Of a DNA stretch of 64,000 nucleotides, positions 1 to 64,000 are shown one piece after another. Position 1 is the first letter of the stretch. The number at the start of each line of letters is the position of its first letter. This DNA is from an uncultured Anaeromyxobacter sp. (lineage in GTDB: Bacteria; Myxococcota; Myxococcia; Myxococcales; Anaeromyxobacteraceae), in the NCBI GenBank assembly GCA_903904005.1, contig CAIVAR010000037.1, positions 1 to 64,000 of the forward strand. The letters run 5' to 3'. A program made the translations under genes and the position numbers. The notes under the pieces were generated by a model. The model had not been told where the DNA came from and ran no database searches. It saw nothing but the letters and a program-made list of their open reading frames with translations.

Positions 1-620
1 ATGATCCGCACCGCCGATTTCTGGCTGCTCTGGTTCCAGTACGCCTTCGGCGCCACCGCCGGCCTCATGATCATCGGCCACCTGGCCAAGATCGTGGCCG
101 CCCAGTCGAACAACGCCATCCAGACCGGCTTCGTCTTCGTGGCCCTCCTCGCCGTCTTCAACGCGGCCGGGCGCATCGTGGCCGGCGTGGTCTCGGATCG
201 GATCGGACGCACCGTGACGCTCGTCTCGGTGTTCCTGCTCCAGGCCTCGAACATGATCTTCTTCTCCGGCTTCACCACCTTCACCGGGTTCATCGTGGGC
301 TCGGCGGTGGTGGGCTTCAGCTACGGCGCCTGCCTGTCGCTCTTCCCGGCCACCGCGGCGGACCGCTGGGGCACGAAGAACCTGGGGCTGAACTACGGCA
401 TCCTCTTCACGGCCTGGGGCGTGGGCGGCGTGTTCGGCCCGATCCTGGCCGGGCGGATCGCCGACGCGACCGGCTCGTACCAGCTCGCCTACCAGATCGC
501 GGCCGGGCTGCTCATCCTGGCCACGCTGCTCGCCATGTTCGCGTACGTGGGCGTGTCGGTGAACCTCCCGGAGCGGGAGGTCACCATCCGCGTCGGCAAG
601 AAGAAGGCGCCCGACCCCGC

Positions 621-642
<22 letters not shown>
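1..642 (+). CDS. MFS transporter, OFA (oxalate/formate antiporter-like) family, 3' part
   Basis: This is the C-terminal half of a major-facilitator inner-membrane carrier, cut by the window edge; the Met at position 1 is probably internal, since the 213 residues seen are about half the usual 400 or so. About six hydrophobic helices are visible, with a typical MFS loop (GRIVAGVVSDRIGR) after the second and a GRIADATGSYQ segment late in the protein. The pattern fits the OFA subgroup, whose members move small carboxylates such as oxalate, formate or lactate. The substrate here is unknown. The 3' end overlaps the end of the converging acyl-CoA dehydrogenase gene by 22 bases. Confidence 0.85.
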
Positions 643-2423
<1,781 letters not shown>

Positions 2424-2437
2424 GGTTTTCCTCCGGG

Positions 2438-2453
2438 TTGATTCAAGAATCAA
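2438..2453. promoter_or_regulatory. inverted-repeat operator upstream of the acyl-CoA dehydrogenase
   Basis: TTGATT-CAAG-AATCAA is a perfect 6-bp inverted repeat with a 4-base centre. It lies immediately upstream of the Shine-Dalgarno sequence of the acyl-CoA dehydrogenase. The position suits a repressor site in the leader or promoter, as with TetR- or GntR-type fatty-acid regulators. The outer bases also match a half-site pair of FNR type, but with six bases rather than four between TTGAT and ATCAA. The regulator is not in the window. Confidence 0.5.
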
Positions 2454-2550
2454 TCTTCGGATCTATCATTCTGGTGCGGCGCGTCAAGGGCGGTGATCGC
2501 CCTCGTGGGGCCTTCCCGGCGGGCCAGCGATCCTTCTTCGGTGTTTTTCC

Positions 2551-2579
2551 TCGACAATCGTGCGCCGCCACGCTAATCA
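2551..2579 (+). promoter_or_regulatory. sigma-70 type promoter for the cold-shock gene
   Basis: TCGACA and TAATCA are spaced by 17 bases and lie about 80 bases before the cold-shock start codon. This would give a 5' leader of about 75 nt, which contains a small GGTGG/CCACC hairpin at about 2602-2617. The match to consensus is moderate. Confidence 0.4.
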
Positions 2580-2660
2580 CCACAGTTCCAACCCTCTCTT
2601 GGGTGGAGCCGCCCACCACTACAGGTCGGACGGAATCGGAGAAGAAACGAGCAAGAAGCA

Positions 2661-2864
2661 ATGGGTACCGGCACCGTGAAGTGGTTCAATGACGCGAAGG
2701 GCTTCGGATTCATCACGCAGGACGGCGGCGGCGAGGACGTTTTCGTCCACCACACCGCGATCCAGGCCGATGGGTTCCGCACCCTCGCCGAGGGCCAGAA
2801 GGTGGAGTTCGACGTCAACAAGGGGCCGAAGGGGCTCCAGGCCGCGAACGTCCGCCCGGTCTAG
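2661..2864 (+). CDS. cold-shock domain protein (CspA family)
   Basis: This 67-residue single-domain OB-fold protein binds single-stranded RNA or DNA and acts as an RNA chaperone in the cytoplasm. Both nucleic-acid-binding motifs are present: KGFGFI (RNP1) at residues 13-18 and VFVHH (RNP2) at about 27-31. The length and the start [10 protein letters not shown] are typical of the family. The gene stands alone with its own promoter-like sequence and a two-hairpin terminator. Whether it is cold-induced or constitutive is not visible. Confidence 0.96.
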
Positions 2865-2866
2865 TT

Positions 2867-2917
2867 CCACTTCACGCAAGCTGAAGTGGCGAGAGCCCGG
2901 CCCATCGGCCGGGCTCT
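2867..2917 (+). terminator. tandem hairpin terminator after the cold-shock gene
   Basis: Two hairpins follow the stop codon. The first pairs 2867-2874 with 2882-2889 (8 bp). The second pairs 2892-2902 with 2907-2917 (11 bp, loop CATC) and is followed by a weak pyrimidine/T stretch. Confidence 0.75.
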
Positions 2918-2953
2918 TCCGTTTCCGGGGACTCGCGCCGGCCGACCCGGGCG

Positions 2954-4312
2954 CTAGAAGTTCTCGTTGATGTTGAGGTAGATGCCGTAGGAGCCGTCGA
3001 GCCCCACGCCCACCTCGATGAGACCATTGGTTCGGGTGGGCTTGTTCACGAGCACGCGGATTCCCGCGGTGACGGCCGGATACCAGAACTGGTAGACGGG
3101 CGCGTTCTGCGGCTCTCCCGGCTGCCGGATCTGGCTCGCCGAGTGGACGTTCATCCCCACCACCCCGCCCACGAAGTCCCAGATCCGGAAGCGGTACTCC
3201 GCCTCGGCGTAGAGCAGCGACTTGCCGATGTGGCGCCCCTCGATGTACCCGCGCCCGGAACGCGCGTCCGGGTCGGAGCCGATCGAGGGGAGGTTGAGGT
3301 AGGGCGTGTTGCCGAAGGAGAACCAGCCGTAGGCCCAGAGCGCGAGCACGTGCGGCTTGGGCAGCGAGAAGTAGGCGCGCGCGTCGAGGTAGAGCGACTG
3401 CCAGTCGTAGGTGCTCCCCAGCCAGCGGGGGAAGGCGCGGTAGGTCGCGGTGGCGTAGTAGCCGTGGGTGGCGTTCACCGGGTTGTCGCGGCTCTCCCAC
3501 AGGAGGTCGACCGACACCCCCATGTTGTCGTAGGGGCCGCTCGTGCCGTACGCGTAGCTCGTGAACGGGTTCAAGACCCCTGGGGCCGCGCCCCGCTCGA
3601 CCACCGAGTAGAACCGGTCCCAGTAGAGCCCCGCCCCGAGGTAGAGGTCGGAGAAGACGCGCCGGTAGGCGGTCTCCCAGAGCCGGATCAGGCTCTTGTC
3701 GACGATGACCTCGTTCGACGCCGGCGTGTCGCCCCCCAGGCCCCAGGTCGGCGCCGGGAAGATCTGCCAGTTGGTGTAGCCGACGAGGCTCCAGTCCCCT
3801 CCCCCGAAGTAGATGCTCGTCCGCAGCGGGATCGAGATCTGGTTCTTCACCGTGTAGAGGATGTTGGTGGCGAACTTGGAGAGCTTGGTCCGTTCCTCGT
3901 CCACCCGGAAGACGCCGGCGCCGGCCACGCCGAACCCGAAGCCGATGAGGGGGCTCGTGAGGATGAAGGGGACGGCGTTCCAGTGGAACGACTGCTTGCG
4001 CTCCTCGGCCAGCTGCTCGGGCGTCTTCTCGGTGTGGAGACCGAGCCCGCGCATGATGGCCTCGGGGAGGTCCATCGTCGCCTCGGTGGGGTCGATGTCG
4101 GGGGTGCCCTCGACCGGTCCGGGCCTGGCGGCGGGGGGGAAGGCCGTCTCGAGGTCGGGGGCCTTCTCGGTCTCGTGGGCCGGCGGCGGTGCGGTGGGGG
4201 AATCGGTGGGGGGAGCGCTCCCCCCGGGTGCCGGAAAAGCGAACGCCGGCGCCGCTCCGAGGAGGGCGCCGGCGAGGATGCAGCGTGCGAGGTGACCGAG
4301 GAGGCGCGCCAC
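2954..4312 (-). CDS. outer-membrane beta-barrel protein, surface-antigen (D15/BamA C-terminal) type
   Basis: The 452-residue protein has an N-terminal signal sequence ending near AFAF and a Pro-rich linker to about residue 85. After that come alternating aromatic beta-strand segments typical of outer-membrane barrels, ending in a C-terminal Phe (NINENF), the usual barrel-assembly signal. The barrel has the look of the Omp85/D15 surface-antigen domain, but no POTRA repeats are seen, so it is not a BamA. It starts with GTG and has no strong ribosome-binding site. It lies 24 bases after the neighbouring secreted protein gene and may be co-transcribed with it. Its function is unknown. Confidence 0.75.
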   Translation of the reverse strand: MARLLGHLARCILAGALLGAAPAFAFPAPGGSAPPTDSPTAPPPAHETEKAPDLETAFPPAARPGPVEGTPDIDPTEATMDLPEAIMRGLGLHTEKTPEQLAEERKQSFHWNAVPFILTSPLIGFGFGVAGAGVFRVDEERTKLSKFATNILYTVKNQISIPLRTSIYFGGGDWSLVGYTNWQIFPAPTWGLGGDTPASNEVIVDKSLIRLWETAYRRVFSDLYLGAGLYWDRFYSVVERGAAPGVLNPFTSYAYGTSGPYDNMGVSVDLLWESRDNPVNATHGYYATATYRAFPRWLGSTYDWQSLYLDARAYFSLPKPHVLALWAYGWFSFGNTPYLNLPSIGSDPDARSGRGYIEGRHIGKSLLYAEAEYRFRIWDFVGGVVGMNVHSASQIRQPGEPQNAPVYQFWYPAVTAGIRVLVNKPTRTNGLIEVGVGLDGSYGIYLNINENF

Positions 4313-4336
4313 GCGCGCAAGATAACAGCGAAGCGA

Positions 4337-4966
4337 CTACTTCGTTGCCGACTTCTTCGCCTTCTTCGCGGCCGGGGCCGGCTCGACGGCGATGCCGACC
4401 GTCTCGGTGTACTCGGCGGCGACCTTGTCCCCGACCTTCAGCTTCTCGAGGGGGATCTCGCTGCCGGCCTTCACCTTGAACTTGCGCCCCTCGGGGCCGG
4501 TGAGGGTGACGACGCGGGTCTTCAGGTCGATCTTGGTGACGGTGGTGGTGGCCTTGATGGTGGCCTTCACGTCGCCGGCCGGCTTCTGGCCGGGGGCAGC
4601 GGTGTCGCCGGTGACGGTGACCGTGGGGTCCTTCACCTTGGCGTCGGGCTTCTGGAGGGCGAGGACGAGACCCTGGCTGAAGGTGACCACCACGCGGTCG
4701 CCGACCTTGATCTGGTCGAAGTTCTTCACTTCCGGACCCATCTTGATGGTGTCCGTCTCGTTCTTGCCCTTCAGCGTGACGAGCCGGTTCGGGGCGTCGA
4801 CGGCGGTGACGGTGGCGGTGACCTGCTCGACGCGGCCGCCCGAGACCATGCCCTTCTCGGTGGAGGAGTGGACGGTGAGGGGCTTCGGGGCGTCCTCGGC
4901 GAGGACGGCGATCGGCGAGAGCGCCAGGCCGAGCGCGGCGAGGGAAAGGAAGAGCTTGCGGTTCAT
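4337..4966 (-). CDS. secreted two-repeat beta protein (DUF5666-like), function unknown
   Basis: This periplasmic protein of about 209 residues has a clear signal peptide (cleavage near VLAEDA). It contains two copies of a roughly 65-residue beta-rich unit: one with VTAVDAPNRLVTLKG and IKVGDRVVVTFSQG, the second with VTKIDLKTRVVTLTG and LKVGDKVAAEYTE. The C terminus is Lys/Ala rich. Two adjacent ATG codons (4969, 4966) are possible; the second has better spacing (5 nt) from GGAGG. The units resemble small OB/SH3-like periplasmic domains. No catalytic residues are recognisable. Confidence 0.75.
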   Translation of the reverse strand: MNRKLFLSLAALGLALSPIAVLAEDAPKPLTVHSSTEKGMVSGGRVEQVTATVTAVDAPNRLVTLKGKNETDTIKMGPEVKNFDQIKVGDRVVVTFSQGLVLALQKPDAKVKDPTVTVTGDTAAPGQKPAGDVKATIKATTTVTKIDLKTRVVTLTGPEGRKFKVKAGSEIPLEKLKVGDKVAAEYTETVGIAVEPAPAAKKAKKSATK

Positions 4967-5041
4967 CATTGCCTCCAAGGGGGTTGTTTGGGTGACGCGA
5001 TACAATAACCGCCCGGGGGACGAGGGGCTCCGCCCTTTCGG

Positions 5042-5593
5042 GTGGTACCCTCCGTCCGGGTGCGACTCCAGGGAATCGGCAAGATGGTGGCGAGCGGGGG
5101 GTTCGTGACCCTCGGCCTCGTTCGCTACACGGGGGACTCCTACTCCCGGTGGATGCTGCTCGGGCTCGTCCTCTCCGCGGCCGGGGATGCCTTCCTGCTG
5201 TCGGAGGCGCCGCGCGCCTTCCTGGCGGGGCTGTCGGCCTTCCTGCTGGCGCACCTCGCCTACGCGGCGGCCTTCGCTCCCCTCTCCCACCCCTCCCCGC
5301 TCGTGCTGGCCGGGGTGGCGCTCGTCACGGTCGCGGTGCTCACCTGGCTCTGGCCCCGGCTGGGCGCGATGCGGGTCCCGGTGGTGGCCTACGCATCGAT
5401 CATCGGGGGCATGGTCTGGCTCGCCGCGGGCGTGGACGGCAGCCTCGTGCCCGCCGGTGCGCTGCTCTTCTGGGCGTCCGACCTGCTCGTGGCCAAGCGG
5501 CAGTTCGGGCCGCGGTCGCCGCTCGACCTGGGCGTGGGGTGGCCGCTCTACTTCACCGGGCAGTACCTGCTCGCGATGTCGATCGGGCGGTGA
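5042..5593 (+). CDS. YhhN/TMEM86 family membrane protein (lysoplasmalogenase-like), short N terminus
   Basis: The 183-residue integral membrane protein belongs to the YhhN family. Eukaryotic relatives hydrolyse the vinyl-ether bond of lysoplasmalogen. Family hallmarks are GDAFLLS after the second helix and the late motif WASDLLVAKRQF. Compared with the family the first transmembrane helix is missing: an in-frame stop at 5006-5008 allows at most 11 further codons upstream, and the only starts are GTG 5042 or ATG 5084. It may be shortened at the N terminus or use a start I cannot see. The gene converges on the ADP-ribosylglycohydrolase gene. Confidence 0.7.
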   Translation: MVPSVRVRLQGIGKMVASGGFVTLGLVRYTGDSYSRWMLLGLVLSAAGDAFLLSEAPRAFLAGLSAFLLAHLAYAAAFAPLSHPSPLVLAGVALVTVAVLTWLWPRLGAMRVPVVAYASIIGGMVWLAAGVDGSLVPAGALLFWASDLLVAKRQFGPRSPLDLGVGWPLYFTGQYLLAMSIGR

Positions 5594-5596
5594 GGC

Positions 5597-5613
5597 GGCG
5601 GGCGGCCCCCGCC
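5597..5613. terminator. short GC hairpin between converging genes
   Basis: GGCGGG (5597-5602) pairs with CCCGCC (5608-5613) in the 22-base gap between two converging stop codons. It has no T-run, so at best it is a weak bidirectional terminator. Confidence 0.35.
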
Positions 5614-5615
5614 GG

Positions 5616-6701
5616 TCAGCAGGGCGGGTAGCGGGCCCAGGAGCCGCACTGCCCGCCCTCGCACGGCAGGGAGCCCGTGCCGTAGTGGCGGTGCAGGTCG
5701 TCGGCCACCTGCTCGATCACGTCGCGGAGCTCGAGCCGCTCCAACCACCGGCGCGGGATGGCCAGCTCGCCCAGCACGGTACCGAGGAGGCTGCCCGCGA
5801 TGGCACCGGTGGAGTCGCTGTCGCCGGAGTGGTTCACGGCGAGGAGAACCCCGTGCTCGAAGCTCTCGGCGGCGAGGGCCGCGAAGAGCCCGATGGCGAG
5901 CGCCTCCTCGGCGATCCATCCCTCCCCGAGCGACTCGACGTCGGCCGCCGTTCCGCGCGGGGCCCGGGACATCCAGAGCGCCTTCTCCACCGCGGCGGCC
6001 GTCTCCTCGTGCCCGGGGTGGCGGCGAAGGACGTCGAGGGCGCGTACCGCCGCCTCGTCGAGGCTGGCGCCGTCGGCGACGTCGTGGACGACCTGGGCCA
6101 GGTAGCCGGCCGAGAGCCACCCGGTCGGATGACCGTGGGTGATGGCGGCGAGCTCGCAGCCGGTGCGGAACGGGAGGCCGGGCGCGAAGCCGACCGGGGC
6201 GATGCGCATCACGCCGCCGCAGCCCTTGCTGTCGTTGATGGCGATCTCGGGCGTTCCCATGCGCCCCTTGCGCAGGGCGGAGAGGCAGGTCTTCCCGGGA
6301 GCGCGCACCGCGTGGAGGTCGCGCATGCGCACGAGCCACCCGTCCTCGTCGGGGATGCCGCGGCGCTGGATCACGTCGCCCTGCGTCTCCAGCCAGCGCA
6401 GGTAGGCGTACCAGGCCACCTCGGCGACCTTGGCGTCGGGGAGGCGGTGGCGCAGGTGCTCGGCGCGGAGCAGGGCCTCTGCGGTGAAGAGCGTCATCTG
6501 GGTGTCGTCGCTGATGGCGCCGAGCCGCTTGTAGGCCATCGAGTAGTCGCGCAGGCCGGCCGGGCCGAACTCGGCGCGGATCTCGCCGAGGGTCTTGAAC
6601 TCGATCGCGGCGCCCAGCGCGTCGCCGACGGCGCCGCCGAGGAGGCAGCCGCGGAAGTGGGCGCGCGTCCTGCCGCCCCGGATTCGCCTGGTGTCGCCCA
6701 C
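5616..6701 (-). CDS. ADP-ribosylglycohydrolase (DraG/ARH family)
   Basis: The enzyme would remove ADP-ribose from modified protein or nucleic acid. The fold signatures are present: GCLLGGAVGDALGAAIEF near residue 20, SDDTQMTL near residue 60, and the metal-binding HSGDSDSTGAIAG near residue 305. The length of 361 residues is normal. I chose the GTG at 6701 because GAGGAGGGG lies seven bases upstream; an in-frame ATG at 6734 has no such signal. Known DraG proteins reactivate nitrogenase reductase, but no nitrogen-fixation gene lies nearby, so the substrate is open. The C-terminal tail has three Cys residues. Confidence 0.88.
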   Translation of the reverse strand: MGDTRRIRGGRTRAHFRGCLLGGAVGDALGAAIEFKTLGEIRAEFGPAGLRDYSMAYKRLGAISDDTQMTLFTAEALLRAEHLRHRLPDAKVAEVAWYAYLRWLETQGDVIQRRGIPDEDGWLVRMRDLHAVRAPGKTCLSALRKGRMGTPEIAINDSKGCGGVMRIAPVGFAPGLPFRTGCELAAITHGHPTGWLSAGYLAQVVHDVADGASLDEAAVRALDVLRRHPGHEETAAAVEKALWMSRAPRGTAADVESLGEGWIAEEALAIGLFAALAAESFEHGVLLAVNHSGDSDSTGAIAGSLLGTVLGELAIPRRWLERLELRDVIEQVADDLHRHYGTGSLPCEGGQCGSWARYPPC

Positions 6702-7196
6702 GTCGGGTCCCCTCCTCGGGTGAAGCCCGGGCATTGTGCCACGGCGGAGGGACACTGGTGCGCGGATCGCCTTCGTTCCAGCGGACTGTCTGCCGCCGGC
6801 GCCGGGTCGCCCCTCCTCGGCGGCGCTTGTCCTCTCGGCCGACCGGATCGGTGTTGCATGGACCGTGGCGTGGGCCGATGCGGAGGCGCCGCACGGAGTG
6901 GCGCCCTCGCCGGCTGGGACGGCGGGGTCCGAAGGCGACGCGAACAGCGCTCTTCGTGGGGAGATCCGGGTGGCCGCCCGCGGAACGCCACCCGCAAGTC
7001 GCGGGGTCCGCCCGTGCACCAGGCGGTCCGGGTGGCCCCGGCGCGGGGCGCATCTGCGTGGGCGCCGAATCGCCTCCACCCGAACCTCGGTGTCCTTCGG
7101 CGCCAGTCGATCGCCAACCCCTCGCCACGCAGCGGGCGCCCCCCAGCGACGCGGGCCACCACGGACCCGCCGGCACCACGGAGGGCTCCCCGCGGC
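6702..7196. other. intergenic stretch without a recognisable gene
   Basis: About 495 bases separate the ADP-ribosylglycohydrolase start from the terminator of the next minus-strand transcript. Open frames cross the stretch on both strands, but their amino-acid content (Arg, Pro and Gly rich, no domains) looks like non-coding GC-rich DNA. I see no RNA gene or clear promoter. Confidence 0.5.
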
Positions 7197-7242
7197 AAAA
7201 AAAACGGGAGAGAGCCCCGGCCGTCCACCGGAACCCTCTCCC
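7197..7242 (-). terminator. intrinsic terminator on the - strand
   Basis: Read on the minus strand, GGGAGAG (7242-7236) pairs with CTCTCCC (7212-7206) across a GC-rich loop. A run of eight T follows (7204-7197). This is the best intrinsic terminator in the window. It fits the end of the small minus-strand gene at 7290-7427. Confidence 0.75.
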
Positions 7243-7289
7243 ACTGCTGCCTCGCGCGACCCTAGGGAGGAAGCGCTCGGCCACTCAAG

Positions 7290-7427
7290 TCATCGGGCCC
7301 ATCGCAGCCGCCGGCGCATGGGCGGGCGCACCGACATCAGGGCCGCCGCCCGGATCGCCCGCGCGGCCCGGAGGGCCTCCGCGAAGGCGACGATGCCGAT
7401 TGCCATGGCCATGAACCACGTCGTCAC
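7290..7427 (-). CDS. small membrane protein, 45 aa, function unknown
   Basis: A GTG start at 7427 follows an excellent Shine-Dalgarno sequence (AGGAGGTG, six bases upstream). The predicted peptide has one hydrophobic segment (WFMAMAIGIVAFAEAL) followed by an Arg-rich tail (PPMRRRLRWAR), as expected for a single-pass inner-membrane microprotein with its basic end in the cytoplasm. A strong intrinsic terminator lies 43 bases after the stop, which supports a separate short transcript. There is no family I recognise. It could alternatively start at an internal ATG near 7413. Confidence 0.5.
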   Translation of the reverse strand: MTTWFMAMAIGIVAFAEALRAARAIRAAALMSVRPPMRRRLRWAR

Positions 7428-7707
7428 GACTCCCACCTCCTGCGTCAGCGCGCTGCGTGGGCCTCGACCCTCATGCACAGCAAGGAGGGGGCCAAAGCGT
7501 CCCTCGGCCCTCCCGGTACACTCGTGGTGCAAGGGGCCGGGATCGCGACGGATCGGGGGACGGCCCTTCCGGGACGGGACCTCGGAGGGGGGCGTTCACC
7601 CGACCCTGGGTGGTCACAGCCTCCACACCCACCGGCTCCCATGCCCCCAGGATGTGGTACCTTTTCCGGCCCGGCGCTGCGGCCGGTCCCACGATTCCGG
7701 AGTGAAA

Positions 7708-8796
7708 ATGAGCACGAAGAAGTTCCGCGTCGGCGTCCTCGGCGCCACCGGCATGGTCGGTCAGCGGTTCCTGGCGCTTCTCGATGATCACCCCTGGTAC
7801 GAGGTCACCCTGCTCGCCGCCAGCGCCAACTCGGCCGGGCAGAAGTACGCCGACGCCGTGAAGGGGCGCTGGGCGCTTGCGAAGCCGGCCCCGGCCAGGT
7901 ACGCCGGCCTCACCGTCCAGAACGCCTCCGACGTGGCGAAGATCGCCGACCAGGTCGACTTCGTCTTCTGCGCCGTCGACATGACGAAGGAGGAGACGGC
8001 CAAGCTCGAGGAGGACTACGCGCGGCGCGAGACGCCAGTCGTCTCCAACAACTCGGCCCACCGCGCCACCCCCGACGTCCCCATGATGGTGCCGGAGATC
8101 AACCCCGAGCACGCCTCGGTGATCGAGGCGCAGCGCAAGCGGCTCGGCACGAAGCGCGGCTTCGTGGCCGTGAAGCCCAACTGCTCGCTGCAGAGCTACG
8201 TGCCCGCCATCCACCCGCTCATGAAGTTCGGGCCGAAGCGCGTGGCCGTCTGCACGTACCAGGCGATCAGCGGCGCCGGGAAGACCTTCGAGACCTGGCC
8301 GGAGATGGTCGACAACCTCATCCCCTTCATCAAGGGGGAGGAGGAGAAGTCGGAGAAGGAGCCGATGAAGATCTGGGGCACGGAGAGGGACGGCAAGATC
8401 GTCCCGGCCGTGGACCCGGTCATCTCGGCCCAGTGCATCCGCGTGCCCGCCTCCGACGGCCACATGGCCGCGGTCTTCCTGCAGCTCGAGAAGAAGACCA
8501 CCAAGGAGGAGATCATCTCGCTGTGGCGCTCCTTCGAGGGCAGGCCGCAGACGCTCGGGCTCCCCAGCGCGCCGAAGCCCTTCCTCACCTACTTCGAGGA
8601 GGACAACCGGCCCCAGACGCGGCTCGACCGCGACGCCGGGGGCGGCATGGGCGTGACCATCGGCCGGCTGCGCCCCGACGCCCTCTTCGACTGGCGCTTC
8701 GTGGCCCTGTCGCACAACACCGTCCGCGGCGCCGCCGGCGGCGCGGTGCTGACGGCGGAGCTGCTCACGAAGGACGGGTACATCGAGAAGAAGTAG
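7708..8796 (+). CDS. asd: aspartate-semialdehyde dehydrogenase, archaeal/fungal type
   Basis: The enzyme reduces aspartyl-phosphate to aspartate semialdehyde with NADPH, the branch point to lysine, diaminopimelate, threonine and methionine. The nucleotide-binding motif GATGMVGQRF is at the N terminus. The catalytic Cys159 lies in PNCSLQ and the likely catalytic His252 in RVPASDGHMA. The roughly 362-residue length and motif spacing fit the archaeal/fungal subgroup rather than the E. coli form. The ATG at 7708 follows CCGGAG at good spacing. The gene is not in an obvious amino-acid operon. Confidence 0.95.
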   Translation: MSTKKFRVGVLGATGMVGQRFLALLDDHPWYEVTLLAASANSAGQKYADAVKGRWALAKPAPARYAGLTVQNASDVAKIADQVDFVFCAVDMTKEETAKLEEDYARRETPVVSNNSAHRATPDVPMMVPEINPEHASVIEAQRKRLGTKRGFVAVKPNCSLQSYVPAIHPLMKFGPKRVAVCTYQAISGAGKTFETWPEMVDNLIPFIKGEEEKSEKEPMKIWGTERDGKIVPAVDPVISAQCIRVPASDGHMAAVFLQLEKKTTKEEIISLWRSFEGRPQTLGLPSAPKPFLTYFEEDNRPQTRLDRDAGGGMGVTIGRLRPDALFDWRFVALSHNTVRGAAGGAVLTAELLTKDGYIEKK

Positions 8797-8801
8797 CCCC
8801 G

Positions 8802-8821
8802 GGTGGGGCGCTTCCCCCACC
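8802..8821 (+). terminator. hairpin after asd
   Basis: GGTGGGG (8802-8808) pairs with CCCCACC (8815-8821) six bases after the asd stop. The T content after it is low, so it is a modest terminator. Confidence 0.5.
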
Positions 8822-8943
8822 TTCACCCACGTCAGCGTGTGATGCCCCAGTGCTCCGGGAGTGGAGGGGCGTCGTTCGTGCGCGTTGAACCCGGAAGGAC
8901 CTGGATTCGCAGGAGTTCAGCGGCGGTCGCGGGCGACCTGCGC

Positions 8944-8959
8944 TGGCACTCGGGTTGCT
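8944..8959 (+). promoter_or_regulatory. sigma-54 (RpoN) promoter of the FN3 lipoprotein gene
   Basis: TGGCACTCGGGTTGCT agrees with the -24/-12 consensus TGGCACG-N4-TTGCW at every strongly conserved position, with the GG and GC dinucleotides correctly spaced. It lies 88 bases before the ATG of the FN3 lipoprotein gene, with nothing else between. An RpoN-dependent activator would be needed; none is in the window. Confidence 0.65.
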
Positions 8960-9046
8960 CTTCGCGAGAGCGGCTTTCACGCCCCTTTTGGGTTTGCTCG
9001 TGTAGGCTCGGGTAGTACGATTTTTGCAACCCTGGGACCTCCGGAA

Positions 9047-11026
9047 ATGACGATTCGCCCGACCATCCAGATCGTGACGGCGCTGGTGTTTGCGCTGGCC
9101 GTCCTCCCGTCGTGCAAGGAGCCCGCGACCGAGAAGGCCCCGGCGACGACCGCGCCTCCCGCCGCGGGAGCCCCTGCCGTCGCGCCCGCCCAGCCTTCGA
9201 CCGAGGTCCCCCCCGCCTCGCAGGCCGCCGCGCCCGCGGCGTCGCCGTCCGCCGCTCCAGCTCCCCCGCCATCCACGGCGCCGGTACCCTCCCCCGTCGC
9301 CGGCGTACCGGTGGCCCCGTCGATTCCGCCGCCAACCCCTGCCGTCGCGCCCGCGAAGCCCGTCGACACCACCCCGCCCACGGCGCCGAAGGGGCTCGCG
9401 GCCCGGCCGGGTGCGACGCCGACGGAGATCGAGCTCACCTGGCAGCCCGCCACCGACGACGTGGCCGTCGCCGGCTACGAGGTGTCGTCGGGCGGCAAGG
9501 TCGTCGCCCGGGGTACCGCGCCGGCGGCGCGCGTCGGCGGGGTGCCGCCGTCCCACCCCACCTGCTTCACGGTTAGTGCAGTTGACGCGTCGGGGAACCA
9601 CTCCGCCCCGTCGCCCCAGGCCTGCGCCACGCTCCCCGACGTCACCGCCCCGACGACGCCGGCCGACGTGGTGGCCGAGGCGCTCCCCGAGCAGGTGAAG
9701 CTCCGCTGGTCGCCCGCCACCGACGACGTGGGCGTGGCCGGGTACGAGGTCCTCCGTGGCGAGGCCACCGTCGCCAAGACCCCGGAGAGCTCGGCGACCG
9801 AATCCGATCTCAAGCCCGCGGTGGCCCACTGCTACGTGGTTCGCGCGTATGACGCGGCGGGAAACCGCTCCGCCCCGTCCGCCGCCGCCTGCGCCACGCC
9901 GCCGGACGTGACTCCCCCGTCGGCGCCGCGCGCCCTCCAGGCCACCGCCTCGGCTGAGACCGAGGTGGTCCTCACCTGGGGAGCGGCCACCGATGACGTC
10001 GGCGTCGTGGGCTACGAGGTCCAGCGCGGCGACGCCGTCGCGACCCGCGCCACCGGGACGCGTTCCGGAGACGCGGGCCTCCGGGCGGGAACGACCTACT
10101 GCTACCGCGTCCGCGCCTTCGACGCGGCGGGCAACAAGGGGCAGCCCACCCCGGACACCTGCGTCACCACCCTCGACCTGTCGCCTCCCAAGGGACCCCC
10201 GACGGTCACGGCCGCCGAGGAGTCCCCCGGGCAGGTCCGCATCCGCTGGGCCGCAGCGACCGACAACGTGGGGGTCGTCCGCTACGAGGTGCGGCGGGAG
10301 GGAAAGCTCGCGGGGGTCACGCAGGGGCTCGACACCACCGAGGGTGGCCTCGCCGACGGGCGCTTCCACTGCTACACAGTCACCGCCTTCGATCGGGCGG
10401 GCAACGCATCCCCGCCGACGACCCCGGCCTGCGCGACGATCCCCGACCGCACGCCGCCCAGCGTCCCCGGCGGCGTCCGTTCGGTGGGCAACTCGGGAAC
10501 CCAGATCCACGTGGCGTGGACGCCCTCCACCGACAACGTGAAGGTTCTGGAGTACGAGGTGCTGCGCGACGGCGTGGTGGTGACCAGGGCTCCCGCGGCG
10601 CTGGCGATGGTGACGGGGCTCGCCCCCGAGACTTCCTCTTGCTACACGGTGCGTGCGGTGGACGTGGCCGGAAATCGCTCCGCCGCGAGCGCCGAGACCT
10701 GCGCGATGACGGCGGCGCCGGGGAGCATCGCCGCGCCGACGAACCTCCAGGCAAAGGCGGGGGGAGCGGGCGAGATCCTGCTCACTTGGGAACCGTCGCC
10801 CGAGAAGGAGGTCGTCTACGTGGTCTTCCTGGACGGCGACGCGAAGGGGCTTGCGGGCGTGAAGAAGCGGACTGGCGAGCGCCGGATCGGCACCACCGCA
10901 CGCCCCTCGATGAAGCTCACCGGCGCGTTCACGGCGGAGAAGAACTGCTACCGCGTGGCGGCGCAGACGCAGGACGTCCGGGTGTCGCCGCAGACGCTCC
11001 CGGCCTGCGCGATGGCCGCCAGGTAG
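9047..11026 (+). CDS. lipoprotein with six fibronectin type III repeats
   Basis: A lipoprotein signal ends in the lipobox LPSC (Cys23), so the 659-residue protein is predicted to be membrane-anchored, probably in the outer membrane. A Pro/Ala-rich linker to about residue 105 is followed by six FN3 domains of about 92 residues. Each has the pattern TPP..P near its start, a W in the second strand, TDDVGV.GYEV in the middle and CY.V.A.D..GN.S near its end, with paired Cys that could form a disulphide. The sixth repeat is divergent and lacks TDD. Such modules usually mediate binding to polymers, surfaces or partner proteins. It converges on the parvulin lipoprotein gene with a 7-base gap and is the only + strand gene of the island. 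Confidence 0.88.
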   Translation: MTIRPTIQIVTALVFALAVLPSCKEPATEKAPATTAPPAAGAPAVAPAQPSTEVPPASQAAAPAASPSAAPAPPPSTAPVPSPVAGVPVAPSIPPPTPAVAPAKPVDTTPPTAPKGLAARPGATPTEIELTWQPATDDVAVAGYEVSSGGKVVARGTAPAARVGGVPPSHPTCFTVSAVDASGNHSAPSPQACATLPDVTAPTTPADVVAEALPEQVKLRWSPATDDVGVAGYEVLRGEATVAKTPESSATESDLKPAVAHCYVVRAYDAAGNRSAPSAAACATPPDVTPPSAPRALQATASAETEVVLTWGAATDDVGVVGYEVQRGDAVATRATGTRSGDAGLRAGTTYCYRVRAFDAAGNKGQPTPDTCVTTLDLSPPKGPPTVTAAEESPGQVRIRWAAATDNVGVVRYEVRREGKLAGVTQGLDTTEGGLADGRFHCYTVTAFDRAGNASPPTTPACATIPDRTPPSVPGGVRSVGNSGTQIHVAWTPSTDNVKVLEYEVLRDGVVVTRAPAALAMVTGLAPETSSCYTVRAVDVAGNRSAASAETCAMTAAPGSIAAPTNLQAKAGGAGEILLTWEPSPEKEVVYVVFLDGDAKGLAGVKKRTGERRIGTTARPSMKLTGAFTAEKNCYRVAAQTQDVRVSPQTLPACAMAAR

Positions 11027-11033
11027 CCCGCTC

Positions 11034-12944
11034 CTACTTCGCGGGGGCGGGGGTCGGAGCCGCGGGAGGCGTCGGGGCGGGCAGAGCGGCAGGTGCCGGA
11101 CCAATGGGTGCGGCCGCGGGCGTGGCCGTCGCTGGGACCTGATCGGCGGCTGCGCCGGAGGGCGCCGCTGCGCCCCCCTCCTTGGCTGCCGCGGCCTTCG
11201 CGTCGGCGGCCTTCTTCTTCGAAGCCTCCCGGCGGGCCTCCTCGGCGTCGACCTTGGCCTTCCGGGCCGCGTCCTTGGCCTTCTTCTCTGCCTCGTCCTG
11301 ACGGAGCGCTGCGAGCCGGCTCGCGGCCATGGCCTCGACCCCCGCGTCACTCACGTCGACGGTGGCGGTCTCGCGGAGCCGGGTCACCCACTTGATGTAC
11401 TGGTCGCTGTCCTTCTGCTGGAGCGCCCTCTCCTTTGCCCAGCCGGAGGCCTCGTCCCAGGTCAACTGGTGGGCCGGCATCTTCTTCACCACCTTGACGA
11501 CGTGCCAGCCGTACTTCGACTGGATGGCGTCGGAGAGCTCTCCCTCGTTGAGGAGGACGACCACTTTGAAGGGACCCTGGAGTTGCTCCTCGCTGGCGTA
11601 GCCCACCATTCCGCCCTTGGACGCGGTGGCCGCGTCCTTGGAACGCTTCTTCGCGATCTCCTCGAAGGGCTCCCCGGCGAGCGCGTCGGCCCGGGCCTTG
11701 ACGGCTTCGGCCTGGGTATCGACGAGGACGTGGGCCAGGACGTAGGCGGCGGGGCGCGTGAAGTCGGCCTTGTTGGCTTCGTAGAAGGCCTTGGCCTCGG
11801 CATCGGTGACCGCGATCCCCTTGAAGACGTAGTCGGCGTAGAGCTTGTCCTCCATGAGGTTCTCGCGCTTGAAGCGCACGGCGCTCACCACCTCCGGCCG
11901 CGCCGCCCAGCCGCGGGCCGCCCCCTCGTACCCGTAGAGCACCCGGGCCACCATGTCGTGCGCCGAGGTGGCCGCCGACCGGGCCACCGCGTCCGGCGGG
12001 AGCTCGGCCAGGCCTTCCGGCCTCATCCGGCGAGCCAGCTGCCCTGCGGTGAGCGTTCCGCCCTTCCAGCTGGCGCAGACCTCGTCGCCCGCCTTCCCTT
12101 CCTGGGCCTTGCGAAGCGCCTCCAGCGTTTGTGGACACGCTCCCATCTTCACGTCGTACTTCTGGAAGAGGGCGGCGTCGACCGCCTCCTTGTGCGCCGC
12201 CGCCTTCCGGCGGGAGAGCACATCCTCGACGCTCGTCTGGATCTCGTCCAGCGGCGGCATCTCCACCGGGCCCCGCTTCTCCAGTTGGTCGAACTCCCAC
12301 CCCAGCCCGGACTCGTAGACCTCGCTCGTCTGCCCCTCGGTGAGGGCGAAGACCACCCGCTCCCGCGCCAGGTCGGGTGCGCCCCACTGGACGATGATGA
12401 GCCCGCCGCGCTTGTTGCTCTGGGCGATCGACTCGGCCCGCGCCATCGACTCCAGAGGCTCGCCAGCGAGCGCTCGCGCGCGCAGGGCCTCCGCCTTCTC
12501 CCGGGACGCGACCACGATCTGACGCGCCAGGTTCTTGTTGCTCATCTGGGCGTAGGCGGCGGCCAGCTCGGCCTGGGTGACCACCACGGGCTGGTCGACG
12601 TCGCTCTTCCGGAACAGGTCGGAGAGCTGCTCGTTCTCGAAGCGTGCCGTTCCCTCGAGGACGGCCGGATCGGTGTCCAGGCCGAGCCGGTAGGCCTCCT
12701 GGACCAGGAGGCGCCGCTCCACGGCTCGCGGAACGAGCTTCCGGATGTCCTGCTCGTCCCCCAGGGCCAGTTCCATCGACTGGTGCTGGCGGCCGAAGAC
12801 CTGCAGCATCTCGGCCTCGCCGATCTCGTCCTGGTTCACCTTGACGACGTAGCGGGAGGGGGATGCGCACCCGATGGCGAGCAGGACGAGCAGCAGTGCA
12901 GGGGTCTTCACGGAGAACCTCGGTGTCACGTTCGTGTTCTTCAT
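11034..12944 (-). CDS. parvulin-type peptidyl-prolyl isomerase lipoprotein, two rotamase domains
   Basis: This SurA/PrsA-like periplasmic foldase is a predicted lipoprotein (lipobox AIGC, Cys26). A SurA-like helical segment is followed by two parvulin regions. The first, about residues 115-215, contains ARQIVVASREKAEALR. The second, about 370-480, contains VLAHVLVDTQAEAVKAR, SKGGMVGYASE and KYGWHVVKV. A Lys/Ala/Glu-rich coiled coil and a Pro/Ala tail follow from about residue 540. The start ATG (12944) overlaps the stop of the gene before it in an ATGA, which implies translational coupling. It is the last gene of the operon with the OmcS-like cytochrome, so a role in folding or exporting the barrel or cytochromes is likely. 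Substrates are inferred. Confidence 0.88.
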   Translation of the reverse strand: MKNTNVTPRFSVKTPALLLVLLAIGCASPSRYVVKVNQDEIGEAEMLQVFGRQHQSMELALGDEQDIRKLVPRAVERRLLVQEAYRLGLDTDPAVLEGTARFENEQLSDLFRKSDVDQPVVVTQAELAAAYAQMSNKNLARQIVVASREKAEALRARALAGEPLESMARAESIAQSNKRGGLIIVQWGAPDLARERVVFALTEGQTSEVYESGLGWEFDQLEKRGPVEMPPLDEIQTSVEDVLSRRKAAAHKEAVDAALFQKYDVKMGACPQTLEALRKAQEGKAGDEVCASWKGGTLTAGQLARRMRPEGLAELPPDAVARSAATSAHDMVARVLYGYEGAARGWAARPEVVSAVRFKRENLMEDKLYADYVFKGIAVTDAEAKAFYEANKADFTRPAAYVLAHVLVDTQAEAVKARADALAGEPFEEIAKKRSKDAATASKGGMVGYASEEQLQGPFKVVVLLNEGELSDAIQSKYGWHVVKVVKKMPAHQLTWDEASGWAKERALQQKDSDQYIKWVTRLRETATVDVSDAGVEAMAASRLAALRQDEAEKKAKDAARKAKVDAEEARREASKKKAADAKAAAAKEGGAAAPSGAAADQVPATATPAAAPIGPAPAALPAPTPPAAPTPAPAK

Positions 12945-14008
12945 CGATTGAATGCCTCCAGGAGCTCCGACACGACCCGATCGGCGACGGCCGGCAGGGT
13001 GGGGATGGCCCCCAGTTTCAGGAATCCTTCGGAATCGCCGCCGTTGCGCCGGTGGATGCCGGTCCAGACGACCCGCTCCGCCTCGACGTCGGTCAACTCG
13101 AGATGGATCTCCGCCTCCCAGCCGGCGAACCCGCGCTCGGAGGGGGCCCGCTTCCAGGAGAGGACCGATCCCGCGAGAACGTAGCGAGCGCCGGCTTCCT
13201 GGGCGAGCTTGTTCAGCCCCACCGTGCTCATCATCCAGGGCGGGGGAAGCGAACGTGCCACGATGGCCCGCCGCATCTGCCCCGGCGACACCACCTCGAG
13301 GTCGGCGCGCTCGGCCAGCCTCGTCTGGAGGAGTGCCTCCATCACCCGGGAGGCCGGGCCGGTCTCGTCGGTGAGGTTCTCGACCGGGAGCACCAGGATC
13401 CGGCGCACCCCGGCTTGCTTCTCCGCCTTGCGGTGGACGCGGGGAAGACCGAGGGCGCCGGCCGAGTGCTCGACCCTCACCTTCTCGAAGGGGACCGGAA
13501 GCGGTTTCAGGAGGTCGCCGACCGCCATCCGGGAGAGCGGCTCGAGCTCCAGGATGCGCCCCGCGCCGAGCCCATCCTCCTGATCGGCTCCGGAGGCGGA
13601 GACGACGCCGCCCCACAAGACCTCCCCGTCGCGGGAGACGAGGTTCGCCGAGATCGACAGGACGGGGTCCCGCTGCAGGGGGCGTGGCTCCCAGGCCAGC
13701 ACCTGCCCGAAGAGCACGGCGTCGACGTCCAGCGCTTTCGCGAGCCGTACGGTGGTCGCCGTGTCGAGCGAATCGTAGTAGCGCGCCCGCTCGTCGCGCA
13801 GGAAATCGAGCACCGGCTCGCCGTGGACGACGTCGGCGCCCCGGGCAGCGAGCGCCGCGGCCACCTGGTCGGTCACCACCTGGCGAGCCTCGACGACGCC
13901 CGCGACGCTCTCGAACGGCACGACGGCCACGCGCACGCGCGGCCCAGGCCCGGCCGCTCCCGGAGCGGCCAGCCAGAGGATCGAGCCGAGCAGTGCGAGC
14001 CCATTCAT
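12941..14008 (-). CDS. CsgG/LpoB-like envelope protein
   Basis: The 355-residue protein has an N-terminal signal sequence without an evident lipobox Cys. It contains two related alpha/beta units resembling the CsgG/LpoB/TolB-N fold. The first begins VRVAVVPFESVAG and includes DVDAVLFGQVLAWE; the second begins RILVLPVENLTD and includes GARYVLAGSVLSW. CsgG-fold proteins form secretion pores for curli or act as outer-membrane helper lipoproteins. This tandem architecture is not one I can name. It sits four bases after a second CsgG-like lipoprotein gene and is coupled to the parvulin gene, within the OmcS-like operon. Confidence 0.72.
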   Translation of the reverse strand: MNGLALLGSILWLAAPGAAGPGPRVRVAVVPFESVAGVVEARQVVTDQVAAALAARGADVVHGEPVLDFLRDERARYYDSLDTATTVRLAKALDVDAVLFGQVLAWEPRPLQRDPVLSISANLVSRDGEVLWGGVVSASGADQEDGLGAGRILELEPLSRMAVGDLLKPLPVPFEKVRVEHSAGALGLPRVHRKAEKQAGVRRILVLPVENLTDETGPASRVMEALLQTRLAERADLEVVSPGQMRRAIVARSLPPPWMMSTVGLNKLAQEAGARYVLAGSVLSWKRAPSERGFAGWEAEIHLELTDVEAERVVWTGIHRRNGGDSEGFLKLGAIPTLPAVADRVVSELLEAFNR

Positions 14009-14012
14009 CGTG

Positions 14013-14570
14013 CTACCAGCCCAGCTCCGAGAGCTCTTCGCGGATCACGTTCTCGGCCGCCTCCATCGCGGTGCTCCCCCCGATGCCGAAGAGCCGCCCG
14101 GAGAGGCTGGCTCCACCGCCGGTCCGGGAGATGGACCAGAGGGTCTTGCCCTTCTCGGTCTCGATGAGCTTCAGCTGGATGGTGACGCGCGGGCTCGGTG
14201 TGCTGCCCCCCTTGCCCTCGTCGTACTCCACCAGCGCCCCCACGAAGATGGCCTGGACCTTCAGCTCCTTCCCGAGCTTCTTGACCTCGTCGGGGGTGAG
14301 CGAGGCCACGTCCAGCTGCTCCTTGCGGACGTGGCGAAGGGCCAGGCCGGGCTCGACCACGTCGAAGGCGCCCAGGTTCAGCAGCTCGGACACGAAGATG
14401 CGCTGCACCCGCTCCCCGGCCAGCTTGTCGCTCGTCACGTTGTCGAAGGGGAGGACGGTGACCGTCTTCATGCTGCTGAAGTCGGCGTCGGTCCTCACGT
14501 AGTGCTTCTTCCCGCCGCAACCGGAGAGGGCGGCGAGGAGGAGTGCGAATCCGATGACCCGATGGTTCAT
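14013..14570 (-). CDS. CsgG-like (GNA1162-type) lipoprotein
   Basis: The predicted lipoprotein (lipobox LSGC, Cys18) has 185 residues. The mature part starts with a short basic stretch and then has a single CsgG/GNA1162-type alpha/beta domain: KTVTVLPFDNVTSDK, LGAFDVVEPG, LKVQAIFVGALVEYD and IQLKLIETEKGKTLWS. It is likely attached to the inner leaflet of the outer membrane. Its place directly after the barrel gene and before a double CsgG-like protein suggests that the three act together, possibly as an export or assembly station for extracellular cytochrome. That role is inference. Confidence 0.78.
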   Translation of the reverse strand: MNHRVIGFALLLAALSGCGGKKHYVRTDADFSSMKTVTVLPFDNVTSDKLAGERVQRIFVSELLNLGAFDVVEPGLALRHVRKEQLDVASLTPDEVKKLGKELKVQAIFVGALVEYDEGKGGSTPSPRVTIQLKLIETEKGKTLWSISRTGGGASLSGRLFGIGGSTAMEAAENVIREELSELGW

Positions 14571-14588
14571 GCGGTGCTCCGGGTGTGG

Positions 14589-16814
14589 TCAGTACGTCAG
14601 CGTGAAGGTGGCGAAGAGCGACTGCAGGCGGCTCGGGGGCAGGTCGCGACGGGTGGTGTTGGTGTAGTTGTAGTTCACGTCGAGCGAGGCGAACGCGTTG
14701 ATCTGCCAGTGGGGCCAGACGGTGGCCCGCTGGAACGACCGACCGTTCAGGAGGTCGATGTCCTGCTCGAAGTTGGTGTTGATCTGGATGGCGCCGTCGA
14801 GGAAGGGGGACCAGGAGACCCGGTAGTTCTGCAGGAGGCCGGACCCGCCCACCGTGGTGTCGACCCAGCCGACGCGGGCCTGCAGGATGAGCTGGGCTCC
14901 GGGGTAGTAGCGCAGCTCGCCGTAGTAGGTCTGGTACTGCTGCGGCCGGGGGATGAGGGCCGCGTCGGGAGGGAGCTCCCCTCCGGTGGTGTAGACGGCC
15001 TGCGTGATGCTGGCCCGCGCGGTGAACCGGAGGTCCCGCAGGATGTCGATCTCGGCCATGGCCCCGCCTCCTACGTAGTCGGTCGTGAGCGCGTCGATGG
15101 TCTGCTTGCTCAGGAGGCCATTCACCTGGAACCGCATGGCGTCGTAGAACTGCAGCCGGCCGGAGAGGTTGAGCGCGTAGGTGTGGCTGATGACGTCGTT
15201 CACCTGGTCGCGGAAGGCCCCCACGGTGAGGCCGGCGTCGAAGCGGGGGATGGGGTTGTACTGCAGGAGCACCGAGCCCGCGAAGGTGGACTGGTTCCCG
15301 AAGCCGGCCGTGGAGGAGTTGGTGAGGACGGTGGAGGCGGTGGTGGTGAAGGCGCCGTACGGCCCCGCGGTGAGGCTGAGGGAGTTGGAGAAGTCCCTGT
15401 TGTCGCCGATTGTGGTCTGGACCCAGCCGCGGGTGAGATTGGCGATACCGTTCCAGTTGAGCACCAGCCGGTCGGCCAGCTTGGCGCTCACCGAGCCGGT
15501 CCCGATCTGGAGGAGGGTGTCGGTGTAGCGCACCAGCTCCCCCTGCACAGTCTCCACGGAGAAGACCTGGATCTCGGTCACGTAGGTGGCGAGCGAGTTG
15601 GTCCCGAAGTTCACCACCTTGAAGTAGCGGGCGGCGGTGCGGGCGAACCGGATCTGGTAGTTGCTCTGCTGTGGCTCGAAGGTCTCGAGGTCCACCGGGA
15701 TCTGGACCCAGCGCTGCCCGTCGTTGCTGGTGAAGGCCGACCAGGTCACCAGGCCGCCCGAGGGGACCAGGTTGCCGTTGGCGTCGCGGACGTTCACCCG
15801 GAACTGCTCGATCTCCAGGACCCGCCCCATGTCGGCGGCGAGGTTCCAGAAGGAGGAGCCGTCGGGCCCGAGCGACGGACCGGCAGAGGCGATGAAGTTC
15901 CGGTCGATGAGGGCCGAGTTCTGGGTGAGCGGATTCTGGGTGGTGTCGAGGGGAACGTCGGTGATCCCGTTCAGCGCAGCCACGGGGAACCACTCCACGA
16001 GCACCCCCCCCGTCCCGCTGCCCGACCTGAGGGTGTCCTTCGCGTGGGAGTAGTCGACCGTGTAGGAGAAGGAGAGCGTGACCGCGGAGCCGATCTGGTC
16101 GTCGTAATACGCAGCCAGCCTCGGGCCCCAGTTGAGCCTGACCGCCTCGTCGAGGGTGGCGAGCTCCCGGTTGCCGGAGGTGATGACCCGGGCCTCGCCG
16201 TGGAGGCGGAACTTCTGCAGGAACCGCCAGTCGGCCATGGCCGCCACCCGCCAGTTCCAGCCGTCGAGGAAGGCCGCCGGGTCGCTCGCCGAGTAGGTGT
16301 CGCCGCTCAGCGTCAACTGGAGGTCCTGAGTGGGGCGCCAGGTCGCCGATCCCGCCCCCGTGGCGAGGTCCCGCCGGGTCATCCCGTCGGCGAGCGGATC
16401 GAAGTACCAGTTGAGGGTGTACTCGTAGCGCCCCATGAGGACGAGATCCCCCACCTTCCACGAAGCGCTGATGCGCGGGTAGAGGTAACGGTTGCTGAGC
16501 TTGGTGAAGGTCGTCCCGAAACCCGGCACGGTCACCTTCGTCTCGCCGATGTCGTCCTGGTAGTCGAGACCCAGGGTGTAGGTCAGGTTGTCGGAGAGCG
16601 GGCGGGTGAAGACGAGCTGGTAGAACTGCCGGAACGAGTCGGAGTCGATGCCGTCCGAGCTCCGGTTGCCCACGTAGGAGAAGGAGGCGGTTCCGGCGAC
16701 CTCGCCGGTGGCGCGGGACGCGGACGGAGTGGCGAGCACGGCGGCGCAGATGGCTGCGAGCCCGATCCGGGCGGCCGACCTTCCTCGTCGTGAGCTGTCC
16801 TCGAGTCGGGCCAC
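14589..16814 (-). CDS. large outer-membrane barrel with inserted discoidin-like domain
   Basis: The 741-residue protein starts with a signal sequence (GTG start, no strong ribosome-binding site). Outer-membrane beta-strands occupy about residues 40-280 and 420-741, ending in FATFTLTY with a C-terminal aromatic residue. Between them, about residues 285-420, lies a domain like F5/8 type C (discoidin) modules: FIASAGPSL, WNLAADMGRVLEIEQF, WSAFTSNDGQRWVQI and YFKVVNFG. The gene begins nine bases after the decahaem cytochrome gene, in the order cytochrome then barrel. A barrel next to a periplasmic cytochrome is the composition of porin-cytochrome conduits in Geobacter and Shewanella, so this may be the sheath for an electron wire across the outer membrane. 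I do not recognise it as a known OmbB- or MtrB-type sequence. Confidence 0.8.
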   Translation of the reverse strand: MARLEDSSRRGRSAARIGLAAICAAVLATPSASRATGEVAGTASFSYVGNRSSDGIDSDSFRQFYQLVFTRPLSDNLTYTLGLDYQDDIGETKVTVPGFGTTFTKLSNRYLYPRISASWKVGDLVLMGRYEYTLNWYFDPLADGMTRRDLATGAGSATWRPTQDLQLTLSGDTYSASDPAAFLDGWNWRVAAMADWRFLQKFRLHGEARVITSGNRELATLDEAVRLNWGPRLAAYYDDQIGSAVTLSFSYTVDYSHAKDTLRSGSGTGGVLVEWFPVAALNGITDVPLDTTQNPLTQNSALIDRNFIASAGPSLGPDGSSFWNLAADMGRVLEIEQFRVNVRDANGNLVPSGGLVTWSAFTSNDGQRWVQIPVDLETFEPQQSNYQIRFARTAARYFKVVNFGTNSLATYVTEIQVFSVETVQGELVRYTDTLLQIGTGSVSAKLADRLVLNWNGIANLTRGWVQTTIGDNRDFSNSLSLTAGPYGAFTTTASTVLTNSSTAGFGNQSTFAGSVLLQYNPIPRFDAGLTVGAFRDQVNDVISHTYALNLSGRLQFYDAMRFQVNGLLSKQTIDALTTDYVGGGAMAEIDILRDLRFTARASITQAVYTTGGELPPDAALIPRPQQYQTYYGELRYYPGAQLILQARVGWVDTTVGGSGLLQNYRVSWSPFLDGAIQINTNFEQDIDLLNGRSFQRATVWPHWQINAFASLDVNYNYTNTTRRDLPPSRLQSLFATFTLTY

Positions 16815-16823
16815 GGGAGCGGG

Positions 16824-18188
16824 CTACCTTCGCAGGCTGGTGCGGTACTTGGCGCTCGGCGGGGCCGTCCGGTGGCAACTCACGGTGCAACTCCCCCCCT
16901 GCATGTCGGGCTTGAAGCTGGTGATCCCTGGGGTGCGGAGCGCGATCAGCGTTGGCTGGGTCGCCGCGCCGTGGCTCTCGTGGCAGACGAAGCAACCGTC
17001 GCCGCGCGCCACGTGGGAGGCGTGCCCCGGGAAGCGGCTGCGGTCGACTGCCGCTCCGCCCGCGGGATCCCCGTAGGTCTTGAAGGCATGGCAGTCGAAG
17101 CAGAGGTCGTTCGCGACCATCTTTTCGCCGCGCACGGTGGGGTAGCGCTTCTTCAGGATGTGCTCGTAGCTCGACCCGTGCGGCCCCCGGACCCGGCCGT
17201 CGTCGCCGGAGTGGCAGTCGCTGCAGTAGACCTGCCGGTCGGCCGTCCAGCCGTTCGCGAAGGCGGCGCGGTCGAGATCCGTGGACCGGGCCTGCGCCAG
17301 CACCGGATGGAAGGACGCGTTGGCAGGGTTGAACTGGGCGGCGACGCTGAGCCGCGCGCCGGAGCCCCCTCCGCGGGCCGTGACCTTCGCATGGCAGCCG
17401 AAGCAGACCTCGTGCTCGGCCGCGGGTGTGGCGTCGTCGGCAGGCACCGGAACCGTGGACGGCTCGGAACCGGGGGCACCGCTCGTCACCCGCACGTGTG
17501 CCACCCCCTGGAGGCTGGGCGGCGGTGCGGGGGCCCGTCGCTGCGTGGCTGCAACCGCCTCGACGTGCGGATTGTGGCAGGCCGAGCAGCCGGCCGCGGC
17601 GGGGGCGCCGGCCGTGGCGAGCCCCGTCGAACGAAGCGTGGAGGTGGCGGGACCCTGACCACCGGTGAGCGGATGGTGGTAGGGCTGGCGGAAGGCGGCG
17701 CCGACGTCCTTCGAGCCCCGGCCACCCCCGTGGCACCCCAGGCAGAGTGCTTCCCCGCGGAGGCGCAGCATGTCGGGGATCACGCCGGCACCGTCCCGCA
17801 CACCGTGGGGGTCGTGGCAGTTCAGGCACTTCCCGCCGTCGGTGGTGGGACGTGCCCGGGGCTCCGGCCCTGGCCAGGCGAGGCCCGTCTCGAGCCCGTG
17901 CGCAGAACGGGAGAAGCGGGCGCGGCCGGTGAAGCTCCCACGGGTCTCTGCGTGGCAGGTGAAGCAGAGCGTGTTGTCGTTGGGCGCGAAGAGGGTCATC
18001 TCGCCCGAGCCCCGAACCGCGCCGATGGGGCGCGAGTGGCAGTGGGAACAGGCACCGGGCGTGACCCCGCGCTGCCGCCTCACCCCCTGCTCCTTGTCGC
18101 CGTGGGCAGTCTCCTTGTAGGCGCCGCCGGCCGCGCCGGCGTCCGGGGCGAGGAGGACGATCGCGATCGCCGCGAGGGCCGCACGCAT
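16824..18188 (-). CDS. secreted decahaem c-type cytochrome
   Basis: The 454-residue protein has a signal peptide (cleavage near DAGAAGG). It has nine CxxCH haem-binding motifs (CSHCH, CFTCH, CLNCH, CLGCH, CSACH, CFGCH, CSDCH, CFDCH, CFVCH) and one CX3CH (CTVSCH) near the C terminus, making ten. Several motifs continue CHDPHG or CHNPH, the doubled-CXXCH style. The ATG at 18188 follows GGAGAAGG. It lies between the OmcS-like gene and the barrel gene and is the natural candidate for the periplasmic electron carrier inside or below the conduit. That placement is inferred from gene order only. Confidence 0.93.
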   Translation of the reverse strand: MRAALAAIAIVLLAPDAGAAGGAYKETAHGDKEQGVRRQRGVTPGACSHCHSRPIGAVRGSGEMTLFAPNDNTLCFTCHAETRGSFTGRARFSRSAHGLETGLAWPGPEPRARPTTDGGKCLNCHDPHGVRDGAGVIPDMLRLRGEALCLGCHGGGRGSKDVGAAFRQPYHHPLTGGQGPATSTLRSTGLATAGAPAAAGCSACHNPHVEAVAATQRRAPAPPPSLQGVAHVRVTSGAPGSEPSTVPVPADDATPAAEHEVCFGCHAKVTARGGGSGARLSVAAQFNPANASFHPVLAQARSTDLDRAAFANGWTADRQVYCSDCHSGDDGRVRGPHGSSYEHILKKRYPTVRGEKMVANDLCFDCHAFKTYGDPAGGAAVDRSRFPGHASHVARGDGCFVCHESHGAATQPTLIALRTPGITSFKPDMQGGSCTVSCHRTAPPSAKYRTSLRR

Positions 18189-18238
18189 CACCTTCTCCGG
18201 TCGTCCCGTTCCCCCTCGGCTTCCCATCTCCCCCGGCC

Positions 18239-19156
18239 TCACTTGTTGTGGCACTGGTTGCACAGCGACTTCGCGTCGAGCGGGTCTCCCACGTCGAGCA
18301 TCGAGCCCTTGATGGTGGAGCCGTGGGCCTTGTGGCAGGACAGGCAGGTCACCCGGTTGTCGGTGGCCGGCACGGCGGGGGTGAGCGAGCCGGCGCGGTA
18401 GGTGGGCGCCTGCACCGGCGCGCGCGACGGGAAGGCGCCGGTGCTCCACCAGGCGTAGTCGGTGTTGGCCCCTCCGAAGATGGGCTTGTCGTAGGAGTGG
18501 AAGTGGGCGTTCTGGGTGTCGAACCCGCTGTGGCAGTCCATGCACCACTGGGTCATGCCGCTCACGTAGGTGACGTTCCCGGACGAGTAGACGAGATCCA
18601 CGGGAGCGCTTCCCGCTGTCAGCTTCTCCACCACGACGATGGGCGTCGCGTAGGCCCTGCCCGTGCCGGAGGGGCTCGGCTTCAGGTTCCGGTAGAGCTG
18701 CGACCCGTGGGCGTCGTGGCAGACGGTGCAGCCCATCACCACCGGCACGTCACCGTCGGGCGGCTGCTGCGCCGCCCCGGTGAGCTGGTGAGCGTGAGAG
18801 AGCGGGTCGGAGGGGTCTGCAGGAAATCCACCGCCGGGCGGATCGCCCAGGGTGGGGTTCATGACGTTGGGGGCACGGAGGTTGGTGCCGTCGTGGCAGG
18901 CCTGGCAGAGCTTGGTGGGGGTGCTGGCGCGGAGCAGGTTCGGGGCGCCCTCGAGCAGGCCGTCGTACCGCATGGGCTGACCCTTGGCACTGTTGTGCAT
19001 GGTGTGGCAGTCGCTGCAGCGAAGCTTGTCGTTGACGTGCCACCCGCCTCCACCAGCCGTGCCGGGCAGGAGCAACGCGGCGACGAGGAAGCCCAGCACC
19101 GTGCGCCAGGGGCGCAGGCAATTTCGCCAGGCGGGGTCGTCGGTTCCAGTGCGCAC
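18239..19156 (-). CDS. OmcS-like hexahaem cytochrome (filament type), copy 1
   Basis: The protein has six CxxCH sites in the order and context of Geobacter OmcS: CSDCHTMHNS at the mature N terminus, CQACH, CTVCHDAHGSQLYR, GMTQWCMDCH, VTCLSCHKAHGS and SLCNQCH at the very end. In OmcS the corresponding elements are CEGCHTMHNS, CLNCH, CSSCHDPHGKYR, GMSEWCANCH, VNCLSCHRAHAS and ALCNKCH. The His of CHTMH, which in OmcS ligates a haem in the next subunit, is kept. At about 280 mature residues it is shorter than OmcS (407). GTG 19156 is the likely start, ahead of the signal segment VLGFLVAALLLPGTAG. It is the first gene of a six-gene minus-strand run. Filament formation is inferred. Confidence 0.87.
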   Translation of the reverse strand: MRTGTDDPAWRNCLRPWRTVLGFLVAALLLPGTAGGGGWHVNDKLRCSDCHTMHNSAKGQPMRYDGLLEGAPNLLRASTPTKLCQACHDGTNLRAPNVMNPTLGDPPGGGFPADPSDPLSHAHQLTGAAQQPPDGDVPVVMGCTVCHDAHGSQLYRNLKPSPSGTGRAYATPIVVVEKLTAGSAPVDLVYSSGNVTYVSGMTQWCMDCHSGFDTQNAHFHSYDKPIFGGANTDYAWWSTGAFPSRAPVQAPTYRAGSLTPAVPATDNRVTCLSCHKAHGSTIKGSMLDVGDPLDAKSLCNQCHNK

Positions 19157-19334
19157 GGAGTGCGGGTACCTTTCGGGATGGCGCCCTACATAGCAAACAC
19201 GGGGCCACCCCATCCGGGGGCGCAAGTGCCCGATCTCTCCGGTTGCTTTTGGGTTCGTGGATCGAAGACCCACCCCCCTCGAGCGCAGATTATGCCGGTT
19301 CTCATAAAATGAATATGCAGGGTGGAAAATGACT

Positions 19335-19365
19335 GAAGGGGAGGGGATCGCTCCCCCCCCCCTTC
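19335..19365 (-). terminator. terminator between the two OmcS-like genes
   Basis: GAAGGGG (19335-19341) pairs with CCCCTTC (19359-19365), with further G-C pairs inside around a bulge. On the minus strand a short T-run (about 19326-19329) follows. It lies 28 bases after the stop of OmcS-like copy 2. An AT-rich patch at 19289-19320 downstream could hold the promoter for copy 1, but no convincing -35/-10 pair is seen. Confidence 0.6.
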
Positions 19366-19393
19366 GGGCTAAACGATTCTAGAACTTCTCAGG

Positions 19394-20554
19394 CTACGGC
19401 GTGCCGGCGATGGCCGACCGACGTGCCCGGCTCTGCCGGTGGCAGGTGGCGCAGAGGTTCCGGATGGGGTACGAGCCGCGCGAGTCGATGGCGCCGTCAC
19501 CCTGCTCGTAGTCGACGATGGCCGCGTTGCCCGGGGCGGTGGCGTTGGCGCCGTAGGTCGCGCCCTCGGTGACCGGACCCGGGTACACGAGGCCGTAGCC
19601 GCGGGCGTTGCCGTGCCCCTTGTGGCAGGTGAGGCAGCCGACCTGGAAGCTGGTCTGGCCGGAGGTCCAGAGCGGACGGACGATGTCGGTCTGGGCGCCG
19701 GTCATGAGGTTCGTGGCGGCGTAGTCGCTGAAGGTTCCGGCGGCGTCGGCAACCGGGTGACGGACGATCGTACCGTCGGAGGCCTTGACGCCGTTGGTGG
19801 CGTCGGCCTTGTCACCGTGGAACTGGCCGTGGCACTTGGCGCAGAAGGCGTTCATGTTGGCGGCGGGCGGGGCGACCGTGCCGCGGAAGGAGGCGAGCGT
19901 GCCGCCCTTGCCGAAGATGACGTCCTTGGTCGCGTCGCTGTTGACGGCGCCGGGGGTGGTGGTGCTGGTGCCGACGACCGTCACGTCGTAGTTGGGATCG
20001 AAGGCGGCGGCGATGATGTAGGTGACGGCGGTGCCGGAGGCAGCGGAGAGGTTGCGGAAGCTGGCCGAGCCGTGAACGCTGTGGCAGTTGTTGCAGCCGA
20101 ACTCACCGGTGATGGTGGTGACCGGATTGTTGCCGGGAATGGTCGGGTTCAGGACGCCCAGGGTGTGGCCCATCCAGGTGTCGTAGGCGGTGGCGGCGGT
20201 GTCACCGGCGTTGCCCGTCGTGTGGCCGGGCTGGCTACCGGCGACGGCGTTCAGCGCGCCGGCCGAGCGGGTCATGGTGGCGGCGGAGCCGAAGACGTCG
20301 GGACCGGCGGCGCCGTCGTGGCAGGCGAGGCAGGTCATGTTGATGGAGGAGTAGGTCAGCAGGAACTCGTGACCGGTACCCTGGGCCGCGGCCGGGTAAC
20401 GGGCGTCGACCGCGCCGCTGCTCAGGCTGTGGCTGCGGGCGGCGTGCATCGTGTGGCACTGGCTGCACTTCAGCTTGTCGTTCACGTGGTACTCGCCTGC
20501 GACGGCGAACCCGGCCCACACGAGCGAAGCGAATGCGACGAGAATCTTCTTCAT
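19394..20554 (-). CDS. OmcS-like hexahaem cytochrome (filament type), copy 2
   Basis: This 386-residue secreted cytochrome has a signal peptide ending near AVAGEY and six CxxCH motifs: CSQCHTMH, CLACH, CNNCH, CAKCH, CLTCH and CATCH. The order and surroundings match OmcS and copy 1. The mature N terminus YHVNDKLKCSQCHTMH parallels WHVNDKLRCSDCHTMH of copy 1. FCAKCHGQFH followed by VRHPV matches the OmcS segment around haem 4. The inter-subunit His of CHTMH is present. The insert between sites 3 and 4 is larger than in copy 1, and the mature size (about 366) is close to OmcS. The ATG at 20554 follows GGAGGGG. The C-terminal tail after the last haem is basic and unlike OmcS. Confidence 0.87.
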   Translation of the reverse strand: MKKILVAFASLVWAGFAVAGEYHVNDKLKCSQCHTMHAARSHSLSSGAVDARYPAAAQGTGHEFLLTYSSINMTCLACHDGAAGPDVFGSAATMTRSAGALNAVAGSQPGHTTGNAGDTAATAYDTWMGHTLGVLNPTIPGNNPVTTITGEFGCNNCHSVHGSASFRNLSAASGTAVTYIIAAAFDPNYDVTVVGTSTTTPGAVNSDATKDVIFGKGGTLASFRGTVAPPAANMNAFCAKCHGQFHGDKADATNGVKASDGTIVRHPVADAAGTFSDYAATNLMTGAQTDIVRPLWTSGQTSFQVGCLTCHKGHGNARGYGLVYPGPVTEGATYGANATAPGNAAIVDYEQGDGAIDSRGSYPIRNLCATCHRQSRARRSAIAGTP

Positions 20555-20730
20555 TTTCTTGAATCCCCCTCCACGTGCAGGCCGCACGGGAATGTTTGCG
20601 ATGCGGTTAGGTCCATCGAACTTCGTGTGGAGGCCTTAGCAAGCGGGGGGCCACTTTTGGTGCAGCGCAACCCGTTGATCTTGCACGATCGGAGTCCCGC
20701 GGATGTGGGGCATTTCACGAGATCCCGGGG

Positions 20731-20754
20731 TGGGTGGGGCAACACACCCACCCA
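20731..20754 (-). terminator. hairpin after the NHL gene
   Basis: TGGGTGGG (20731-20738) and CCCACCCA (20747-20754) form a perfect 8-bp stem 13 bases past the NHL stop codon. There is no T-run. It may limit read-through into OmcS-like copy 2, whose own promoter would then lie in 20555-20730. Confidence 0.4.
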
Positions 20755-20766
20755 GGCGGGATGGGT

Positions 20767-21747
20767 CTACTTCAGGATCTGAGAATCCCCGGACGGGGCG
20801 CCCTCGATGGGTGCTGTCTTGGGAGGGGGCTCGACGATCGAGAGCACCTGCACGCGCCGATTTCCGGCCTCGGCCACGCAGAGCCGCCCCTTGCGATCGA
20901 CCGAGACGCCGACCGGGAAGACGACGTCACCGGGGTTGGGACCGAGCCCTCCGAACCGGTCGATGAACCGCCCGTCGGCCTCGTAGTACTTGATCTCCTG
21001 CCGCATCTTGTCGATGAGGATGACCCGGCCCTTGGGGTCGACCGCGACCGAGGCGGGCAGGGAGACGTTGTGGAGCCCGGCCTCGTGGGAGCCCCAGCCC
21101 CGGAGGAAGCGCCCGTACTTGGTGAAGACCTGGACGGCGATCCCCTCCTGGTCGGCCACGTAGATGTTCTCGGCGTCGACCGCGATCCCCACGATGCTGG
21201 TGAACTGACCCTTGCCCTGCCCCTTCTTCCCGAAGCGGGTTCGGACCTTGCGGTCCGGACCGAAGACGTGGACCTGGCCGTTCTTCGACTCCCCCACGTA
21301 GAGGTTCCCGTCGGCGTCGAGGGCGATGGCCCCGACCTGGATCTCCTGGTCGGGACCGAGGCCGGGGAGTTCGAGGAACGAGAGGAACTCGCCGCGGTAG
21401 TTGAAGACCTTGATGCGCCGGAAGTCGTTGTCGAGGACGTAGAGGTTGCCCTCCCGGTCGGCGATCACCTGCCTGGGTTCCCGGAGCCTGTCGCTCCGGA
21501 AGCTGTAGAGGGGCGATCCCTTCTCGTCGAAGATGGCGATGGCGTTCAACCCCGGGTCGGCGACCAGGATCTCGCCGCTCACCGGATCGCAGAAGACACC
21601 ACCCACGGTGAGGAACTGTCCGTCGTAGAGGTGGCCGTAGATGAGCACCTCCGGCGTGAGGTCGACGACCGAGCGGTCGGCGAACTCCACGCGCGGCGCG
21701 ACCGGCGGCGCGGCGAGGAGCAACGAGAGTGCCGCCCCGAGGATCAC
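20767..21747 (-). CDS. NHL-repeat beta-propeller protein, secreted
   Basis: The 326-residue protein begins with a hydrophobic export signal and is filled with NHL-type propeller blades of about 45 residues. Examples are REPRQVIADREGNLYVLD, VGAIALDADGNLYVGES, VGIAVDAENIYVADQE, ASVAVDPKGRVILID and VGVSVDRKGRLCVAEAGN, enough for a six-bladed propeller. Such domains are protein-interaction platforms. The GTG start (21747) lies one base after the stop of the 42-haem cytochrome gene, so the two are translationally coupled and probably form a complex. NHL proteins often accompany multiheme cytochrome genes in Geobacter-type bacteria. Confidence 0.9.
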   Translation of the reverse strand: MILGAALSLLLAAPPVAPRVEFADRSVVDLTPEVLIYGHLYDGQFLTVGGVFCDPVSGEILVADPGLNAIAIFDEKGSPLYSFRSDRLREPRQVIADREGNLYVLDNDFRRIKVFNYRGEFLSFLELPGLGPDQEIQVGAIALDADGNLYVGESKNGQVHVFGPDRKVRTRFGKKGQGKGQFTSIVGIAVDAENIYVADQEGIAVQVFTKYGRFLRGWGSHEAGLHNVSLPASVAVDPKGRVILIDKMRQEIKYYEADGRFIDRFGGLGPNPGDVVFPVGVSVDRKGRLCVAEAGNRRVQVLSIVEPPPKTAPIEGAPSGDSQILK

Positions 21748-21748
21748 G

Positions 21749-24700
21749 TCACTTCCTGCCCGGAGCGCCCTTCTTCTGCGGGGCGCCCTTGGTCTTCGTG
21801 GAGGAGGGGTCGTGGCACTGGACGCAGAGCCCCTGGGTGGGATTCCCCTGCAGGATCATCACGTGCTGCGAGCCGTGGGGCACGTGGCAAGAGAGGCACT
21901 GCATCCCCTTCCCGGTGCGCGGGTCGATCACGTTGGCGCCGATGGGGTGGCCGAACTGGGCGTGACCGGAGTGGCACTTGCTGCAGAGGGTGGCGCCGTC
22001 GCGGGCCAGGAGCGCCGGTCGCGGGCTCTGGTGCGGATCGTGGCAGATGCTGCACTTGCCCCGCTCCGCCTTCACCGGGTGGATCGACTGGGAGACATTG
22101 AGGAGCTGGTCGATCTGGGAGTGGCAGGCGAGGCAGCGATCCCGCTCCCGCCCGGCCACGAGCCCCTTGCCGTCGGCCGCATGGGGGGTGTGGCAGGAGA
22201 GGCAGTCGGACTTGGCGGCCGCGTGGGCGCCGGGCTTCTGCAGGGCCACGCGCTTGTCGCCGTGGCAGCGGAAGCAGAGGGCCGGCCCCTTGGCCACGAG
22301 CGCCTGGGGATTGGCCCCGCTCGCCACGTGGCACTTGTTGCAGGTGGCGAAGACCTTGTGCGGGCTCGAGCGGATGAGCCCCTTCTGCGAGGAGCCGTGC
22401 GGGTTGTGGCAGCTCATGCAGTCGGCCTTGGCCACCGGGAATCCCTGGTGGGCCGCCTGGATCTTCTTGCCCTTGGGATCGTGGCACTTCGTGCAGAGCC
22501 GGCCGGTGTCGGACACGAGCTGGTAGGGCGTGTTCGACGCGTGCGGGTCGTGGCAGGTGGCGCACTTCCCCGACTTGAATGGCGCGTGGACCACCTTGGC
22601 CTTCTGAAGCTCCTTCTCCCGCTCGTGGCAGCCGAAGCAGAGCGAGGTGCCGGTGCGCACCAGGCCGTCCGGGGCGTCCGAGGCGTGCGGCGCGTGGCAC
22701 TCGGTGCACTTCCCCTCGCGGACCGGGGTGTGGACCGAGCTCTTCGCGAAGGCGGCCTGCTCCTTCACGTGGCACCCGAAGCAGAGGGCGGCCCCGGTGC
22801 GCGGGAGCAGGTGCTCGTTCTTCGCGGCGTGGGGGTCGTGGCACTGCGGGCAGGCCCCCTTCTTCACCGGTGCGTGGACGTTCGAGCCGGCCAGGATCTT
22901 GTCCAGGTCGGAGTGGCAGGTGGCGCAGAGCGCGCGCCCGTCGGCCACGAAGGTCTTCTGGAGCTTGCCGGGGGTCCCGTTGTGGCAGGCCGAGCAGTCC
23001 CCCTGCGCGAAGGGGGAGTGGGTGTTGGAACGGACGAGCCCCTTCTTGCGGGTGGCGTGGGGGTCGTGGCAGGTGGCGCAGCTCTTCCCGCCCGGGACGA
23101 GGCCGCCGTGAGCCTTGGTCAGCTCGGCGGAGGCCGCGTCGTGGCAGGTGAGGCAGAGCTTCTCGGGTGCGTCGGACAGCAGCCCGGGGCGGCTGGAGCC
23201 ATGCCCCGCGTGGCAGGTCGAGCAGTCTCCGGCCTTCACCGGCGCGTGGACCACCGCCCCCTTCACGCTGAGCTTCTCCCCGAACTTCTCGTGGCAGCCG
23301 AGGCAGAGCTCCTTCGACTGGCGCTTGAGGAGCTTGGCGCCACCGCCGTGCGGATCGTGGCACTCGGTGCAGAGGCCGGCGCGGAAAGGCTGGTGGGAGG
23401 TGGGGTCGGCCTGCTTCTTGGCCACGTCGTGGCAGGAGCCGCAGACCTCCGACAGGTCCCCCTTGAGGAGCCAGGGGCGGGCGCTGGCGTGGGGAACGTG
23501 GCAGGTGTCGCAGGCGCCGCCCTCGAGGGCGGCGTGGAGCTTCCGGCCGGCGTCGACCTTCACGATCCGTTCGTGGCAGGAGGTGCAGAGCTTCTCGGGG
23601 GGCTTCGAGATGAGCCCCTTCTGCTCCCCGGCGTGCGGGTCGTGGCAGCCCGTGCAGTTCCCGTCGGCCACCGGCTTGTGGACGTGGATCTTGGCGAAGT
23701 CCTCCCTCGCCTTCTCGTGGCAGGAGAGGCAGAGCTCCTTCATGGGCTGCACGAGGAGCTTGGCGTTGCCGCTCCCGTGCGGGTCGTGGCACTTCGCGCA
23801 CTGGCCGTCCCGGACCGGCGGGTGGGCCACCTTCGCCTGTGCCCAGGCCCCCTTCTGCTTCTCGTGGCAGGTGTAGCAGAGGGCCGCGCCCGGCCTGGCG
23901 AGCAGCCTGGCGTTGTCCGAGCCGTGGGGCTGGTGGCAGCCGCTGCAGCGCCCCGTCTCGGCGGGCTGGTGCTTCGACTTCGACGTCCCGAGCCTGGAGA
24001 CCACCGGCTCGTGGCAGTCGCCGCAGATGGCCCGCTGCGACCGGGCCAGCATGCCCTTCCCGTCGCCGGCGTGCGGCGAGTGGCAGGTGGTGCAATCACC
24101 CGCGGGCGGGTGGGCCACCGGGCGCTTGAGATCCGCCTCGCGGTCGGCGTGGCAGTCGGTGCAGAGCCCGGGCTGGGCCTTCGACACGGCGAAGGGCTTG
24201 GCCGAGCCGGCGGCGGCGTGGCAGGAGGCGCAGTCGGCACCGACCGGATGGGACACCTTGCGGAGCCCCTGCTTCGAATCGGATGCGTGCGGGCTGTGGC
24301 AGGAGAGGCAGGGCGTGCCGGTGACCGGGTAGCCGGCGTGGACCTTGGCGAGCGCGGCCCCGTCGCCGTGACAGCGGGCACACAGGGCGGCCGGCGCGTG
24401 CTTGAGGAGGTTGGCCTGTGCCGACGCGTGCACGTCGTGGCACTCGGCGCAGCTCTTCGCGGCGGGTGCGTGGACCACCTTGCCCTGGAAGTCGGCCTCC
24501 TTGTGGCACTTGAAGCAGGCGGCGCTGCCGGTGGCCCGGGTGAGCTTGGGGTGAGCGGAGGCGTGGGGCTCGTGGCAGGAGGTGCACTTCTCGGTCTTGA
24601 GCGGCGCGTGCTGGTGCGCCTGCGCAAAGGACTTCTCCTCCTTCTGGTGGCAGGAGTAGCAGAGCTTGGGCTCCTCCTCCTTCAGCGCCAGGCTGCCCAC

Positions 24701-24937
24701 GATCCCGTGCCGCTTGTGGCAGGACTCGCAGCCGTCGGCCTTCTCGAAGGGGGCGTGGACGAACTTCCGCGACTGTTGCTCGAGGGTCTTCTTGTGGCAC
24801 TCGGCGCAGGGCTTGGCGGCGAAGCGTCCGGTCTGCGCGAGCGCCGCACCGGGGAGGAGCAGCAAGGCGCCCGCAAGGAGGAGGGCCAGGCGCGCCACGG
24901 CCGGCCGACGAATCGAATCGCTCTTCGCTCGCATCAT
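21749..24937 (-). CDS. 42-haem c-type cytochrome, doubled-CXXCH type
   Basis: I count 42 CxxCH motifs in about 1,062 residues, one per 25 residues, after a signal peptide ending near GAALAQ. Most come in pairs of the doubled-CXXCH type, with the second motif followed by DPH, SPH or EPH (CHDPHG, CHSPHA). Free His between them could serve as distal ligands. The C-terminal tail is Lys/Pro rich. There is no lipobox, so it should be periplasmic or secreted. Of two adjacent ATGs (24937, 24934) either is possible after GGGGG. The long regular array suits a wire bridging the periplasm; pairing with the coupled NHL protein supports a complex. Confidence 0.93.
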   Translation of the reverse strand: MMRAKSDSIRRPAVARLALLLAGALLLLPGAALAQTGRFAAKPCAECHKKTLEQQSRKFVHAPFEKADGCESCHKRHGIVGSLALKEEEPKLCYSCHQKEEKSFAQAHQHAPLKTEKCTSCHEPHASAHPKLTRATGSAACFKCHKEADFQGKVVHAPAAKSCAECHDVHASAQANLLKHAPAALCARCHGDGAALAKVHAGYPVTGTPCLSCHSPHASDSKQGLRKVSHPVGADCASCHAAAGSAKPFAVSKAQPGLCTDCHADREADLKRPVAHPPAGDCTTCHSPHAGDGKGMLARSQRAICGDCHEPVVSRLGTSKSKHQPAETGRCSGCHQPHGSDNARLLARPGAALCYTCHEKQKGAWAQAKVAHPPVRDGQCAKCHDPHGSGNAKLLVQPMKELCLSCHEKAREDFAKIHVHKPVADGNCTGCHDPHAGEQKGLISKPPEKLCTSCHERIVKVDAGRKLHAALEGGACDTCHVPHASARPWLLKGDLSEVCGSCHDVAKKQADPTSHQPFRAGLCTECHDPHGGGAKLLKRQSKELCLGCHEKFGEKLSVKGAVVHAPVKAGDCSTCHAGHGSSRPGLLSDAPEKLCLTCHDAASAELTKAHGGLVPGGKSCATCHDPHATRKKGLVRSNTHSPFAQGDCSACHNGTPGKLQKTFVADGRALCATCHSDLDKILAGSNVHAPVKKGACPQCHDPHAAKNEHLLPRTGAALCFGCHVKEQAAFAKSSVHTPVREGKCTECHAPHASDAPDGLVRTGTSLCFGCHEREKELQKAKVVHAPFKSGKCATCHDPHASNTPYQLVSDTGRLCTKCHDPKGKKIQAAHQGFPVAKADCMSCHNPHGSSQKGLIRSSPHKVFATCNKCHVASGANPQALVAKGPALCFRCHGDKRVALQKPGAHAAAKSDCLSCHTPHAADGKGLVAGRERDRCLACHSQIDQLLNVSQSIHPVKAERGKCSICHDPHQSPRPALLARDGATLCSKCHSGHAQFGHPIGANVIDPRTGKGMQCLSCHVPHGSQHVMILQGNPTQGLCVQCHDPSSTKTKGAPQKKGAPGRK

Positions 24938-25046
24938 CTCGGACCCCCTGCTCTTGCGGGTACCGGCCGCGGGGACATCCACCGCACCCGGTGCACCCGC
25001 CTCCGGTGCATCGCACCCCCCAAGCAAGCCGGGGGCCACGGGCTAA

Positions 25047-25052
25047 ATTATT
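25047..25052 (-). promoter_or_regulatory. candidate -10 element before the 42-haem cytochrome gene
   Basis: AATAAT on the minus strand sits in the only AT-rich patch (25043-25063) of the 222-base gap upstream of the 42-haem gene, giving a leader of about 100 nt. No good -35 hexamer is present at 16-18 bases, so an activator-dependent promoter is possible. Confidence 0.3.
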
Positions 25053-25159
25053 GAATTCACATGATCGCTACGGACGGGTAGACCCAAATGGGCGAAAACC
25101 ATCGACCTGCGGGCGGTCGGGCGCGCAGGAAATGCCGGGAACCCCTACCGCGAGGCGGT

Positions 25160-26782
25160 TCAGGGATGGCCGGGGGGCGCCTTTCCCGCCGGGGGATGAC
25201 CCGGGGGAGCGACCTCGATCGCCTTCACGACCTTCTCGTCGATGCCGACCTTCGCCACCTTGCGGAGGACCTCGACCCGTGCACGGATCGACCGGAAGGC
25301 CGCCTCGTCCCGCTCCTGCATGGAGAGGACGTGCTTCACCTCGGCAAACGTCTTCTGACGAGCGGGCTGGGCGGCCGCGCAGGAGAGCACCTCCCACCCG
25401 GCCTTCGTCTTGACCGGTGCGGTGGGAGCACCCGGCGCGGCAGAGGTGAGTGCGGCGGCGAGCGCAGGCTCGGAGGTGCGCAGCTTCTCGAGGTCGGCCT
25501 CGGGGACGACGCCGAGGGAGCCCACACGCGTCCCGGCAGCCTTCGCGGGAGGGCTCTTCGCGACCGCATCGATCGATGCCCCGGCCACCACCTGCTCGCG
25601 GAGGGCCCGTGCCGCGCCCTCGTCCGGAGCGGTGATCCCCCAGCACGCGCGACCGGCGGGAACCTGGAACTCCTTCTGCCTGGCCTTGTAGGTGGCCTCG
25701 AGCTGCGCGTCGGTGGGGGCGGGGACGCCCTTGCGGATCCGGGCCACCTCGGCGGCGGCGAGTGCACCCCGCTCGGCGCGCCACCCCGCGGCGACGGCCT
25801 CCGGCGCCTTGTCGAATCCGGCGTCGCGCGCGGCCTTCTCCAGGACCGCGCGCGTGAGGAGCCGCTGGGCGATGCGCTCCTTCAGCTCCGCCGTCGCGCC
25901 CCCGCCACCCTTGGGCATCGTCGCCTGCTTGATCGCCTCGATCACCTCGCCGTAAGTGATCTTGATCTTGCCGGCGGTGGCCACCGCCCTCCCCTTCTCC
26001 TTGCCGCCGGGATCGAGCGCGCCTCCGGTCGACTGGAGGAAGGCCGTGTCGACCTTGGCGCCCGAGCGCTGGAGCAGGTCGTCGACGAACTGCCGGGCGC
26101 CCTTCTCGCGCCGCTCCTCGACCAGGCGGGGGCGCGCCTCGTCCTTCATGGTCATGAGGGTCATCTCGTCGGCCGGCTTCTTCTCCTCCACCCGCGCGAC
26201 GGCGAACCCTCCCTCCACGGCGAAGGGGCCGAGCAGCTGTCCGGTCGGCGCGGCGCCGAGCTCCTCCGAGAGCGCCTGCCCCATGCCACCGACGGACATC
26301 CACCCCAGCGAGCCGGATCGCGAGCGGGTGAACTCATCGACGGATCCCTTCGCCTCCTGCTGGAAGGTCGCGCCTGCCTTGATCCGGTCGAGCGCGCCCT
26401 GGGCCTGCTCCCGGGTGGGCAGGATCACCATCGAGACGCGGACCTTGTCCTCCTCGGCGTGCAGCGCACGCAGGACGTCGGCGTCGGTCATCGTGATCCG
26501 GGAGGTGACGTCGCGCGCGACGAGGAGCTCGACGGCGGCGCGCCCGCGGTCGTTCCGGGCGCGCTCGGCCACCTCGGCCGGGACCTTCTTCCCCTCCCGC
26601 CGGGCCGCGTCGGCCAGCAGGGTCTCTCCGATCAGATCGTCGAGGGCGATGGGGACGGTGGCACTCGCGCCTCGGGCCCGGGAGGCCACCTCGCCGGCGG
26701 TCACCACGTGCGTGTCCACGCGTGCGGCCACGGCATCCGGCGCCGCCGCCGAGAGGAGGAGAACGAGAAGGCTCGACACCAT
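25160..26782 (-). CDS. secreted parvulin-type peptidyl-prolyl isomerase, two rotamase domains
   Basis: This 540-residue SurA/PpiD-like foldase has a signal sequence (SSLLVLLLSAAAPDAVA) and a SurA-N helical region. A first parvulin-like domain at about residues 110-215 contains GSLGWMSVGGMGQAL and GPFAVEGGFAVARVEE. A second, degenerate one at about 375-475 contains GSLGVVPEADLE and KAGWEVLSC. Unlike the parvulin at 11034-12944 it has no lipobox. It lies between the trihaem and the 42-haem cytochrome genes on the same strand. A dedicated role in maturing extracytoplasmic cytochromes is likely from position but not shown. Confidence 0.87.
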   Translation of the reverse strand: MVSSLLVLLLSAAAPDAVAARVDTHVVTAGEVASRARGASATVPIALDDLIGETLLADAARREGKKVPAEVAERARNDRGRAAVELLVARDVTSRITMTDADVLRALHAEEDKVRVSMVILPTREQAQGALDRIKAGATFQQEAKGSVDEFTRSRSGSLGWMSVGGMGQALSEELGAAPTGQLLGPFAVEGGFAVARVEEKKPADEMTLMTMKDEARPRLVEERREKGARQFVDDLLQRSGAKVDTAFLQSTGGALDPGGKEKGRAVATAGKIKITYGEVIEAIKQATMPKGGGGATAELKERIAQRLLTRAVLEKAARDAGFDKAPEAVAAGWRAERGALAAAEVARIRKGVPAPTDAQLEATYKARQKEFQVPAGRACWGITAPDEGAARALREQVVAGASIDAVAKSPPAKAAGTRVGSLGVVPEADLEKLRTSEPALAAALTSAAPGAPTAPVKTKAGWEVLSCAAAQPARQKTFAEVKHVLSMQERDEAAFRSIRARVEVLRKVAKVGIDEKVVKAIEVAPPGHPPAGKAPPGHP

Positions 26783-26861
26783 GATGGATCCCCCCTTCGC
26801 GCGACGGAGAGCCGCCGCGTCGGTTCAGAAGGGGACGGAACCTACCACGGGGACCGCGTGA

Positions 26862-27425
26862 TCAAACCCCCATCAGGTGGCAGGCGCTGCAGAGAGCCGT
26901 CGAGTCGGTCCGGGCAGACTTCGGCAGGGCGCCGGAGGCGACCCCCATGGCCACCGCCTGCTCCGCTCGCCAGGAGTAGCCCGAACCCGTGGTCGATCCC
27001 GCCGGAACCTGGGGGATGACCAGCCTGTAAGTCATGGTTGACTGACCGTCATGACAGGTGACGCAGGTGATGGCGCCGCCCGGGAGCAGGAGGCCGCGGC
27101 GGACCACGTCGTCCGCGGAGCGCATCGAGGAGCCGACCCCGGGACGGGAGGCGACACGGGCGCGAACCGGCACGTCGACCGGATGCATGCGGTGCAGCTG
27201 CGTCCCTGCCCCGCCCGCGCCGTGGCAGGAGAGGCAGTCCTGCGTCGTGGCCGTCTGGGAGCCCGCATCGAGGAGCTTGCACTTCACCGCCGCCTCGGTA
27301 CCGGTCGCGGCGGCGGTCGTCCCGCCGGCCCTGTGGGTACCTGTGGGCACGACGAGGTCGCTGTACGCGGAGGGGGCTGCGGCGACCAGGGCGAGCGACA
27401 CGGCGGCGGCGATCGGGGCGAGCAT
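26862..27425 (-). CDS. trihaem c-type cytochrome
   Basis: The 187-residue secreted protein has a signal peptide (cleavage near AAPSAYS) and three CxxCH motifs: CLSCHGAGG, CVTCHDG and CSACH close to the C terminus. A pair HRMHPV after the first site may supply distal His ligands. It starts at the ATG at 27425. It may be a small periplasmic shuttle serving the larger cytochromes on either side, with 79 bases to the parvulin gene and 204 bases to the 19-haem gene. Confidence 0.88.
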   Translation of the reverse strand: MLAPIAAAVSLALVAAAPSAYSDLVVPTGTHRAGGTTAAATGTEAAVKCKLLDAGSQTATTQDCLSCHGAGGAGTQLHRMHPVDVPVRARVASRPGVGSSMRSADDVVRRGLLLPGGAITCVTCHDGQSTMTYRLVIPQVPAGSTTGSGYSWRAEQAVAMGVASGALPKSARTDSTALCSACHLMGV

Positions 27426-27570
27426 GCCCCTGGGTAGAGCAGCCCCCGCGCCAGGATCGGCCCGGGCGGCGCCCGAGATCGTTCGCGGGGTTGGCTCGCC
27501 TCACCCATGCGAGATCGCGGGGGCTCGTTTCACCCTGGGTGGGTAACGTCGCCTCACTGCGAGCGCGCCC

Positions 27571-27599
27571 CACCTCCGCCCCGATGTGGGGCGGAGGTG
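27571..27599 (-). terminator. strong hairpin after the 19-haem cytochrome gene
   Basis: CACCTCCGCCCC (27571-27582) and GGGGCGGAGGTG (27588-27599) make a perfect 12-bp stem with a 5-base loop, 30 bases past the stop codon of the 19-haem gene. It lacks a T-run and so could be a terminator or an mRNA-stabilising 3' structure separating the giant-cytochrome transcript from the trihaem gene. Confidence 0.6.
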
Positions 27600-27629
27600 C
27601 ACATCCCCGCCTTCCAGCCCCGCCGGTAC

Positions 27630-29684
27630 CTAGTAGTGGCAGCTCGTGCAGGCGGAGTTGAGCGTGGGATCGACCCGGTCGATGACCCCGTTCAGGTGCT
27701 TCGCGGTGCTCGTGAAGGAGGTCCCCAGCGCATCGACTCCCGGGTGGCACACGTTGCAGCTGTTGCGGTTGGCGGCCGAGGACCCTCCGTGGGACCCGCT
27801 GTGCCAGGGGCCTGCCAGCAGCCCCTTCGCGATCTCGTGGCAGGAGGTGCAGGTCATCGCCGGCCCCGTCCAGGCCGGGGTTCCGTTCTTCCCTGCGTAC
27901 GGCTGCAGGATGGTTCCGCCGGTGAAGGGGTCGAACCCCTGGTACGTCCCCGAGTAGCCGCCGTGGCAGTAGGTGCTCGCACAGGTCAGGACCGTCCCGT
28001 TCCAGGTCGGCTTCGCCCCTCCGGCAACCGCCACCCCGCTCCACGCCACCGTGGCCCGCGAGCCGTCCAGGTGGCCGGCCGAGAGCGCATTGGCTGGGTT
28101 CACGTGGCACGCCGAGCAGGCGAACGCGGGTGCGATCGTCCCGGCGACGACGTGCTTCGTGTGGGCGCCGATGCGCGCGACGTCGGTACGGAAGCCCCAG
28201 GTGCCCTTGGGCGGCGCTCCGGTGGCGTTGCTCGTTCCGCCGTGGCAGAGCGTGCAGGTGGTCTTCCAGGTGGCCCCGTGGCAGGTGGCGCAGGAGGTCG
28301 TCGCCGTCCCGCCCACGCCGTCCAGGTTCACGCCGTGGCAACCCTGGCAGGAGGAGATCCCGGCGTTCGCGTCGAACGCGTGGAAGTCCGGGCTCGCGGC
28401 GTCCATCCACCCCGTCACGTGGGCGCTGGCGGTGGTGGTGGCCTGGATCGCCCCGTCGAGGTGCTTGCCGCCGGAGGCGATCGGGATGAGGGCGCCGCTC
28501 GCGTTCATGGTCTCCGGGTGGCAGCTCGCGCAGGTGTTGAGGGCGGCGCTGACCACCGGGTGGGTCCCGCCGGGCGGGTTCCCGTGGCAGGTGCCGCAGG
28601 CCGCCGCGCCCAGGCCGACCTGCGTCCAGACGACGCTGGCGTCGGTCCCGTTCGCGAAGTTGCCGTGGCAGTAGGTGCCGGAGCAGGTGGCGCTGGTGCG
28701 CGTCCAGGTCGGGGCCGCTCCACGGGCCACGGCGAGGCCGCTCCAGGTGACGTTGGCGGTCGGCAACCCGTCGATGTGACCAGCGGAGAGCACGTCGGCC
28801 GGCCTCACGTGGCAATCCGTGCAGGCGACGGCGGGCGAGGTGGCGGTCCCGGCCAGGTGGGTGGCGTGGGCGCCGACGCGGACCGTGTCGGCCGAGTTGC
28901 CCCAGGTGGTCTTGGGCGGCGCACCGGTCTGGTTGCCGTTCCCGCCGTGGCACATGATGCAGTTCACCTTCCAGCTCGCCACCCCGACCGGCAGCGCGGC
29001 GTCGTGGCACTGGCCGCAGGAGACGGCCGCTGCGAGGCCGGTGAGCGCGGTCCCGTGACAGCCCTGGCAGCTCGCCAGCCCCTTGTTGGCCTCGATGGCG
29101 TGGAAGCCGGGGCTCGCCGTGTCCATCCAGGACGGGGCGTGGCCGATCAGGGTGACCGTCCCGCTGGTGTGGCTACCGGTGGTGTGGCACCGGGTGCAGT
29201 CGGCATCGACCGGGCGAGGGTTGGTGATGACCGGGTGCTGGGCCGGCAAGGTCGAGCTCACGTGGCAGGTGGCGCAGGCCTGGGGCCCGGCCGTCCACTC
29301 CACCGGCTTGAGCGGCCCGCCGAGCGGGCTGTGGCAGGCCACCGTGCAGGTGGTGGGATAGACGTCGATGGCCCGGACGAACGTGCCTCCCGCGGTCGTC
29401 GTCCCGCCCGGATAGGTGAACGGAACCGCGAAGCCGAACTCGCCACCGCACGGGTGGCAGGTCGCGCACCCCACCTGCAGGTCGATGTGCTTCGTGTGGA
29501 CGTCGGTCCCTCCGCACATCGGGCCGGCCAGGGCAGCGGCCGCGCCCTTCACGACGGCAGCGTTGGCGGGGGTCGGCTTCTGCCCGCTACATCCGGCCGT
29601 GGTGACCGCGAGGGCGACCGCGAGGGCGATCCAGGCGACCCGCTTGCCCGGCACGATGGCAGTCATTTCGTTCTCGTAGTTCAT
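27630..29684 (-). CDS. 19-haem lipoprotein cytochrome (CxxxxCH/CxxCH type)
   Basis: The protein of about 684 residues has a lipoprotein signal (lipobox TAGC). I count 16 CxxCH, one CX3CH (CTVACH) and two CX4CH (CSGTYCH, CASTYCH), in total 19 putative haem sites. The CX4CH followed by CxxCH spacing is the Geobacter-type GSu_C4xC__C2xCH repeat. Two halves repeat: each has a MDxASPxFHA segment, SCQGCHG and an NxTGAPPKxTWG segment. The start ATG (29684) follows GAGG at long spacing and lies 14 bases after the giant cytochrome stop, so the two genes are co-transcribed. Its N-terminal third resembles the beginning of the giant protein, which suggests common descent. Confidence 0.92.
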   Translation of the reverse strand: MNYENEMTAIVPGKRVAWIALAVALAVTTAGCSGQKPTPANAAVVKGAAAALAGPMCGGTDVHTKHIDLQVGCATCHPCGGEFGFAVPFTYPGGTTTAGGTFVRAIDVYPTTCTVACHSPLGGPLKPVEWTAGPQACATCHVSSTLPAQHPVITNPRPVDADCTRCHTTGSHTSGTVTLIGHAPSWMDTASPGFHAIEANKGLASCQGCHGTALTGLAAAVSCGQCHDAALPVGVASWKVNCIMCHGGNGNQTGAPPKTTWGNSADTVRVGAHATHLAGTATSPAVACTDCHVRPADVLSAGHIDGLPTANVTWSGLAVARGAAPTWTRTSATCSGTYCHGNFANGTDASVVWTQVGLGAAACGTCHGNPPGGTHPVVSAALNTCASCHPETMNASGALIPIASGGKHLDGAIQATTTASAHVTGWMDAASPDFHAFDANAGISSCQGCHGVNLDGVGGTATTSCATCHGATWKTTCTLCHGGTSNATGAPPKGTWGFRTDVARIGAHTKHVVAGTIAPAFACSACHVNPANALSAGHLDGSRATVAWSGVAVAGGAKPTWNGTVLTCASTYCHGGYSGTYQGFDPFTGGTILQPYAGKNGTPAWTGPAMTCTSCHEIAKGLLAGPWHSGSHGGSSAANRNSCNVCHPGVDALGTSFTSTAKHLNGVIDRVDPTLNSACTSCHY

Positions 29685-29698
29685 GGTGTCGCCGCGCC

Positions 29699-32600
29699 TC
29701 AGTGTCCGGTTCCGTTGCAACCGCAGTTCGACTGCGCCCACGCCGAGGTGTTGCTCGTCGGGTAGGTGAGGAGGTACAGCCGGCCCGACGTCCCGCCCTG
29801 CCAGTACGGGGCGACGGTGTCCCAGCCGGCGATCGTGCCTCCGACCGCCGCCGCCGCTCCGGCGCCTGCGGCGAGAATGCCGGGGCGCGGACCGCCGTGC
29901 GGCACCGCCGCGTGGCAGTTCATGCAGGCGATGTTGTGCTTGCCGTTGGTGTGGGCCGTGAACCGTCCGCCCACGAAGTCGGTCCGGTGGCAGTTGGCGC
30001 AGAAGGTTCCGGTGGGCATGCCGCTGGTTCCGCCGATGGCGATCGTGCTGTTCCAGGTGGTGTTCGGCCCCTTCAGGAGGAACTTCGCGGCCGACCCGTG
30101 CGGTCCGTTGGGGTCGGTGGCCGCGTCGGAGTCATGGCAGTCGGTGCACTGCATGAGCGTCGTCCGGGAGAAGGGCGGCAGGATGTTGCCGGTGGCGCCC
30201 AGGTTCCCGTTGGCAGTGGCGAGCACCGGGTGGAAGCCGCCGGCCGTCTCGTTGGTCTGCCAGCTCGTCGTTCCCGTCGTGGCGTAGTTGCCGACGTTGG
30301 CCGGGTTGAACTCCTTGGCCACGTCGCTCCCCTGCATGACCTGGATGGTGTAGGCGCCGGTCCAGGCCGCCGTCGCCGCCGGGGCGATGGTGATCGACGT
30401 GGCGCTGCCGACCGCGGTGATGCGGTGCCAGATGCCGAGCGTGTTGTTCTTGATGACCGCGCCGACCATCGTCGCGGACCAGGCGGTGCCGGCGCCGGTG
30501 ACGGTGGTCGAGGTCGCGGTGGCCGAGTACGGCGCGGTGGCCGTGCCGGTCGCGTACGTGAAGGTGGACGGGGCCTGCATGGTGTAGGCGCCCGTCCACG
30601 CGGCGGTGGCGGCGGGGCTGATGGTGAGCGACGTCGTGCTCGCCACGGCGGTGACGGTGTGGGTCACCCCGACCGTGTTGTTCCTGATGGTCCAGCCCAC
30701 GTTCACGGCGTTCCAGGCGGTGCTCGTCCCGGTGACGGTGGTCCCGTTCAGGGCGGCGACCGCCGTGCCCGTCGTGTAGGTCGGAGCAGCCGACGGGAAG
30801 GCCGGCGGCGCGCCCGTGCCCCAGTAGTAGCCGGTGTGGCACTTGAAGCAGAGCGTCGCCTCGAGGCTCGTGGCGGTGAGCGTCTGCTTCGTGAAGTTGC
30901 CGGTGGCGGGCGTGGTCCAGAAGGCCGGGTTGCTCGAGAGCTGCGCGCCCCAGGAGCCCACGATGGCCGGACCGGCGACGTTACCCGCGCGGTAGTACTG
31001 GCGGATCGCGTAGGCGCTGCCCGAGGCGACCGCCGTGGTCGGGCGCGGGTAGACGACCATCGAGGTCGCGCTGGTGAAGGTGACGACCGTGTAGGTGGCC
31101 GTGCCCACCTGCAGCTTCCTGCCGACCATGGCGCTCGTCCAGGTGGTGCCGACGCCGGTGGCCGTGCCGCAGCTCCCGCTGCCCATCGTCGACGGGCAGG
31201 TCCCGGAGGTGGAGATGGCGACCGTTCCGGTGGTGTAGGGCGCCGGATCCACCGTGGCCTGGGCCGCGTGCGGATCGTGGCAGTCGTTGCAGCTCGCGTG
31301 GCGCTGGCCGGCGCCGGCGGCGACGCCGAAGGCGTTGCCGAAGGCGGCGGTGCCCGCCTCGAGGCCGCTGTCGTGGACGGTGTCCGCGAGCGACGGGTGG
31401 CCCGACTGGCCGGGCGACGTGGCGTGCAGGAGCTGGGTCTGGATGTCCTTGCCGGAGCGGTTGCCCTGGGCGCCGGCGGCGGGCGACGTCGTCGACCCGT
31501 GGCAGTTGAAGCAGACGAAGCTGGCTGCCACCCCGCCGGGGTTGGACGTGCCGGCGAGCAGGTGGGCGTCGTCGGTCGAGAAGTGGACCGACTGCGTCGT
31601 GGTGGCCGTGGGCGTGGTGCCCTCCGTGCGGCTCGCGTGGCACTTCGTGCAGTTGCGGGCGAACGTGCTCCCGTCGTGGATCGGGAAGGTCCAGGTCCAG
31701 GTGGGGGTCGTCGCCGGGAACTGCGTGAAGTCGTGGGCCGAGGCACCGAACGTGGCGGCCGTGATGGTCATGTGGTTCGTCGTGATCGGCGTCTTGTGGC
31801 AGCTCGTGCAGACACCCGCGTTCGTGGCCGGATCGAAGTCGGTCTTCGCCCGGTTGGCGGTGGTGCGGGTGGTCGAGCCGCTGGCGCGCGTCGCCGACGT
31901 GGTCGCGTCGACGTAGACGTTGGTCTCGTGCGTCGTCGTGGTCGGCGTCGTCAGGTTGTGCGGGTGATCACCGTGGCACATGGACACGCAGGTCCGGTCG
32001 GCGGTGGCCGGGACGGCCGTGAGGAGGGTCGTCGAGGCCCCCCAGTTCGCGGTGGTGTCCGCCGGGACGTCGCTTCCGATCCCATGCCGGGACTTCGGGA
32101 CCGAGGTGACCGCCGTCATCTGGTTGAAGAACGTCGCGTGGCAGCCGCCGCAGCTCGAGCCACCGGTGGCCGGCTCGCCGCCGCCGTCGAGGACGCCGTT
32201 GATGTGCTTGCCGCCGGCGACGTTGATGCTGCCGGTGGGGTTGACGGTGTCGGGGTGGCAGGTGGCGCAGGCCGTTGCGCTCGCAGCCACGTTGGTGTGG
32301 CCGCCGGTGGTGGGCGGGAAGCCGTGGCAGCTGCCACAGGTCACGGCCGCGCCGTTCCAGGTCCAGCTGGTGACGGACCCGGCGTAGCCGGCCGCCAGCG
32401 TGGCGCCGTGGCAGTAGGTCGAGCAGGTGGTCTGGGTCGTGCTGCCGTTGCCGACCGTGACCGTGGCCGTCGCCGGGGCGACGAAGTCCAGCCTGGCCGC
32501 GGTGGCGAGCGCGAAGCTGACGTCGCGGGAGTTGTTGGAGTGGGCGTTGTTGCCGGCGTTGTTCGGGTGGCACTCGGTGCAGGCGATGGGCTTGTAGATC

Positions 32601-35600
32601 GCCCCCACCGCGGCCGGGTTCACGTGGCCGGCGTGGACGCCGACCCGGACGCCGGTGGTGGCGCCGAGCGAGTCCTTCGGCGGCGCCGAGGCCTGGTTGG
32701 CGTCGGCTCCGGCCACGCTCACGCGTGTTCCGTCGCCGTGGCAGGAGGTGCAGGTGAGGGCGTCGATCTGGACCGAGCCGTTCAGGTGGTTCGCCAGGTT
32801 GACGCTGCTGATGGTGTAGCCGGTGTGGCAACTCTGGCAGGCGTTGCTCGCCGGGTGCGTGCCACCGGGGGGCAGCCCGTGGCAGGTGCCGCAGGCCGCG
32901 GCGGCGGCGCCGCCGAGCCAGGACGGGGCGTAGGTCGTCGCGCCGTTCTTGAAGTTGCCGTGGCAGTAGGTGTTGGAGCAGGTGCCGGCCACGTTGCCGG
33001 CCGCGGCGGTGGTGCTCCCCGCGTAGGCGGCGGTGGTGATGGCGGGGGTACCGGTGACCGAGAGGCCCGAGAAGGCCACGGTGGCGCGGGCGCCGCCGGT
33101 GCCGGCGCCCGTGGCGTGCGCCGTGTCGCCCGAGCCGGGGACCGCGTGGCAGGCGCTGCAGGCGATGGGCGTGCTGCTCAACGTCGAGCCGTTCAGGTGC
33201 TTGGCGTGGGCGCCGACCGCGGCGAACGTGGCGGCGACGTTGCCGGCCGTGTCGGCCGACGCGGCGTTGAAGCCGGGGGCCACCGCGCCGGAGGTCGCGG
33301 CGACGGCGGTCTGGGTGAGGTCACCGTGGCAGAGCGTGCAGCCGGTGCGCGTCAGGGTGACGGTGCCGTCGACGTGCGTACCCTGGACGACCGCCGCCGT
33401 GGTGTACCCGGTGCCGTGACAGGTGGCGCACGCGGTGTTCGCCGGGTGGTGCGAGGCGGCCGTGAGGGCGGGCGGGTTGCCGTGGCAGGAGGTGCAGGCG
33501 AGGGCCGCCGCGGTCTTCCAGCTGGCCGTCGCGGCGCCGCCGGCGCCGCCGGCGAAGTTGCCGTGGCAGTAGGTGTTGGAGCAGGTTCCCCCGTTGCCCG
33601 CGTAGGTCGCGGTCGTGATGGCGCCGGTGGTGGCGAGGTTGGCGAGGGTGACCGCGCCGGCCGTGGCGGCGCCGGTCTTGTGGATCGGGGTCGAGACGGC
33701 GCCGTGGCAGGCGTTGCACTGGACTGGACGGGACCGGGTGCCGAGGACGTGAGCGGCGTGGACGCCGACGCCGTTGGCGGTGGCGATGGCGGTGTTGCCG
33801 AAGGTGTCCGGAGCGCCCGTGCCAGTGGGCGCGGCGGCGACGTTCGGGTCCTGCAGGCCGCTGGCGACGAGGGTCGCGTTGCCGTGGCAGGTGGTGCAGG
33901 AGAGCGTGGAGGTGTTGATGGCGCCGTTCACGTGGAGGCCGCCGGCGACGACGACCGCTCCGGCCGCGTCCACGACTCCGGCGTGGCACTTCACGCAGGT
34001 GGTGAGCGCGGCGGCGTTGTGGTGGTTGGCGGTGCCGGGAGGCGACTTGTGGCAGCTGCCGCAGTCGGCGACGGCGCCGTTCCAGGACCAGGTGGCGACC
34101 GAGCCGCGGGTGGTCGTCACGTCGAGCGTCGCGCCGTGGCAGTAGGTGGCGCAGGTGGTCGCCGTGGTGGTGCCGTTCCCGAGGACGAAGCCGGCCGCGT
34201 AGTTGCCCAGCTTGGCGGCGGTCGCAGCGGCGAAGGTGACGTCGCGCACCGCGTTGCCGTGGGCGGAGTTCCCGGCGTGGTTCGGGTGGCACTCGGTGCA
34301 GGCGATCGGCTTGTAGACCGCGCCGGCCGCGGCCGGGTTGGAGTGGGCGACATGGGTGCCGACGCGCACGCCGGTGGCGGCGCCCAGGCTGTCGAGCGGA
34401 GGCGCGGAGGCCTGGTTGAGGTCCGCGCCGGCGACGCTGACGCGGCCGGTGGTGCCGTGGCAGGAGGTGCAGGACATGTTGGAGAGGTCGACGGCGCCGT
34501 CGACGTGTCCCGCGGGGTTGACGATGGACTGGGTGGCGTTGCTGTAGTTGCCGTGGCAGTTGCCGCAGGTGGCGAGCGTCGAGCCCTGGGGGTGGGTTCC
34601 GCCGGGAGGATTGCCGTGGCAGGAGCCGCAGGTGGCGGTCCCGCTCCAGGTGATCGCGTTCACCCCGACGCCGTTCTTGAAGTTGCCGTGGCAGTAGGTG
34701 TTGGAGCAGGTCCCGGTGGCCGCCGTGTACGTCGGCGTGACGGTGCCGGTCTTGGCGAGGGTACCGAAGGCGACATTGGGCTGGCCGTTGGCGTGGAGCG
34801 GCGTGGCAGGGATGACGGCGTTGTGGCACTCGGCGCAGGTCACCTGCTTCGACCAGGTGGGGCCGCCGGCGGCGCCGGTGAGCAGGTGCTTCACGTGGGC
34901 GCCGACCTTGGCGCCGGTCGTGGCGTTGGAAGCGTCGACCGGGGGAGCGGACGAGAGGGCGACGAGATCGGCGTCCGTCCCGGTCCGGCCCGGCGTGCCG
35001 TGGCACGACGTGCAGGTCTGGGCGACGTAGTCGACGACGCCGTTCACGTGGGTGGTGGCGTTGACGGTGGTGCCGGTGTAGCCGGTGTGGCAGGTGCCGC
35101 AATCGGAGCGGTTCGGGTGGGTGCGCCCCGTGGAGGTCGCGGAGGGCGGCATGCCGTGGCAGGAGTTGCAGGCCAGCGCCCCGGCGGTCTTCCAGGAGAG
35201 CGTCACGTTGGTGGCGCCGACGCCGCCGCCCAGGTTGCCGTGGCAGTAGGTGTTGGAGCAGGTGCCGCCCGCGCCGGCGTAGGTCGCGGTGGTGATGGCG
35301 CCGGTGGTGGCGAGGTTGCCGAGCGCGACCGCTCCGGCCGTCGCGGCACCGGTCTTGTGGATCTGCTGCGTCGGGACGGCGTGGCAGGCGTTGCAGAGCA
35401 CCGGCTTCGAACGGACCGGCAGGACGTGGGCCGCGTGGACGCCGACACCGTTGGCGGTGGCGACGGCGGTGTTGCCAAAGGTGTCGGGAGCGCCGACGCC
35501 GGTGGGCGCGGCGGCGACGTTCGGATCCTGCGCGCCGGAGGCGACGAGGGTCGCGTTGCCGTGGCAGGTGTTGCAGGCGAGGGTCGAGGTGTTGACGGCG

Positions 35601-38431
35601 CCGTTCACGTGCAGGCCGCCGGCGACGACGACCGCTCCGGCCGCGTCCACGACACCGGCGTGGCACTTCACGCAGGTGGTGAGCGCGGCGGCGTTGTGGT
35701 GGTTGGCGGTGCCGGGAGGCGACTTGTGGCAGCTGCCGCAATCGGCAGCCGCGCCGTTCCACGACCAGGTGGCGACCGAACCGCGGGTGGTCGTCGCGTT
35801 GAGCGACGAGCCGTGGCAGTAGGTGGCGCAGGTGGTCTGCGTCGTCGTTCCGTTGCCCTGGACGAAGGTCGGGGCGTACGAGCCAAGGTTCGCCGCGGTG
35901 GCGGTCGCGAAGGAGACGTTCACGGCGCTGTTCGAGTGGCTGATGTTGCCGGTGTTGTCCGGGTGGCACTCGTTGCAGGCGATGGGCTTGTAGACCGCGC
36001 CGACCGCAGCCGGGTTCACGTGGGACACGTGCGTGCCGACCCGGACGCCCGTGGCCGCGCCGAGGGAATCGTTCGGGGGAGCCGAGGCCTGGTTCACGTC
36101 GGCGCCGGCCACGCTCACCCGGGCCGCGGTTCCGTGGCAGGAGGTGCAGGTCATGTTCGCGACGTCGACCGCGCCGTTCATGTGGGCCGTGGGGTTGACG
36201 GTGGTCGAGGTGTAGCCCGTGTGGCAGGTCGCGCAGGTGGTGGCGTTCACCGGATGGGTGCCGCCCGGGGGCAGGCCATGGCAGGAGCCGCAGGCCGCGG
36301 CGGCGGCGCCGCCCAGCCAGGAGGGGGCGAGCGTCGTCGCACCGTTCTTGAAGTTGCCGTGGCAGTAGGTGTTGGAGCAGGTGCCGGCGACGTTGCCGGC
36401 CGCCGCGGTGGTGCTTCCCGCGTAGGCCGCCGTGGCGATGCTGCCGGTCCGGGCCAGGGTTCCGAAGGCGACGGTGGCACGCCCGCCACCCGTGCCGGTG
36501 CCCGTGGCGTGGGCCACGTCGGCGGTGCCGGGGACGACGTGGCACTCGGCGCAGGCGATCGGCGCCGAGCGCCAGCGCGTGCCGGTGAGGTGCGCCGCGT
36601 GGGCGCCGACGGCGGCGAAGGTGGCGGAGACGTTGCCGGCCGTGTCGGCGGCGTTCGCGCCGTAGCCCGGGGCGGCCAGGGCGGAGGTGGCTGCGACGCC
36701 AGTCTGGGTCAGGTCGCCGTGGCAGAGGGTGCAGCCGGTGCGGCTCACCTTGACGGCGCCGTCGACGTGGGTGGCCTGGACCACCGTGGCCGACGAGTAG
36801 CCGACGCCGTGGCAAGCCGCGCAGTTGGCGTTGGCCGGGTGGTGCGAGGCCGCGGAGAGCGCCGGGGGGTTGCCGTGGCAGGAGGTGCAGGCGAGCGCTC
36901 CGGCCGGCGACGTCCAGACCGGCGAGGTGGGGGCGCCGCTGCCGCCGGGGAAGTTGCCGTGGCAGTAAGTGGCGCTGCAGGAGCCGCCCGAGCCGACGAC
37001 GTAGCCCGCGGTCGCACCGGCGATGGGGGAGAACCCGACGTCCACGAAGCCGTCGGCGTGGGCGTAGAAGCCGTTCATGAACGACGACCACGGGTGGCAG
37101 TCGGTGCAAAGGAGGTTCTTCGAGCGCGTGCCGTTGGTATGAGCCACGTGTGCGCCTACGCCGCGTGCGCTGGTCGCGGTATTGAGCGACGTGTCGCGAG
37201 GCGGTGCGGCGGCGGTCTCGTCGGTGAAGGAGGTCGGGTTGGGAACCCGGCCCGGGGTCCCGTGACAGCTCGAGCAGGTCACGCCGGCGCTCAGGTCGGC
37301 GGCGCCGTTCTGGTGCTTGCCGCCGGGGATGATGGCGCCGGCCGAGGTCACGGTGTCACCGTGGCACTGGACGCAGGTGGTGATGCCGCCGACCACCGTC
37401 TTGTGACGCGGGTTGGCGGGGGGCGCGCCGTGGCAGAGCCCACAGCTGGTGGGGCCGAGGGCGAACTGGACCGTCCCGTCGATGTGTGTCGCGGAGGCTG
37501 CGGTGGTCGCGGTGAAGCCCGCGTGGCAGGCGCCGCAGTCGGCGCTCTGGGCGTGCGGGGGCGGCGGCGGGGCCCCGTGGCAGGAGCCACAGGCGATCTG
37601 GGAACCGTCGGTGGTCGTCCAGATCGGGTTCTTGGCCGTACCGCCCGGCAGCGTCATGCCGTGGCAGTAGGTGTTGGAGCAGGTCGCCGTCCCGCGCGTC
37701 CACGCTGCGGTGGTCGTGCCCTGCACGGCCACGCCGGAGAAGGCCACCTCCGCGGTACCGTCGTCGATGTGACCCGCGGCGAGCGCGTCGCCCGGGATGG
37801 CGTGGCAGGAACTGCACGTGACCGGAGCCGCGAGGCCATGGGTCGCACCGACGTGGGCCGCGTGTGCCCCGATGCGCACGGTGTCCGCCGAATTGCCCCA
37901 GGTCGCCTTGGGGGGCGCGCCGGTCTGGTTCGCGGTGCCGCCGTGGCACATCACGCAGTTGGTCTTCCAGCTGGTGACGCCGGCCGGCAGCGCGGCGTCG
38001 TGGCACTGCGCGCAGGAGGTCTTGGCGGAGCCGCCGACGCCGTCGAGCGCTGCCCCGTGGCAGGCTTGGCACTTGGCGATCCCGGTGTTGACCGAGTAGG
38101 CGTGGAATCCCGGGCTCGCGGAGTCCATCCAGCCCGCCAGGTGGCCGGTCGTCGCCTTGGTACCGCAGGGGTGGCAGGTCTCGCAGGACGTCGTGCCGTA
38201 CATCTCGTGCCCGAGGCGAGGGGCACACGTGCCACCCGTGGCCGCGGCCGCGGCGAGTACGGACGGCTTGGGCGCCGAGGTGGCCCGAGCGGGGCTCGTC
38301 AACGGCGTCGGCGCCCTCCCCACGTCGGCGCGGTCCGTCGGCGTCGGGACGTTTCCGCAACCCGCCGTGCTCGTCGTCGCGACGATGGCGACCACGAACG
38401 CAATCCAGCCTACACGAGCGAAGAGCCCCAC
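29699..38431 (-). CDS. giant 65-haem lipoprotein cytochrome (2,910 aa)
   Basis: The GTG start follows AGGAGGGG at ideal spacing. A lipoprotein signal ends in TAGC (lipobox), so the protein should be anchored in the outer membrane, possibly exposed at the surface. I count 65 putative haem sites: 54 CxxCH, 7 CX4CH (mostly CSNTYCH) and 4 CX3CH (CATYCH twice, CSTYCH, CVSMCH). Most of the length is a Gly/Ala/Thr-rich array of GSu_C4xC__C2xCH-type units. Residues about 685-2140 are almost three copies of a 15-haem unit. Three haem-free beta-rich repeats lie at about 2402-2474 and 2550-2695. Codon use matches the neighbours. A perfect FNR-type box lies about 100 bases upstream. Its place as head of the cytochrome run suggests a terminal surface reductase or conductive scaffold; this is inferred. 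Confidence 0.93.
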   Translation of the reverse strand: MGLFARVGWIAFVVAIVATTSTAGCGNVPTPTDRADVGRAPTPLTSPARATSAPKPSVLAAAAATGGTCAPRLGHEMYGTTSCETCHPCGTKATTGHLAGWMDSASPGFHAYSVNTGIAKCQACHGAALDGVGGSAKTSCAQCHDAALPAGVTSWKTNCVMCHGGTANQTGAPPKATWGNSADTVRIGAHAAHVGATHGLAAPVTCSSCHAIPGDALAAGHIDDGTAEVAFSGVAVQGTTTAAWTRGTATCSNTYCHGMTLPGGTAKNPIWTTTDGSQIACGSCHGAPPPPPHAQSADCGACHAGFTATTAASATHIDGTVQFALGPTSCGLCHGAPPANPRHKTVVGGITTCVQCHGDTVTSAGAIIPGGKHQNGAADLSAGVTCSSCHGTPGRVPNPTSFTDETAAAPPRDTSLNTATSARGVGAHVAHTNGTRSKNLLCTDCHPWSSFMNGFYAHADGFVDVGFSPIAGATAGYVVGSGGSCSATYCHGNFPGGSGAPTSPVWTSPAGALACTSCHGNPPALSAASHHPANANCAACHGVGYSSATVVQATHVDGAVKVSRTGCTLCHGDLTQTGVAATSALAAPGYGANAADTAGNVSATFAAVGAHAAHLTGTRWRSAPIACAECHVVPGTADVAHATGTGTGGGRATVAFGTLARTGSIATAAYAGSTTAAAGNVAGTCSNTYCHGNFKNGATTLAPSWLGGAAAAACGSCHGLPPGGTHPVNATTCATCHTGYTSTTVNPTAHMNGAVDVANMTCTSCHGTAARVSVAGADVNQASAPPNDSLGAATGVRVGTHVSHVNPAAVGAVYKPIACNECHPDNTGNISHSNSAVNVSFATATAANLGSYAPTFVQGNGTTTQTTCATYCHGSSLNATTTRGSVATWSWNGAAADCGSCHKSPPGTANHHNAAALTTCVKCHAGVVDAAGAVVVAGGLHVNGAVNTSTLACNTCHGNATLVASGAQDPNVAAAPTGVGAPDTFGNTAVATANGVGVHAAHVLPVRSKPVLCNACHAVPTQQIHKTGAATAGAVALGNLATTGAITTATYAGAGGTCSNTYCHGNLGGGVGATNVTLSWKTAGALACNSCHGMPPSATSTGRTHPNRSDCGTCHTGYTGTTVNATTHVNGVVDYVAQTCTSCHGTPGRTGTDADLVALSSAPPVDASNATTGAKVGAHVKHLLTGAAGGPTWSKQVTCAECHNAVIPATPLHANGQPNVAFGTLAKTGTVTPTYTAATGTCSNTYCHGNFKNGVGVNAITWSGTATCGSCHGNPPGGTHPQGSTLATCGNCHGNYSNATQSIVNPAGHVDGAVDLSNMSCTSCHGTTGRVSVAGADLNQASAPPLDSLGAATGVRVGTHVAHSNPAAAGAVYKPIACTECHPNHAGNSAHGNAVRDVTFAAATAAKLGNYAAGFVLGNGTTTATTCATYCHGATLDVTTTRGSVATWSWNGAVADCGSCHKSPPGTANHHNAAALTTCVKCHAGVVDAAGAVVVAGGLHVNGAINTSTLSCTTCHGNATLVASGLQDPNVAAAPTGTGAPDTFGNTAIATANGVGVHAAHVLGTRSRPVQCNACHGAVSTPIHKTGAATAGAVTLANLATTGAITTATYAGNGGTCSNTYCHGNFAGGAGGAATASWKTAAALACTSCHGNPPALTAASHHPANTACATCHGTGYTTAAVVQGTHVDGTVTLTRTGCTLCHGDLTQTAVAATSGAVAPGFNAASADTAGNVAATFAAVGAHAKHLNGSTLSSTPIACSACHAVPGSGDTAHATGAGTGGARATVAFSGLSVTGTPAITTAAYAGSTTAAAGNVAGTCSNTYCHGNFKNGATTYAPSWLGGAAAAACGTCHGLPPGGTHPASNACQSCHTGYTISSVNLANHLNGSVQIDALTCTSCHGDGTRVSVAGADANQASAPPKDSLGATTGVRVGVHAGHVNPAAVGAIYKPIACTECHPNNAGNNAHSNNSRDVSFALATAARLDFVAPATATVTVGNGSTTQTTCSTYCHGATLAAGYAGSVTSWTWNGAAVTCGSCHGFPPTTGGHTNVAASATACATCHPDTVNPTGSINVAGGKHINGVLDGGGEPATGGSSCGGCHATFFNQMTAVTSVPKSRHGIGSDVPADTTANWGASTTLLTAVPATADRTCVSMCHGDHPHNLTTPTTTTHETNVYVDATTSATRASGSTTRTTANRAKTDFDPATNAGVCTSCHKTPITTNHMTITAATFGASAHDFTQFPATTPTWTWTFPIHDGSTFARNCTKCHASRTEGTTPTATTTQSVHFSTDDAHLLAGTSNPGGVAASFVCFNCHGSTTSPAAGAQGNRSGKDIQTQLLHATSPGQSGHPSLADTVHDSGLEAGTAAFGNAFGVAAGAGQRHASCNDCHDPHAAQATVDPAPYTTGTVAISTSGTCPSTMGSGSCGTATGVGTTWTSAMVGRKLQVGTATYTVVTFTSATSMVVYPRPTTAVASGSAYAIRQYYRAGNVAGPAIVGSWGAQLSSNPAFWTTPATGNFTKQTLTATSLEATLCFKCHTGYYWGTGAPPAFPSAAPTYTTGTAVAALNGTTVTGTSTAWNAVNVGWTIRNNTVGVTHTVTAVASTTSLTISPAATAAWTGAYTMQAPSTFTYATGTATAPYSATATSTTVTGAGTAWSATMVGAVIKNNTLGIWHRITAVGSATSITIAPAATAAWTGAYTIQVMQGSDVAKEFNPANVGNYATTGTTSWQTNETAGGFHPVLATANGNLGATGNILPPFSRTTLMQCTDCHDSDAATDPNGPHGSAAKFLLKGPNTTWNSTIAIGGTSGMPTGTFCANCHRTDFVGGRFTAHTNGKHNIACMNCHAAVPHGGPRPGILAAGAGAAAAVGGTIAGWDTVAPYWQGGTSGRLYLLTYPTSNTSAWAQSNCGCNGTGH
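32000..32980 (-). repeat. partial repeat unit C of the giant cytochrome
   Basis: From residue 1818 the first nine or so sites repeat units A and B (CSNTYCH, CGTCH, CQSCH, CTSCH, CTECH, CSTYCH, CGSCH, CATCH, CGGCH), including the RVSVAGADANQASAPP spacer. It then diverges into the C-terminal region. The left boundary is approximate. Confidence 0.75.
32981..34708 (-). repeat. 15-haem repeat unit B of the giant cytochrome
   Basis: The unit is 1,728 bp (about residues 1242-1817) with the same order of 15 sites as unit A, again beginning with CSNTYCH and including CATYCH, CVKCH and a second CSNTYCH. Over about 128 bases from 33941 I see only two differences from unit A (from 35618), which points to recent duplication or gene conversion. 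Confidence 0.85.
34709..36379 (-). repeat. 15-haem repeat unit A of the giant cytochrome
   Basis: The unit is 1,671 bp (about residues 685-1241) and starts at the first Cys codon of CSNTYCH. Site order is CSNTYCH, CGSCH, CATCH, CTSCH, CNECH, CATYCH, CGSCH, CVKCH, CNTCH, CNACH, CSNTYCH, CNSCH, CGTCH, CTSCH, CAECH. Parts are nearly identical to unit B at DNA level at an offset of 1,677 bp. Confidence 0.85.
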
Positions 38432-38744
38432 TGTTCCCCTCCTGGAGCGTACCCACAGACGCTCCCCCCCAAGGGTCGACCCTGGATGGCGGGAAAACTA
38501 GAGATTCTCAGAAGGCGCTTCGTTGATCTGCATCAACCGCCCGTAACCGCCTTGGTTTACAGGGACAAAAAACAAAATTTTGGGTCACGGAAGGCAAATA
38601 TTGCGCTGTCCCCTGTTCATGGTAAGTGCGCGAAATTGCTAATTCAGACCCCGCCGGGTCTCCCCGTTTGGGTATCCACTCTGGATGGGTAAACGCAACC
38701 GGATCGCGGCAGGGGCTTTTCACGCGCCCCATCTGGGACCTAAA
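38432..38744. other. regulatory gap upstream of the giant cytochrome gene
   Basis: The 313 bases hold no gene. They contain the FNR-type box at 38523-38536 and a TAGTTT hexamer (38500-38495) at a -10-like distance from it. There is an A/T-rich patch at 38555-38605, an inverted repeat GGGACA/TGTCCC (38562-38567 and 38607-38612), and a small stem AGACCC/GGGTCT (38646-38661) that may end the transcript of the gene above. Confidence 0.5.
38523..38536. promoter_or_regulatory. FNR-type box (TTGAT-N4-ATCAA)
   Basis: TTGAT-CTGC-ATCAA is a perfect match to the FNR consensus and a perfect palindrome in its arms. Its centre lies 98 bases before the GTG of the giant cytochrome and 32 bases before a possible -10 (TAGTTT, 38500-38495). 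This is the geometry of an activator site centred near -41.5. An oxygen-, NO- or redox-responsive CRP/FNR-family regulator is expected; the protein is not in the window. Confidence 0.7.
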
Positions 38745-39200
38745 CTATTTTGCTGCTTTGCCGTTCGCCGGTTCGAGAGGGGCGTCCCCACACAGGATCT
38801 GGAGCTGCCGGGTGAGATGGGCCTTCACCTTGGCAGCCTCCTCTCCCGCCGGCCCCGGTACGGTCTTCTCGTCCTCGTACAGGTCGACCGTGAGCATCGA
38901 GCCGTTCACGACCGACTGGTGGCGCGCCCGGACCATGACCGTGGCAACGAACTCGTCCTTCCGCTCCGCCCCACGCACGAGCACGAGGATGGTGGACGTC
39001 GCGCCCGGATCCACCGGGTGACCACATCCCTTCAGCGCGTCCTCGGCCTGCGCGGCGACGGCCTTCGTGGTGATCCCGTGCCGGGTGGAAAGCGGATCCA
39101 CCGACACCTCCAGCCGGACCCAGGCGCCGTCCCGGACGTAGAGCGAAAGCGGCCCCGGCGTCGACAGGACGAGCGCAGCCAGGATCGATAGACCGATCAT
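38745..39200 (-). CDS. secreted protein of unknown function
   Basis: The 151-residue protein has an N-terminal hydrophobic signal (GLSILAALVLS) and no domain I recognise. The body contains a segment VATVMVRARHQSV with beta character and two Cys (GCGHP, ILCGD) that could pair in the periplasm. ATG 39200 is preferred over the adjacent GTG because GGGAGG lies six bases before it. It lies upstream of the giant cytochrome gene on the same strand but is separated from it by a 313-base gap with its own regulatory site. Confidence 0.6.
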   Translation of the reverse strand: MIGLSILAALVLSTPGPLSLYVRDGAWVRLEVSVDPLSTRHGITTKAVAAQAEDALKGCGHPVDPGATSTILVLVRGAERKDEFVATVMVRARHQSVVNGSMLTVDLYEDEKTVPGPAGEEAAKVKAHLTRQLQILCGDAPLEPANGKAAK

Positions 39201-39296
39201 CACGAGCCTCCCGGATGTAGCCTACCGGGGCCCGTCACGTTCGGGCGTGACCCGGAGGGGTCCCGCCCCACCTGAAGTCCCGACGCCGGGGGGGGC

Positions 39297-39995
39297 CTAG
39301 TCCCGCCTGCCGCCGAAGATGTTCAGGACCGACAGGAACAGGTTGATGAAGTCGAGGTAGAGCGCCAGCGCGCCGTTCACGGGCAGTGCCGCGACGGTCC
39401 CGCCCAGGGCGGCCATGCGGCGCAGCCGCTGGGTGTCGTAGGCGGTGAGCCCGGTGAAGACCACCACCGCGGCGGCCGAGACGACCCACGAGATCATGCT
39501 GCTCTTCATGAAGATGTTCACGACGCTCGCGATGACGATGCCGATGAGCCCCATGAAGAGGAAGGTGGACCAGCTGGTGAGGTCCTTCTTCGTCACCGTG
39601 CCGTAGATCGACATGGCCATGAACGTGCCGGCGGTGACCGCGAAGGCGGAGGCCACCGACGCGCCCGTGTAGGCGAGCAGCACCACCGAGAGCGTGGCGC
39701 CGGTGAGCGCCGAGTAGAGGAGGAAGAGCGCGCCGGCCACGCCGGCCGAGAGCTTGTTCACCGCCGCGGAGAGGGCGATGACGAGGCCGAACTGGGCGAT
39801 GATGAGCCCCCAGAAGACCAGCTTGTTCCCGAAGATGACCTGGAGGACGGCGGGCGTGGTCGCGACGTAGAAGGCGACGCCCGACGTGACGAGCAGCCCG
39901 AAGGTCATCCAGCGGTAGACGGCGGCCATGAAGCGGCGCTCGACGTCGACGCCGGCGCGGGCCACGACCTGGTAGTTCTCGTATGCGTTTGCCAT
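39297..39995 (-). CDS. Bax inhibitor-1/YccA-family membrane protein
   Basis: The 232-residue protein has seven hydrophobic segments and the family hallmarks: MTFGLLVTSGVAFYVA in helix 1, AGTFMAMSIYG in the middle, and the terminal AYDTQRLR followed by ALALYLDFINLFL. Relatives are pH-sensitive calcium-leak channels or interact with the FtsH protease (YccA/YbhL). The start at ATG 39995 gives the usual N terminus; its ribosome-binding site is weak. The gene appears to stand alone, 50 bases after the nucleotidyltransferase gene on the same strand. Confidence 0.9.
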   Translation of the reverse strand: MANAYENYQVVARAGVDVERRFMAAVYRWMTFGLLVTSGVAFYVATTPAVLQVIFGNKLVFWGLIIAQFGLVIALSAAVNKLSAGVAGALFLLYSALTGATLSVVLLAYTGASVASAFAVTAGTFMAMSIYGTVTKKDLTSWSTFLFMGLIGIVIASVVNIFMKSSMISWVVSAAAVVVFTGLTAYDTQRLRRMAALGGTVAALPVNGALALYLDFINLFLSVLNIFGGRRD

Positions 39996-40045
39996 CCGAG
40001 GATTGTAACCACCCCCGGGCCGATGGCCAGCGCCGGGAGGGGCCC

Positions 40046-40855
40046 CTATCGCCGGATCTCGGGGAAGGCGCCCCGGATGGAGCCCCGGTGGAAGGCCGCG
40101 CGGCCGCTGGAGATTTCCCGCGAGAGGGCGGCAGGGGCCGCCTTCTGCAGTCCCCCCTTCGCGTCGAGGACGCACTGGCCGCACTCCTCCGGGGGAAGCA
40201 GGCGCACGATCTCCCTCGCCTCCTCCAGCGCGCGATGCCACCGGACCGACAGGTCGCTGGCCCGGGGGGTCGGGCCCTCGAAGTCGAGCCGGTCGATCTC
40301 CTCCTGCACGTAGCGGGTCCGCGCCGCCTGCTCCAGGATGAACGTCGGAGAGAGGCCCGGGTCCTTCCCCGAGGCGGCCCAGGCCAGGTAGCCGAGCGGC
40401 TGCAGGGTCTCGTGGCAGTGGATGGCGTCGATCCAGTCGCGGGCCTCCCGGCGCCCGGCAAGCGCGAGGATCTTGTTGGTGGCGTGATCGACGGGGTGGA
40501 GGGTCAGGCCGAAGGTCTCGTCCTCGACGAGGGGGAAGAAGCGGAAGGCGCTGTCCTGGACCCACTGGAGGATTTCGGATTCGTCCCGGTCGTCCACCCG
40601 CGCCTCGACGAAGGTCGGGCCCTCGCGGCTCGGCGTCACCCGCATCCCGGCCGTTGCAAGCGCCTCCCGATCGCGCTTCCAGGTCTCCGCGAGGGCCTCG
40701 GCCGTATCGTGGAAGAGGTCCACGTCGCGCGACCGCCGAGCGCCTCCGAGGAGTTCGTTCAAGGCCACGCCTCCGGCGACGTAGCTTTCCCCGCTCCGTC
40801 GCCGCTCCGCGGCTAGGACGGCGCAGATTCGGCGCTGGAGAGGCGTGAGAGCCAT
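40046..40855 (-). CDS. nucleotidyltransferase, AbiEii/AbiGii-like
   Basis: The 269-residue protein carries the nucleotidyltransferase-fold signature of the AbiEii-like group: YVAGGVALNELLGGARRS then RDVDLF, giving the GG and DxD metal/nucleotide motifs at about residues 27-48. A DHATNKILALAGR segment is typical of the domain's second half. Members are toxins of abortive-infection or toxin-antitoxin pairs that transfer nucleotides to RNA, or uncharacterised enzymes. The start codon lies inside the preceding 82-residue gene (43-base overlap), so the two are a coupled pair. A His/Cys-rich patch (AIHCHETLQ) is unusual. Confidence 0.75.
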   Translation of the reverse strand: MALTPLQRRICAVLAAERRRSGESYVAGGVALNELLGGARRSRDVDLFHDTAEALAETWKRDREALATAGMRVTPSREGPTFVEARVDDRDESEILQWVQDSAFRFFPLVEDETFGLTLHPVDHATNKILALAGRREARDWIDAIHCHETLQPLGYLAWAASGKDPGLSPTFILEQAARTRYVQEEIDRLDFEGPTPRASDLSVRWHRALEEAREIVRLLPPEECGQCVLDAKGGLQKAAPAALSREISSGRAAFHRGSIRGAFPEIRR

Positions 40856-41061
40856 TCCTTCAACCGTCCTGCGCGCATGAAGACATCCCGATCGGCGCGT
40901 GCCTGGATCGCCTCCAGGATCTGCAGCCGCTCGACGTCCGTCCTCGGGTGGTAGTCCGGCCGGAGGTACCAGAGGCACTCCACCCGGCACTCGTCCACGA
41001 GCGCGTCGATGGCGCGGACGAGATCCTCGGGGGGAGCGGTGCCGGGCCGGACGTAAGTCAC
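40813..41061 (-). CDS. small partner protein of the nucleotidyltransferase, 82 aa
   Basis: This small soluble protein is rich in charged residues (about 30 of 82) and mostly helical in appearance, with the segments EDLVRAIDALVDEC and VERLQILEAIQARAD. It starts at GTG 41061 after AGGATCG and overlaps the nucleotidyltransferase gene by 43 bases. The arrangement, small upstream gene overlapping a toxin-like nucleotidyltransferase gene, resembles a toxin-antitoxin pair. It is much smaller than AbiEi, and I do not recognise its family. Its position 9 bases after the HAD phosphatase gene suggests co-transcription with that gene. Confidence 0.6.
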   Translation of the reverse strand: MTYVRPGTAPPEDLVRAIDALVDECRVECLWYLRPDYHPRTDVERLQILEAIQARADRDVFMRAGRLKEWLSRLSSAESAPS

Positions 41062-41070
41062 CCGGCGATC

Positions 41071-41727
41071 CTAGCAGTCCGCCGAGAGCGCCTCCAGCAC
41101 GCCCAGGAGATCCTCCACCCGCTCCGCCCACGCCGTCGGCCGCGCCAGGGCGAGTTCCTCCCGGCTGAACGGCCCCCAGAGCGTGGCCACGGTGGCCACC
41201 CCGGCCGCGTTCCCGGCGAGCATGTCGTGCGGCGAATCGCCCACGAAGGCGGCCTCCTCCGGCCGGGCCCCGAGCCGCTCGATGGCGTGGCGCACCGGCG
41301 CGGGGTCGGGCTTGTGCCGCCCGGTGGCCTCGAGCCCGACCACCAGCTCGAAGTGGCGGGCCAGGCCGAGGAAGTCGAGCGACCGGCGGGCCGAGGGCTC
41401 GAGCTTGGAGGTGACGACCGCCATCCGCACCCCGCGGGCCGACAGGGTGTCGAGCAGCTCCGGGATCCCCGGGAAGGCGCGCACCATGGCGTCGTGGTGC
41501 GCCCACTGGTGGACCTTGTAGCGCTCCTTCAGCCGCTCCACGTCGGCCTCGTCGACGGCCCAGCGCCGGATCATGGCATCGAGCGGCGTGCCGATGAGGG
41601 CCACCCACTCGGCCACCGGCGGCGGGCGGGGGTGGCCGTCGAAGGCGGCCTTCATCGACGACAGGATGAGCGGGATCGAGTCGATGAGCGTCCCGTCGAG
41701 GTCGAAGAGGACCACGCGGGGGAGCAT
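41071..41727 (-). CDS. HAD-superfamily phosphatase (phosphoglycolate phosphatase/PpaX-like)
   Basis: The 218-residue enzyme has the HAD motifs in order: VVLFDLDGTLIDS (nucleophile Asp), VVTSK (motif II), a Lys in GRHKPDPAP (motif III) and FVGDSPHDM (metal-binding Asp). The cap is of the small helical type seen in phosphoglycolate phosphatase and pyrophosphatase PpaX. The start at ATG 41727 places motif I at residues 5-16, as usual. The substrate cannot be named. It sits between the rubrerythrin-fusion gene and the nucleotidyltransferase pair. Confidence 0.88.
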   Translation of the reverse strand: MLPRVVLFDLDGTLIDSIPLILSSMKAAFDGHPRPPPVAEWVALIGTPLDAMIRRWAVDEADVERLKERYKVHQWAHHDAMVRAFPGIPELLDTLSARGVRMAVVTSKLEPSARRSLDFLGLARHFELVVGLEATGRHKPDPAPVRHAIERLGARPEEAAFVGDSPHDMLAGNAAGVATVATLWGPFSREELALARPTAWAERVEDLLGVLEALSADC

Positions 41728-41747
41728 CGATCGATCCTGGGTTCGGG

Positions 41748-44700
41748 CTACAGCAGTCCCGGCTTGCCGGCCTTGAACCGGGTGTACTCGGTGGTGAGCA
41801 GGTCGACGTGCTCCCGCTCCTCCGCCGCCAGTTCCCGGTAGAGCTGCTGCTCCATGGACCCGGCCGCGCACAGCGCGCCCTTCTCCGAGAAGTACTTCAC
41901 GGCCCGCTGCTCGAAGGCGATGGCGATGCGGAACAGGTTGGCCGGGTCGGACGGGTCGTTGGGGATGCCGGCATACACGGCGGCCCGCTCGGTCTTGAAC
42001 CCCTCGGCGGCCTCGGCCACGTTCACGTGGTAGCGGCCGGAGAGGGTGGCCATGTGCTCCTTCTCCATCTCGGCGAACTTGCCGAAGAGGACCTGGAGGT
42101 GCGGGTCCTTGGCCTCGGCGGCGGCGCGCTTGTAGAAGGCCATGCCGCCCAGCTCGATCTCGAAGGCGGTGCGGACGGCCTCGAGCGCCTTGGCGTCGGC
42201 GATGGAGCGCTCACCCAGCGGCGCCAGCTTGCCGCCGCAGGCCGGGCACTGGCCGTACGGGAAGGCGAAGCCCTCGCTCACCTTGGCGCAGGCCTCGCAG
42301 CGCCACTGCAGCTTGGAGTCGGCGCAGCAGATGTACTCCTCGTCCCCCTCGAGGGGCTGACGGCACTTCGGGCAGGTCTTGGCGCCGGCGTCCACGGTGT
42401 CGGTTCCCTTCGCGATGGAGTTGACGGCCGGTGCACCGGCCACGCCGGGGGTCATGGGGACGAAGGCGGCGAGGTCGGTCTCGGAGACGGGCCACATCGA
42501 CTTCCCGGCGGCGAGCCAGGTGGCGATGCCCTTGGCGGCGCGGCGCCCGGCGCCCATGGCCAGGATGACCGTGGCCCCGCCGGTGACGATGTCACCGCCG
42601 GCGAAGACGCCGGGGAGCGTCGTGGCCTGGGCCTTGTCGTCGGCCACCACGTTGCCCCACTTGTTCAGGCCGAGGCCGGGTGTGGCCTGGGTGATGATGG
42701 GGTTCGCCTTGGTGCCGAGCGCGTAGATGACGGTGTCGCAGGCCAGGTCCTTGTAGCGGCCGGTGGGCACGGGCTTGCGGCGACCCTTCTCGTCGGGGTC
42801 TCCGAGCTCCATCTCCTCGACCTTCATGCCCTTCACGTTGCCCTCGGCGTCGACGTAGATCTCGACCGGGGCGTGCAGGAAGAAGAACTCGATCCCCTCC
42901 TCCTTGGCGTGGCGGATCTCCTCGATGCGGGCCGGGGCCTCGGCCTCGGTGCGCCGGTAGACGCAGCGGACCGTGGCCGCGCCGATGCGCTTGGAGACGC
43001 GCAGGCAGTCCATGGCGGTGTTGCCCGCGCCGATGACCACCACGCTCTGGCCGACGTTCACCGGCGTGTCGAGGTAGGGGAAGCGGTCGCCACCCATGAG
43101 GTTCACGCGGGTGAGGAACTCGTTGGCCGAATAGACCTGGCCGGCGAACTCGCCCGGGATGCCCAGGAAGGTGGGCGCGCCCGCGCCGACGCCGAGGAAG
43201 ACCGAGTCGAAGCCCTTCTCCTGCATGAGCTGGGCGACGGTGAAGGTCTTGCCGACCACCTTGTTGGTCTCGATCTTCACGCCCATGTCCTTCAGGCGGT
43301 TCACCTCGCGCTCGATGATGTCGCGGGGCAGGCGGAAGGAGGGGATGCCGTAGCGGAGCACGCCGCCCACCACGTGGAGGGCCTCGTAGATGGTGACGTC
43401 GGCGCCGTAGCGGACCAGGTCGGCGGCGGCGGCCAGGCCGGCGGGGCCGGAGCCCACGACGGCGACCTTGCCGAGCTTCTTCGCGAAGACCGGCGGCCGC
43501 GCCGGGGCGGCCTTGGCGTTGTCGCCGACGAAGCGCTCGAGCCGGCCGATGGCCACCGACTCCACCTTCTTGTTGATGATGCAGAGCGCCTCGCACTGCG
43601 TCTCCTGCGGGCAGACGCGGCCGCAGATCGACGGGAACATGTTGGCCTCGTACATGGCCTCGAGGGCCCCGTCGAGGTCGCGCACGATCAGGTGGCGGAT
43701 GAAGCGCGGGATGTCGATCTGCACCGGGCAGCCGGCCACGCAGGCGGGCTTCGCGCACTGGATGCAGCGTTCCGCCTCCCGCAGCGCGTCCTGGAGCGAG
43801 AAGCCCAGGTTCACTTCCTTGAAGTTGCGGGCGCGCTCGGCGGCGTCGCGCTCCGGCATGTGCACTTGGTGCGGCTCGAGCTCCTTGATCTTCTTGTAGT
43901 TGCGCTTCCCCTCCTCGAAGAGCTGCTTCTCGAGGTTGCAGACGTGCGCGTAGTCGACGTTGGCCTGCTCCTCCTGCCCCTTGAAGCGCTTCTGGCGGGA
44001 GAGCAGCTCCTTGAAGTCGACCTTGTGGCCGTCGAAGTCCGGTCCCTCGACGCAGGCGAACTTCACCTGGCCGTCGACCGTGACCCGGCAGGAGCCGCAC
44101 ATGCCGGTGCCGTCCACCATGATGGCGTTCAGGGACACCATGGTCTTCACGCCGAACGGGCGGGAGGTCTCGACGCAGCCGTACATCATGGGGAGCGGCC
44201 CGATGGCCACCACCATGTCGGGCTTCTGGGTCTCGAGGACCTCCTTCAGCGCCACCGTGACGAAGCCGGGCTTGCCGTAGCTGCCGTCGTCGGTGCAGAC
44301 GATGAGCTCGTCCGAGTACTCCTTGAACTTGTCCTCCCAGAAGACCAGGTCCTTGTTGCGGAAGCCGATGATGCTCGTGGTCTTGCAGCCGGCCTCCTTG
44401 AAGGCGCGCAGCTGGGGAAAGACCGGCGCCACGCCCAGGCCGCCGCCGACGAAGACCACGTGCTTGCCGGCCTCGATGTGCTGGGGCATGCCGAGCGGGC
44501 CGACGAAGTCGAGGAAGTCGTCCCCCTCGGCGTAATTCTCCATCATCTCCTTGGTGGTCTTGCCGAGCGCCTGGATCACCATGGTGATCGTGCCGGCCTC
44601 GCGGTCGTAGTCGGCGACCGTGAGGGGGATTCGCTCGGCGCCCTCGCGGAGGCGCAGCATCACGAAATGGCCGGCCTGGGCAGACTTCGCCACGTCGGGC

Positions 44701-44762
44701 GCCTCGACCTCCCAGAGGAAGGTGGTCGGCGAGAAGGTCTGGTGGCGGACGATCTTGTACAT
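41748..44762 (-). CDS. three-part fusion: NfnA/SudB-like + NfnB/SudA (GltD-like) + rubrerythrin-like
   Basis: The 1,004-residue cytoplasmic flavo-iron-sulphur protein has three parts. Residues 1-290 are a ferredoxin-NADP reductase-type unit with FAD/NAD domains and a 2Fe-2S Cys set (MCGSC and a later FAC). Residues about 330-800 are a GltD/NfnB-like unit with 4Fe-4S Cys ([30 protein letters not shown]), an FAD site ([15 protein letters not shown]) and an NADPH site ([13 protein letters not shown]). Residues about 810-1004 hold a zinc/rubredoxin-like Cys cluster (CPKC, CEAC, CPAC) and a ferritin-like di-iron domain with EKEH and EREH motifs. Separate NfnA and NfnB bifurcate electrons between NAD(P)H and ferredoxin or act as sulphide dehydrogenase. 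The fused rubrerythrin suggests that reducing power is used for peroxide removal. ATG 44762 fits the family start. Confidence 0.9.
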
Positions 44763-44971
44763 GGGCTTCGCTTCCTCGTGCTGCGGTGGAGGGGCACCGG
44801 GAGGTCTTTCCGGCGGGACGACGTTGGTACCAGCGCCGCATGTACCCGTCAAGGACTACGCGCGGGCGGGCCTCGACCAAAAAACGCTTGGCCGGCGGGG
44901 GGTTGCAGCGGTGGCCGCCCATCCGGGGAAGCCCCCTTGCGCCGACCGGGCGCGTGGCGCAGGAACAGGGG

Positions 44972-45577
44972 ATGGCAAGCGAGCGATCCGCATCCCACCT
45001 GGCGCCCGGGTTCCTGGTCGCGGCTCCCGGCCTTCGCGACCCGAACTTCGCCGGCTCGCTCGTGCTCATGACCGGCCACCGCAAGGCCGGGGCGATGGGA
45101 TTCGTGGTGAACCGGCCGGCATCGATCACCGCCGCCGACATGCTCGCCTCGGTCGACGGGCGGCTGGGCGGCCTGGCGCGGGCCTCGGAGCACGGCCACC
45201 ACCCGGTCCTGGTGGGGGGGCCGGTAGCGCCGGAGCAGGTCTGGGTGCTCTACCGGCGCGGCACGGCGGGCACGGCAGGCGAGGACGACGACGCCATCCG
45301 GGTGGGGCGGAACCTCGTCGTGGGCAGTTCCCGCCCGGTCCTGGAGGCGATCCTGGGGCAGGACGGCCCCGGTCCGGTCCAGCTCTTCGTGGGGTACGCC
45401 GGGTGGGCCCCGATGCAGCTCGAGGAGGAGATCTCCCAGGGATCCTGGGTCCCTCTCGGGTTCGAGGAGGAGCTCGTCACCTCGGTCCCGATACCCGATC
45501 GGTGGGCGGAGGCGGTGCGCCGGCTCGGACTCGACCCGAATGGATTCATCGTCGGCGGCGGCGGCGCGATGGCCTGA
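44972..45577 (+). CDS. YqgE/AlgH family protein
   Basis: The 201-residue protein matches the YqgE/AlgH family: [23 protein letters not shown] at the start, [24 protein letters not shown] and [16 protein letters not shown]. The molecular role is not settled; AlgH was first described as a regulator of alginate synthesis in Pseudomonas. The start at ATG 44972 has AGGA seven bases upstream and matches the family N terminus. It diverges from the oxidoreductase fusion and lies 44 bases before tpx. Confidence 0.92.
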
Positions 45578-45621
45578 CGGTTAGACTACCGGTCCGCACT
45601 CCCGCGAAAGGAAATCGACCG

Positions 45622-46122
45622 ATGGCCACCGTCACGCTGAAGGGCAACCCCATCCACACGAACGGCGACCTTCCCCAGAAGGGCACGCAGGCTCCCGACT
45701 TCAAGCTCACCGGCATCGACCTGAAGGACGTCGGCCTGGCGGACTACAAGGGCAAGAAGAAGATCCTGAACATCGTCCCCAGCCTCGACACCCCGACCTG
45801 CGCCACGTCCACCCGCAAGTTCAACGAGACGGGCGGCAAGCTCCCCAACACGGTGGTGCTCGTCATCTCCGCCGACCTGCCCTTCGCCATGAAGCGCTTC
45901 TGCACCACGGAAGGGCTCCAGAACGTGGTGAGCCTCTCCATGATCCGCGGCAAGTCGTTCGCGAAGACCTACGGCGTCCTCCTCGAGGACGGCCCCCTCG
46001 CCGGCCTCACCGCCCGCGCGGTCGTGGTCGTCGACGAGAACGACAAGGTCGTCCACACCGAGCTCGTCCCCGAGATCGGCCAGGAGCCGAACTACGACGC
46101 CGCCCTCGCCGCCGCGAAGTAG
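45622..46122 (+). CDS. tpx: thiol peroxidase (Tpx, atypical 2-Cys peroxiredoxin)
   Basis: The 166-residue enzyme reduces hydrogen peroxide and alkyl hydroperoxides using thioredoxin. The peroxidatic Cys lies in [14 protein letters not shown] (about residue 60) and the resolving Cys in [11 protein letters not shown] (about residue 94), the spacing of Tpx rather than of AhpC. ATG 45622 follows AAGGAAA. Together with the rubrerythrin-bearing fusion across the divergent gap it suggests a local oxidative-stress cluster, which suits an anaerobe. Confidence 0.95.
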
Positions 46123-46126
46123 CGGC

Positions 46127-47026
46127 GTTCCGAAGTTCGTTCCCCGACGCCTCCGGGACCTCGCCGACCAGGCCGAGGGTCCGGGGGCGTCTCCGCTCGC
46201 GCGGACCGCCTTCGGGCTCGTCCAGGTCGCGAACGCCGCGACGCTCGTAGCCTCCGACCGGGACCTGCGCCGCTCGGCGATCCTGCCCACCACGCTCACC
46301 TTCCTGGGGTCGGCGGCGCTGGCGGCGATCACCGCGATCCGGCATGGGGAGCGCTACTTCGAGGCGGCCTTCGCCTCCTTCGTGGCCATCTCCTCCATGC
46401 CGCCCACCCTGCTCTGGCCGCTCTGGACCCGGCTGGGCAAGGAGGCGCGGCGCGCGCTCGGCGCCCGTCCCGGCGAGGAGGAGCGGCCGGGCGAACCCTA
46501 CCGGAAGCTCCTCGTCCGCGAGACGATGAAGGCCCTCCGGCAGGCGGCCGTGGTCGCGATGGGGCTCGCGCCGGTGTTCGTCGTCGTGGAGTTGCTGCCC
46601 GGCGTGGGGCACGGCATCACCGTCGGGCTGGGCCTTCTCTGGGCCTGGTACTGGGTGGTGCTCGACTGCCTGGAGATCCCGGTCGAGCTCGAGCCCGGGC
46701 GGCTCGGCCCGGGGGAGCCCACCTGGTTCGAGCGGGGGCTTCGCCACCTGGGCGGGCGGTCCCGGTGGCTCGTCCCGTTCTCCTGGAGCGGCCGGTTCCT
46801 GGGGTGGCTCTCCCGGCCCTGGCGCCACCAGGCCCGGTTCACGGAACGTCACGCCTGGGAGTCGGCCGGGTTCGGTGCCGGCACGGTGGCCTTCCTGGCC
46901 ATCCCCATCCTGGGGGTCTTCTTCCGGGCGGTGGCCATCACCGCCGCGACCGCGCTGGTGGTGAGGCAGGAGGCGGCGGACCGCACGCCCCTCCGGGAAC
47001 TGGCGCCCCCGGATGATCTTGCCTAG
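46127..47026 (+). CDS. multi-pass membrane protein (possibly EI24/CysZ-like), start codon unclear
   Basis: The protein has at least four hydrophobic segments, including VVAMGLAPVFVVVELLPG and TVAFLAIPILGVFF, and a C-terminal arrangement recalling EI24/CysZ proteins; that assignment is weak. The first usual start is GTG 46382. However, the same frame is open with coding-type third-position bias back to about 46127, reading for example LRDLADQAEG, TAFGLVQVANAATL and ILPTTLTFLG, and it contains no ATG, GTG or TTG. The gene therefore probably begins near the end of tpx with a rare start (GTT 46127 or 46139 are the nearest options), or its start has been lost. The left boundary given is an estimate. 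Confidence 0.55.
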   Translation, partial: VPKFVPRRLRDLADQAEGPGASPLARTAFGLVQVANAATLVASDRDLRRSAILPTTLTFLGSAALAAITAIRHGERYFEAAFASFVAISSMPPTLLWPLWTRLGKEARRALGARPGEEERPGEPYRKLLVRETMKALRQAAVVAMGLAPVFVVVELLPGVGHGITVGLGLLWAWYWVVLDCLEIPVELEPGRLGPGEPTWFERGLRHLGGRSRWLVPFSWSGRFLGWLSRPWRHQARFTERHAWESAGFGAGTVAFLAIPILGVFFRAVAITAATALVVRQEAADRTPLRELAPPDDLA

Positions 47027-47061
47027 GCTTGTCGGGCTCCCCTCACGGGAAAGGAAAACCC

Positions 47062-47664
47062 ATGCGCTCCGTCCGTCGCTCGATCGTCGCCGTCCTCGCC
47101 GTCGCCTCCCTCGCCCTCCCCGCCGCCGCCAGCGCCGCCGACACCTACCTCGCGCTGAAGGGGGGCGTCTGGGCCCCGACCGCGTCGGATGGCATCAGCT
47201 CGATAAACGGCGCCTTCTCGAGCAGCAAGTTCCCCACCTCGGGCGACGTCGAGCTTGCCTACGGTGCGACCCTCGGGATCATCGGCGCGCAGATCTCGGC
47301 GGGCTACATGTGGTCGAGCCAGACCGTGACCGCCGGCAGCACCACCGGCACCGCGAAGGTGAGCGCCATCCCCTTCTCCGTGGTCGGGCAGCTCAGGCTT
47401 CCCATCTTCTTCATCCAGCCGTACCTGGAGGCGGGGATCGGCGGCTTCGCCAACTTCGCGAGCACGAGCGAGCCGGGCGGCACGACCTCCGCCACCAAGG
47501 TCTCCTTCATGGTGATCGGCGGAGCGGGCGTCGACTTCATCCTCGGGCCGATCCTCCTCGGCGCCGAGGCCCGCTACAACTACATCACCGACCAGACCTT
47601 CGACTGGGGCACGATGAAGCTCTCCGGCGTGACCATCACGGCCAACGTCGGCTACGTCTTCTGA
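47062..47664 (+). CDS. small outer-membrane beta-barrel protein (OmpW/OmpX-like)
   Basis: The 200-residue protein has a signal peptide cleaved near ASAADTY. Short amphipathic beta-strands alternate with Gly/Ser/Thr-rich loops, and the chain ends in an aromatic residue (ITANVGYVF). The size and pattern suit an eight-stranded barrel of OmpX/OmpW type. ATG 47062 follows AAGGAAAA. Its role is unknown. It stands between the membrane protein above and a converging lipoprotein gene. Confidence 0.8.
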   Translation: MRSVRRSIVAVLAVASLALPAAASAADTYLALKGGVWAPTASDGISSINGAFSSSKFPTSGDVELAYGATLGIIGAQISAGYMWSSQTVTAGSTTGTAKVSAIPFSVVGQLRLPIFFIQPYLEAGIGGFANFASTSEPGGTTSATKVSFMVIGGAGVDFILGPILLGAEARYNYITDQTFDWGTMKLSGVTITANVGYVF

Positions 47665-47673
47665 CCCTCCGCC

Positions 47674-48189
47674 TCACTTCGCCATGTCGGCGGCCTCGGC
47701 GACCTTCGCCGCGGCGGCCGGATCGACCTTCGAGAGGAGCGTGAGCTCCATCTCGTAGTCGCGGTGGCGCTTCTCGGTCGAGGTGTTCCGATCGTCGAGG
47801 ATGGAGAAGTACTGCACGAAGCAGCCTCCCTGGCCGGCCGGCTTGCCCCGCACGATGAAGCGCACGAGCTGACCGTCGGCGTCGCTCTCCGCCTCGAACA
47901 CGCCGTCGTCGTCCTTGGTCGTGGCGTGGCCGCGGTTCAGCAAGTTGGTGATGACGCCCTGCTTCTCCTGCCCGGCCAGCTCGCGGTCGCTGCCCACGAG
48001 GCCGTACCCCTGGGCGGCGATGACCTTGAGCGCGTCGACCCAGAGCTCCTCGCAGGCCTTCGGGAAGCGGTACTCCCGCATGGCGTCCCGGACGTAGGCC
48101 GGCCCGGCCCCGCCCGCGGTGAGGCTGCTGCACCCCGTCGCCGCGAGCATCGCCGCGGCAGCCCACGTGAAGCCGATCCGGTTCCTCAT
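47674..48189 (-). CDS. lipoprotein of unknown function
   Basis: The predicted lipoprotein (lipobox ATGC) has 171 residues and a mature domain of mixed alpha/beta type: FPKACEELWVDALKVIAAQGY, LVGSDRELAGQ and GGCFVQYFSILDD. The pattern of about 90-residue strand-helix units is shared with several outer-membrane lipoproteins of unknown role. ATG 48189 follows GGAGGAGG. It is coupled to the preceding 74-residue gene by an ATGA overlap. Confidence 0.75.
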   Translation of the reverse strand: MRNRIGFTWAAAAMLAATGCSSLTAGGAGPAYVRDAMREYRFPKACEELWVDALKVIAAQGYGLVGSDRELAGQEKQGVITNLLNRGHATTKDDDGVFEAESDADGQLVRFIVRGKPAGQGGCFVQYFSILDDRNTSTEKRHRDYEMELTLLSKVDPAAAAKVAEAADMAK

Positions 48190-48410
48190 CCGCGTTCCTC
48201 CTCCAGCGTTCGCTTGAGCGCCTCGAGCCCTTCCCGGTCGTCGGACCAGAGGAGGCCCACCTGCACCTCGCCCCCGTCCGCCGAGGTCCGGTAGCAGACC
48301 TTGAGCCGCCAGCGCTCCTGCTCGCAGGCCTTCTTGATCTCGTACCGCACGCCGCGCCCGTCGCGGCGGACCACGTCGAGCGCCCGGACGGCCTGCTCGG
48401 GAAGCTGCAT
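48186..48410 (-). CDS. small protein of unknown function, 74 aa
   Basis: This is a small, charged cytoplasmic protein (no signal) with the segments VRYEIKKACEQERWRLKVCY and VQVGLLWSDDREGLEALKR, looking like one compact alpha/beta domain. Its stop overlaps the start of the lipoprotein gene (ATGA), so the two are translated together. The start ATG 48410 has a poor ribosome-binding site, and it lies 21 bases after the EEP hydrolase gene. No family is recognised. Confidence 0.65.
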   Translation of the reverse strand: MQLPEQAVRALDVVRRDGRGVRYEIKKACEQERWRLKVCYRTSADGGEVQVGLLWSDDREGLEALKRTLEEERG

Positions 48411-48431
48411 GGCGCGCCATTAGAGCATGGG

Positions 48432-49397
48432 TCAGGCCGCGGAGCGGTGGACGTCGCAACGCAGCCGGCCGATGAGGGGCACGTGGTCGGAGAGCCCGGC
48501 GAAGGGGCTCTTCCGATCGCCGAAGCGGGCCGAGCCGTCGAGGTCGAGGAAGCGGACCCCGTTCCCGAAGAAGAGGTGGTCGAGGTGCATGCGCATGCGC
48601 ATGAAGCCGGCGGTCGGCCAGGCCTTCGCGTCCTCGGGGTCGAGGACGCCGAGTTCCTGCTGGGCGCTGCGGAAACCGGCCTCGCCGGTGAGGTACTGGA
48701 AGACCGGCGAGCCCGGGGCCGAGTTGAAGTCCCCGCAGACCACGAAGGGCTCCCCGGCGGCGTGCCGCTCCACGAACGCGGCCAGCGTCCGGGCCTCGTG
48801 GAGCTGGTTCGGGCCCCACCCCATCCGGGCCGGGTGGGTCCAGAAGCCACGGGCGAAGGGGGTCGGCAGCGAGATGTGGGTGTTGAAGACGTGCAGGCGG
48901 CGCCCGGAGGGGTCGGCCACGTGCATGTGGGCGCAGATGCGGGCCTGCTTGCGGTCGCGGAAGCGCTCCACGTGGTGGTGGGTGATGTGGTGGGGCGAGT
49001 CGACGTTGTGCGACTCGATGGCGAGCCGCCGGGTGTTCACCAGGATGGCGAGGCCGTGGGTGGTGATGTTCACGCGCCGGATGCTGTTCGCGTGGGCGCG
49101 GAAGTAGAACCCGTCGTACGGGAACGGCGCCCCCATCCCCGCGAACGCCCCCTCCAGCGCGGCCATGAAGGAGGCGAGCTGGGTCTCGCCGTGGTGGGCG
49201 CGGCCGCGGGCCAGGCGCGAGCGGAGGGAGATGGTCTCGATCTCCTGGAGGCAGACCACGTCGGGCGCGGGGTCGAGGGCGGCCAGGGCCCGGGCGATTC
49301 GGTGCTCCGGGCCCCGGGTGCTGGCGAGCCCCTTCAGGGCGTGGCCGAAGTAGCGGACGTTGTAGCTCACGATGCGCAGCGCCTGGGGACGTACCAT
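48432..49397 (-). CDS. endonuclease/exonuclease/phosphatase (EEP) family hydrolase
   Basis: The 321-residue protein has the fold's metal and catalytic motifs in order: RIVSYNVRYFG, VVCLQEIE (metal Glu), HVFNTHISLP (His), VVCGDFNSAPGSP (DxN) and GLSDHVPLIGRL (terminal SDH). Family members cleave phosphodiesters in nucleic acids, phosphoinositides or other esters. The substrate is not evident. No signal peptide is present, so it acts in the cytoplasm. It heads a three-gene minus-strand run with the 74-residue protein and the lipoprotein. Confidence 0.88.
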   Translation of the reverse strand: MVRPQALRIVSYNVRYFGHALKGLASTRGPEHRIARALAALDPAPDVVCLQEIETISLRSRLARGRAHHGETQLASFMAALEGAFAGMGAPFPYDGFYFRAHANSIRRVNITTHGLAILVNTRRLAIESHNVDSPHHITHHHVERFRDRKQARICAHMHVADPSGRRLHVFNTHISLPTPFARGFWTHPARMGWGPNQLHEARTLAAFVERHAAGEPFVVCGDFNSAPGSPVFQYLTGEAGFRSAQQELGVLDPEDAKAWPTAGFMRMRMHLDHLFFGNGVRFLDLDGSARFGDRKSPFAGLSDHVPLIGRLRCDVHRSAA

Positions 49398-49527
49398 GGT
49401 GTCCCCCGATCATGCGGCCAGCCGGGGAGCACCGCAACGTGGAGTGACGGGGCGGGGGACGGGTCGGCCGCGCCCTGCCCCTCGCGGGACTTCACGCTCG
49501 GAGCGTCGCCCCTGGTAGGATCGCCGG

Positions 49528-50457
49528 ATGGCCTCGAACGAGACGCGCCCGGAGGGAACGGAGTCCTGGAGCCTCGTCCCGGCCAGGCCATCCTCCGAGC
49601 GGCGCCCGTACCTGCTCGTCCTCTCCGGCCCGCAGCTCGGCGAGATCTTCGCCCTCGAGCCGGAGCGCGAGTTCGTCCTGGGCCGTGACCCCACCTGCGA
49701 GGTGCGGCTGCGCGACACGGGCGTCTCCCGGAAGCACGCCGGCATCATCGCCGGGGCGGACGGGGCCCGGCTCCGCGACATGGGGAGCACGAACGGCATC
49801 TTCGTCGAGGGGGTCCGGGTCGCCGACTGCAAGCTCCAGGACGGCCAGCGCGTCCAGATGGGCATGCACACGGCGCTCAAGTACTGCCTGTGCGACGACC
49901 TCGAGATCGGATACCAGCGGCGGCTCGCCGAGGGCGCGCTGCTCGACCCGGAGACCGGCCTCTTCAACCGGCGCCACTTCGACGACCGGCTGGCCGCCGA
50001 GCTGGTGACCTCCTCCCGCTACACCCGCCCCATGTCGCTCCTCTGCGTCGAGATCGACGGGCTGTCCCGGGTGACGGAGGGCTCGGGGCGCGCCGTGGCC
50101 GACGAGGTGCTCGGGCTCGTTTCACGGCTCGTGAAGTCGGCGGTGCGGCGCGAGGACGTGCTGGCACGGGTGAACGCCGAGGAGTTCGGGGTGGTGGCCC
50201 GCGAGACGCCGCTGTCGGCAGGCCGGGCGCTCGGGGAGCGCATCCGAAAGGCGGTCGAGCAGGGGCACCTCACCGTGCGCGGACAGGACCTCGCGCTCAC
50301 CGTGAGCGTGGGCGTGGTCGGCATCGACGCCATCGGGACCTACACCACGGGTCGCACCGACGCCGAGGTCATGGGGCTCGCCGAGGGCGCGCTGCGCCGG
50401 GCGCGCGCCGGCGGCGGGAACCGCGTCGAGGGCGAGGGACCGCTCTCGCTGCCTTAG
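49528..50457 (+). CDS. FHA domain plus degenerate GGDEF domain protein
   Basis: The 309-residue protein starts with an FHA phosphothreonine-binding domain (about residues 27-115: FVLGRDPTCEVRL, VSRKHAGI, LRDMGSTNGIFV), all key residues kept. A GGDEF-type domain follows at about residues 135-300, beginning DPETGLFNRRHF. At the active-site loop it reads NAEEF (residues 216-220) instead of GGDEF, so the second Gly is Ala and diguanylate cyclase activity is doubtful. It may work as a c-di-GMP or GTP sensor or a phospho-dependent adaptor. ATG 49528 has AGGA 7 bases upstream. It diverges from the EEP hydrolase. Confidence 0.88.
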   Translation: MASNETRPEGTESWSLVPARPSSERRPYLLVLSGPQLGEIFALEPEREFVLGRDPTCEVRLRDTGVSRKHAGIIAGADGARLRDMGSTNGIFVEGVRVADCKLQDGQRVQMGMHTALKYCLCDDLEIGYQRRLAEGALLDPETGLFNRRHFDDRLAAELVTSSRYTRPMSLLCVEIDGLSRVTEGSGRAVADEVLGLVSRLVKSAVRREDVLARVNAEEFGVVARETPLSAGRALGERIRKAVEQGHLTVRGQDLALTVSVGVVGIDAIGTYTTGRTDAEVMGLAEGALRRARAGGGNRVEGEGPLSLP

Positions 50458-50466
50458 CGCTCCGCC

Positions 50467-51774
50467 CTACTTGTTCACTTCCTCGAAGGCGCCCACGGCG
50501 TTCAGCAGCTTGAGCGTCGCCAGGTCGACGTTGAGCGACTCGGCCACCAGCCCGACCTCGGCCTGCCGCAGCGTCTGCACCGAGTCGGTGGACTCGAGGT
50601 AGGTGGCGGCGCCGGCCTTGTAGGCCACGTCGACGAGCCGCGCGTTCTCCTGGGCGAGGCCGGTGCGCTCCCGCGCCTTGGCCCGGTTGGCGACGGCGCC
50701 CTGCAGGTCGAGCTCGGACTGCTTCACCCGGGTCACGGCGTTCAGGTCGACCTGGCGCTTGAAGGCGTCGGCCTCGGCGATCTTGGCCGTCTGCTCGCGG
50801 ATCGAGGCCTCGCGCAGGCCGCCGTCGAGGATGTTCCAGGTGAGCCCGACCCCCACCTGCCAGGAGAAGGCGTTGGGGTTGAAGGTGCCGGTGGTGGCGT
50901 AGTTGTAGGCCCCGAAGACGCCGAGGCTCGGCAGGTACTGCATGTAGATGCGCATGCGCTCGCCGTAGGCGAGCTCGAGGGCCTCGGCGGCGGCCTTCAC
51001 GTCGGGGCGCAGGTCGAGGGCCTGCTGCTCCAGGTTCGGCCCCGTCGGCGTCGGCGGCGCGGTGGGGATGACGATGTCGAAGTCGTCGGGCCGGTCGAGC
51101 GCGGTGGCGAGGAGGAGGCGGGCCCGCTGGAAGTCGATCTGGGCCCGCTTGAGGTCCTGCTCGGCCTGGGCGCGGTCGATCTCGGCGCGGAGCAGGCCGA
51201 CCTTGGTCCCGGTGCCGGCCTCGAAGCGCACGCGGGAGTCCCGCTCCCGTTCCTTGGTGAGGACGACCTGCCGCTCCTGGACGGCGGAGAGCTCCTGGAG
51301 GCTGGCCACACCGTAGTAGAGCTGCGCGACCCCGAAGAGGACGTCGCGGCGGGCCTGCTGGATGTTGTAGTCGATCGTCCGCTCGGCCTTGTAGGCGTTC
51401 TGGATGGCCATGATCGCCTGCGGCGCGACGATGGCCTGGTTGAGCTTCACCTGCCCCTGGGTCTGGATGAGCGGCTGGATGACGGCCGGACCGGTGGGGA
51501 GCGGGAAGACCACGTCGGTCTGGTTGCGGGCGATCTGGCCGCTCGCGCCGATCTGCGGGAGGTAGAACGACCAGGCCTTCCAGGTGAGCTGCGCGGCCGC
51601 CTGGACCCTGGCGTCGAGGATCTGGATGTCGAGGTTCTGGGTGCGGGCCGAATCGAGGGCCTCGCGCAGCGTCAGGACCTTCTTCCGCGGCGCGGGCGAC
51701 GGGGCCGGGGGCTCGACGGGAGCCGGCGTGGCCTGGGCGAGGACGACGGCGGCGAACAATGCGAGGGGACTCAT
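50467..51774 (-). CDS. TolC-family outer-membrane efflux protein
   Basis: The 435-residue protein begins with a signal sequence and a Pro-rich linker, then the two repeated helical hairpin/strand units of the TolC family: LTLREALDSARTQNLDI, WSFYLPQIGASG, DGGLREASIREQT and YKAGAATYLESTDSVQ. It would form the trimeric outer-membrane channel of a tripartite pump or type I secretion system. No inner-membrane pump or adaptor gene is adjacent, so its partner lies elsewhere. ATG 51774 follows CGGAGG. The gene ends 10 bases from the FHA-GGDEF gene, in convergent orientation. Confidence 0.92.
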   Translation of the reverse strand: MSPLALFAAVVLAQATPAPVEPPAPSPAPRKKVLTLREALDSARTQNLDIQILDARVQAAAQLTWKAWSFYLPQIGASGQIARNQTDVVFPLPTGPAVIQPLIQTQGQVKLNQAIVAPQAIMAIQNAYKAERTIDYNIQQARRDVLFGVAQLYYGVASLQELSAVQERQVVLTKERERDSRVRFEAGTGTKVGLLRAEIDRAQAEQDLKRAQIDFQRARLLLATALDRPDDFDIVIPTAPPTPTGPNLEQQALDLRPDVKAAAEALELAYGERMRIYMQYLPSLGVFGAYNYATTGTFNPNAFSWQVGVGLTWNILDGGLREASIREQTAKIAEADAFKRQVDLNAVTRVKQSELDLQGAVANRAKARERTGLAQENARLVDVAYKAGAATYLESTDSVQTLRQAEVGLVAESLNVDLATLKLLNAVGAFEEVNK

Positions 51775-51840
51775 GAAACCTCCGTTTGGCCAGCGAGGTC
51801 TACACCAACCCGACCCGCCGCGCTCGCGAGAATTTGCCGG

Positions 51841-54800
51841 CTACTGCTTCCCGGACAGGTCCTCCATCTCCCGCTCCACGTCCTTCTTGTCGTCGGCGTC
51901 GGGGCGCTCGGCCAGGTATTTCTTGAACTCCTGGACGGCCTGGGCGCGCTGTCCGCGCTCCTTGTGCCAGTAGCCGAGATAGAGGTGGGGCATGGGGTTC
52001 GTCGGCTCCGCCGCGCTGGCCTTCTCGTACCAGGGCACGGCCGCGCGGGGCCCCTGGGCCTCGTTCACCGCGCGGGCGATGAGGTAGTAGAGGTCCACCC
52101 GCTTCGGATCGCCCTTCAGGGCCTTCTGGTAGGTGACCACCGCCTCGGCGGCGCGGCCGGCGCGGAGCTGGCAGCTGCCCAGCTCGACGCGCGCCGACTC
52201 CTGCCCCGGGGCCACCTCGAGCGCCTTCTGGAACTGGGGCATGGCCTGCTTGCAGTCGCCCTGGGAGGCGAGGAGCCGCCCCAGGTGCTCGTACCCGTCG
52301 GGCGAGCGGGGTGCCGCCGCGATGGCGGCCCGGTAGGCCAGGATCGCCTCGGGAACCTGGACGGAGCGCTCCAGGGCCTCGCCGAGCTGGACATGGTAGG
52401 CCGCCTCGCCGGGCGCGAGCTGGGTGGCCCGGCGCAGCCGGTCGACGGCAGACACCGCCTCCCCCTTGGCGAGCAGCGCCTTGCCGAGCCAGAACTGCGC
52501 CTCGGCCATGCGGGCGTCGAGGTTGGTGGCCTGGTCGAGCTCCTTCATCGCCTCGTCGGTCTTCCGCTGCTCGAGCAGGAGCGCCCCGAGCTTCACGCGG
52601 GCGAGCGCACCCCGGGGATCGAGGGCCAGCGCCGCCTCGAGCGCCTTGCGGGCGGGCTCGGTCTCGCCGGCTCGCCAGAGGGCCCAGCCGAGCAGGAGCT
52701 GGGCGTCGGCCGACGCGGGATCGGCGGCCACGGCCCGCTCGGCGAGCGCCCGGGCGCCGGGCACGTCGTCGCGGGCGAGCGCCAGGCGGGCCGAGCCGGA
52801 CAGCCCGGCGGCGTTGCGGGGATCCCGCTCGAGCGCCCGGGCGTAGAGGGCCGCCGCGCCGGCCGTGTCCCCCCGGACGAGGGCCAGGGTCCCCTCCGCA
52901 GCGAGCACGTCGGCCTGGTCGGGCCCCTTCTGGACGGCGATCCGGAGCTGGGCCTCCGCCCCCTCGATGTCCCCCTCGCCCGCCGCGAGCCGGGCGAGCG
53001 CGAGCGGCGCCTGCCAGCCCGCCGGGTCCTTCGCCGCCGCGGTCTCGTAGGCCTTGCGGGCCTCGGCGGGGCGTCCGGCGCGCTGCTCCATCACGCCCTT
53101 CACGATGAGGAGGTCGGGATCGCCGGGCGCGCGGGAGAGCGCGCCGTCGAGCGTGGTGGAGGCCTCGGCGGCCTTGCCCGCGGAGAGCAGGGCCCGCACG
53201 AGGAGCGCCGACGCGGACGGGCTCCGCGAGGCGGCGGGGATGGCCTCCAGCGCGGCGGCGGCCTGCACCGGCTCCCCGCGGCGGAGGAGCGCCCTTCCCA
53301 GCTCCAGGCGCGCGTCGAGCGAACCGGACCAGTCCTTCGTGGCCTGCGTCAGCTCCGCCTCGGCCCCCTGGAGGTCACCGCCGCGGGCCATGGCACCGGC
53401 GAGCAGGATGCGCGCCCGGGCCCGCTCCGCGGGTCCGAGCCGCTCCACGCGGTCCGGGGCGAGGAGCGCGCGGAGCGCCGGCTCGGCGGCCGGGTCTCCC
53501 GCCTTCTCGAGGAGGGCCGCGAGGTCGAGGGCGGCAGCGGCGTTCCCGGGGTCCTTCGCCACGGCCGCGTCGAGCGCCGCGCGGGCACCCTTGTCGTCCC
53601 CCTTCCGGACAGCGACCGCGGCGCGCAGCCGCGCCGAGCGGGCCGAACCCGGCAGGTCGGCGTCGAGCCGGTCGAGGAAGGTCAGGGCCCGGGCGGTCTC
53701 GCCGCGCTGGAGGGATGCGCGCGCGAGCAGGAAGAGCGTCTCGGGATCGGGCTTCGCCGGGAGCACCTTCTCGAGCGCGGCGATCGACGCGCCGGCATCC
53801 TCGCCGGAGGCGAGCGACGAGGCGAGGAGGGACTCCTGCGTCGAGAGCGCGGCGGGCTCGACGGCGACGAGCGTGGCGGCGAGCTGCCTGGCCCGCGCCG
53901 CCTGGGAATCCCCTCCGCGTGCGGCCAGCGCCGCCGAGGCGCTGGTGAACAACCGGATGCCCTCGGGGTCGTCGGCCCGGCGCAGGAGCCCCTGCTGCGC
54001 GAGCGCCATCGCCTTTCGATCGGAGGCGAAGGCGTCCAGGGCGAGCTCGCGCCGCCCCTCGGCCGCCAGCTTCCCGACCTCGGCATCGCTCCGCGACCGG
54101 AAGGCCTTCCAGAAGAACGGGCCGTGACGGGTGAGGGAACCGGCCACCCCCACCCCCACGACGAGGAGCAGCGCTCCGGCCGCGACGCCGATCGTGACGA
54201 GCTGCTTGCGCGTGAGGGACGCCCTCGCGATCTTCTCCCGGAATCCCCCCTGCATCCGCGGCTGGAACGGCGCGGGGACCTTGCCGGCGCCCTGCGGCGA
54301 AGGGGCGGGAGCGACGAGCGGGGCCTCGTTCATCCGCTGGACCGAGCCGGCGAACGGCGCGGCCGATCCGATGGCGACCCAGTCCTCCGCGCCGGCGGGC
54401 GAGACGTCCTCGTTCCCGTTGAGCTCCCCCTTGCCGAGCATGTCGACGATCTCGTGCTCGGAGAAGGGGCCGAAGACCCGCCCCGAAGGGCGGCGGATCC
54501 GGTAGGTCGTCTCGCCGCCCCGGGGAGCGGGAGGCGGGGCCGGCGGCAGCGCTTCCGCTCCGGCGGCGAAGAGCATCTCCAGCTCCTCCTCCGGCGGCTC
54601 GGGCGCGGCGCCCCGCGGCGCGACGACGGCGAACGGATCCGGCGCGCCCTCCTGATCGAGGGGGACCTCCCCGAAGGAGAACGACTCCGGCGCGGCGGGC
54701 GCAGGGGGCGGCGGTGGCTCCTCGGCGGGCGGTTCCTCGGCGGGCGGTTCCTCGACCGCCTCGGCCTCGGCGAACATCTCCTCCGGACCGGCGTCGCCCG

Positions 54801-55317
54801 GAACGAGCTCCTCGATCGGCTCGAAGGGCACGAAGGGCTCCGGGACCTCGGGCGGCGGCCAGTGCGGGGCTTTCCCTCCGCCGGGGGGTGCGGGCAAAGG
54901 CACGGCCCCGGTCGGGCTCGTGAAGACGACCGGCGGCGGGCTCACGGGGGGTGCGGGCTCCGGCTCGACCGACTCCGGCGCGGGGAAGAGCTCCTCCTCG
55001 GCCGACTCCGGTGGCACGGCGGCGGGCGTCCGGCCGGGCAGCGGGACGGGGTCGTTCGACTGGGTTGCGGGGGCGGCGGGCATCGGCGGCGCCATGCCCA
55101 CCATCGTCCTCCCCGCGGCGGGCGGGGGCGGCGGGGCTCCCGCCATCGTCACCCCGGGACCCGCAGCGGGGGGCCGGCCAGAGAGGGTGTTCGGCCCCGA
55201 GGCGCGGACCGAGAAGACCCGGTTGCACTGTGGGCAGCGCACGCGCAGGCCGTCGGCGGGGATCTTCTCCGGATCGACGTCGTAACCGGACTGGCACTGC
55301 GGACACGTGACGCGCAT
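51841..55317 (-). CDS. zinc-ribbon / GYF_2-like / TPR-array membrane protein (1,158 aa)
   Basis: The protein starts with an MJ0042-type zinc ribbon (CPQC at residues 5-8 and CPQC at 28-31). A long Pro/Glu/Ala-rich linker leads to a GYF_2-like domain at about residues 270-330 (YRIRRPSGRVFGPFSEHEI). One transmembrane helix follows at about 378-398 (IGVAAGALLLVVGVGVAGSL). From about residue 420 to the end there is a long array of TPR units, more than 15 by eye. The N terminus is in the cytoplasm, so the TPR superhelix should face the periplasm. This domain order is typical of Myxococcota; such proteins scaffold large complexes. The partner is unknown. Confidence 0.85.
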   Translation of the reverse strand: MRVTCPQCQSGYDVDPEKIPADGLRVRCPQCNRVFSVRASGPNTLSGRPPAAGPGVTMAGAPPPPPAAGRTMVGMAPPMPAAPATQSNDPVPLPGRTPAAVPPESAEEELFPAPESVEPEPAPPVSPPPVVFTSPTGAVPLPAPPGGGKAPHWPPPEVPEPFVPFEPIEELVPGDAGPEEMFAEAEAVEEPPAEEPPAEEPPPPPAPAAPESFSFGEVPLDQEGAPDPFAVVAPRGAAPEPPEEELEMLFAAGAEALPPAPPPAPRGGETTYRIRRPSGRVFGPFSEHEIVDMLGKGELNGNEDVSPAGAEDWVAIGSAAPFAGSVQRMNEAPLVAPAPSPQGAGKVPAPFQPRMQGGFREKIARASLTRKQLVTIGVAAGALLLVVGVGVAGSLTRHGPFFWKAFRSRSDAEVGKLAAEGRRELALDAFASDRKAMALAQQGLLRRADDPEGIRLFTSASAALAARGGDSQAARARQLAATLVAVEPAALSTQESLLASSLASGEDAGASIAALEKVLPAKPDPETLFLLARASLQRGETARALTFLDRLDADLPGSARSARLRAAVAVRKGDDKGARAALDAAVAKDPGNAAAALDLAALLEKAGDPAAEPALRALLAPDRVERLGPAERARARILLAGAMARGGDLQGAEAELTQATKDWSGSLDARLELGRALLRRGEPVQAAAALEAIPAASRSPSASALLVRALLSAGKAAEASTTLDGALSRAPGDPDLLIVKGVMEQRAGRPAEARKAYETAAAKDPAGWQAPLALARLAAGEGDIEGAEAQLRIAVQKGPDQADVLAAEGTLALVRGDTAGAAALYARALERDPRNAAGLSGSARLALARDDVPGARALAERAVAADPASADAQLLLGWALWRAGETEPARKALEAALALDPRGALARVKLGALLLEQRKTDEAMKELDQATNLDARMAEAQFWLGKALLAKGEAVSAVDRLRRATQLAPGEAAYHVQLGEALERSVQVPEAILAYRAAIAAAPRSPDGYEHLGRLLASQGDCKQAMPQFQKALEVAPGQESARVELGSCQLRAGRAAEAVVTYQKALKGDPKRVDLYYLIARAVNEAQGPRAAVPWYEKASAAEPTNPMPHLYLGYWHKERGQRAQAVQEFKKYLAERPDADDKKDVEREMEDLSGKQ

Positions 55318-55396
55318 CGGCTTTGGCCCTCGGCCCCGCGCGCTGGCGCACGGGCACCCTGCATGCTAGCTAGAAAGAGGAATTGTACAGCCGCCC

Positions 55397-56707
55397 GTGA
55401 ACCCAGCGCCACCAAACTACGACGTCCTGGTGCTCGGCGCGGGCCTGGCCGGCATCTCCACCGCGCTGGCGCTCGGGGGGGGCTACCGGCTCGTCGAGCG
55501 CGAATCCCGCCCGGGCGGGCTCTGCCGCACCGAGGTCCGGGACGGTTTCGCCTTCGACGCCACCGGACACTGGCTCCACCTGCGCGACCCGGACGTCCGC
55601 GCCCTGGCCCAGGAGGTCCTGCCGGACGGCTGGGTCACCGTCCAGCGGCGCGCCTCCATCTGGTCCCACGGCGTCTTCACCCGCTACCCCTACCAGGTGA
55701 ACACCCACGGCCTGCCGCCGGCGGTCGTCGCCGAGAACGTCCTCGGCTTCATCGCCGCCCACCTGGGCGAGGGCGGGCGCGCCCTTCGAGAGCGCTTGCC
55801 GCAGGACTTCTCGGAGTTCGTGCTCCGCCACCTCGGGGAGGGCATCGCCCGGAACTTCATGTTCCCCTACAACGAGAAGCTCTGGACGGTTCCGGCGTCC
55901 GAGCTGACCATCGAGTGGATGGGGCGCTTCGTGCCGCGCCCCACGCTCGAGCAGGTGGTGCGCGGCGCGCTGGGGCTGGAGGGCGACGGCGACGGCTACA
56001 ACGCCACCTTCCTGTATCCGCGCCAGGGAGGCATCGAGACCTTCGTGCGCGCGCTCACGGCGCGCCTCCCGCGGGCGCCCGAGTGTGGCGTTCGCGCCCT
56101 CTCCATCGACCCGGTCCGCAAGGTGGCCCGCCTCTCGACCGGCGAGGAGGTGCGCTACCGCGCCGTGGTCTCGAGCATCCCGCTCCCGGAGATGGCCGAG
56201 CTCGTCCAGGGAGCGCCTCCGCACGTGCGCGAGGCCGCGCGCTCGCTGCGCGCCGCCACCGTCACCTACGTCAACGTCGCCGCCCGGGACGTCGGGGGAC
56301 CGCCCTGGCACTGGGTCTACCTCCCGGAGGCCCGGCTCCGCCCGTACCGGGTCGGCTCGGCGTCGGCGGCGGTACCGTCGCTCGCCCCGGAGGGCTTCCG
56401 GAGCTTCTACGTCGAGATGTCCGGCCGCGATCCGGTCCCGCCGGCGGAGGCGGAGCGGGCGGCGATCGAGGCGCTCGCGACGCTCGGCATGATCGCCTCG
56501 CCGTCCGACGTCCGCTTCGCCGAGGTCCGCACCATCCCCGGCGCCTACGTGATCCACGACCGCGCCTACGGTCCGGCGCGGCAGACCGTCTGCAGGTGGC
56601 TGGCCGAGCACGACGTGCTCGTGGCGGGACGTTCCGGCAGCTGGGAGTACTCGTCCATGGAGGACGCGCTGCTCGGCGGCCGGGAGGCGGCACGCCGCCT
56701 GAAGTGA
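55397..56707 (+). CDS. FAD-dependent oxidoreductase, UDP-galactopyranose mutase/protoporphyrinogen oxidase-like
   Basis: The 436-residue flavoprotein has a Rossmann FAD site at the N terminus (VLVLGAGLAGIS, then ERESRPGG) and an amine-oxidase-type C-terminal FAD contact (VLVAGRSGSWEY). Segments such as FMFPYNEKLW and YPRQGGIETF are typical of UDP-galactopyranose mutase-like and related sugar- or lipid-modifying flavoenzymes. The GTG start at 55397 has no close ribosome-binding site. It heads a compact run with GT2, acyltransferase and SDR genes, which points to envelope glycan or glycolipid synthesis. Confidence 0.82.
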   Translation: MNPAPPNYDVLVLGAGLAGISTALALGGGYRLVERESRPGGLCRTEVRDGFAFDATGHWLHLRDPDVRALAQEVLPDGWVTVQRRASIWSHGVFTRYPYQVNTHGLPPAVVAENVLGFIAAHLGEGGRALRERLPQDFSEFVLRHLGEGIARNFMFPYNEKLWTVPASELTIEWMGRFVPRPTLEQVVRGALGLEGDGDGYNATFLYPRQGGIETFVRALTARLPRAPECGVRALSIDPVRKVARLSTGEEVRYRAVVSSIPLPEMAELVQGAPPHVREAARSLRAATVTYVNVAARDVGGPPWHWVYLPEARLRPYRVGSASAAVPSLAPEGFRSFYVEMSGRDPVPPAEAERAAIEALATLGMIASPSDVRFAEVRTIPGAYVIHDRAYGPARQTVCRWLAEHDVLVAGRSGSWEYSSMEDALLGGREAARRLK

Positions 56708-56724
56708 TAACAACGGGGGCGACC

Positions 56725-57492
56725 ATGACGGCCGTGTCCCCCGACCTGAGCATCGTCATCCCCGTCTACAACGAGGAGGGGATCGTCGCCTCCGCCTGCC
56801 GGGAGCTCATGGCGGCGCTCGACGCGCGGGGGCTCGACTACGAGCTCGTGCTCACCGAGAACGGGTCGCGCGACCGCACCGTGGCCATCCTCGAGGAGCT
56901 CTCCCGGGCCCATCCGCGCCTGCGCCACCTCCACTCCGCCGAGCCCAACTACGGGCTCGCGCTGCGCCGCGGGATCCTCGAAGCGCGCGGGCGATGGGTG
57001 GTGGCCGACGAGATCGACCTCTGCGACCCGGACTTCTACGACCGGGCCCTGCCGCTGCTCGAGCGGGGGGAGGCCGACATGGTGGTGGGGTCGAAGCGGG
57101 CCCCCGGGTCGGTCGACGGCCGGCCGGTCTTCCGACGCGTCGCCACCTGGATCCACAACACCGTCCTCCGGTTCGCGCTCGGCTTCGGCGGCACCGACAC
57201 CCACGGCGTGAAGGCCTTCTCCCGCGAGCGCATCGCGCCGGTGGCCTCCCGCTGCGTGGTCGACCGCGACGTCTTCGCGAGCGAGCTCGTGCTGCGCGCC
57301 GGCCTGGAGGGCAAGCGGGTGGTGGAGATCCCCATCGAGCTCCACGAGAAGCGGGCCCCCTCGATCGGCCTCCTGCGGCGGGTGCCCAACGTGCTCCGGC
57401 AGGTGCTCCGCCTGTTCTGGGTGCTGCGGGTCAGCGCGCCGGTGCGCCCCGACCCGGGTGGGCCGACCTCGGCGAAGCCCCCCCCGGCGTGA
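56725..57492 (+). CDS. family 2 glycosyltransferase
   Basis: The 255-residue GT-A enzyme begins LSIVIPVYNEEGIV, followed by ENGSRDRT (nucleotide-sugar site) and a DEIDLCDPDF segment in the place of the metal-binding DXD. Overall it resembles dolichyl-phosphate mannose synthase-like GT2 proteins without the C-terminal membrane helices, although HEKRAPSIGLLRRV near the end could lie at the membrane. It starts 17 bases after the flavoenzyme gene. Donor and acceptor are unknown. Confidence 0.88.
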   Translation: MTAVSPDLSIVIPVYNEEGIVASACRELMAALDARGLDYELVLTENGSRDRTVAILEELSRAHPRLRHLHSAEPNYGLALRRGILEARGRWVVADEIDLCDPDFYDRALPLLERGEADMVVGSKRAPGSVDGRPVFRRVATWIHNTVLRFALGFGGTDTHGVKAFSRERIAPVASRCVVDRDVFASELVLRAGLEGKRVVEIPIELHEKRAPSIGLLRRVPNVLRQVLRLFWVLRVSAPVRPDPGGPTSAKPPPA

Positions 57493-57504
57493 TAGATCGA
57501 GCCG

Positions 57505-58359
57505 ATGGCGGGCATCGGCGAGGAGATCCAGGAACGGCTGCGGCGCTGGACGCTGGAGCTCGGCGGTCCCGGCACCCGGGAGCGTCTGGAGAAGCTCACC
57601 CCGCCCCGCAACGAGTACGGCGTCGACCCCTACGGCTTCGACGTCGACTTCATGCAGGCCGCCGCCGCCCCGGTGCTCTGGCTCTACCGGAAGTACTTCC
57701 GGGTGAAGGCCTTCGGCCTCGAGAACGTGCCCGCCGAGGGGCCGGCGCTCATCGTCGGCAACCACTCCGGCCAGCTCCCCTTCGACGCCGCCATGGTCGA
57801 GGCCGCCTGCCTCGTCGACAAGGACCCGCCGCGCGCCGTCCGGGCCCTCGTCGACAAGTGGGTGCCCACCCTCCCCTTCGTCTCCACCCTCTTCGCCCGC
57901 TGCGGCCAGATCGTGGGCACGCCCGAGAACTGCCGACGACTCCTCTCGGCCGGCGAGGCGCTGCTCGTCTTCCCCGAGGGAACGCGGGGGCTCAACAAGC
58001 CCTTCTCCCAGCGCTACCAGCTCCAGACCTTCGGCCTCGGCTTCATGCGGCTCGCCCTCGAGAACGACGTCCCCATCATCCCGGTGGGCGTGGTGGGCGC
58101 CGAGGAGCAGGCGCCGGCCATCCTCGACATCCAGCCGCTGGCCCGGCTGCTCGCCTTCCCGCACTTCCCCATCACCCTCACCGGCCTTCCGCTGCCCATG
58201 CCCGTGCGCTACCGGCTCTGGTTCGGCGAACCCATGCGCTTCACCGGCCGCTCCGACGACGAGGACGCGGTGCTCGAGGCCAAGGTGGCCCGGGTGCGGG
58301 ACGCGGTGGCGGGGCTGCTGGCGCACGGCCTCGCCGAGCGGGAGCACGTGTTCTGGTGA
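57505..58359 (+). CDS. 1-acylglycerol-3-phosphate acyltransferase-like (PlsC superfamily)
   Basis: The 284-residue protein has the acyltransferase motifs VGNHSGQLPFD (His and Asp of motif I, with a longer spacing than the usual HX4D), FPEGTRGLNKPF (motif III) and VPIIPVGVVG (motif IV). It should transfer an acyl chain to a glycerophospholipid or related alcohol at the inner face of the cytoplasmic membrane. It lies 12 bases after the GT2 gene, and its stop overlaps the next gene in a GTGA, so the run is an operon. The group with this motif I spacing is often of unknown substrate. Confidence 0.88.
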   Translation: MAGIGEEIQERLRRWTLELGGPGTRERLEKLTPPRNEYGVDPYGFDVDFMQAAAAPVLWLYRKYFRVKAFGLENVPAEGPALIVGNHSGQLPFDAAMVEAACLVDKDPPRAVRALVDKWVPTLPFVSTLFARCGQIVGTPENCRRLLSAGEALLVFPEGTRGLNKPFSQRYQLQTFGLGFMRLALENDVPIIPVGVVGAEEQAPAILDIQPLARLLAFPHFPITLTGLPLPMPVRYRLWFGEPMRFTGRSDDEDAVLEAKVARVRDAVAGLLAHGLAEREHVFW

Positions 58360-59291
58360 GCCCCGTCCCCGCGAGCGTGGCCATCACCGGCATCGCCGGG
58401 AACCTGGGGCGCAAGCTCGCCCGGATCCTCCACGGCGAGACCCGGGTGGTGGGCTTCGACCGGCGCCCGCTGCGCGACCGGCCCAAGGACGTCGAGCACC
58501 ACCAGCTCGACATCCGGAAGGCACGGGTGGAGGACGTCTTCCGGCGCGGCGGGATCCAGGCCATCGTCCACCTGGGCCTGAAGCACGACCCGCGCGACGA
58601 CGCCGCCGAGGCCCATGACTTCAACGTGGCCGGGACCCAGAAGCTCTTCGACATCGCCGCGCGCCACCGGGTGGGGAAGGTCGTGCTCCTCTCCAGCGCC
58701 AACGTCTACGGACCGGCCCCCGGCAACCCCAACTTCCTGCCCGAGGAGACGCCGCTGCTCGGCGCCGCCCGGCTGCCCGGGTACCGCGACCTCATCGAGG
58801 TCGACATGTACGCCCAGTCGTTCATGTGGCAGCACCCGGAGATCGAGACGGTGATCCTCCGGCCGGTGAACATCGTCGGCCCCACCGTGCGCAACGCCCC
58901 CTCCAACTACCTGCGGCTCGAGCGCCCCATCTCGGTTCTCGGCTTCGACCCCATGATCCAGGTGATCCACGAGGAGGACGTGTGCCGCGCCATCGCGCTG
59001 GCCCTTCGCCCCGGCGTGCGGGGCGTCTACAACGTCACCGGCCCGGGCGAGGTCCCGCTCTCGGCGGCGCTGCGCGAGCTGGGGCGCGAGACGATCCCGC
59101 TCCCCCACTTCCTCGTCCGCTCCGTCGTGAAGCGGCTCTTCGACGCGCGCCTCTCCAGCTACCCTCCCGGCGAGGTGGACTACATCCAGTACCTCTGCGC
59201 GGTCGACGGCTCCCGCTTCGTCCGGGACACGGGATGGACCCCCCGGTACTCGATCCGCGATACCCTGCGGAGCGTCCTCAACGCCCGTTGA
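58356..59291 (+). CDS. NAD-dependent epimerase/dehydratase (extended SDR)
   Basis: The 311-residue protein opens with an SDR nucleotide site (VAITGIAGNLGRKLA) and has LLSSANVYGP, the active-site Ser region of sugar epimerases. In the place of the catalytic YxxxK there is a variant (IEVDMYAQSFM), which has Tyr but no Lys four residues on, so catalysis may differ. RPVNIVGP and GVYNVTGPGEV are typical of the extended SDR group. The GTG start overlaps the acyltransferase stop (GTGA). It is the fourth gene of the probable glycolipid operon. Confidence 0.85.
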   Translation: MSPVPASVAITGIAGNLGRKLARILHGETRVVGFDRRPLRDRPKDVEHHQLDIRKARVEDVFRRGGIQAIVHLGLKHDPRDDAAEAHDFNVAGTQKLFDIAARHRVGKVVLLSSANVYGPAPGNPNFLPEETPLLGAARLPGYRDLIEVDMYAQSFMWQHPEIETVILRPVNIVGPTVRNAPSNYLRLERPISVLGFDPMIQVIHEEDVCRAIALALRPGVRGVYNVTGPGEVPLSAALRELGRETIPLPHFLVRSVVKRLFDARLSSYPPGEVDYIQYLCAVDGSRFVRDTGWTPRYSIRDTLRSVLNAR

Positions 59292-59309
59292 GGGAGCCGG
59301 GAGGTGGCC

Positions 59310-60341
59310 ATGTCGCTCCATCCGAAGCTCGCCATCGCCGCCGCGCTCGCCTGCGCGGCCTGCGCCACGACCCCGCCCGGGCAGCTGCTCGCCATGCGCC
59401 CGCCCGAGCTCGGGTCCGGCCCGCCCGCCGACTTCACGCGCCAGGGGGAGATCCAGTTCACCCCCTTCGGCACGGCCGGCTCCAGCGCGGCCTGGGACGC
59501 ACGCAGCGTACGCGGACCCGCGGTGAACCTCACCCTCACCGACGAGGGGCTCTGGGGCGGCACCATCCAGGACCGGGTGGTCCTGCTCCACGCCCGCAAC
59601 GGGCGCATCACCGGCGAGGGGGTCGACGTCTGGGTGACGCAGAACGGCCCGGCGGTGCGCGTCCAGGGGCTCTGGTTCGGGCGGCTGGTGGGGCTCGACT
59701 GGACCCCGACCACTTTCTCGGCCTCCCCGCTCACCGGGGTCTGCGCGACCGAGCTCTCCCTCGCTCCGGACGGGCTGTGGCGCGGATTCGGCGGCTGCGG
59801 CGGCCGGCTCGACTACACCTGGATGAGCCTGAAGGGCGTGGCCGCCGACCCGTCCGCCGAGATGCCGCAGTGGCTCTTCGCCTTCCTGGCCGCGCTCCCG
59901 GCGCCCCAGGTCTCCACCTTCCGTCCCGGCGGGTCCGTCGCCGCCGCGGGGGGCGGAGGGGCCGGGCTCGGCTACTTCCTCCCCGCCCAGTTCCCGGGCC
60001 CCGCGCCCTGGAACGCGCCACCCCTGCCCTGCTCCATCTACGATCAGCGGCTCTGCGGCCCCTGGGGCTACGACCCGATCGCCGTCCAGAGCGTCGCCTG
60101 GAGCCGCCGGTACGGGGCGGGCGCGGTCCCCGCGCCGCGCGGCGACGGCACCGTCGCCACCAAGGGCGGCCAGGGCTCCGGGCGCAAGAGCGGCGGCACG
60201 GGTGGCGGCACGACCGCCTCCGGCACCCGCACCCGGGAACTCCCGCCCCGCCCCGACGCGGGGCGAACCGCCGAGCGCGCCGGATCCTCCGTTCCGGCGT
60301 CGTCGGCACCGGCGTCGTCCGCGCGCGTCTCGAGCCCGTGA
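59310..60341 (+). CDS. lipoprotein of unknown function (paralogue 1)
   Basis: The predicted lipoprotein (lipobox near LACAAC) has 343 residues. A beta-rich N-terminal domain (to about residue 195) contains LWGGTIQDRVVLL, NGRITGEGVDVWV, QGLWFGRLVGLDW and MPQWLFAFLAALP. The same units in the same order occur in the next gene. After about residue 200 a Gly/Ser/Thr/Pro-rich tail follows that is absent from the paralogue. The repeated QGLW..RL..LDW pattern suggests a small barrel of antiparallel strands. ATG 59310 is favoured over GTG 59304 because GGGAGG lies at good spacing. Confidence 0.72.
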   Translation: MSLHPKLAIAAALACAACATTPPGQLLAMRPPELGSGPPADFTRQGEIQFTPFGTAGSSAAWDARSVRGPAVNLTLTDEGLWGGTIQDRVVLLHARNGRITGEGVDVWVTQNGPAVRVQGLWFGRLVGLDWTPTTFSASPLTGVCATELSLAPDGLWRGFGGCGGRLDYTWMSLKGVAADPSAEMPQWLFAFLAALPAPQVSTFRPGGSVAAAGGGGAGLGYFLPAQFPGPAPWNAPPLPCSIYDQRLCGPWGYDPIAVQSVAWSRRYGAGAVPAPRGDGTVATKGGQGSGRKSGGTGGGTTASGTRTRELPPRPDAGRTAERAGSSVPASSAPASSARVSSP

Positions 60342-60372
60342 CACCGCGGCGGCACCGGGATAAGTCCTCCCG

Positions 60373-60966
60373 ATGCCCCGGATCCTCGCTCCCGCGCTGC
60401 TCCTCGTCGCCGCCTGCGCCACCGCTCCCCGGGGCGTTCCGCTGCCCATGGCGTCGACGGCCCCGTCGAGCGTCGACCTCGCCGGGACCTACCAGCCCGA
60501 GGGGGAGGTCTTCGTCGCCCTGCCGCGGACCGCGGGCGTGACCAACTCCTACGGCCGGTACCGGGTGGTGGGACCGTCGACGAGCCTCTCCCGGAACCTC
60601 GAGGGGCGCTGGGGCGGCACCCTCGGCGGCCAGACCGTCCTCCTCGACGTCACCGACGGACGGATCCGCGGCGCCGGGGTCGAGCTCACCGTGCGGCGGG
60701 ACGGCGACGCGCTCCACGTCTCCGGGCTGTGGCGCAACGCCCGGCTCGACCTCGACTTCCAGCCCACCCACATCGGGGGAACGCCCGGCGGCGGCTGCTC
60801 GCTCGACCTCCGGCTCACCGAGGGGACGACGTGGCGGGGCTTCCTGGCCTGCCCGAACCCGGACGCCGTCACGGTGCGGCTCGAGGGCGCGGCGATGGAG
60901 GTCCCCGACGTGGCCATGCCCCAGTGGCTCTTCGCCTTCCTGGGCGCGCTCCCGGACGGGCCGTGA
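60373..60966 (+). CDS. lipoprotein of unknown function (paralogue 2)
   Basis: The 197-residue predicted lipoprotein (lipobox VAAC) is a shorter paralogue of its upstream neighbour. It shares RWGGTLGGQTVLLDV, DGRIRGAGVELTV, VSGLWRNARLDLDF, TWRGFLAC and the closing MPQWLFAFLGALP. The tandem pair most likely arose by duplication. Its stop overlaps the GTG of hslO (GTGA), so translation is coupled to a cytoplasmic chaperone gene, which is unusual for a lipoprotein. Its function is not known. Confidence 0.75.
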   Translation: MPRILAPALLLVAACATAPRGVPLPMASTAPSSVDLAGTYQPEGEVFVALPRTAGVTNSYGRYRVVGPSTSLSRNLEGRWGGTLGGQTVLLDVTDGRIRGAGVELTVRRDGDALHVSGLWRNARLDLDFQPTHIGGTPGGGCSLDLRLTEGTTWRGFLACPNPDAVTVRLEGAAMEVPDVAMPQWLFAFLGALPDGP

Positions 60967-61856
60967 AGGACCTGCTGCTCCGCGGCCTCGTCCGCACGCC
61001 CGACCTCCGGGTGATCCAGGTCGAGGCCACCGACCTCTCCCGCATGGCGCGGATGCTCCACGGGCTGGCCCCCACGGCGGCCTCGGTCTTCTCCGAGGCG
61101 CTCGCGGCGGGGCTCCTGCTCGGCGCCCTCCAGAAGGAGGAGACCCGGGTGAACCTGTCGCTCGAGGTCGACGGGCCGCTCTCCGGCCTCCTCGTCGACG
61201 CCGACACCGCGGGAAACATCCGCGGGCGGGTCCGCCGGCCCGACGTCCACTTCCCGGGCGACCCGTCGGTGGGGCCGCGCGCCGCGCTGGGCGGTTCCGG
61301 CACGCTCTCGGTCCTGCGTGACCTGGGCAACGGCGAGTTCTACCGGGGGTCGGTGGAGTTCACGCCGGGCACGCTCACCGACAACCTGCGCCGCTACTTC
61401 GCCTCGAGCGAGCAGGTGGCGACGGCGCTCGACGTCCGGGTCCACCCGACCGAGCGGGACGGCCTCGGCGCGGTGGCCGGGATCGTGGTCCAGAAGATGC
61501 CCGAGGGGAGCCTCGAGGCCCTCGAGGAGGTCCGCCGGCGCATCGAGGCGGGTGCCTTCCGGGACGCGCTGGCGCGCGGCGCCACCGGCGAGGAACTGGC
61601 CCGGGCGGTGGTCGGCGACGACCTCGCCATCCTGGCCCGCCAGGAGGTGTCGTACGTCTGCAACTGCTCCCGGGAGCGGGCCGTGAACGCCGTCACGGCG
61701 CTCGGTCCCGACGGGATCCGCACCGTCCTGGCCGAGGACCGGCAGGTGGTGATCGACTGCGAGTTCTGCAAGAAGCGCTACGTCATCGGCGAGGCGGAGC
61801 TCACCGCCATCGCGCGCCGCCTGGAGGGCGGCGTGCCGGGCGGCGCCCGGGCGTGA
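60963..61856 (+). CDS. hslO: Hsp33 redox-regulated chaperone
   Basis: The 297-residue protein matches Hsp33 throughout, with a substrate-binding domain with VGVVQK-like strands (AGIVVQKMPEG) and the C-terminal redox switch. The zinc-binding Cys are CNC at about residue 233 and CEFC at about 266 (CxC-Xn-CxxC). Oxidation releases zinc and activates holdase activity, protecting proteins during oxidative stress. The start is GTG 60963, overlapping the lipoprotein stop. With tpx and the rubrerythrin fusion it is a third oxidative-stress gene in the window. Confidence 0.94.
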   Translation: MKDLLLRGLVRTPDLRVIQVEATDLSRMARMLHGLAPTAASVFSEALAAGLLLGALQKEETRVNLSLEVDGPLSGLLVDADTAGNIRGRVRRPDVHFPGDPSVGPRAALGGSGTLSVLRDLGNGEFYRGSVEFTPGTLTDNLRRYFASSEQVATALDVRVHPTERDGLGAVAGIVVQKMPEGSLEALEEVRRRIEAGAFRDALARGATGEELARAVVGDDLAILARQEVSYVCNCSRERAVNAVTALGPDGIRTVLAEDRQVVIDCEFCKKRYVIGEAELTAIARRLEGGVPGGARA

Positions 61857-61931
61857 CCCTGGCGCCGGCATCCCCGGACGCATGCTAGATTCCCCCTTCC
61901 GGCCCTTGGGCCACTCCCGCGGAGGCTCGCC

Positions 61932-62609
61932 ATCGCCCCCTCCAAGAAGACGAAGCGCACGACGAAGAAGAAGGCCCCGGCGAAGTCGGCCCGTCGCCCC
62001 GCACGGGCGGCGCCCGCGCGCACCCGGCGCACCACCCGTCGCCCTCGCGCCGAGCAGCCGCTCGGCGTCGGCGTGGGGGACGCCTTCGCCATCGAGCGGA
62101 TGGGCGGCCTGCCCGCCCCCTCGACGACCGGCGGCGCGGGCGGCGTCCGCGAGCTCACCTGGCTCGAGTTCGGCGCCGTGATCAACGACCTCGCCAACCG
62201 GATCTCCGAGCGCTTCCAGCCGCAGGTGATCCTGGGCGTGGCCCGGGGCGGCATCCTGGTGGGCGGGGCGCTCGCCGCCCCCATGGCCGCCGAGTTCCTC
62301 CCGGTGCGGGTGGAGAAGCGATCGCGCGACAAGCGCGCCGTCCCGACCTTCAAGGTGCCGGAGGCGAAGGGCAAGAAGGTCCTCGTGGTCGACGACGTGA
62401 CCAACTCGGGCGAGACGCTCGGCAAGGCCAGGGCGCTGGCCCTGCGCTCCGGCGCCCGCGAGGTCCAGTCGGCGTCGCTGGTGGTCCGTCCGGGCGGGTC
62501 GCGGCCGGAGTGGTTCGCGCTCGAGACGGCCCAGCTCATCGTCTTCCCCTGGGACTACCAGCTCGACGCCAGCGGGCCGCACGGCGACCCCGGCTCCATG
62601 GGGGTCTGA
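61932..62609 (+). CDS. phosphoribosyltransferase with basic N-terminal tail; possible ATC start
   Basis: The catalytic domain (from about 62073) has the PRT signature VLVVDDVTNSGET (PRPP loop) preceded by LGVARGGILVGGALA, as in xanthine-guanine/hypoxanthine-type transferases or the WbdD-like PRT group. The first ordinary in-frame start is GTG 62073. Upstream the frame stays open and encodes a Lys/Arg-rich segment (KKTKRTTKKKAPAKSARR) down to an ATC codon at 61932. That codon is preceded by GGAGG at six bases. No ATG, GTG or TTG lies in frame between. I therefore propose ATC 61932 as the start, giving a 47-residue basic, histone-tail-like extension; 62073 is the conservative alternative. The natural substrate is unknown. 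Confidence 0.72.
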   Translation: MAPSKKTKRTTKKKAPAKSARRPARAAPARTRRTTRRPRAEQPLGVGVGDAFAIERMGGLPAPSTTGGAGGVRELTWLEFGAVINDLANRISERFQPQVILGVARGGILVGGALAAPMAAEFLPVRVEKRSRDKRAVPTFKVPEAKGKKVLVVDDVTNSGETLGKARALALRSGAREVQSASLVVRPGGSRPEWFALETAQLIVFPWDYQLDASGPHGDPGSMGV

Positions 62610-62628
62610 CCCTGGGCAGGAGCGCGGC

Positions 62629-64000
<1,372 letters not shown>

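Follow-up and report, generated by a model that had tools for sequence, protein, structure and literature searches.

We show here that an uncultured Anaeromyxobacter sp., from a group of metal reducers, carries a gene for a lipoprotein c-type cytochrome with 65 potential haem sites in one chain, located in a 64,000-nucleotide stretch of contig CAIVAR010000037.1 (the window). The existence of this gene, proposed in an initial annotation of the window, is confirmed. The encoded protein is a striking member of an already known kind of protein, and its interest lies in the modular array of variable length, the conserved decahaem end and the recurring conduit-type gene cluster. It is probably the outer-surface, extracellular arm of a porin-cytochrome conduit of the Anaeromyxobacteraceae that has been lengthened by block duplication. 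This reading is based on the cluster partners (a 19-haem lipoprotein, a 42-haem TIGR03508 protein, a PpiC-type isomerase, an NHL-repeat protein, a barrel candidate and an LpoB-like protein), on the pattern of motifs and ligands and on the conserved C-terminal module. Against it stand the low pLDDT of the array and C-terminal models, the lack of a family above cut-off for the barrel candidate and the Thr at position -3 of the lipobox.

Read directly, the frame comprises 2,910 codons without an internal stop, and 95% of its third codon positions are G or C. The GTG start has CCAGGAGGGGAACA upstream, with AGGAGG ending six bases before it, a strong ribosome site. Scanning for promoters and terminators gave no promoter-like site and one terminator-like site, compared with 4.9 expected. 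A plus-strand ORF of 2,996 aa lies opposite the gene and was rejected as a GC-rich mirror frame with zero haem motifs. An exact recount agrees with the initial annotation, which had listed 54 CX2CH, 4 CX3CH and 7 CX4CH motifs. Each of the 65 Cys-His dipeptides of the chain falls inside exactly one motif and no motifs overlap, hence the number is not inflated by double counting. Chance clustering was likewise ruled out, since 2,000 shuffles of the chain contained on average 0.33 CX2CH motifs (maximum 4) against the 54 found. Only seven of the 137 cysteines, among them the lipobox Cys, lie outside motifs. The calculated apo mass of 285.9 kDa is close to the earlier estimate of about 280 kDa plus haem, and the chain would reach ~326 kDa with 65 haems.

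Table 1. Position of the 65-haem gene, its parts and the neighbouring genes in the window
Feature	Position	Strand	Remarks
65-haem lipoprotein c-type cytochrome gene	29699..38431	(-)	2,910 aa; coordinates include stop codon
Signal peptide with lipobox TAGC, residues 1-25	38357..38431	(-)	From translation; Cys25 is the predicted lipidated residue
N-terminal module, residues 69-250, haem sites 1-5	37682..38227	(-)	Shares ~54% identity with a segment of the 19-haem lipoprotein
Array of ten TIGR01904-type units, residues 251-2085, haem sites 6-55	32177..37681	(-)	From motif layout and unit alignment
C-terminal decahaem module, residues 2086-2910, haem sites 56-65	29702..32176	(-)	Terminal sequence ...NCGCNGTGH; also conserved outside the family
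Region of the C-terminal module that carries beta-rich inserts	30338..31240	(-)	AlphaFold2; confident parts are residues 2398-2477 and 2551-2698
19-haem lipoprotein cytochrome	27630..29684	(-)	14 nt downstream of the 65-haem gene; shared module family
3-haem small cytochrome	26862..27425	(-)	Similar genes in related clusters
PpiC/SurA-type peptidyl-prolyl isomerase	25160..26782	(-)	
42-haem MtrA/DmsE-like cytochrome, paired CXXCH	21749..24937	(-)	Sec-type signal, without lipobox
NHL-repeat beta-propeller	20767..21747	(-)	
6-haem cytochrome	19394..20554	(-)	
6-haem cytochrome	18239..19213	(-)	
10-haem cytochrome, 9 CX2CH and 1 CX3CH	16824..18227	(-)	
Probable outer-membrane beta-barrel, 741 aa	14589..16814	(-)	No family above cut-off
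LpoB/GNA1162-like protein	12941..14008	(-)	Similar genes in related clusters

Judged by its profile matches, the chain is a modular cytochrome of the TIGR01904/PF09698 (CxxxxCH/CxxCH) type. It scores 263.9 bits against TIGR01904 in 10 stretches (cut-off 27) and 94.2 bits against PF09698 (cut-off 21.7), with further matches to cytochrome c7/c3 and MtrC/MtrF domain II/IV profiles. Every unit of the array (Table 1) opens with CX4CH or CX3CH, and the first two sites lie 24-29 residues apart in all ten units. Unit 1 holds seven haem sites, units 2-9 five each and unit 10 three. Besides the five motifs, units 2-9 contain five or six extra His; five non-motif His align across the copies, so that a second His ligand is possible for each haem (bis-His). 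Over the whole chain there are 83 non-motif His for 65 haems, a sufficient supply of distal ligands. Three CX3CH sites of the array fall exactly at the CX4CH position of other units, which suggests that they are working haem sites one residue shorter. The fourth CX3CH site, CVSMCH, lies in the C-terminal module, and its Cys and His are invariant in twelve aligned sequences.

This C-terminal module is conserved. In an alignment of 12 sequences (the 65-haem chain and eleven relatives) over the last 870 residues, Cys and His of the ten haem sites are invariant in all twelve, as are several additional His. Two non-motif Cys in the ending NCGC...GH (29702-29728) are also invariant in the family alignment. 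The aligned relatives comprise giant lipoproteins and 14-haem proteins (about 960-2,800 aa) with long non-haem N-terminal regions, and a 5-haem gene precedes several of the latter. When named genomes were scanned, the module turned up in Anaeromyxobacter oryzisoli SG63, A. terrae SG22 and several Anaeromyxobacteraceae assemblies, with more distant matches in Geomonas and other Geobacterales, Acidobacteriota, Nitrospirota, Elusimicrobiota, Zixibacteria and others. Geobacteraceae encode smaller chains of 24-33 haems that join CX4CH-bearing parts to the decahaem module. A single-contig genome (G005) encodes six large 14-haem proteins of about 1,800-2,800 aa related to the module (L042-L047), several of which adjoin a 5-haem gene. 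In the PDB, the C-terminal profile gave weak matches to reaction-centre cytochromes; these are probably driven by the motifs and were set aside. Found in several phyla and lacking a solved relative, the module offers a new and concrete subject for structural work.

AlphaFold2 gave no usable model of the array (mean pLDDT 31.7 for three units), and the model of the C-terminal module (mean pLDDT 47.3) is usable in the beta inserts only, where block pLDDT is about 52-91 and mostly above 70. The best fold match of these inserts is a chain of the Arthrobacter phage Bridgette (8eci; 39% identity over 80 columns, E 5e-3), a weak match that suggests a small beta domain shared with phage virion proteins. 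The inserts, as the sole confidently modelled part, together with this phage similarity and the long non-haem regions of the 14-haem relatives, would fit an adhesive, mineral-binding or scaffold protein in which the beta inserts bind surfaces and the haems provide local contact, not a continuous path. We consider such a function very unlikely, as the inserts are variable, with some or all of them absent from most relatives, while the haem sites are invariant.

The initial annotation had described a lipid-anchored protein, and the signal peptide is in agreement with this. By inspection the lipobox T-A-G-C occupies residues 22-25 and is unusual in its Thr at -3; the lipoboxes of homologues are ordinary (VAGC, VQGC, AAGC). 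Lipid anchoring is predicted. ResB-type cytochrome maturation genes are present in the genome. The protein is predicted to be loaded with haem and to reside at the outer membrane. Lipoproteins can stay on either leaflet, and we know of no surface-export signal for this one. The 65-haem protein might hence sit on the inner leaflet and act as a periplasm-filling relay to the barrel. This placement appears improbable to us, because the cluster already contains a soluble periplasmic candidate in the 42-haem protein and a chain of 2,910 residues is a large object for the periplasm.

The 65-haem gene is the first of a same-strand cluster that extends from 38431 to 12941 and encodes 151 haem sites in total. 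As the initial annotation had noted, a 19-haem lipoprotein gene adjoins it, with a lipobox and 16 CX2CH, 1 CX3CH and 2 CX4CH motifs; the co-transcription claimed for the pair is suggested by their close spacing on one strand. Gaps of about 180-220 nt within the cluster make several transcripts possible. The very large haem inventory at the outer membrane that had been proposed is in fact larger than stated when the whole cluster with its 42-haem MtrA-like protein is counted; its outer-membrane location is a prediction. Estimated by DNA pattern, the genome contains 541 CX2CH matches against 149 in a reversed control, and with 136 CX2CH sites the cluster may account for about one third of all those in the genome. 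The 42-haem protein matches TIGR03508 (DmsE/MtrA family) in eight stretches. Its counterpart in relatives consists of adjacent genes of 26 and 16 haems, and in a Zixibacteria record (L119) it is again one gene. The barrel candidate reaches PF07642 with E 0.0019, below cut-off, has no NCBIfam match and found no match in a genome search of 24 relatives; weak, distant pairwise similarity connects it to proteins of 732-745 aa in the related clusters of two relatives. Two members of the same genus with the closest C-terminal relatives (G001 and G003) gave no match to it, so either barrel and giant cytochrome are not always kept together or these drafts miss the barrel. Overlapping gene sets recur in three further genomes (G007, G011 and G015, of which G011 is a single contig), next to 40-, 44/51- and 61-haem proteins and with a 19-haem lipoprotein.

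The haem number itself had been called extreme even among metal reducers. This holds in comparison with the 40-haem protein of A. dehalogenans 2CP-C, the largest haem number published for Anaeromyxobacter (PMC2330069), but not within the family or against archaea. Single chains of relatives contain 58, 61, 61, 62, 66 and 94 sites, among them frames of 2,679 aa with 61, 2,840 aa with 66 and 2,081 aa with 58 haems. The largest is a lipoprotein frame of 3,891 aa with 94 motifs (77 CX2CH, 2 CX3CH and 15 CX4CH) in a sister assembly, the uncultured Anaeromyxobacter MAG Ki1-2-7m_bin-406 (G003, L064:7866-19541). It adjoins a 48-haem frame that is cut by a contig end. The highest published count we found is 113, in cytochromes of Methanoperedenaceae (archaea) that also include one of 69 haems (PMC7082337). 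Thus, 65 is high, not singular; the first reading was right about the type of protein, modestly overstated its rarity and understated its context.

Array length varies among relatives from 27 to 94 haems with no obvious fixed target, and the array studied here bears traces of such changes. Units 4 and 7 share 87% identity, a value above that of either unit with any relative's unit, and the best partner of the other units is a unit of a relative or of a second giant gene in the same genome. The longest exact internal DNA repeat measures 86 nt, and its copies are spaced by 1,677 nt, equal to three units. The identity of units 4 and 7 and this three-unit spacing indicate an array reshaped by block duplication alongside a fixed C-terminal module. 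One unit of the second giant gene and unit 8 of the 65-haem gene share 91% identity. With 186 contigs the source genome is a draft, and contig ends (L033 = G000:C94 and L035 = G000:C103) break the second giant gene. A draft of this kind could have merged two paralogues or collapsed or expanded repeats, in which case the true haem number would differ or two genes would exist, and identical tandem repeats longer than the reads would collapse unseen. We give little weight to such an artefact. Ordinary short reads could resolve a repeat of 86 nt, although longer identical ones would escape notice; the reading frame and the spacing of the motifs are unbroken throughout, with no sign of frameshift or repeat collapse in the sequence of this draft. 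Relatives also carry single frames of 61, 66 and 58 haems; 58-haem chains occur in G011 and G020, and because the one in G011 is uninterrupted in a single-contig genome, size alone is no hint of an assembly error.

In the proposed conduit, electrons of the quinone pool would travel through the periplasmic 42-haem MtrA-like protein, traverse the outer membrane within the 741-aa barrel and arrive at the 19-haem and 65-haem lipoproteins. They would leave through the bis-His haem chain to an extracellular acceptor, which may be Fe(III) or Mn(IV) oxide, humics or a partner cell. Whole five-haem units and three-unit blocks are duplicated as the array grows and shrinks, with the ten-haem C-terminal module kept constant. 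A more specific idea, which we put forward tentatively and regard as less probable than not, is a single-chain, lipid-tethered wire of genetically set length. About ten bis-His pentahaem units would lie in line over tens of nm, end in the conserved decahaem tip and be retuned by duplication of 15-haem blocks, as an alternative to polymerised nanowires. OmcS spans 48 angstrom per 6 haems (PMC6584659) and OmcZ 58 angstrom per 8 haems (PMC9473688); at this spacing (~7-8 angstrom per haem) 65 haems would extend over ~47-52 nm when fully stretched. The haems might instead mainly store charge, 65 electrons per chain, during brief shortage of acceptor and contribute little to transfer over distance. 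Charge storage has been proposed for the A. dehalogenans 40-haem cytochrome (PMC2330069) and for PCC3 cytochromes (PMC10734462), and a variation from 27 to 94 haems would be tolerable for storage. This role seems unlikely as the main one, since the conserved C-terminal module, the lipid anchor and the conduit-type neighbours point to directed transfer and charge can be stored without a surface lipoprotein; the two functions are not exclusive. If the conduit reading is true, extracellular acceptors would be reached by covalent haem arrays of evolvable length, not by assembled filaments. Natural homologues, which range from 27 to 94 haems in steps of whole units, would then offer a direct handle on the question of distance versus storage.

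Several known systems resemble the one described here in part. The TIGR01904/PF09698 'GSu_C4xC__C2xCH' cytochromes of Geobacter and relatives share the CX4CH...CX2CH pair in each unit, but the 65-haem chain unites ten units and carries, as a separate C-terminal part, a ten-haem module not covered by these models. By description, the 40-haem cytochrome of A. dehalogenans 2CP-C (PMC2330069) is likewise a giant multihaem protein of the same bacterial family, with 40 sites compared to 65. The 113- and 69-haem cytochromes of Methanoperedenaceae (PMC7082337) are similar by their very high count per chain; they are archaeal and have been discussed with S-layer fusions, not as bacterial lipoproteins. 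The Pcc system OmbB-OmaB-OmcB of Geobacter (PMC4245776) follows the same logic of barrel, periplasmic and surface cytochrome, whereas the two-gene pcc of Anaeromyxobacter (PMC4245776) combines a porin with a 12-14-haem periplasmic cytochrome and has no surface cytochrome. The PCC3 clusters of iron oxidisers (PMC5566968, PMC10734462) encode a porin, periplasmic cytochromes of 21-27 haems and extracellular cytochromes of 10-35 haems; the cluster here has 42 and 65+19 haems. Its large periplasmic and surface candidates match the PCC3 arrangement as predicted from their signals (42-haem protein without, 65- and 19-haem proteins with lipobox), and a counterpart of the conserved inner-membrane PCC3 protein of ~300 aa was not noted among the cluster genes examined. 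Sequence relation to the nanowire cytochromes OmcS, OmcE and OmcZ was not found, and chain and repeat profile had no match in a PDB sequence search. The proposed conduction path is nevertheless alike, as OmcS and OmcZ filaments (PMC6584659, PMC9473688) also rely on a closely packed chain of bis-His c haems. The filaments are polymers of 6- or 8-haem monomers, while here the haems would sit in one covalent, lipid-tethered chain.
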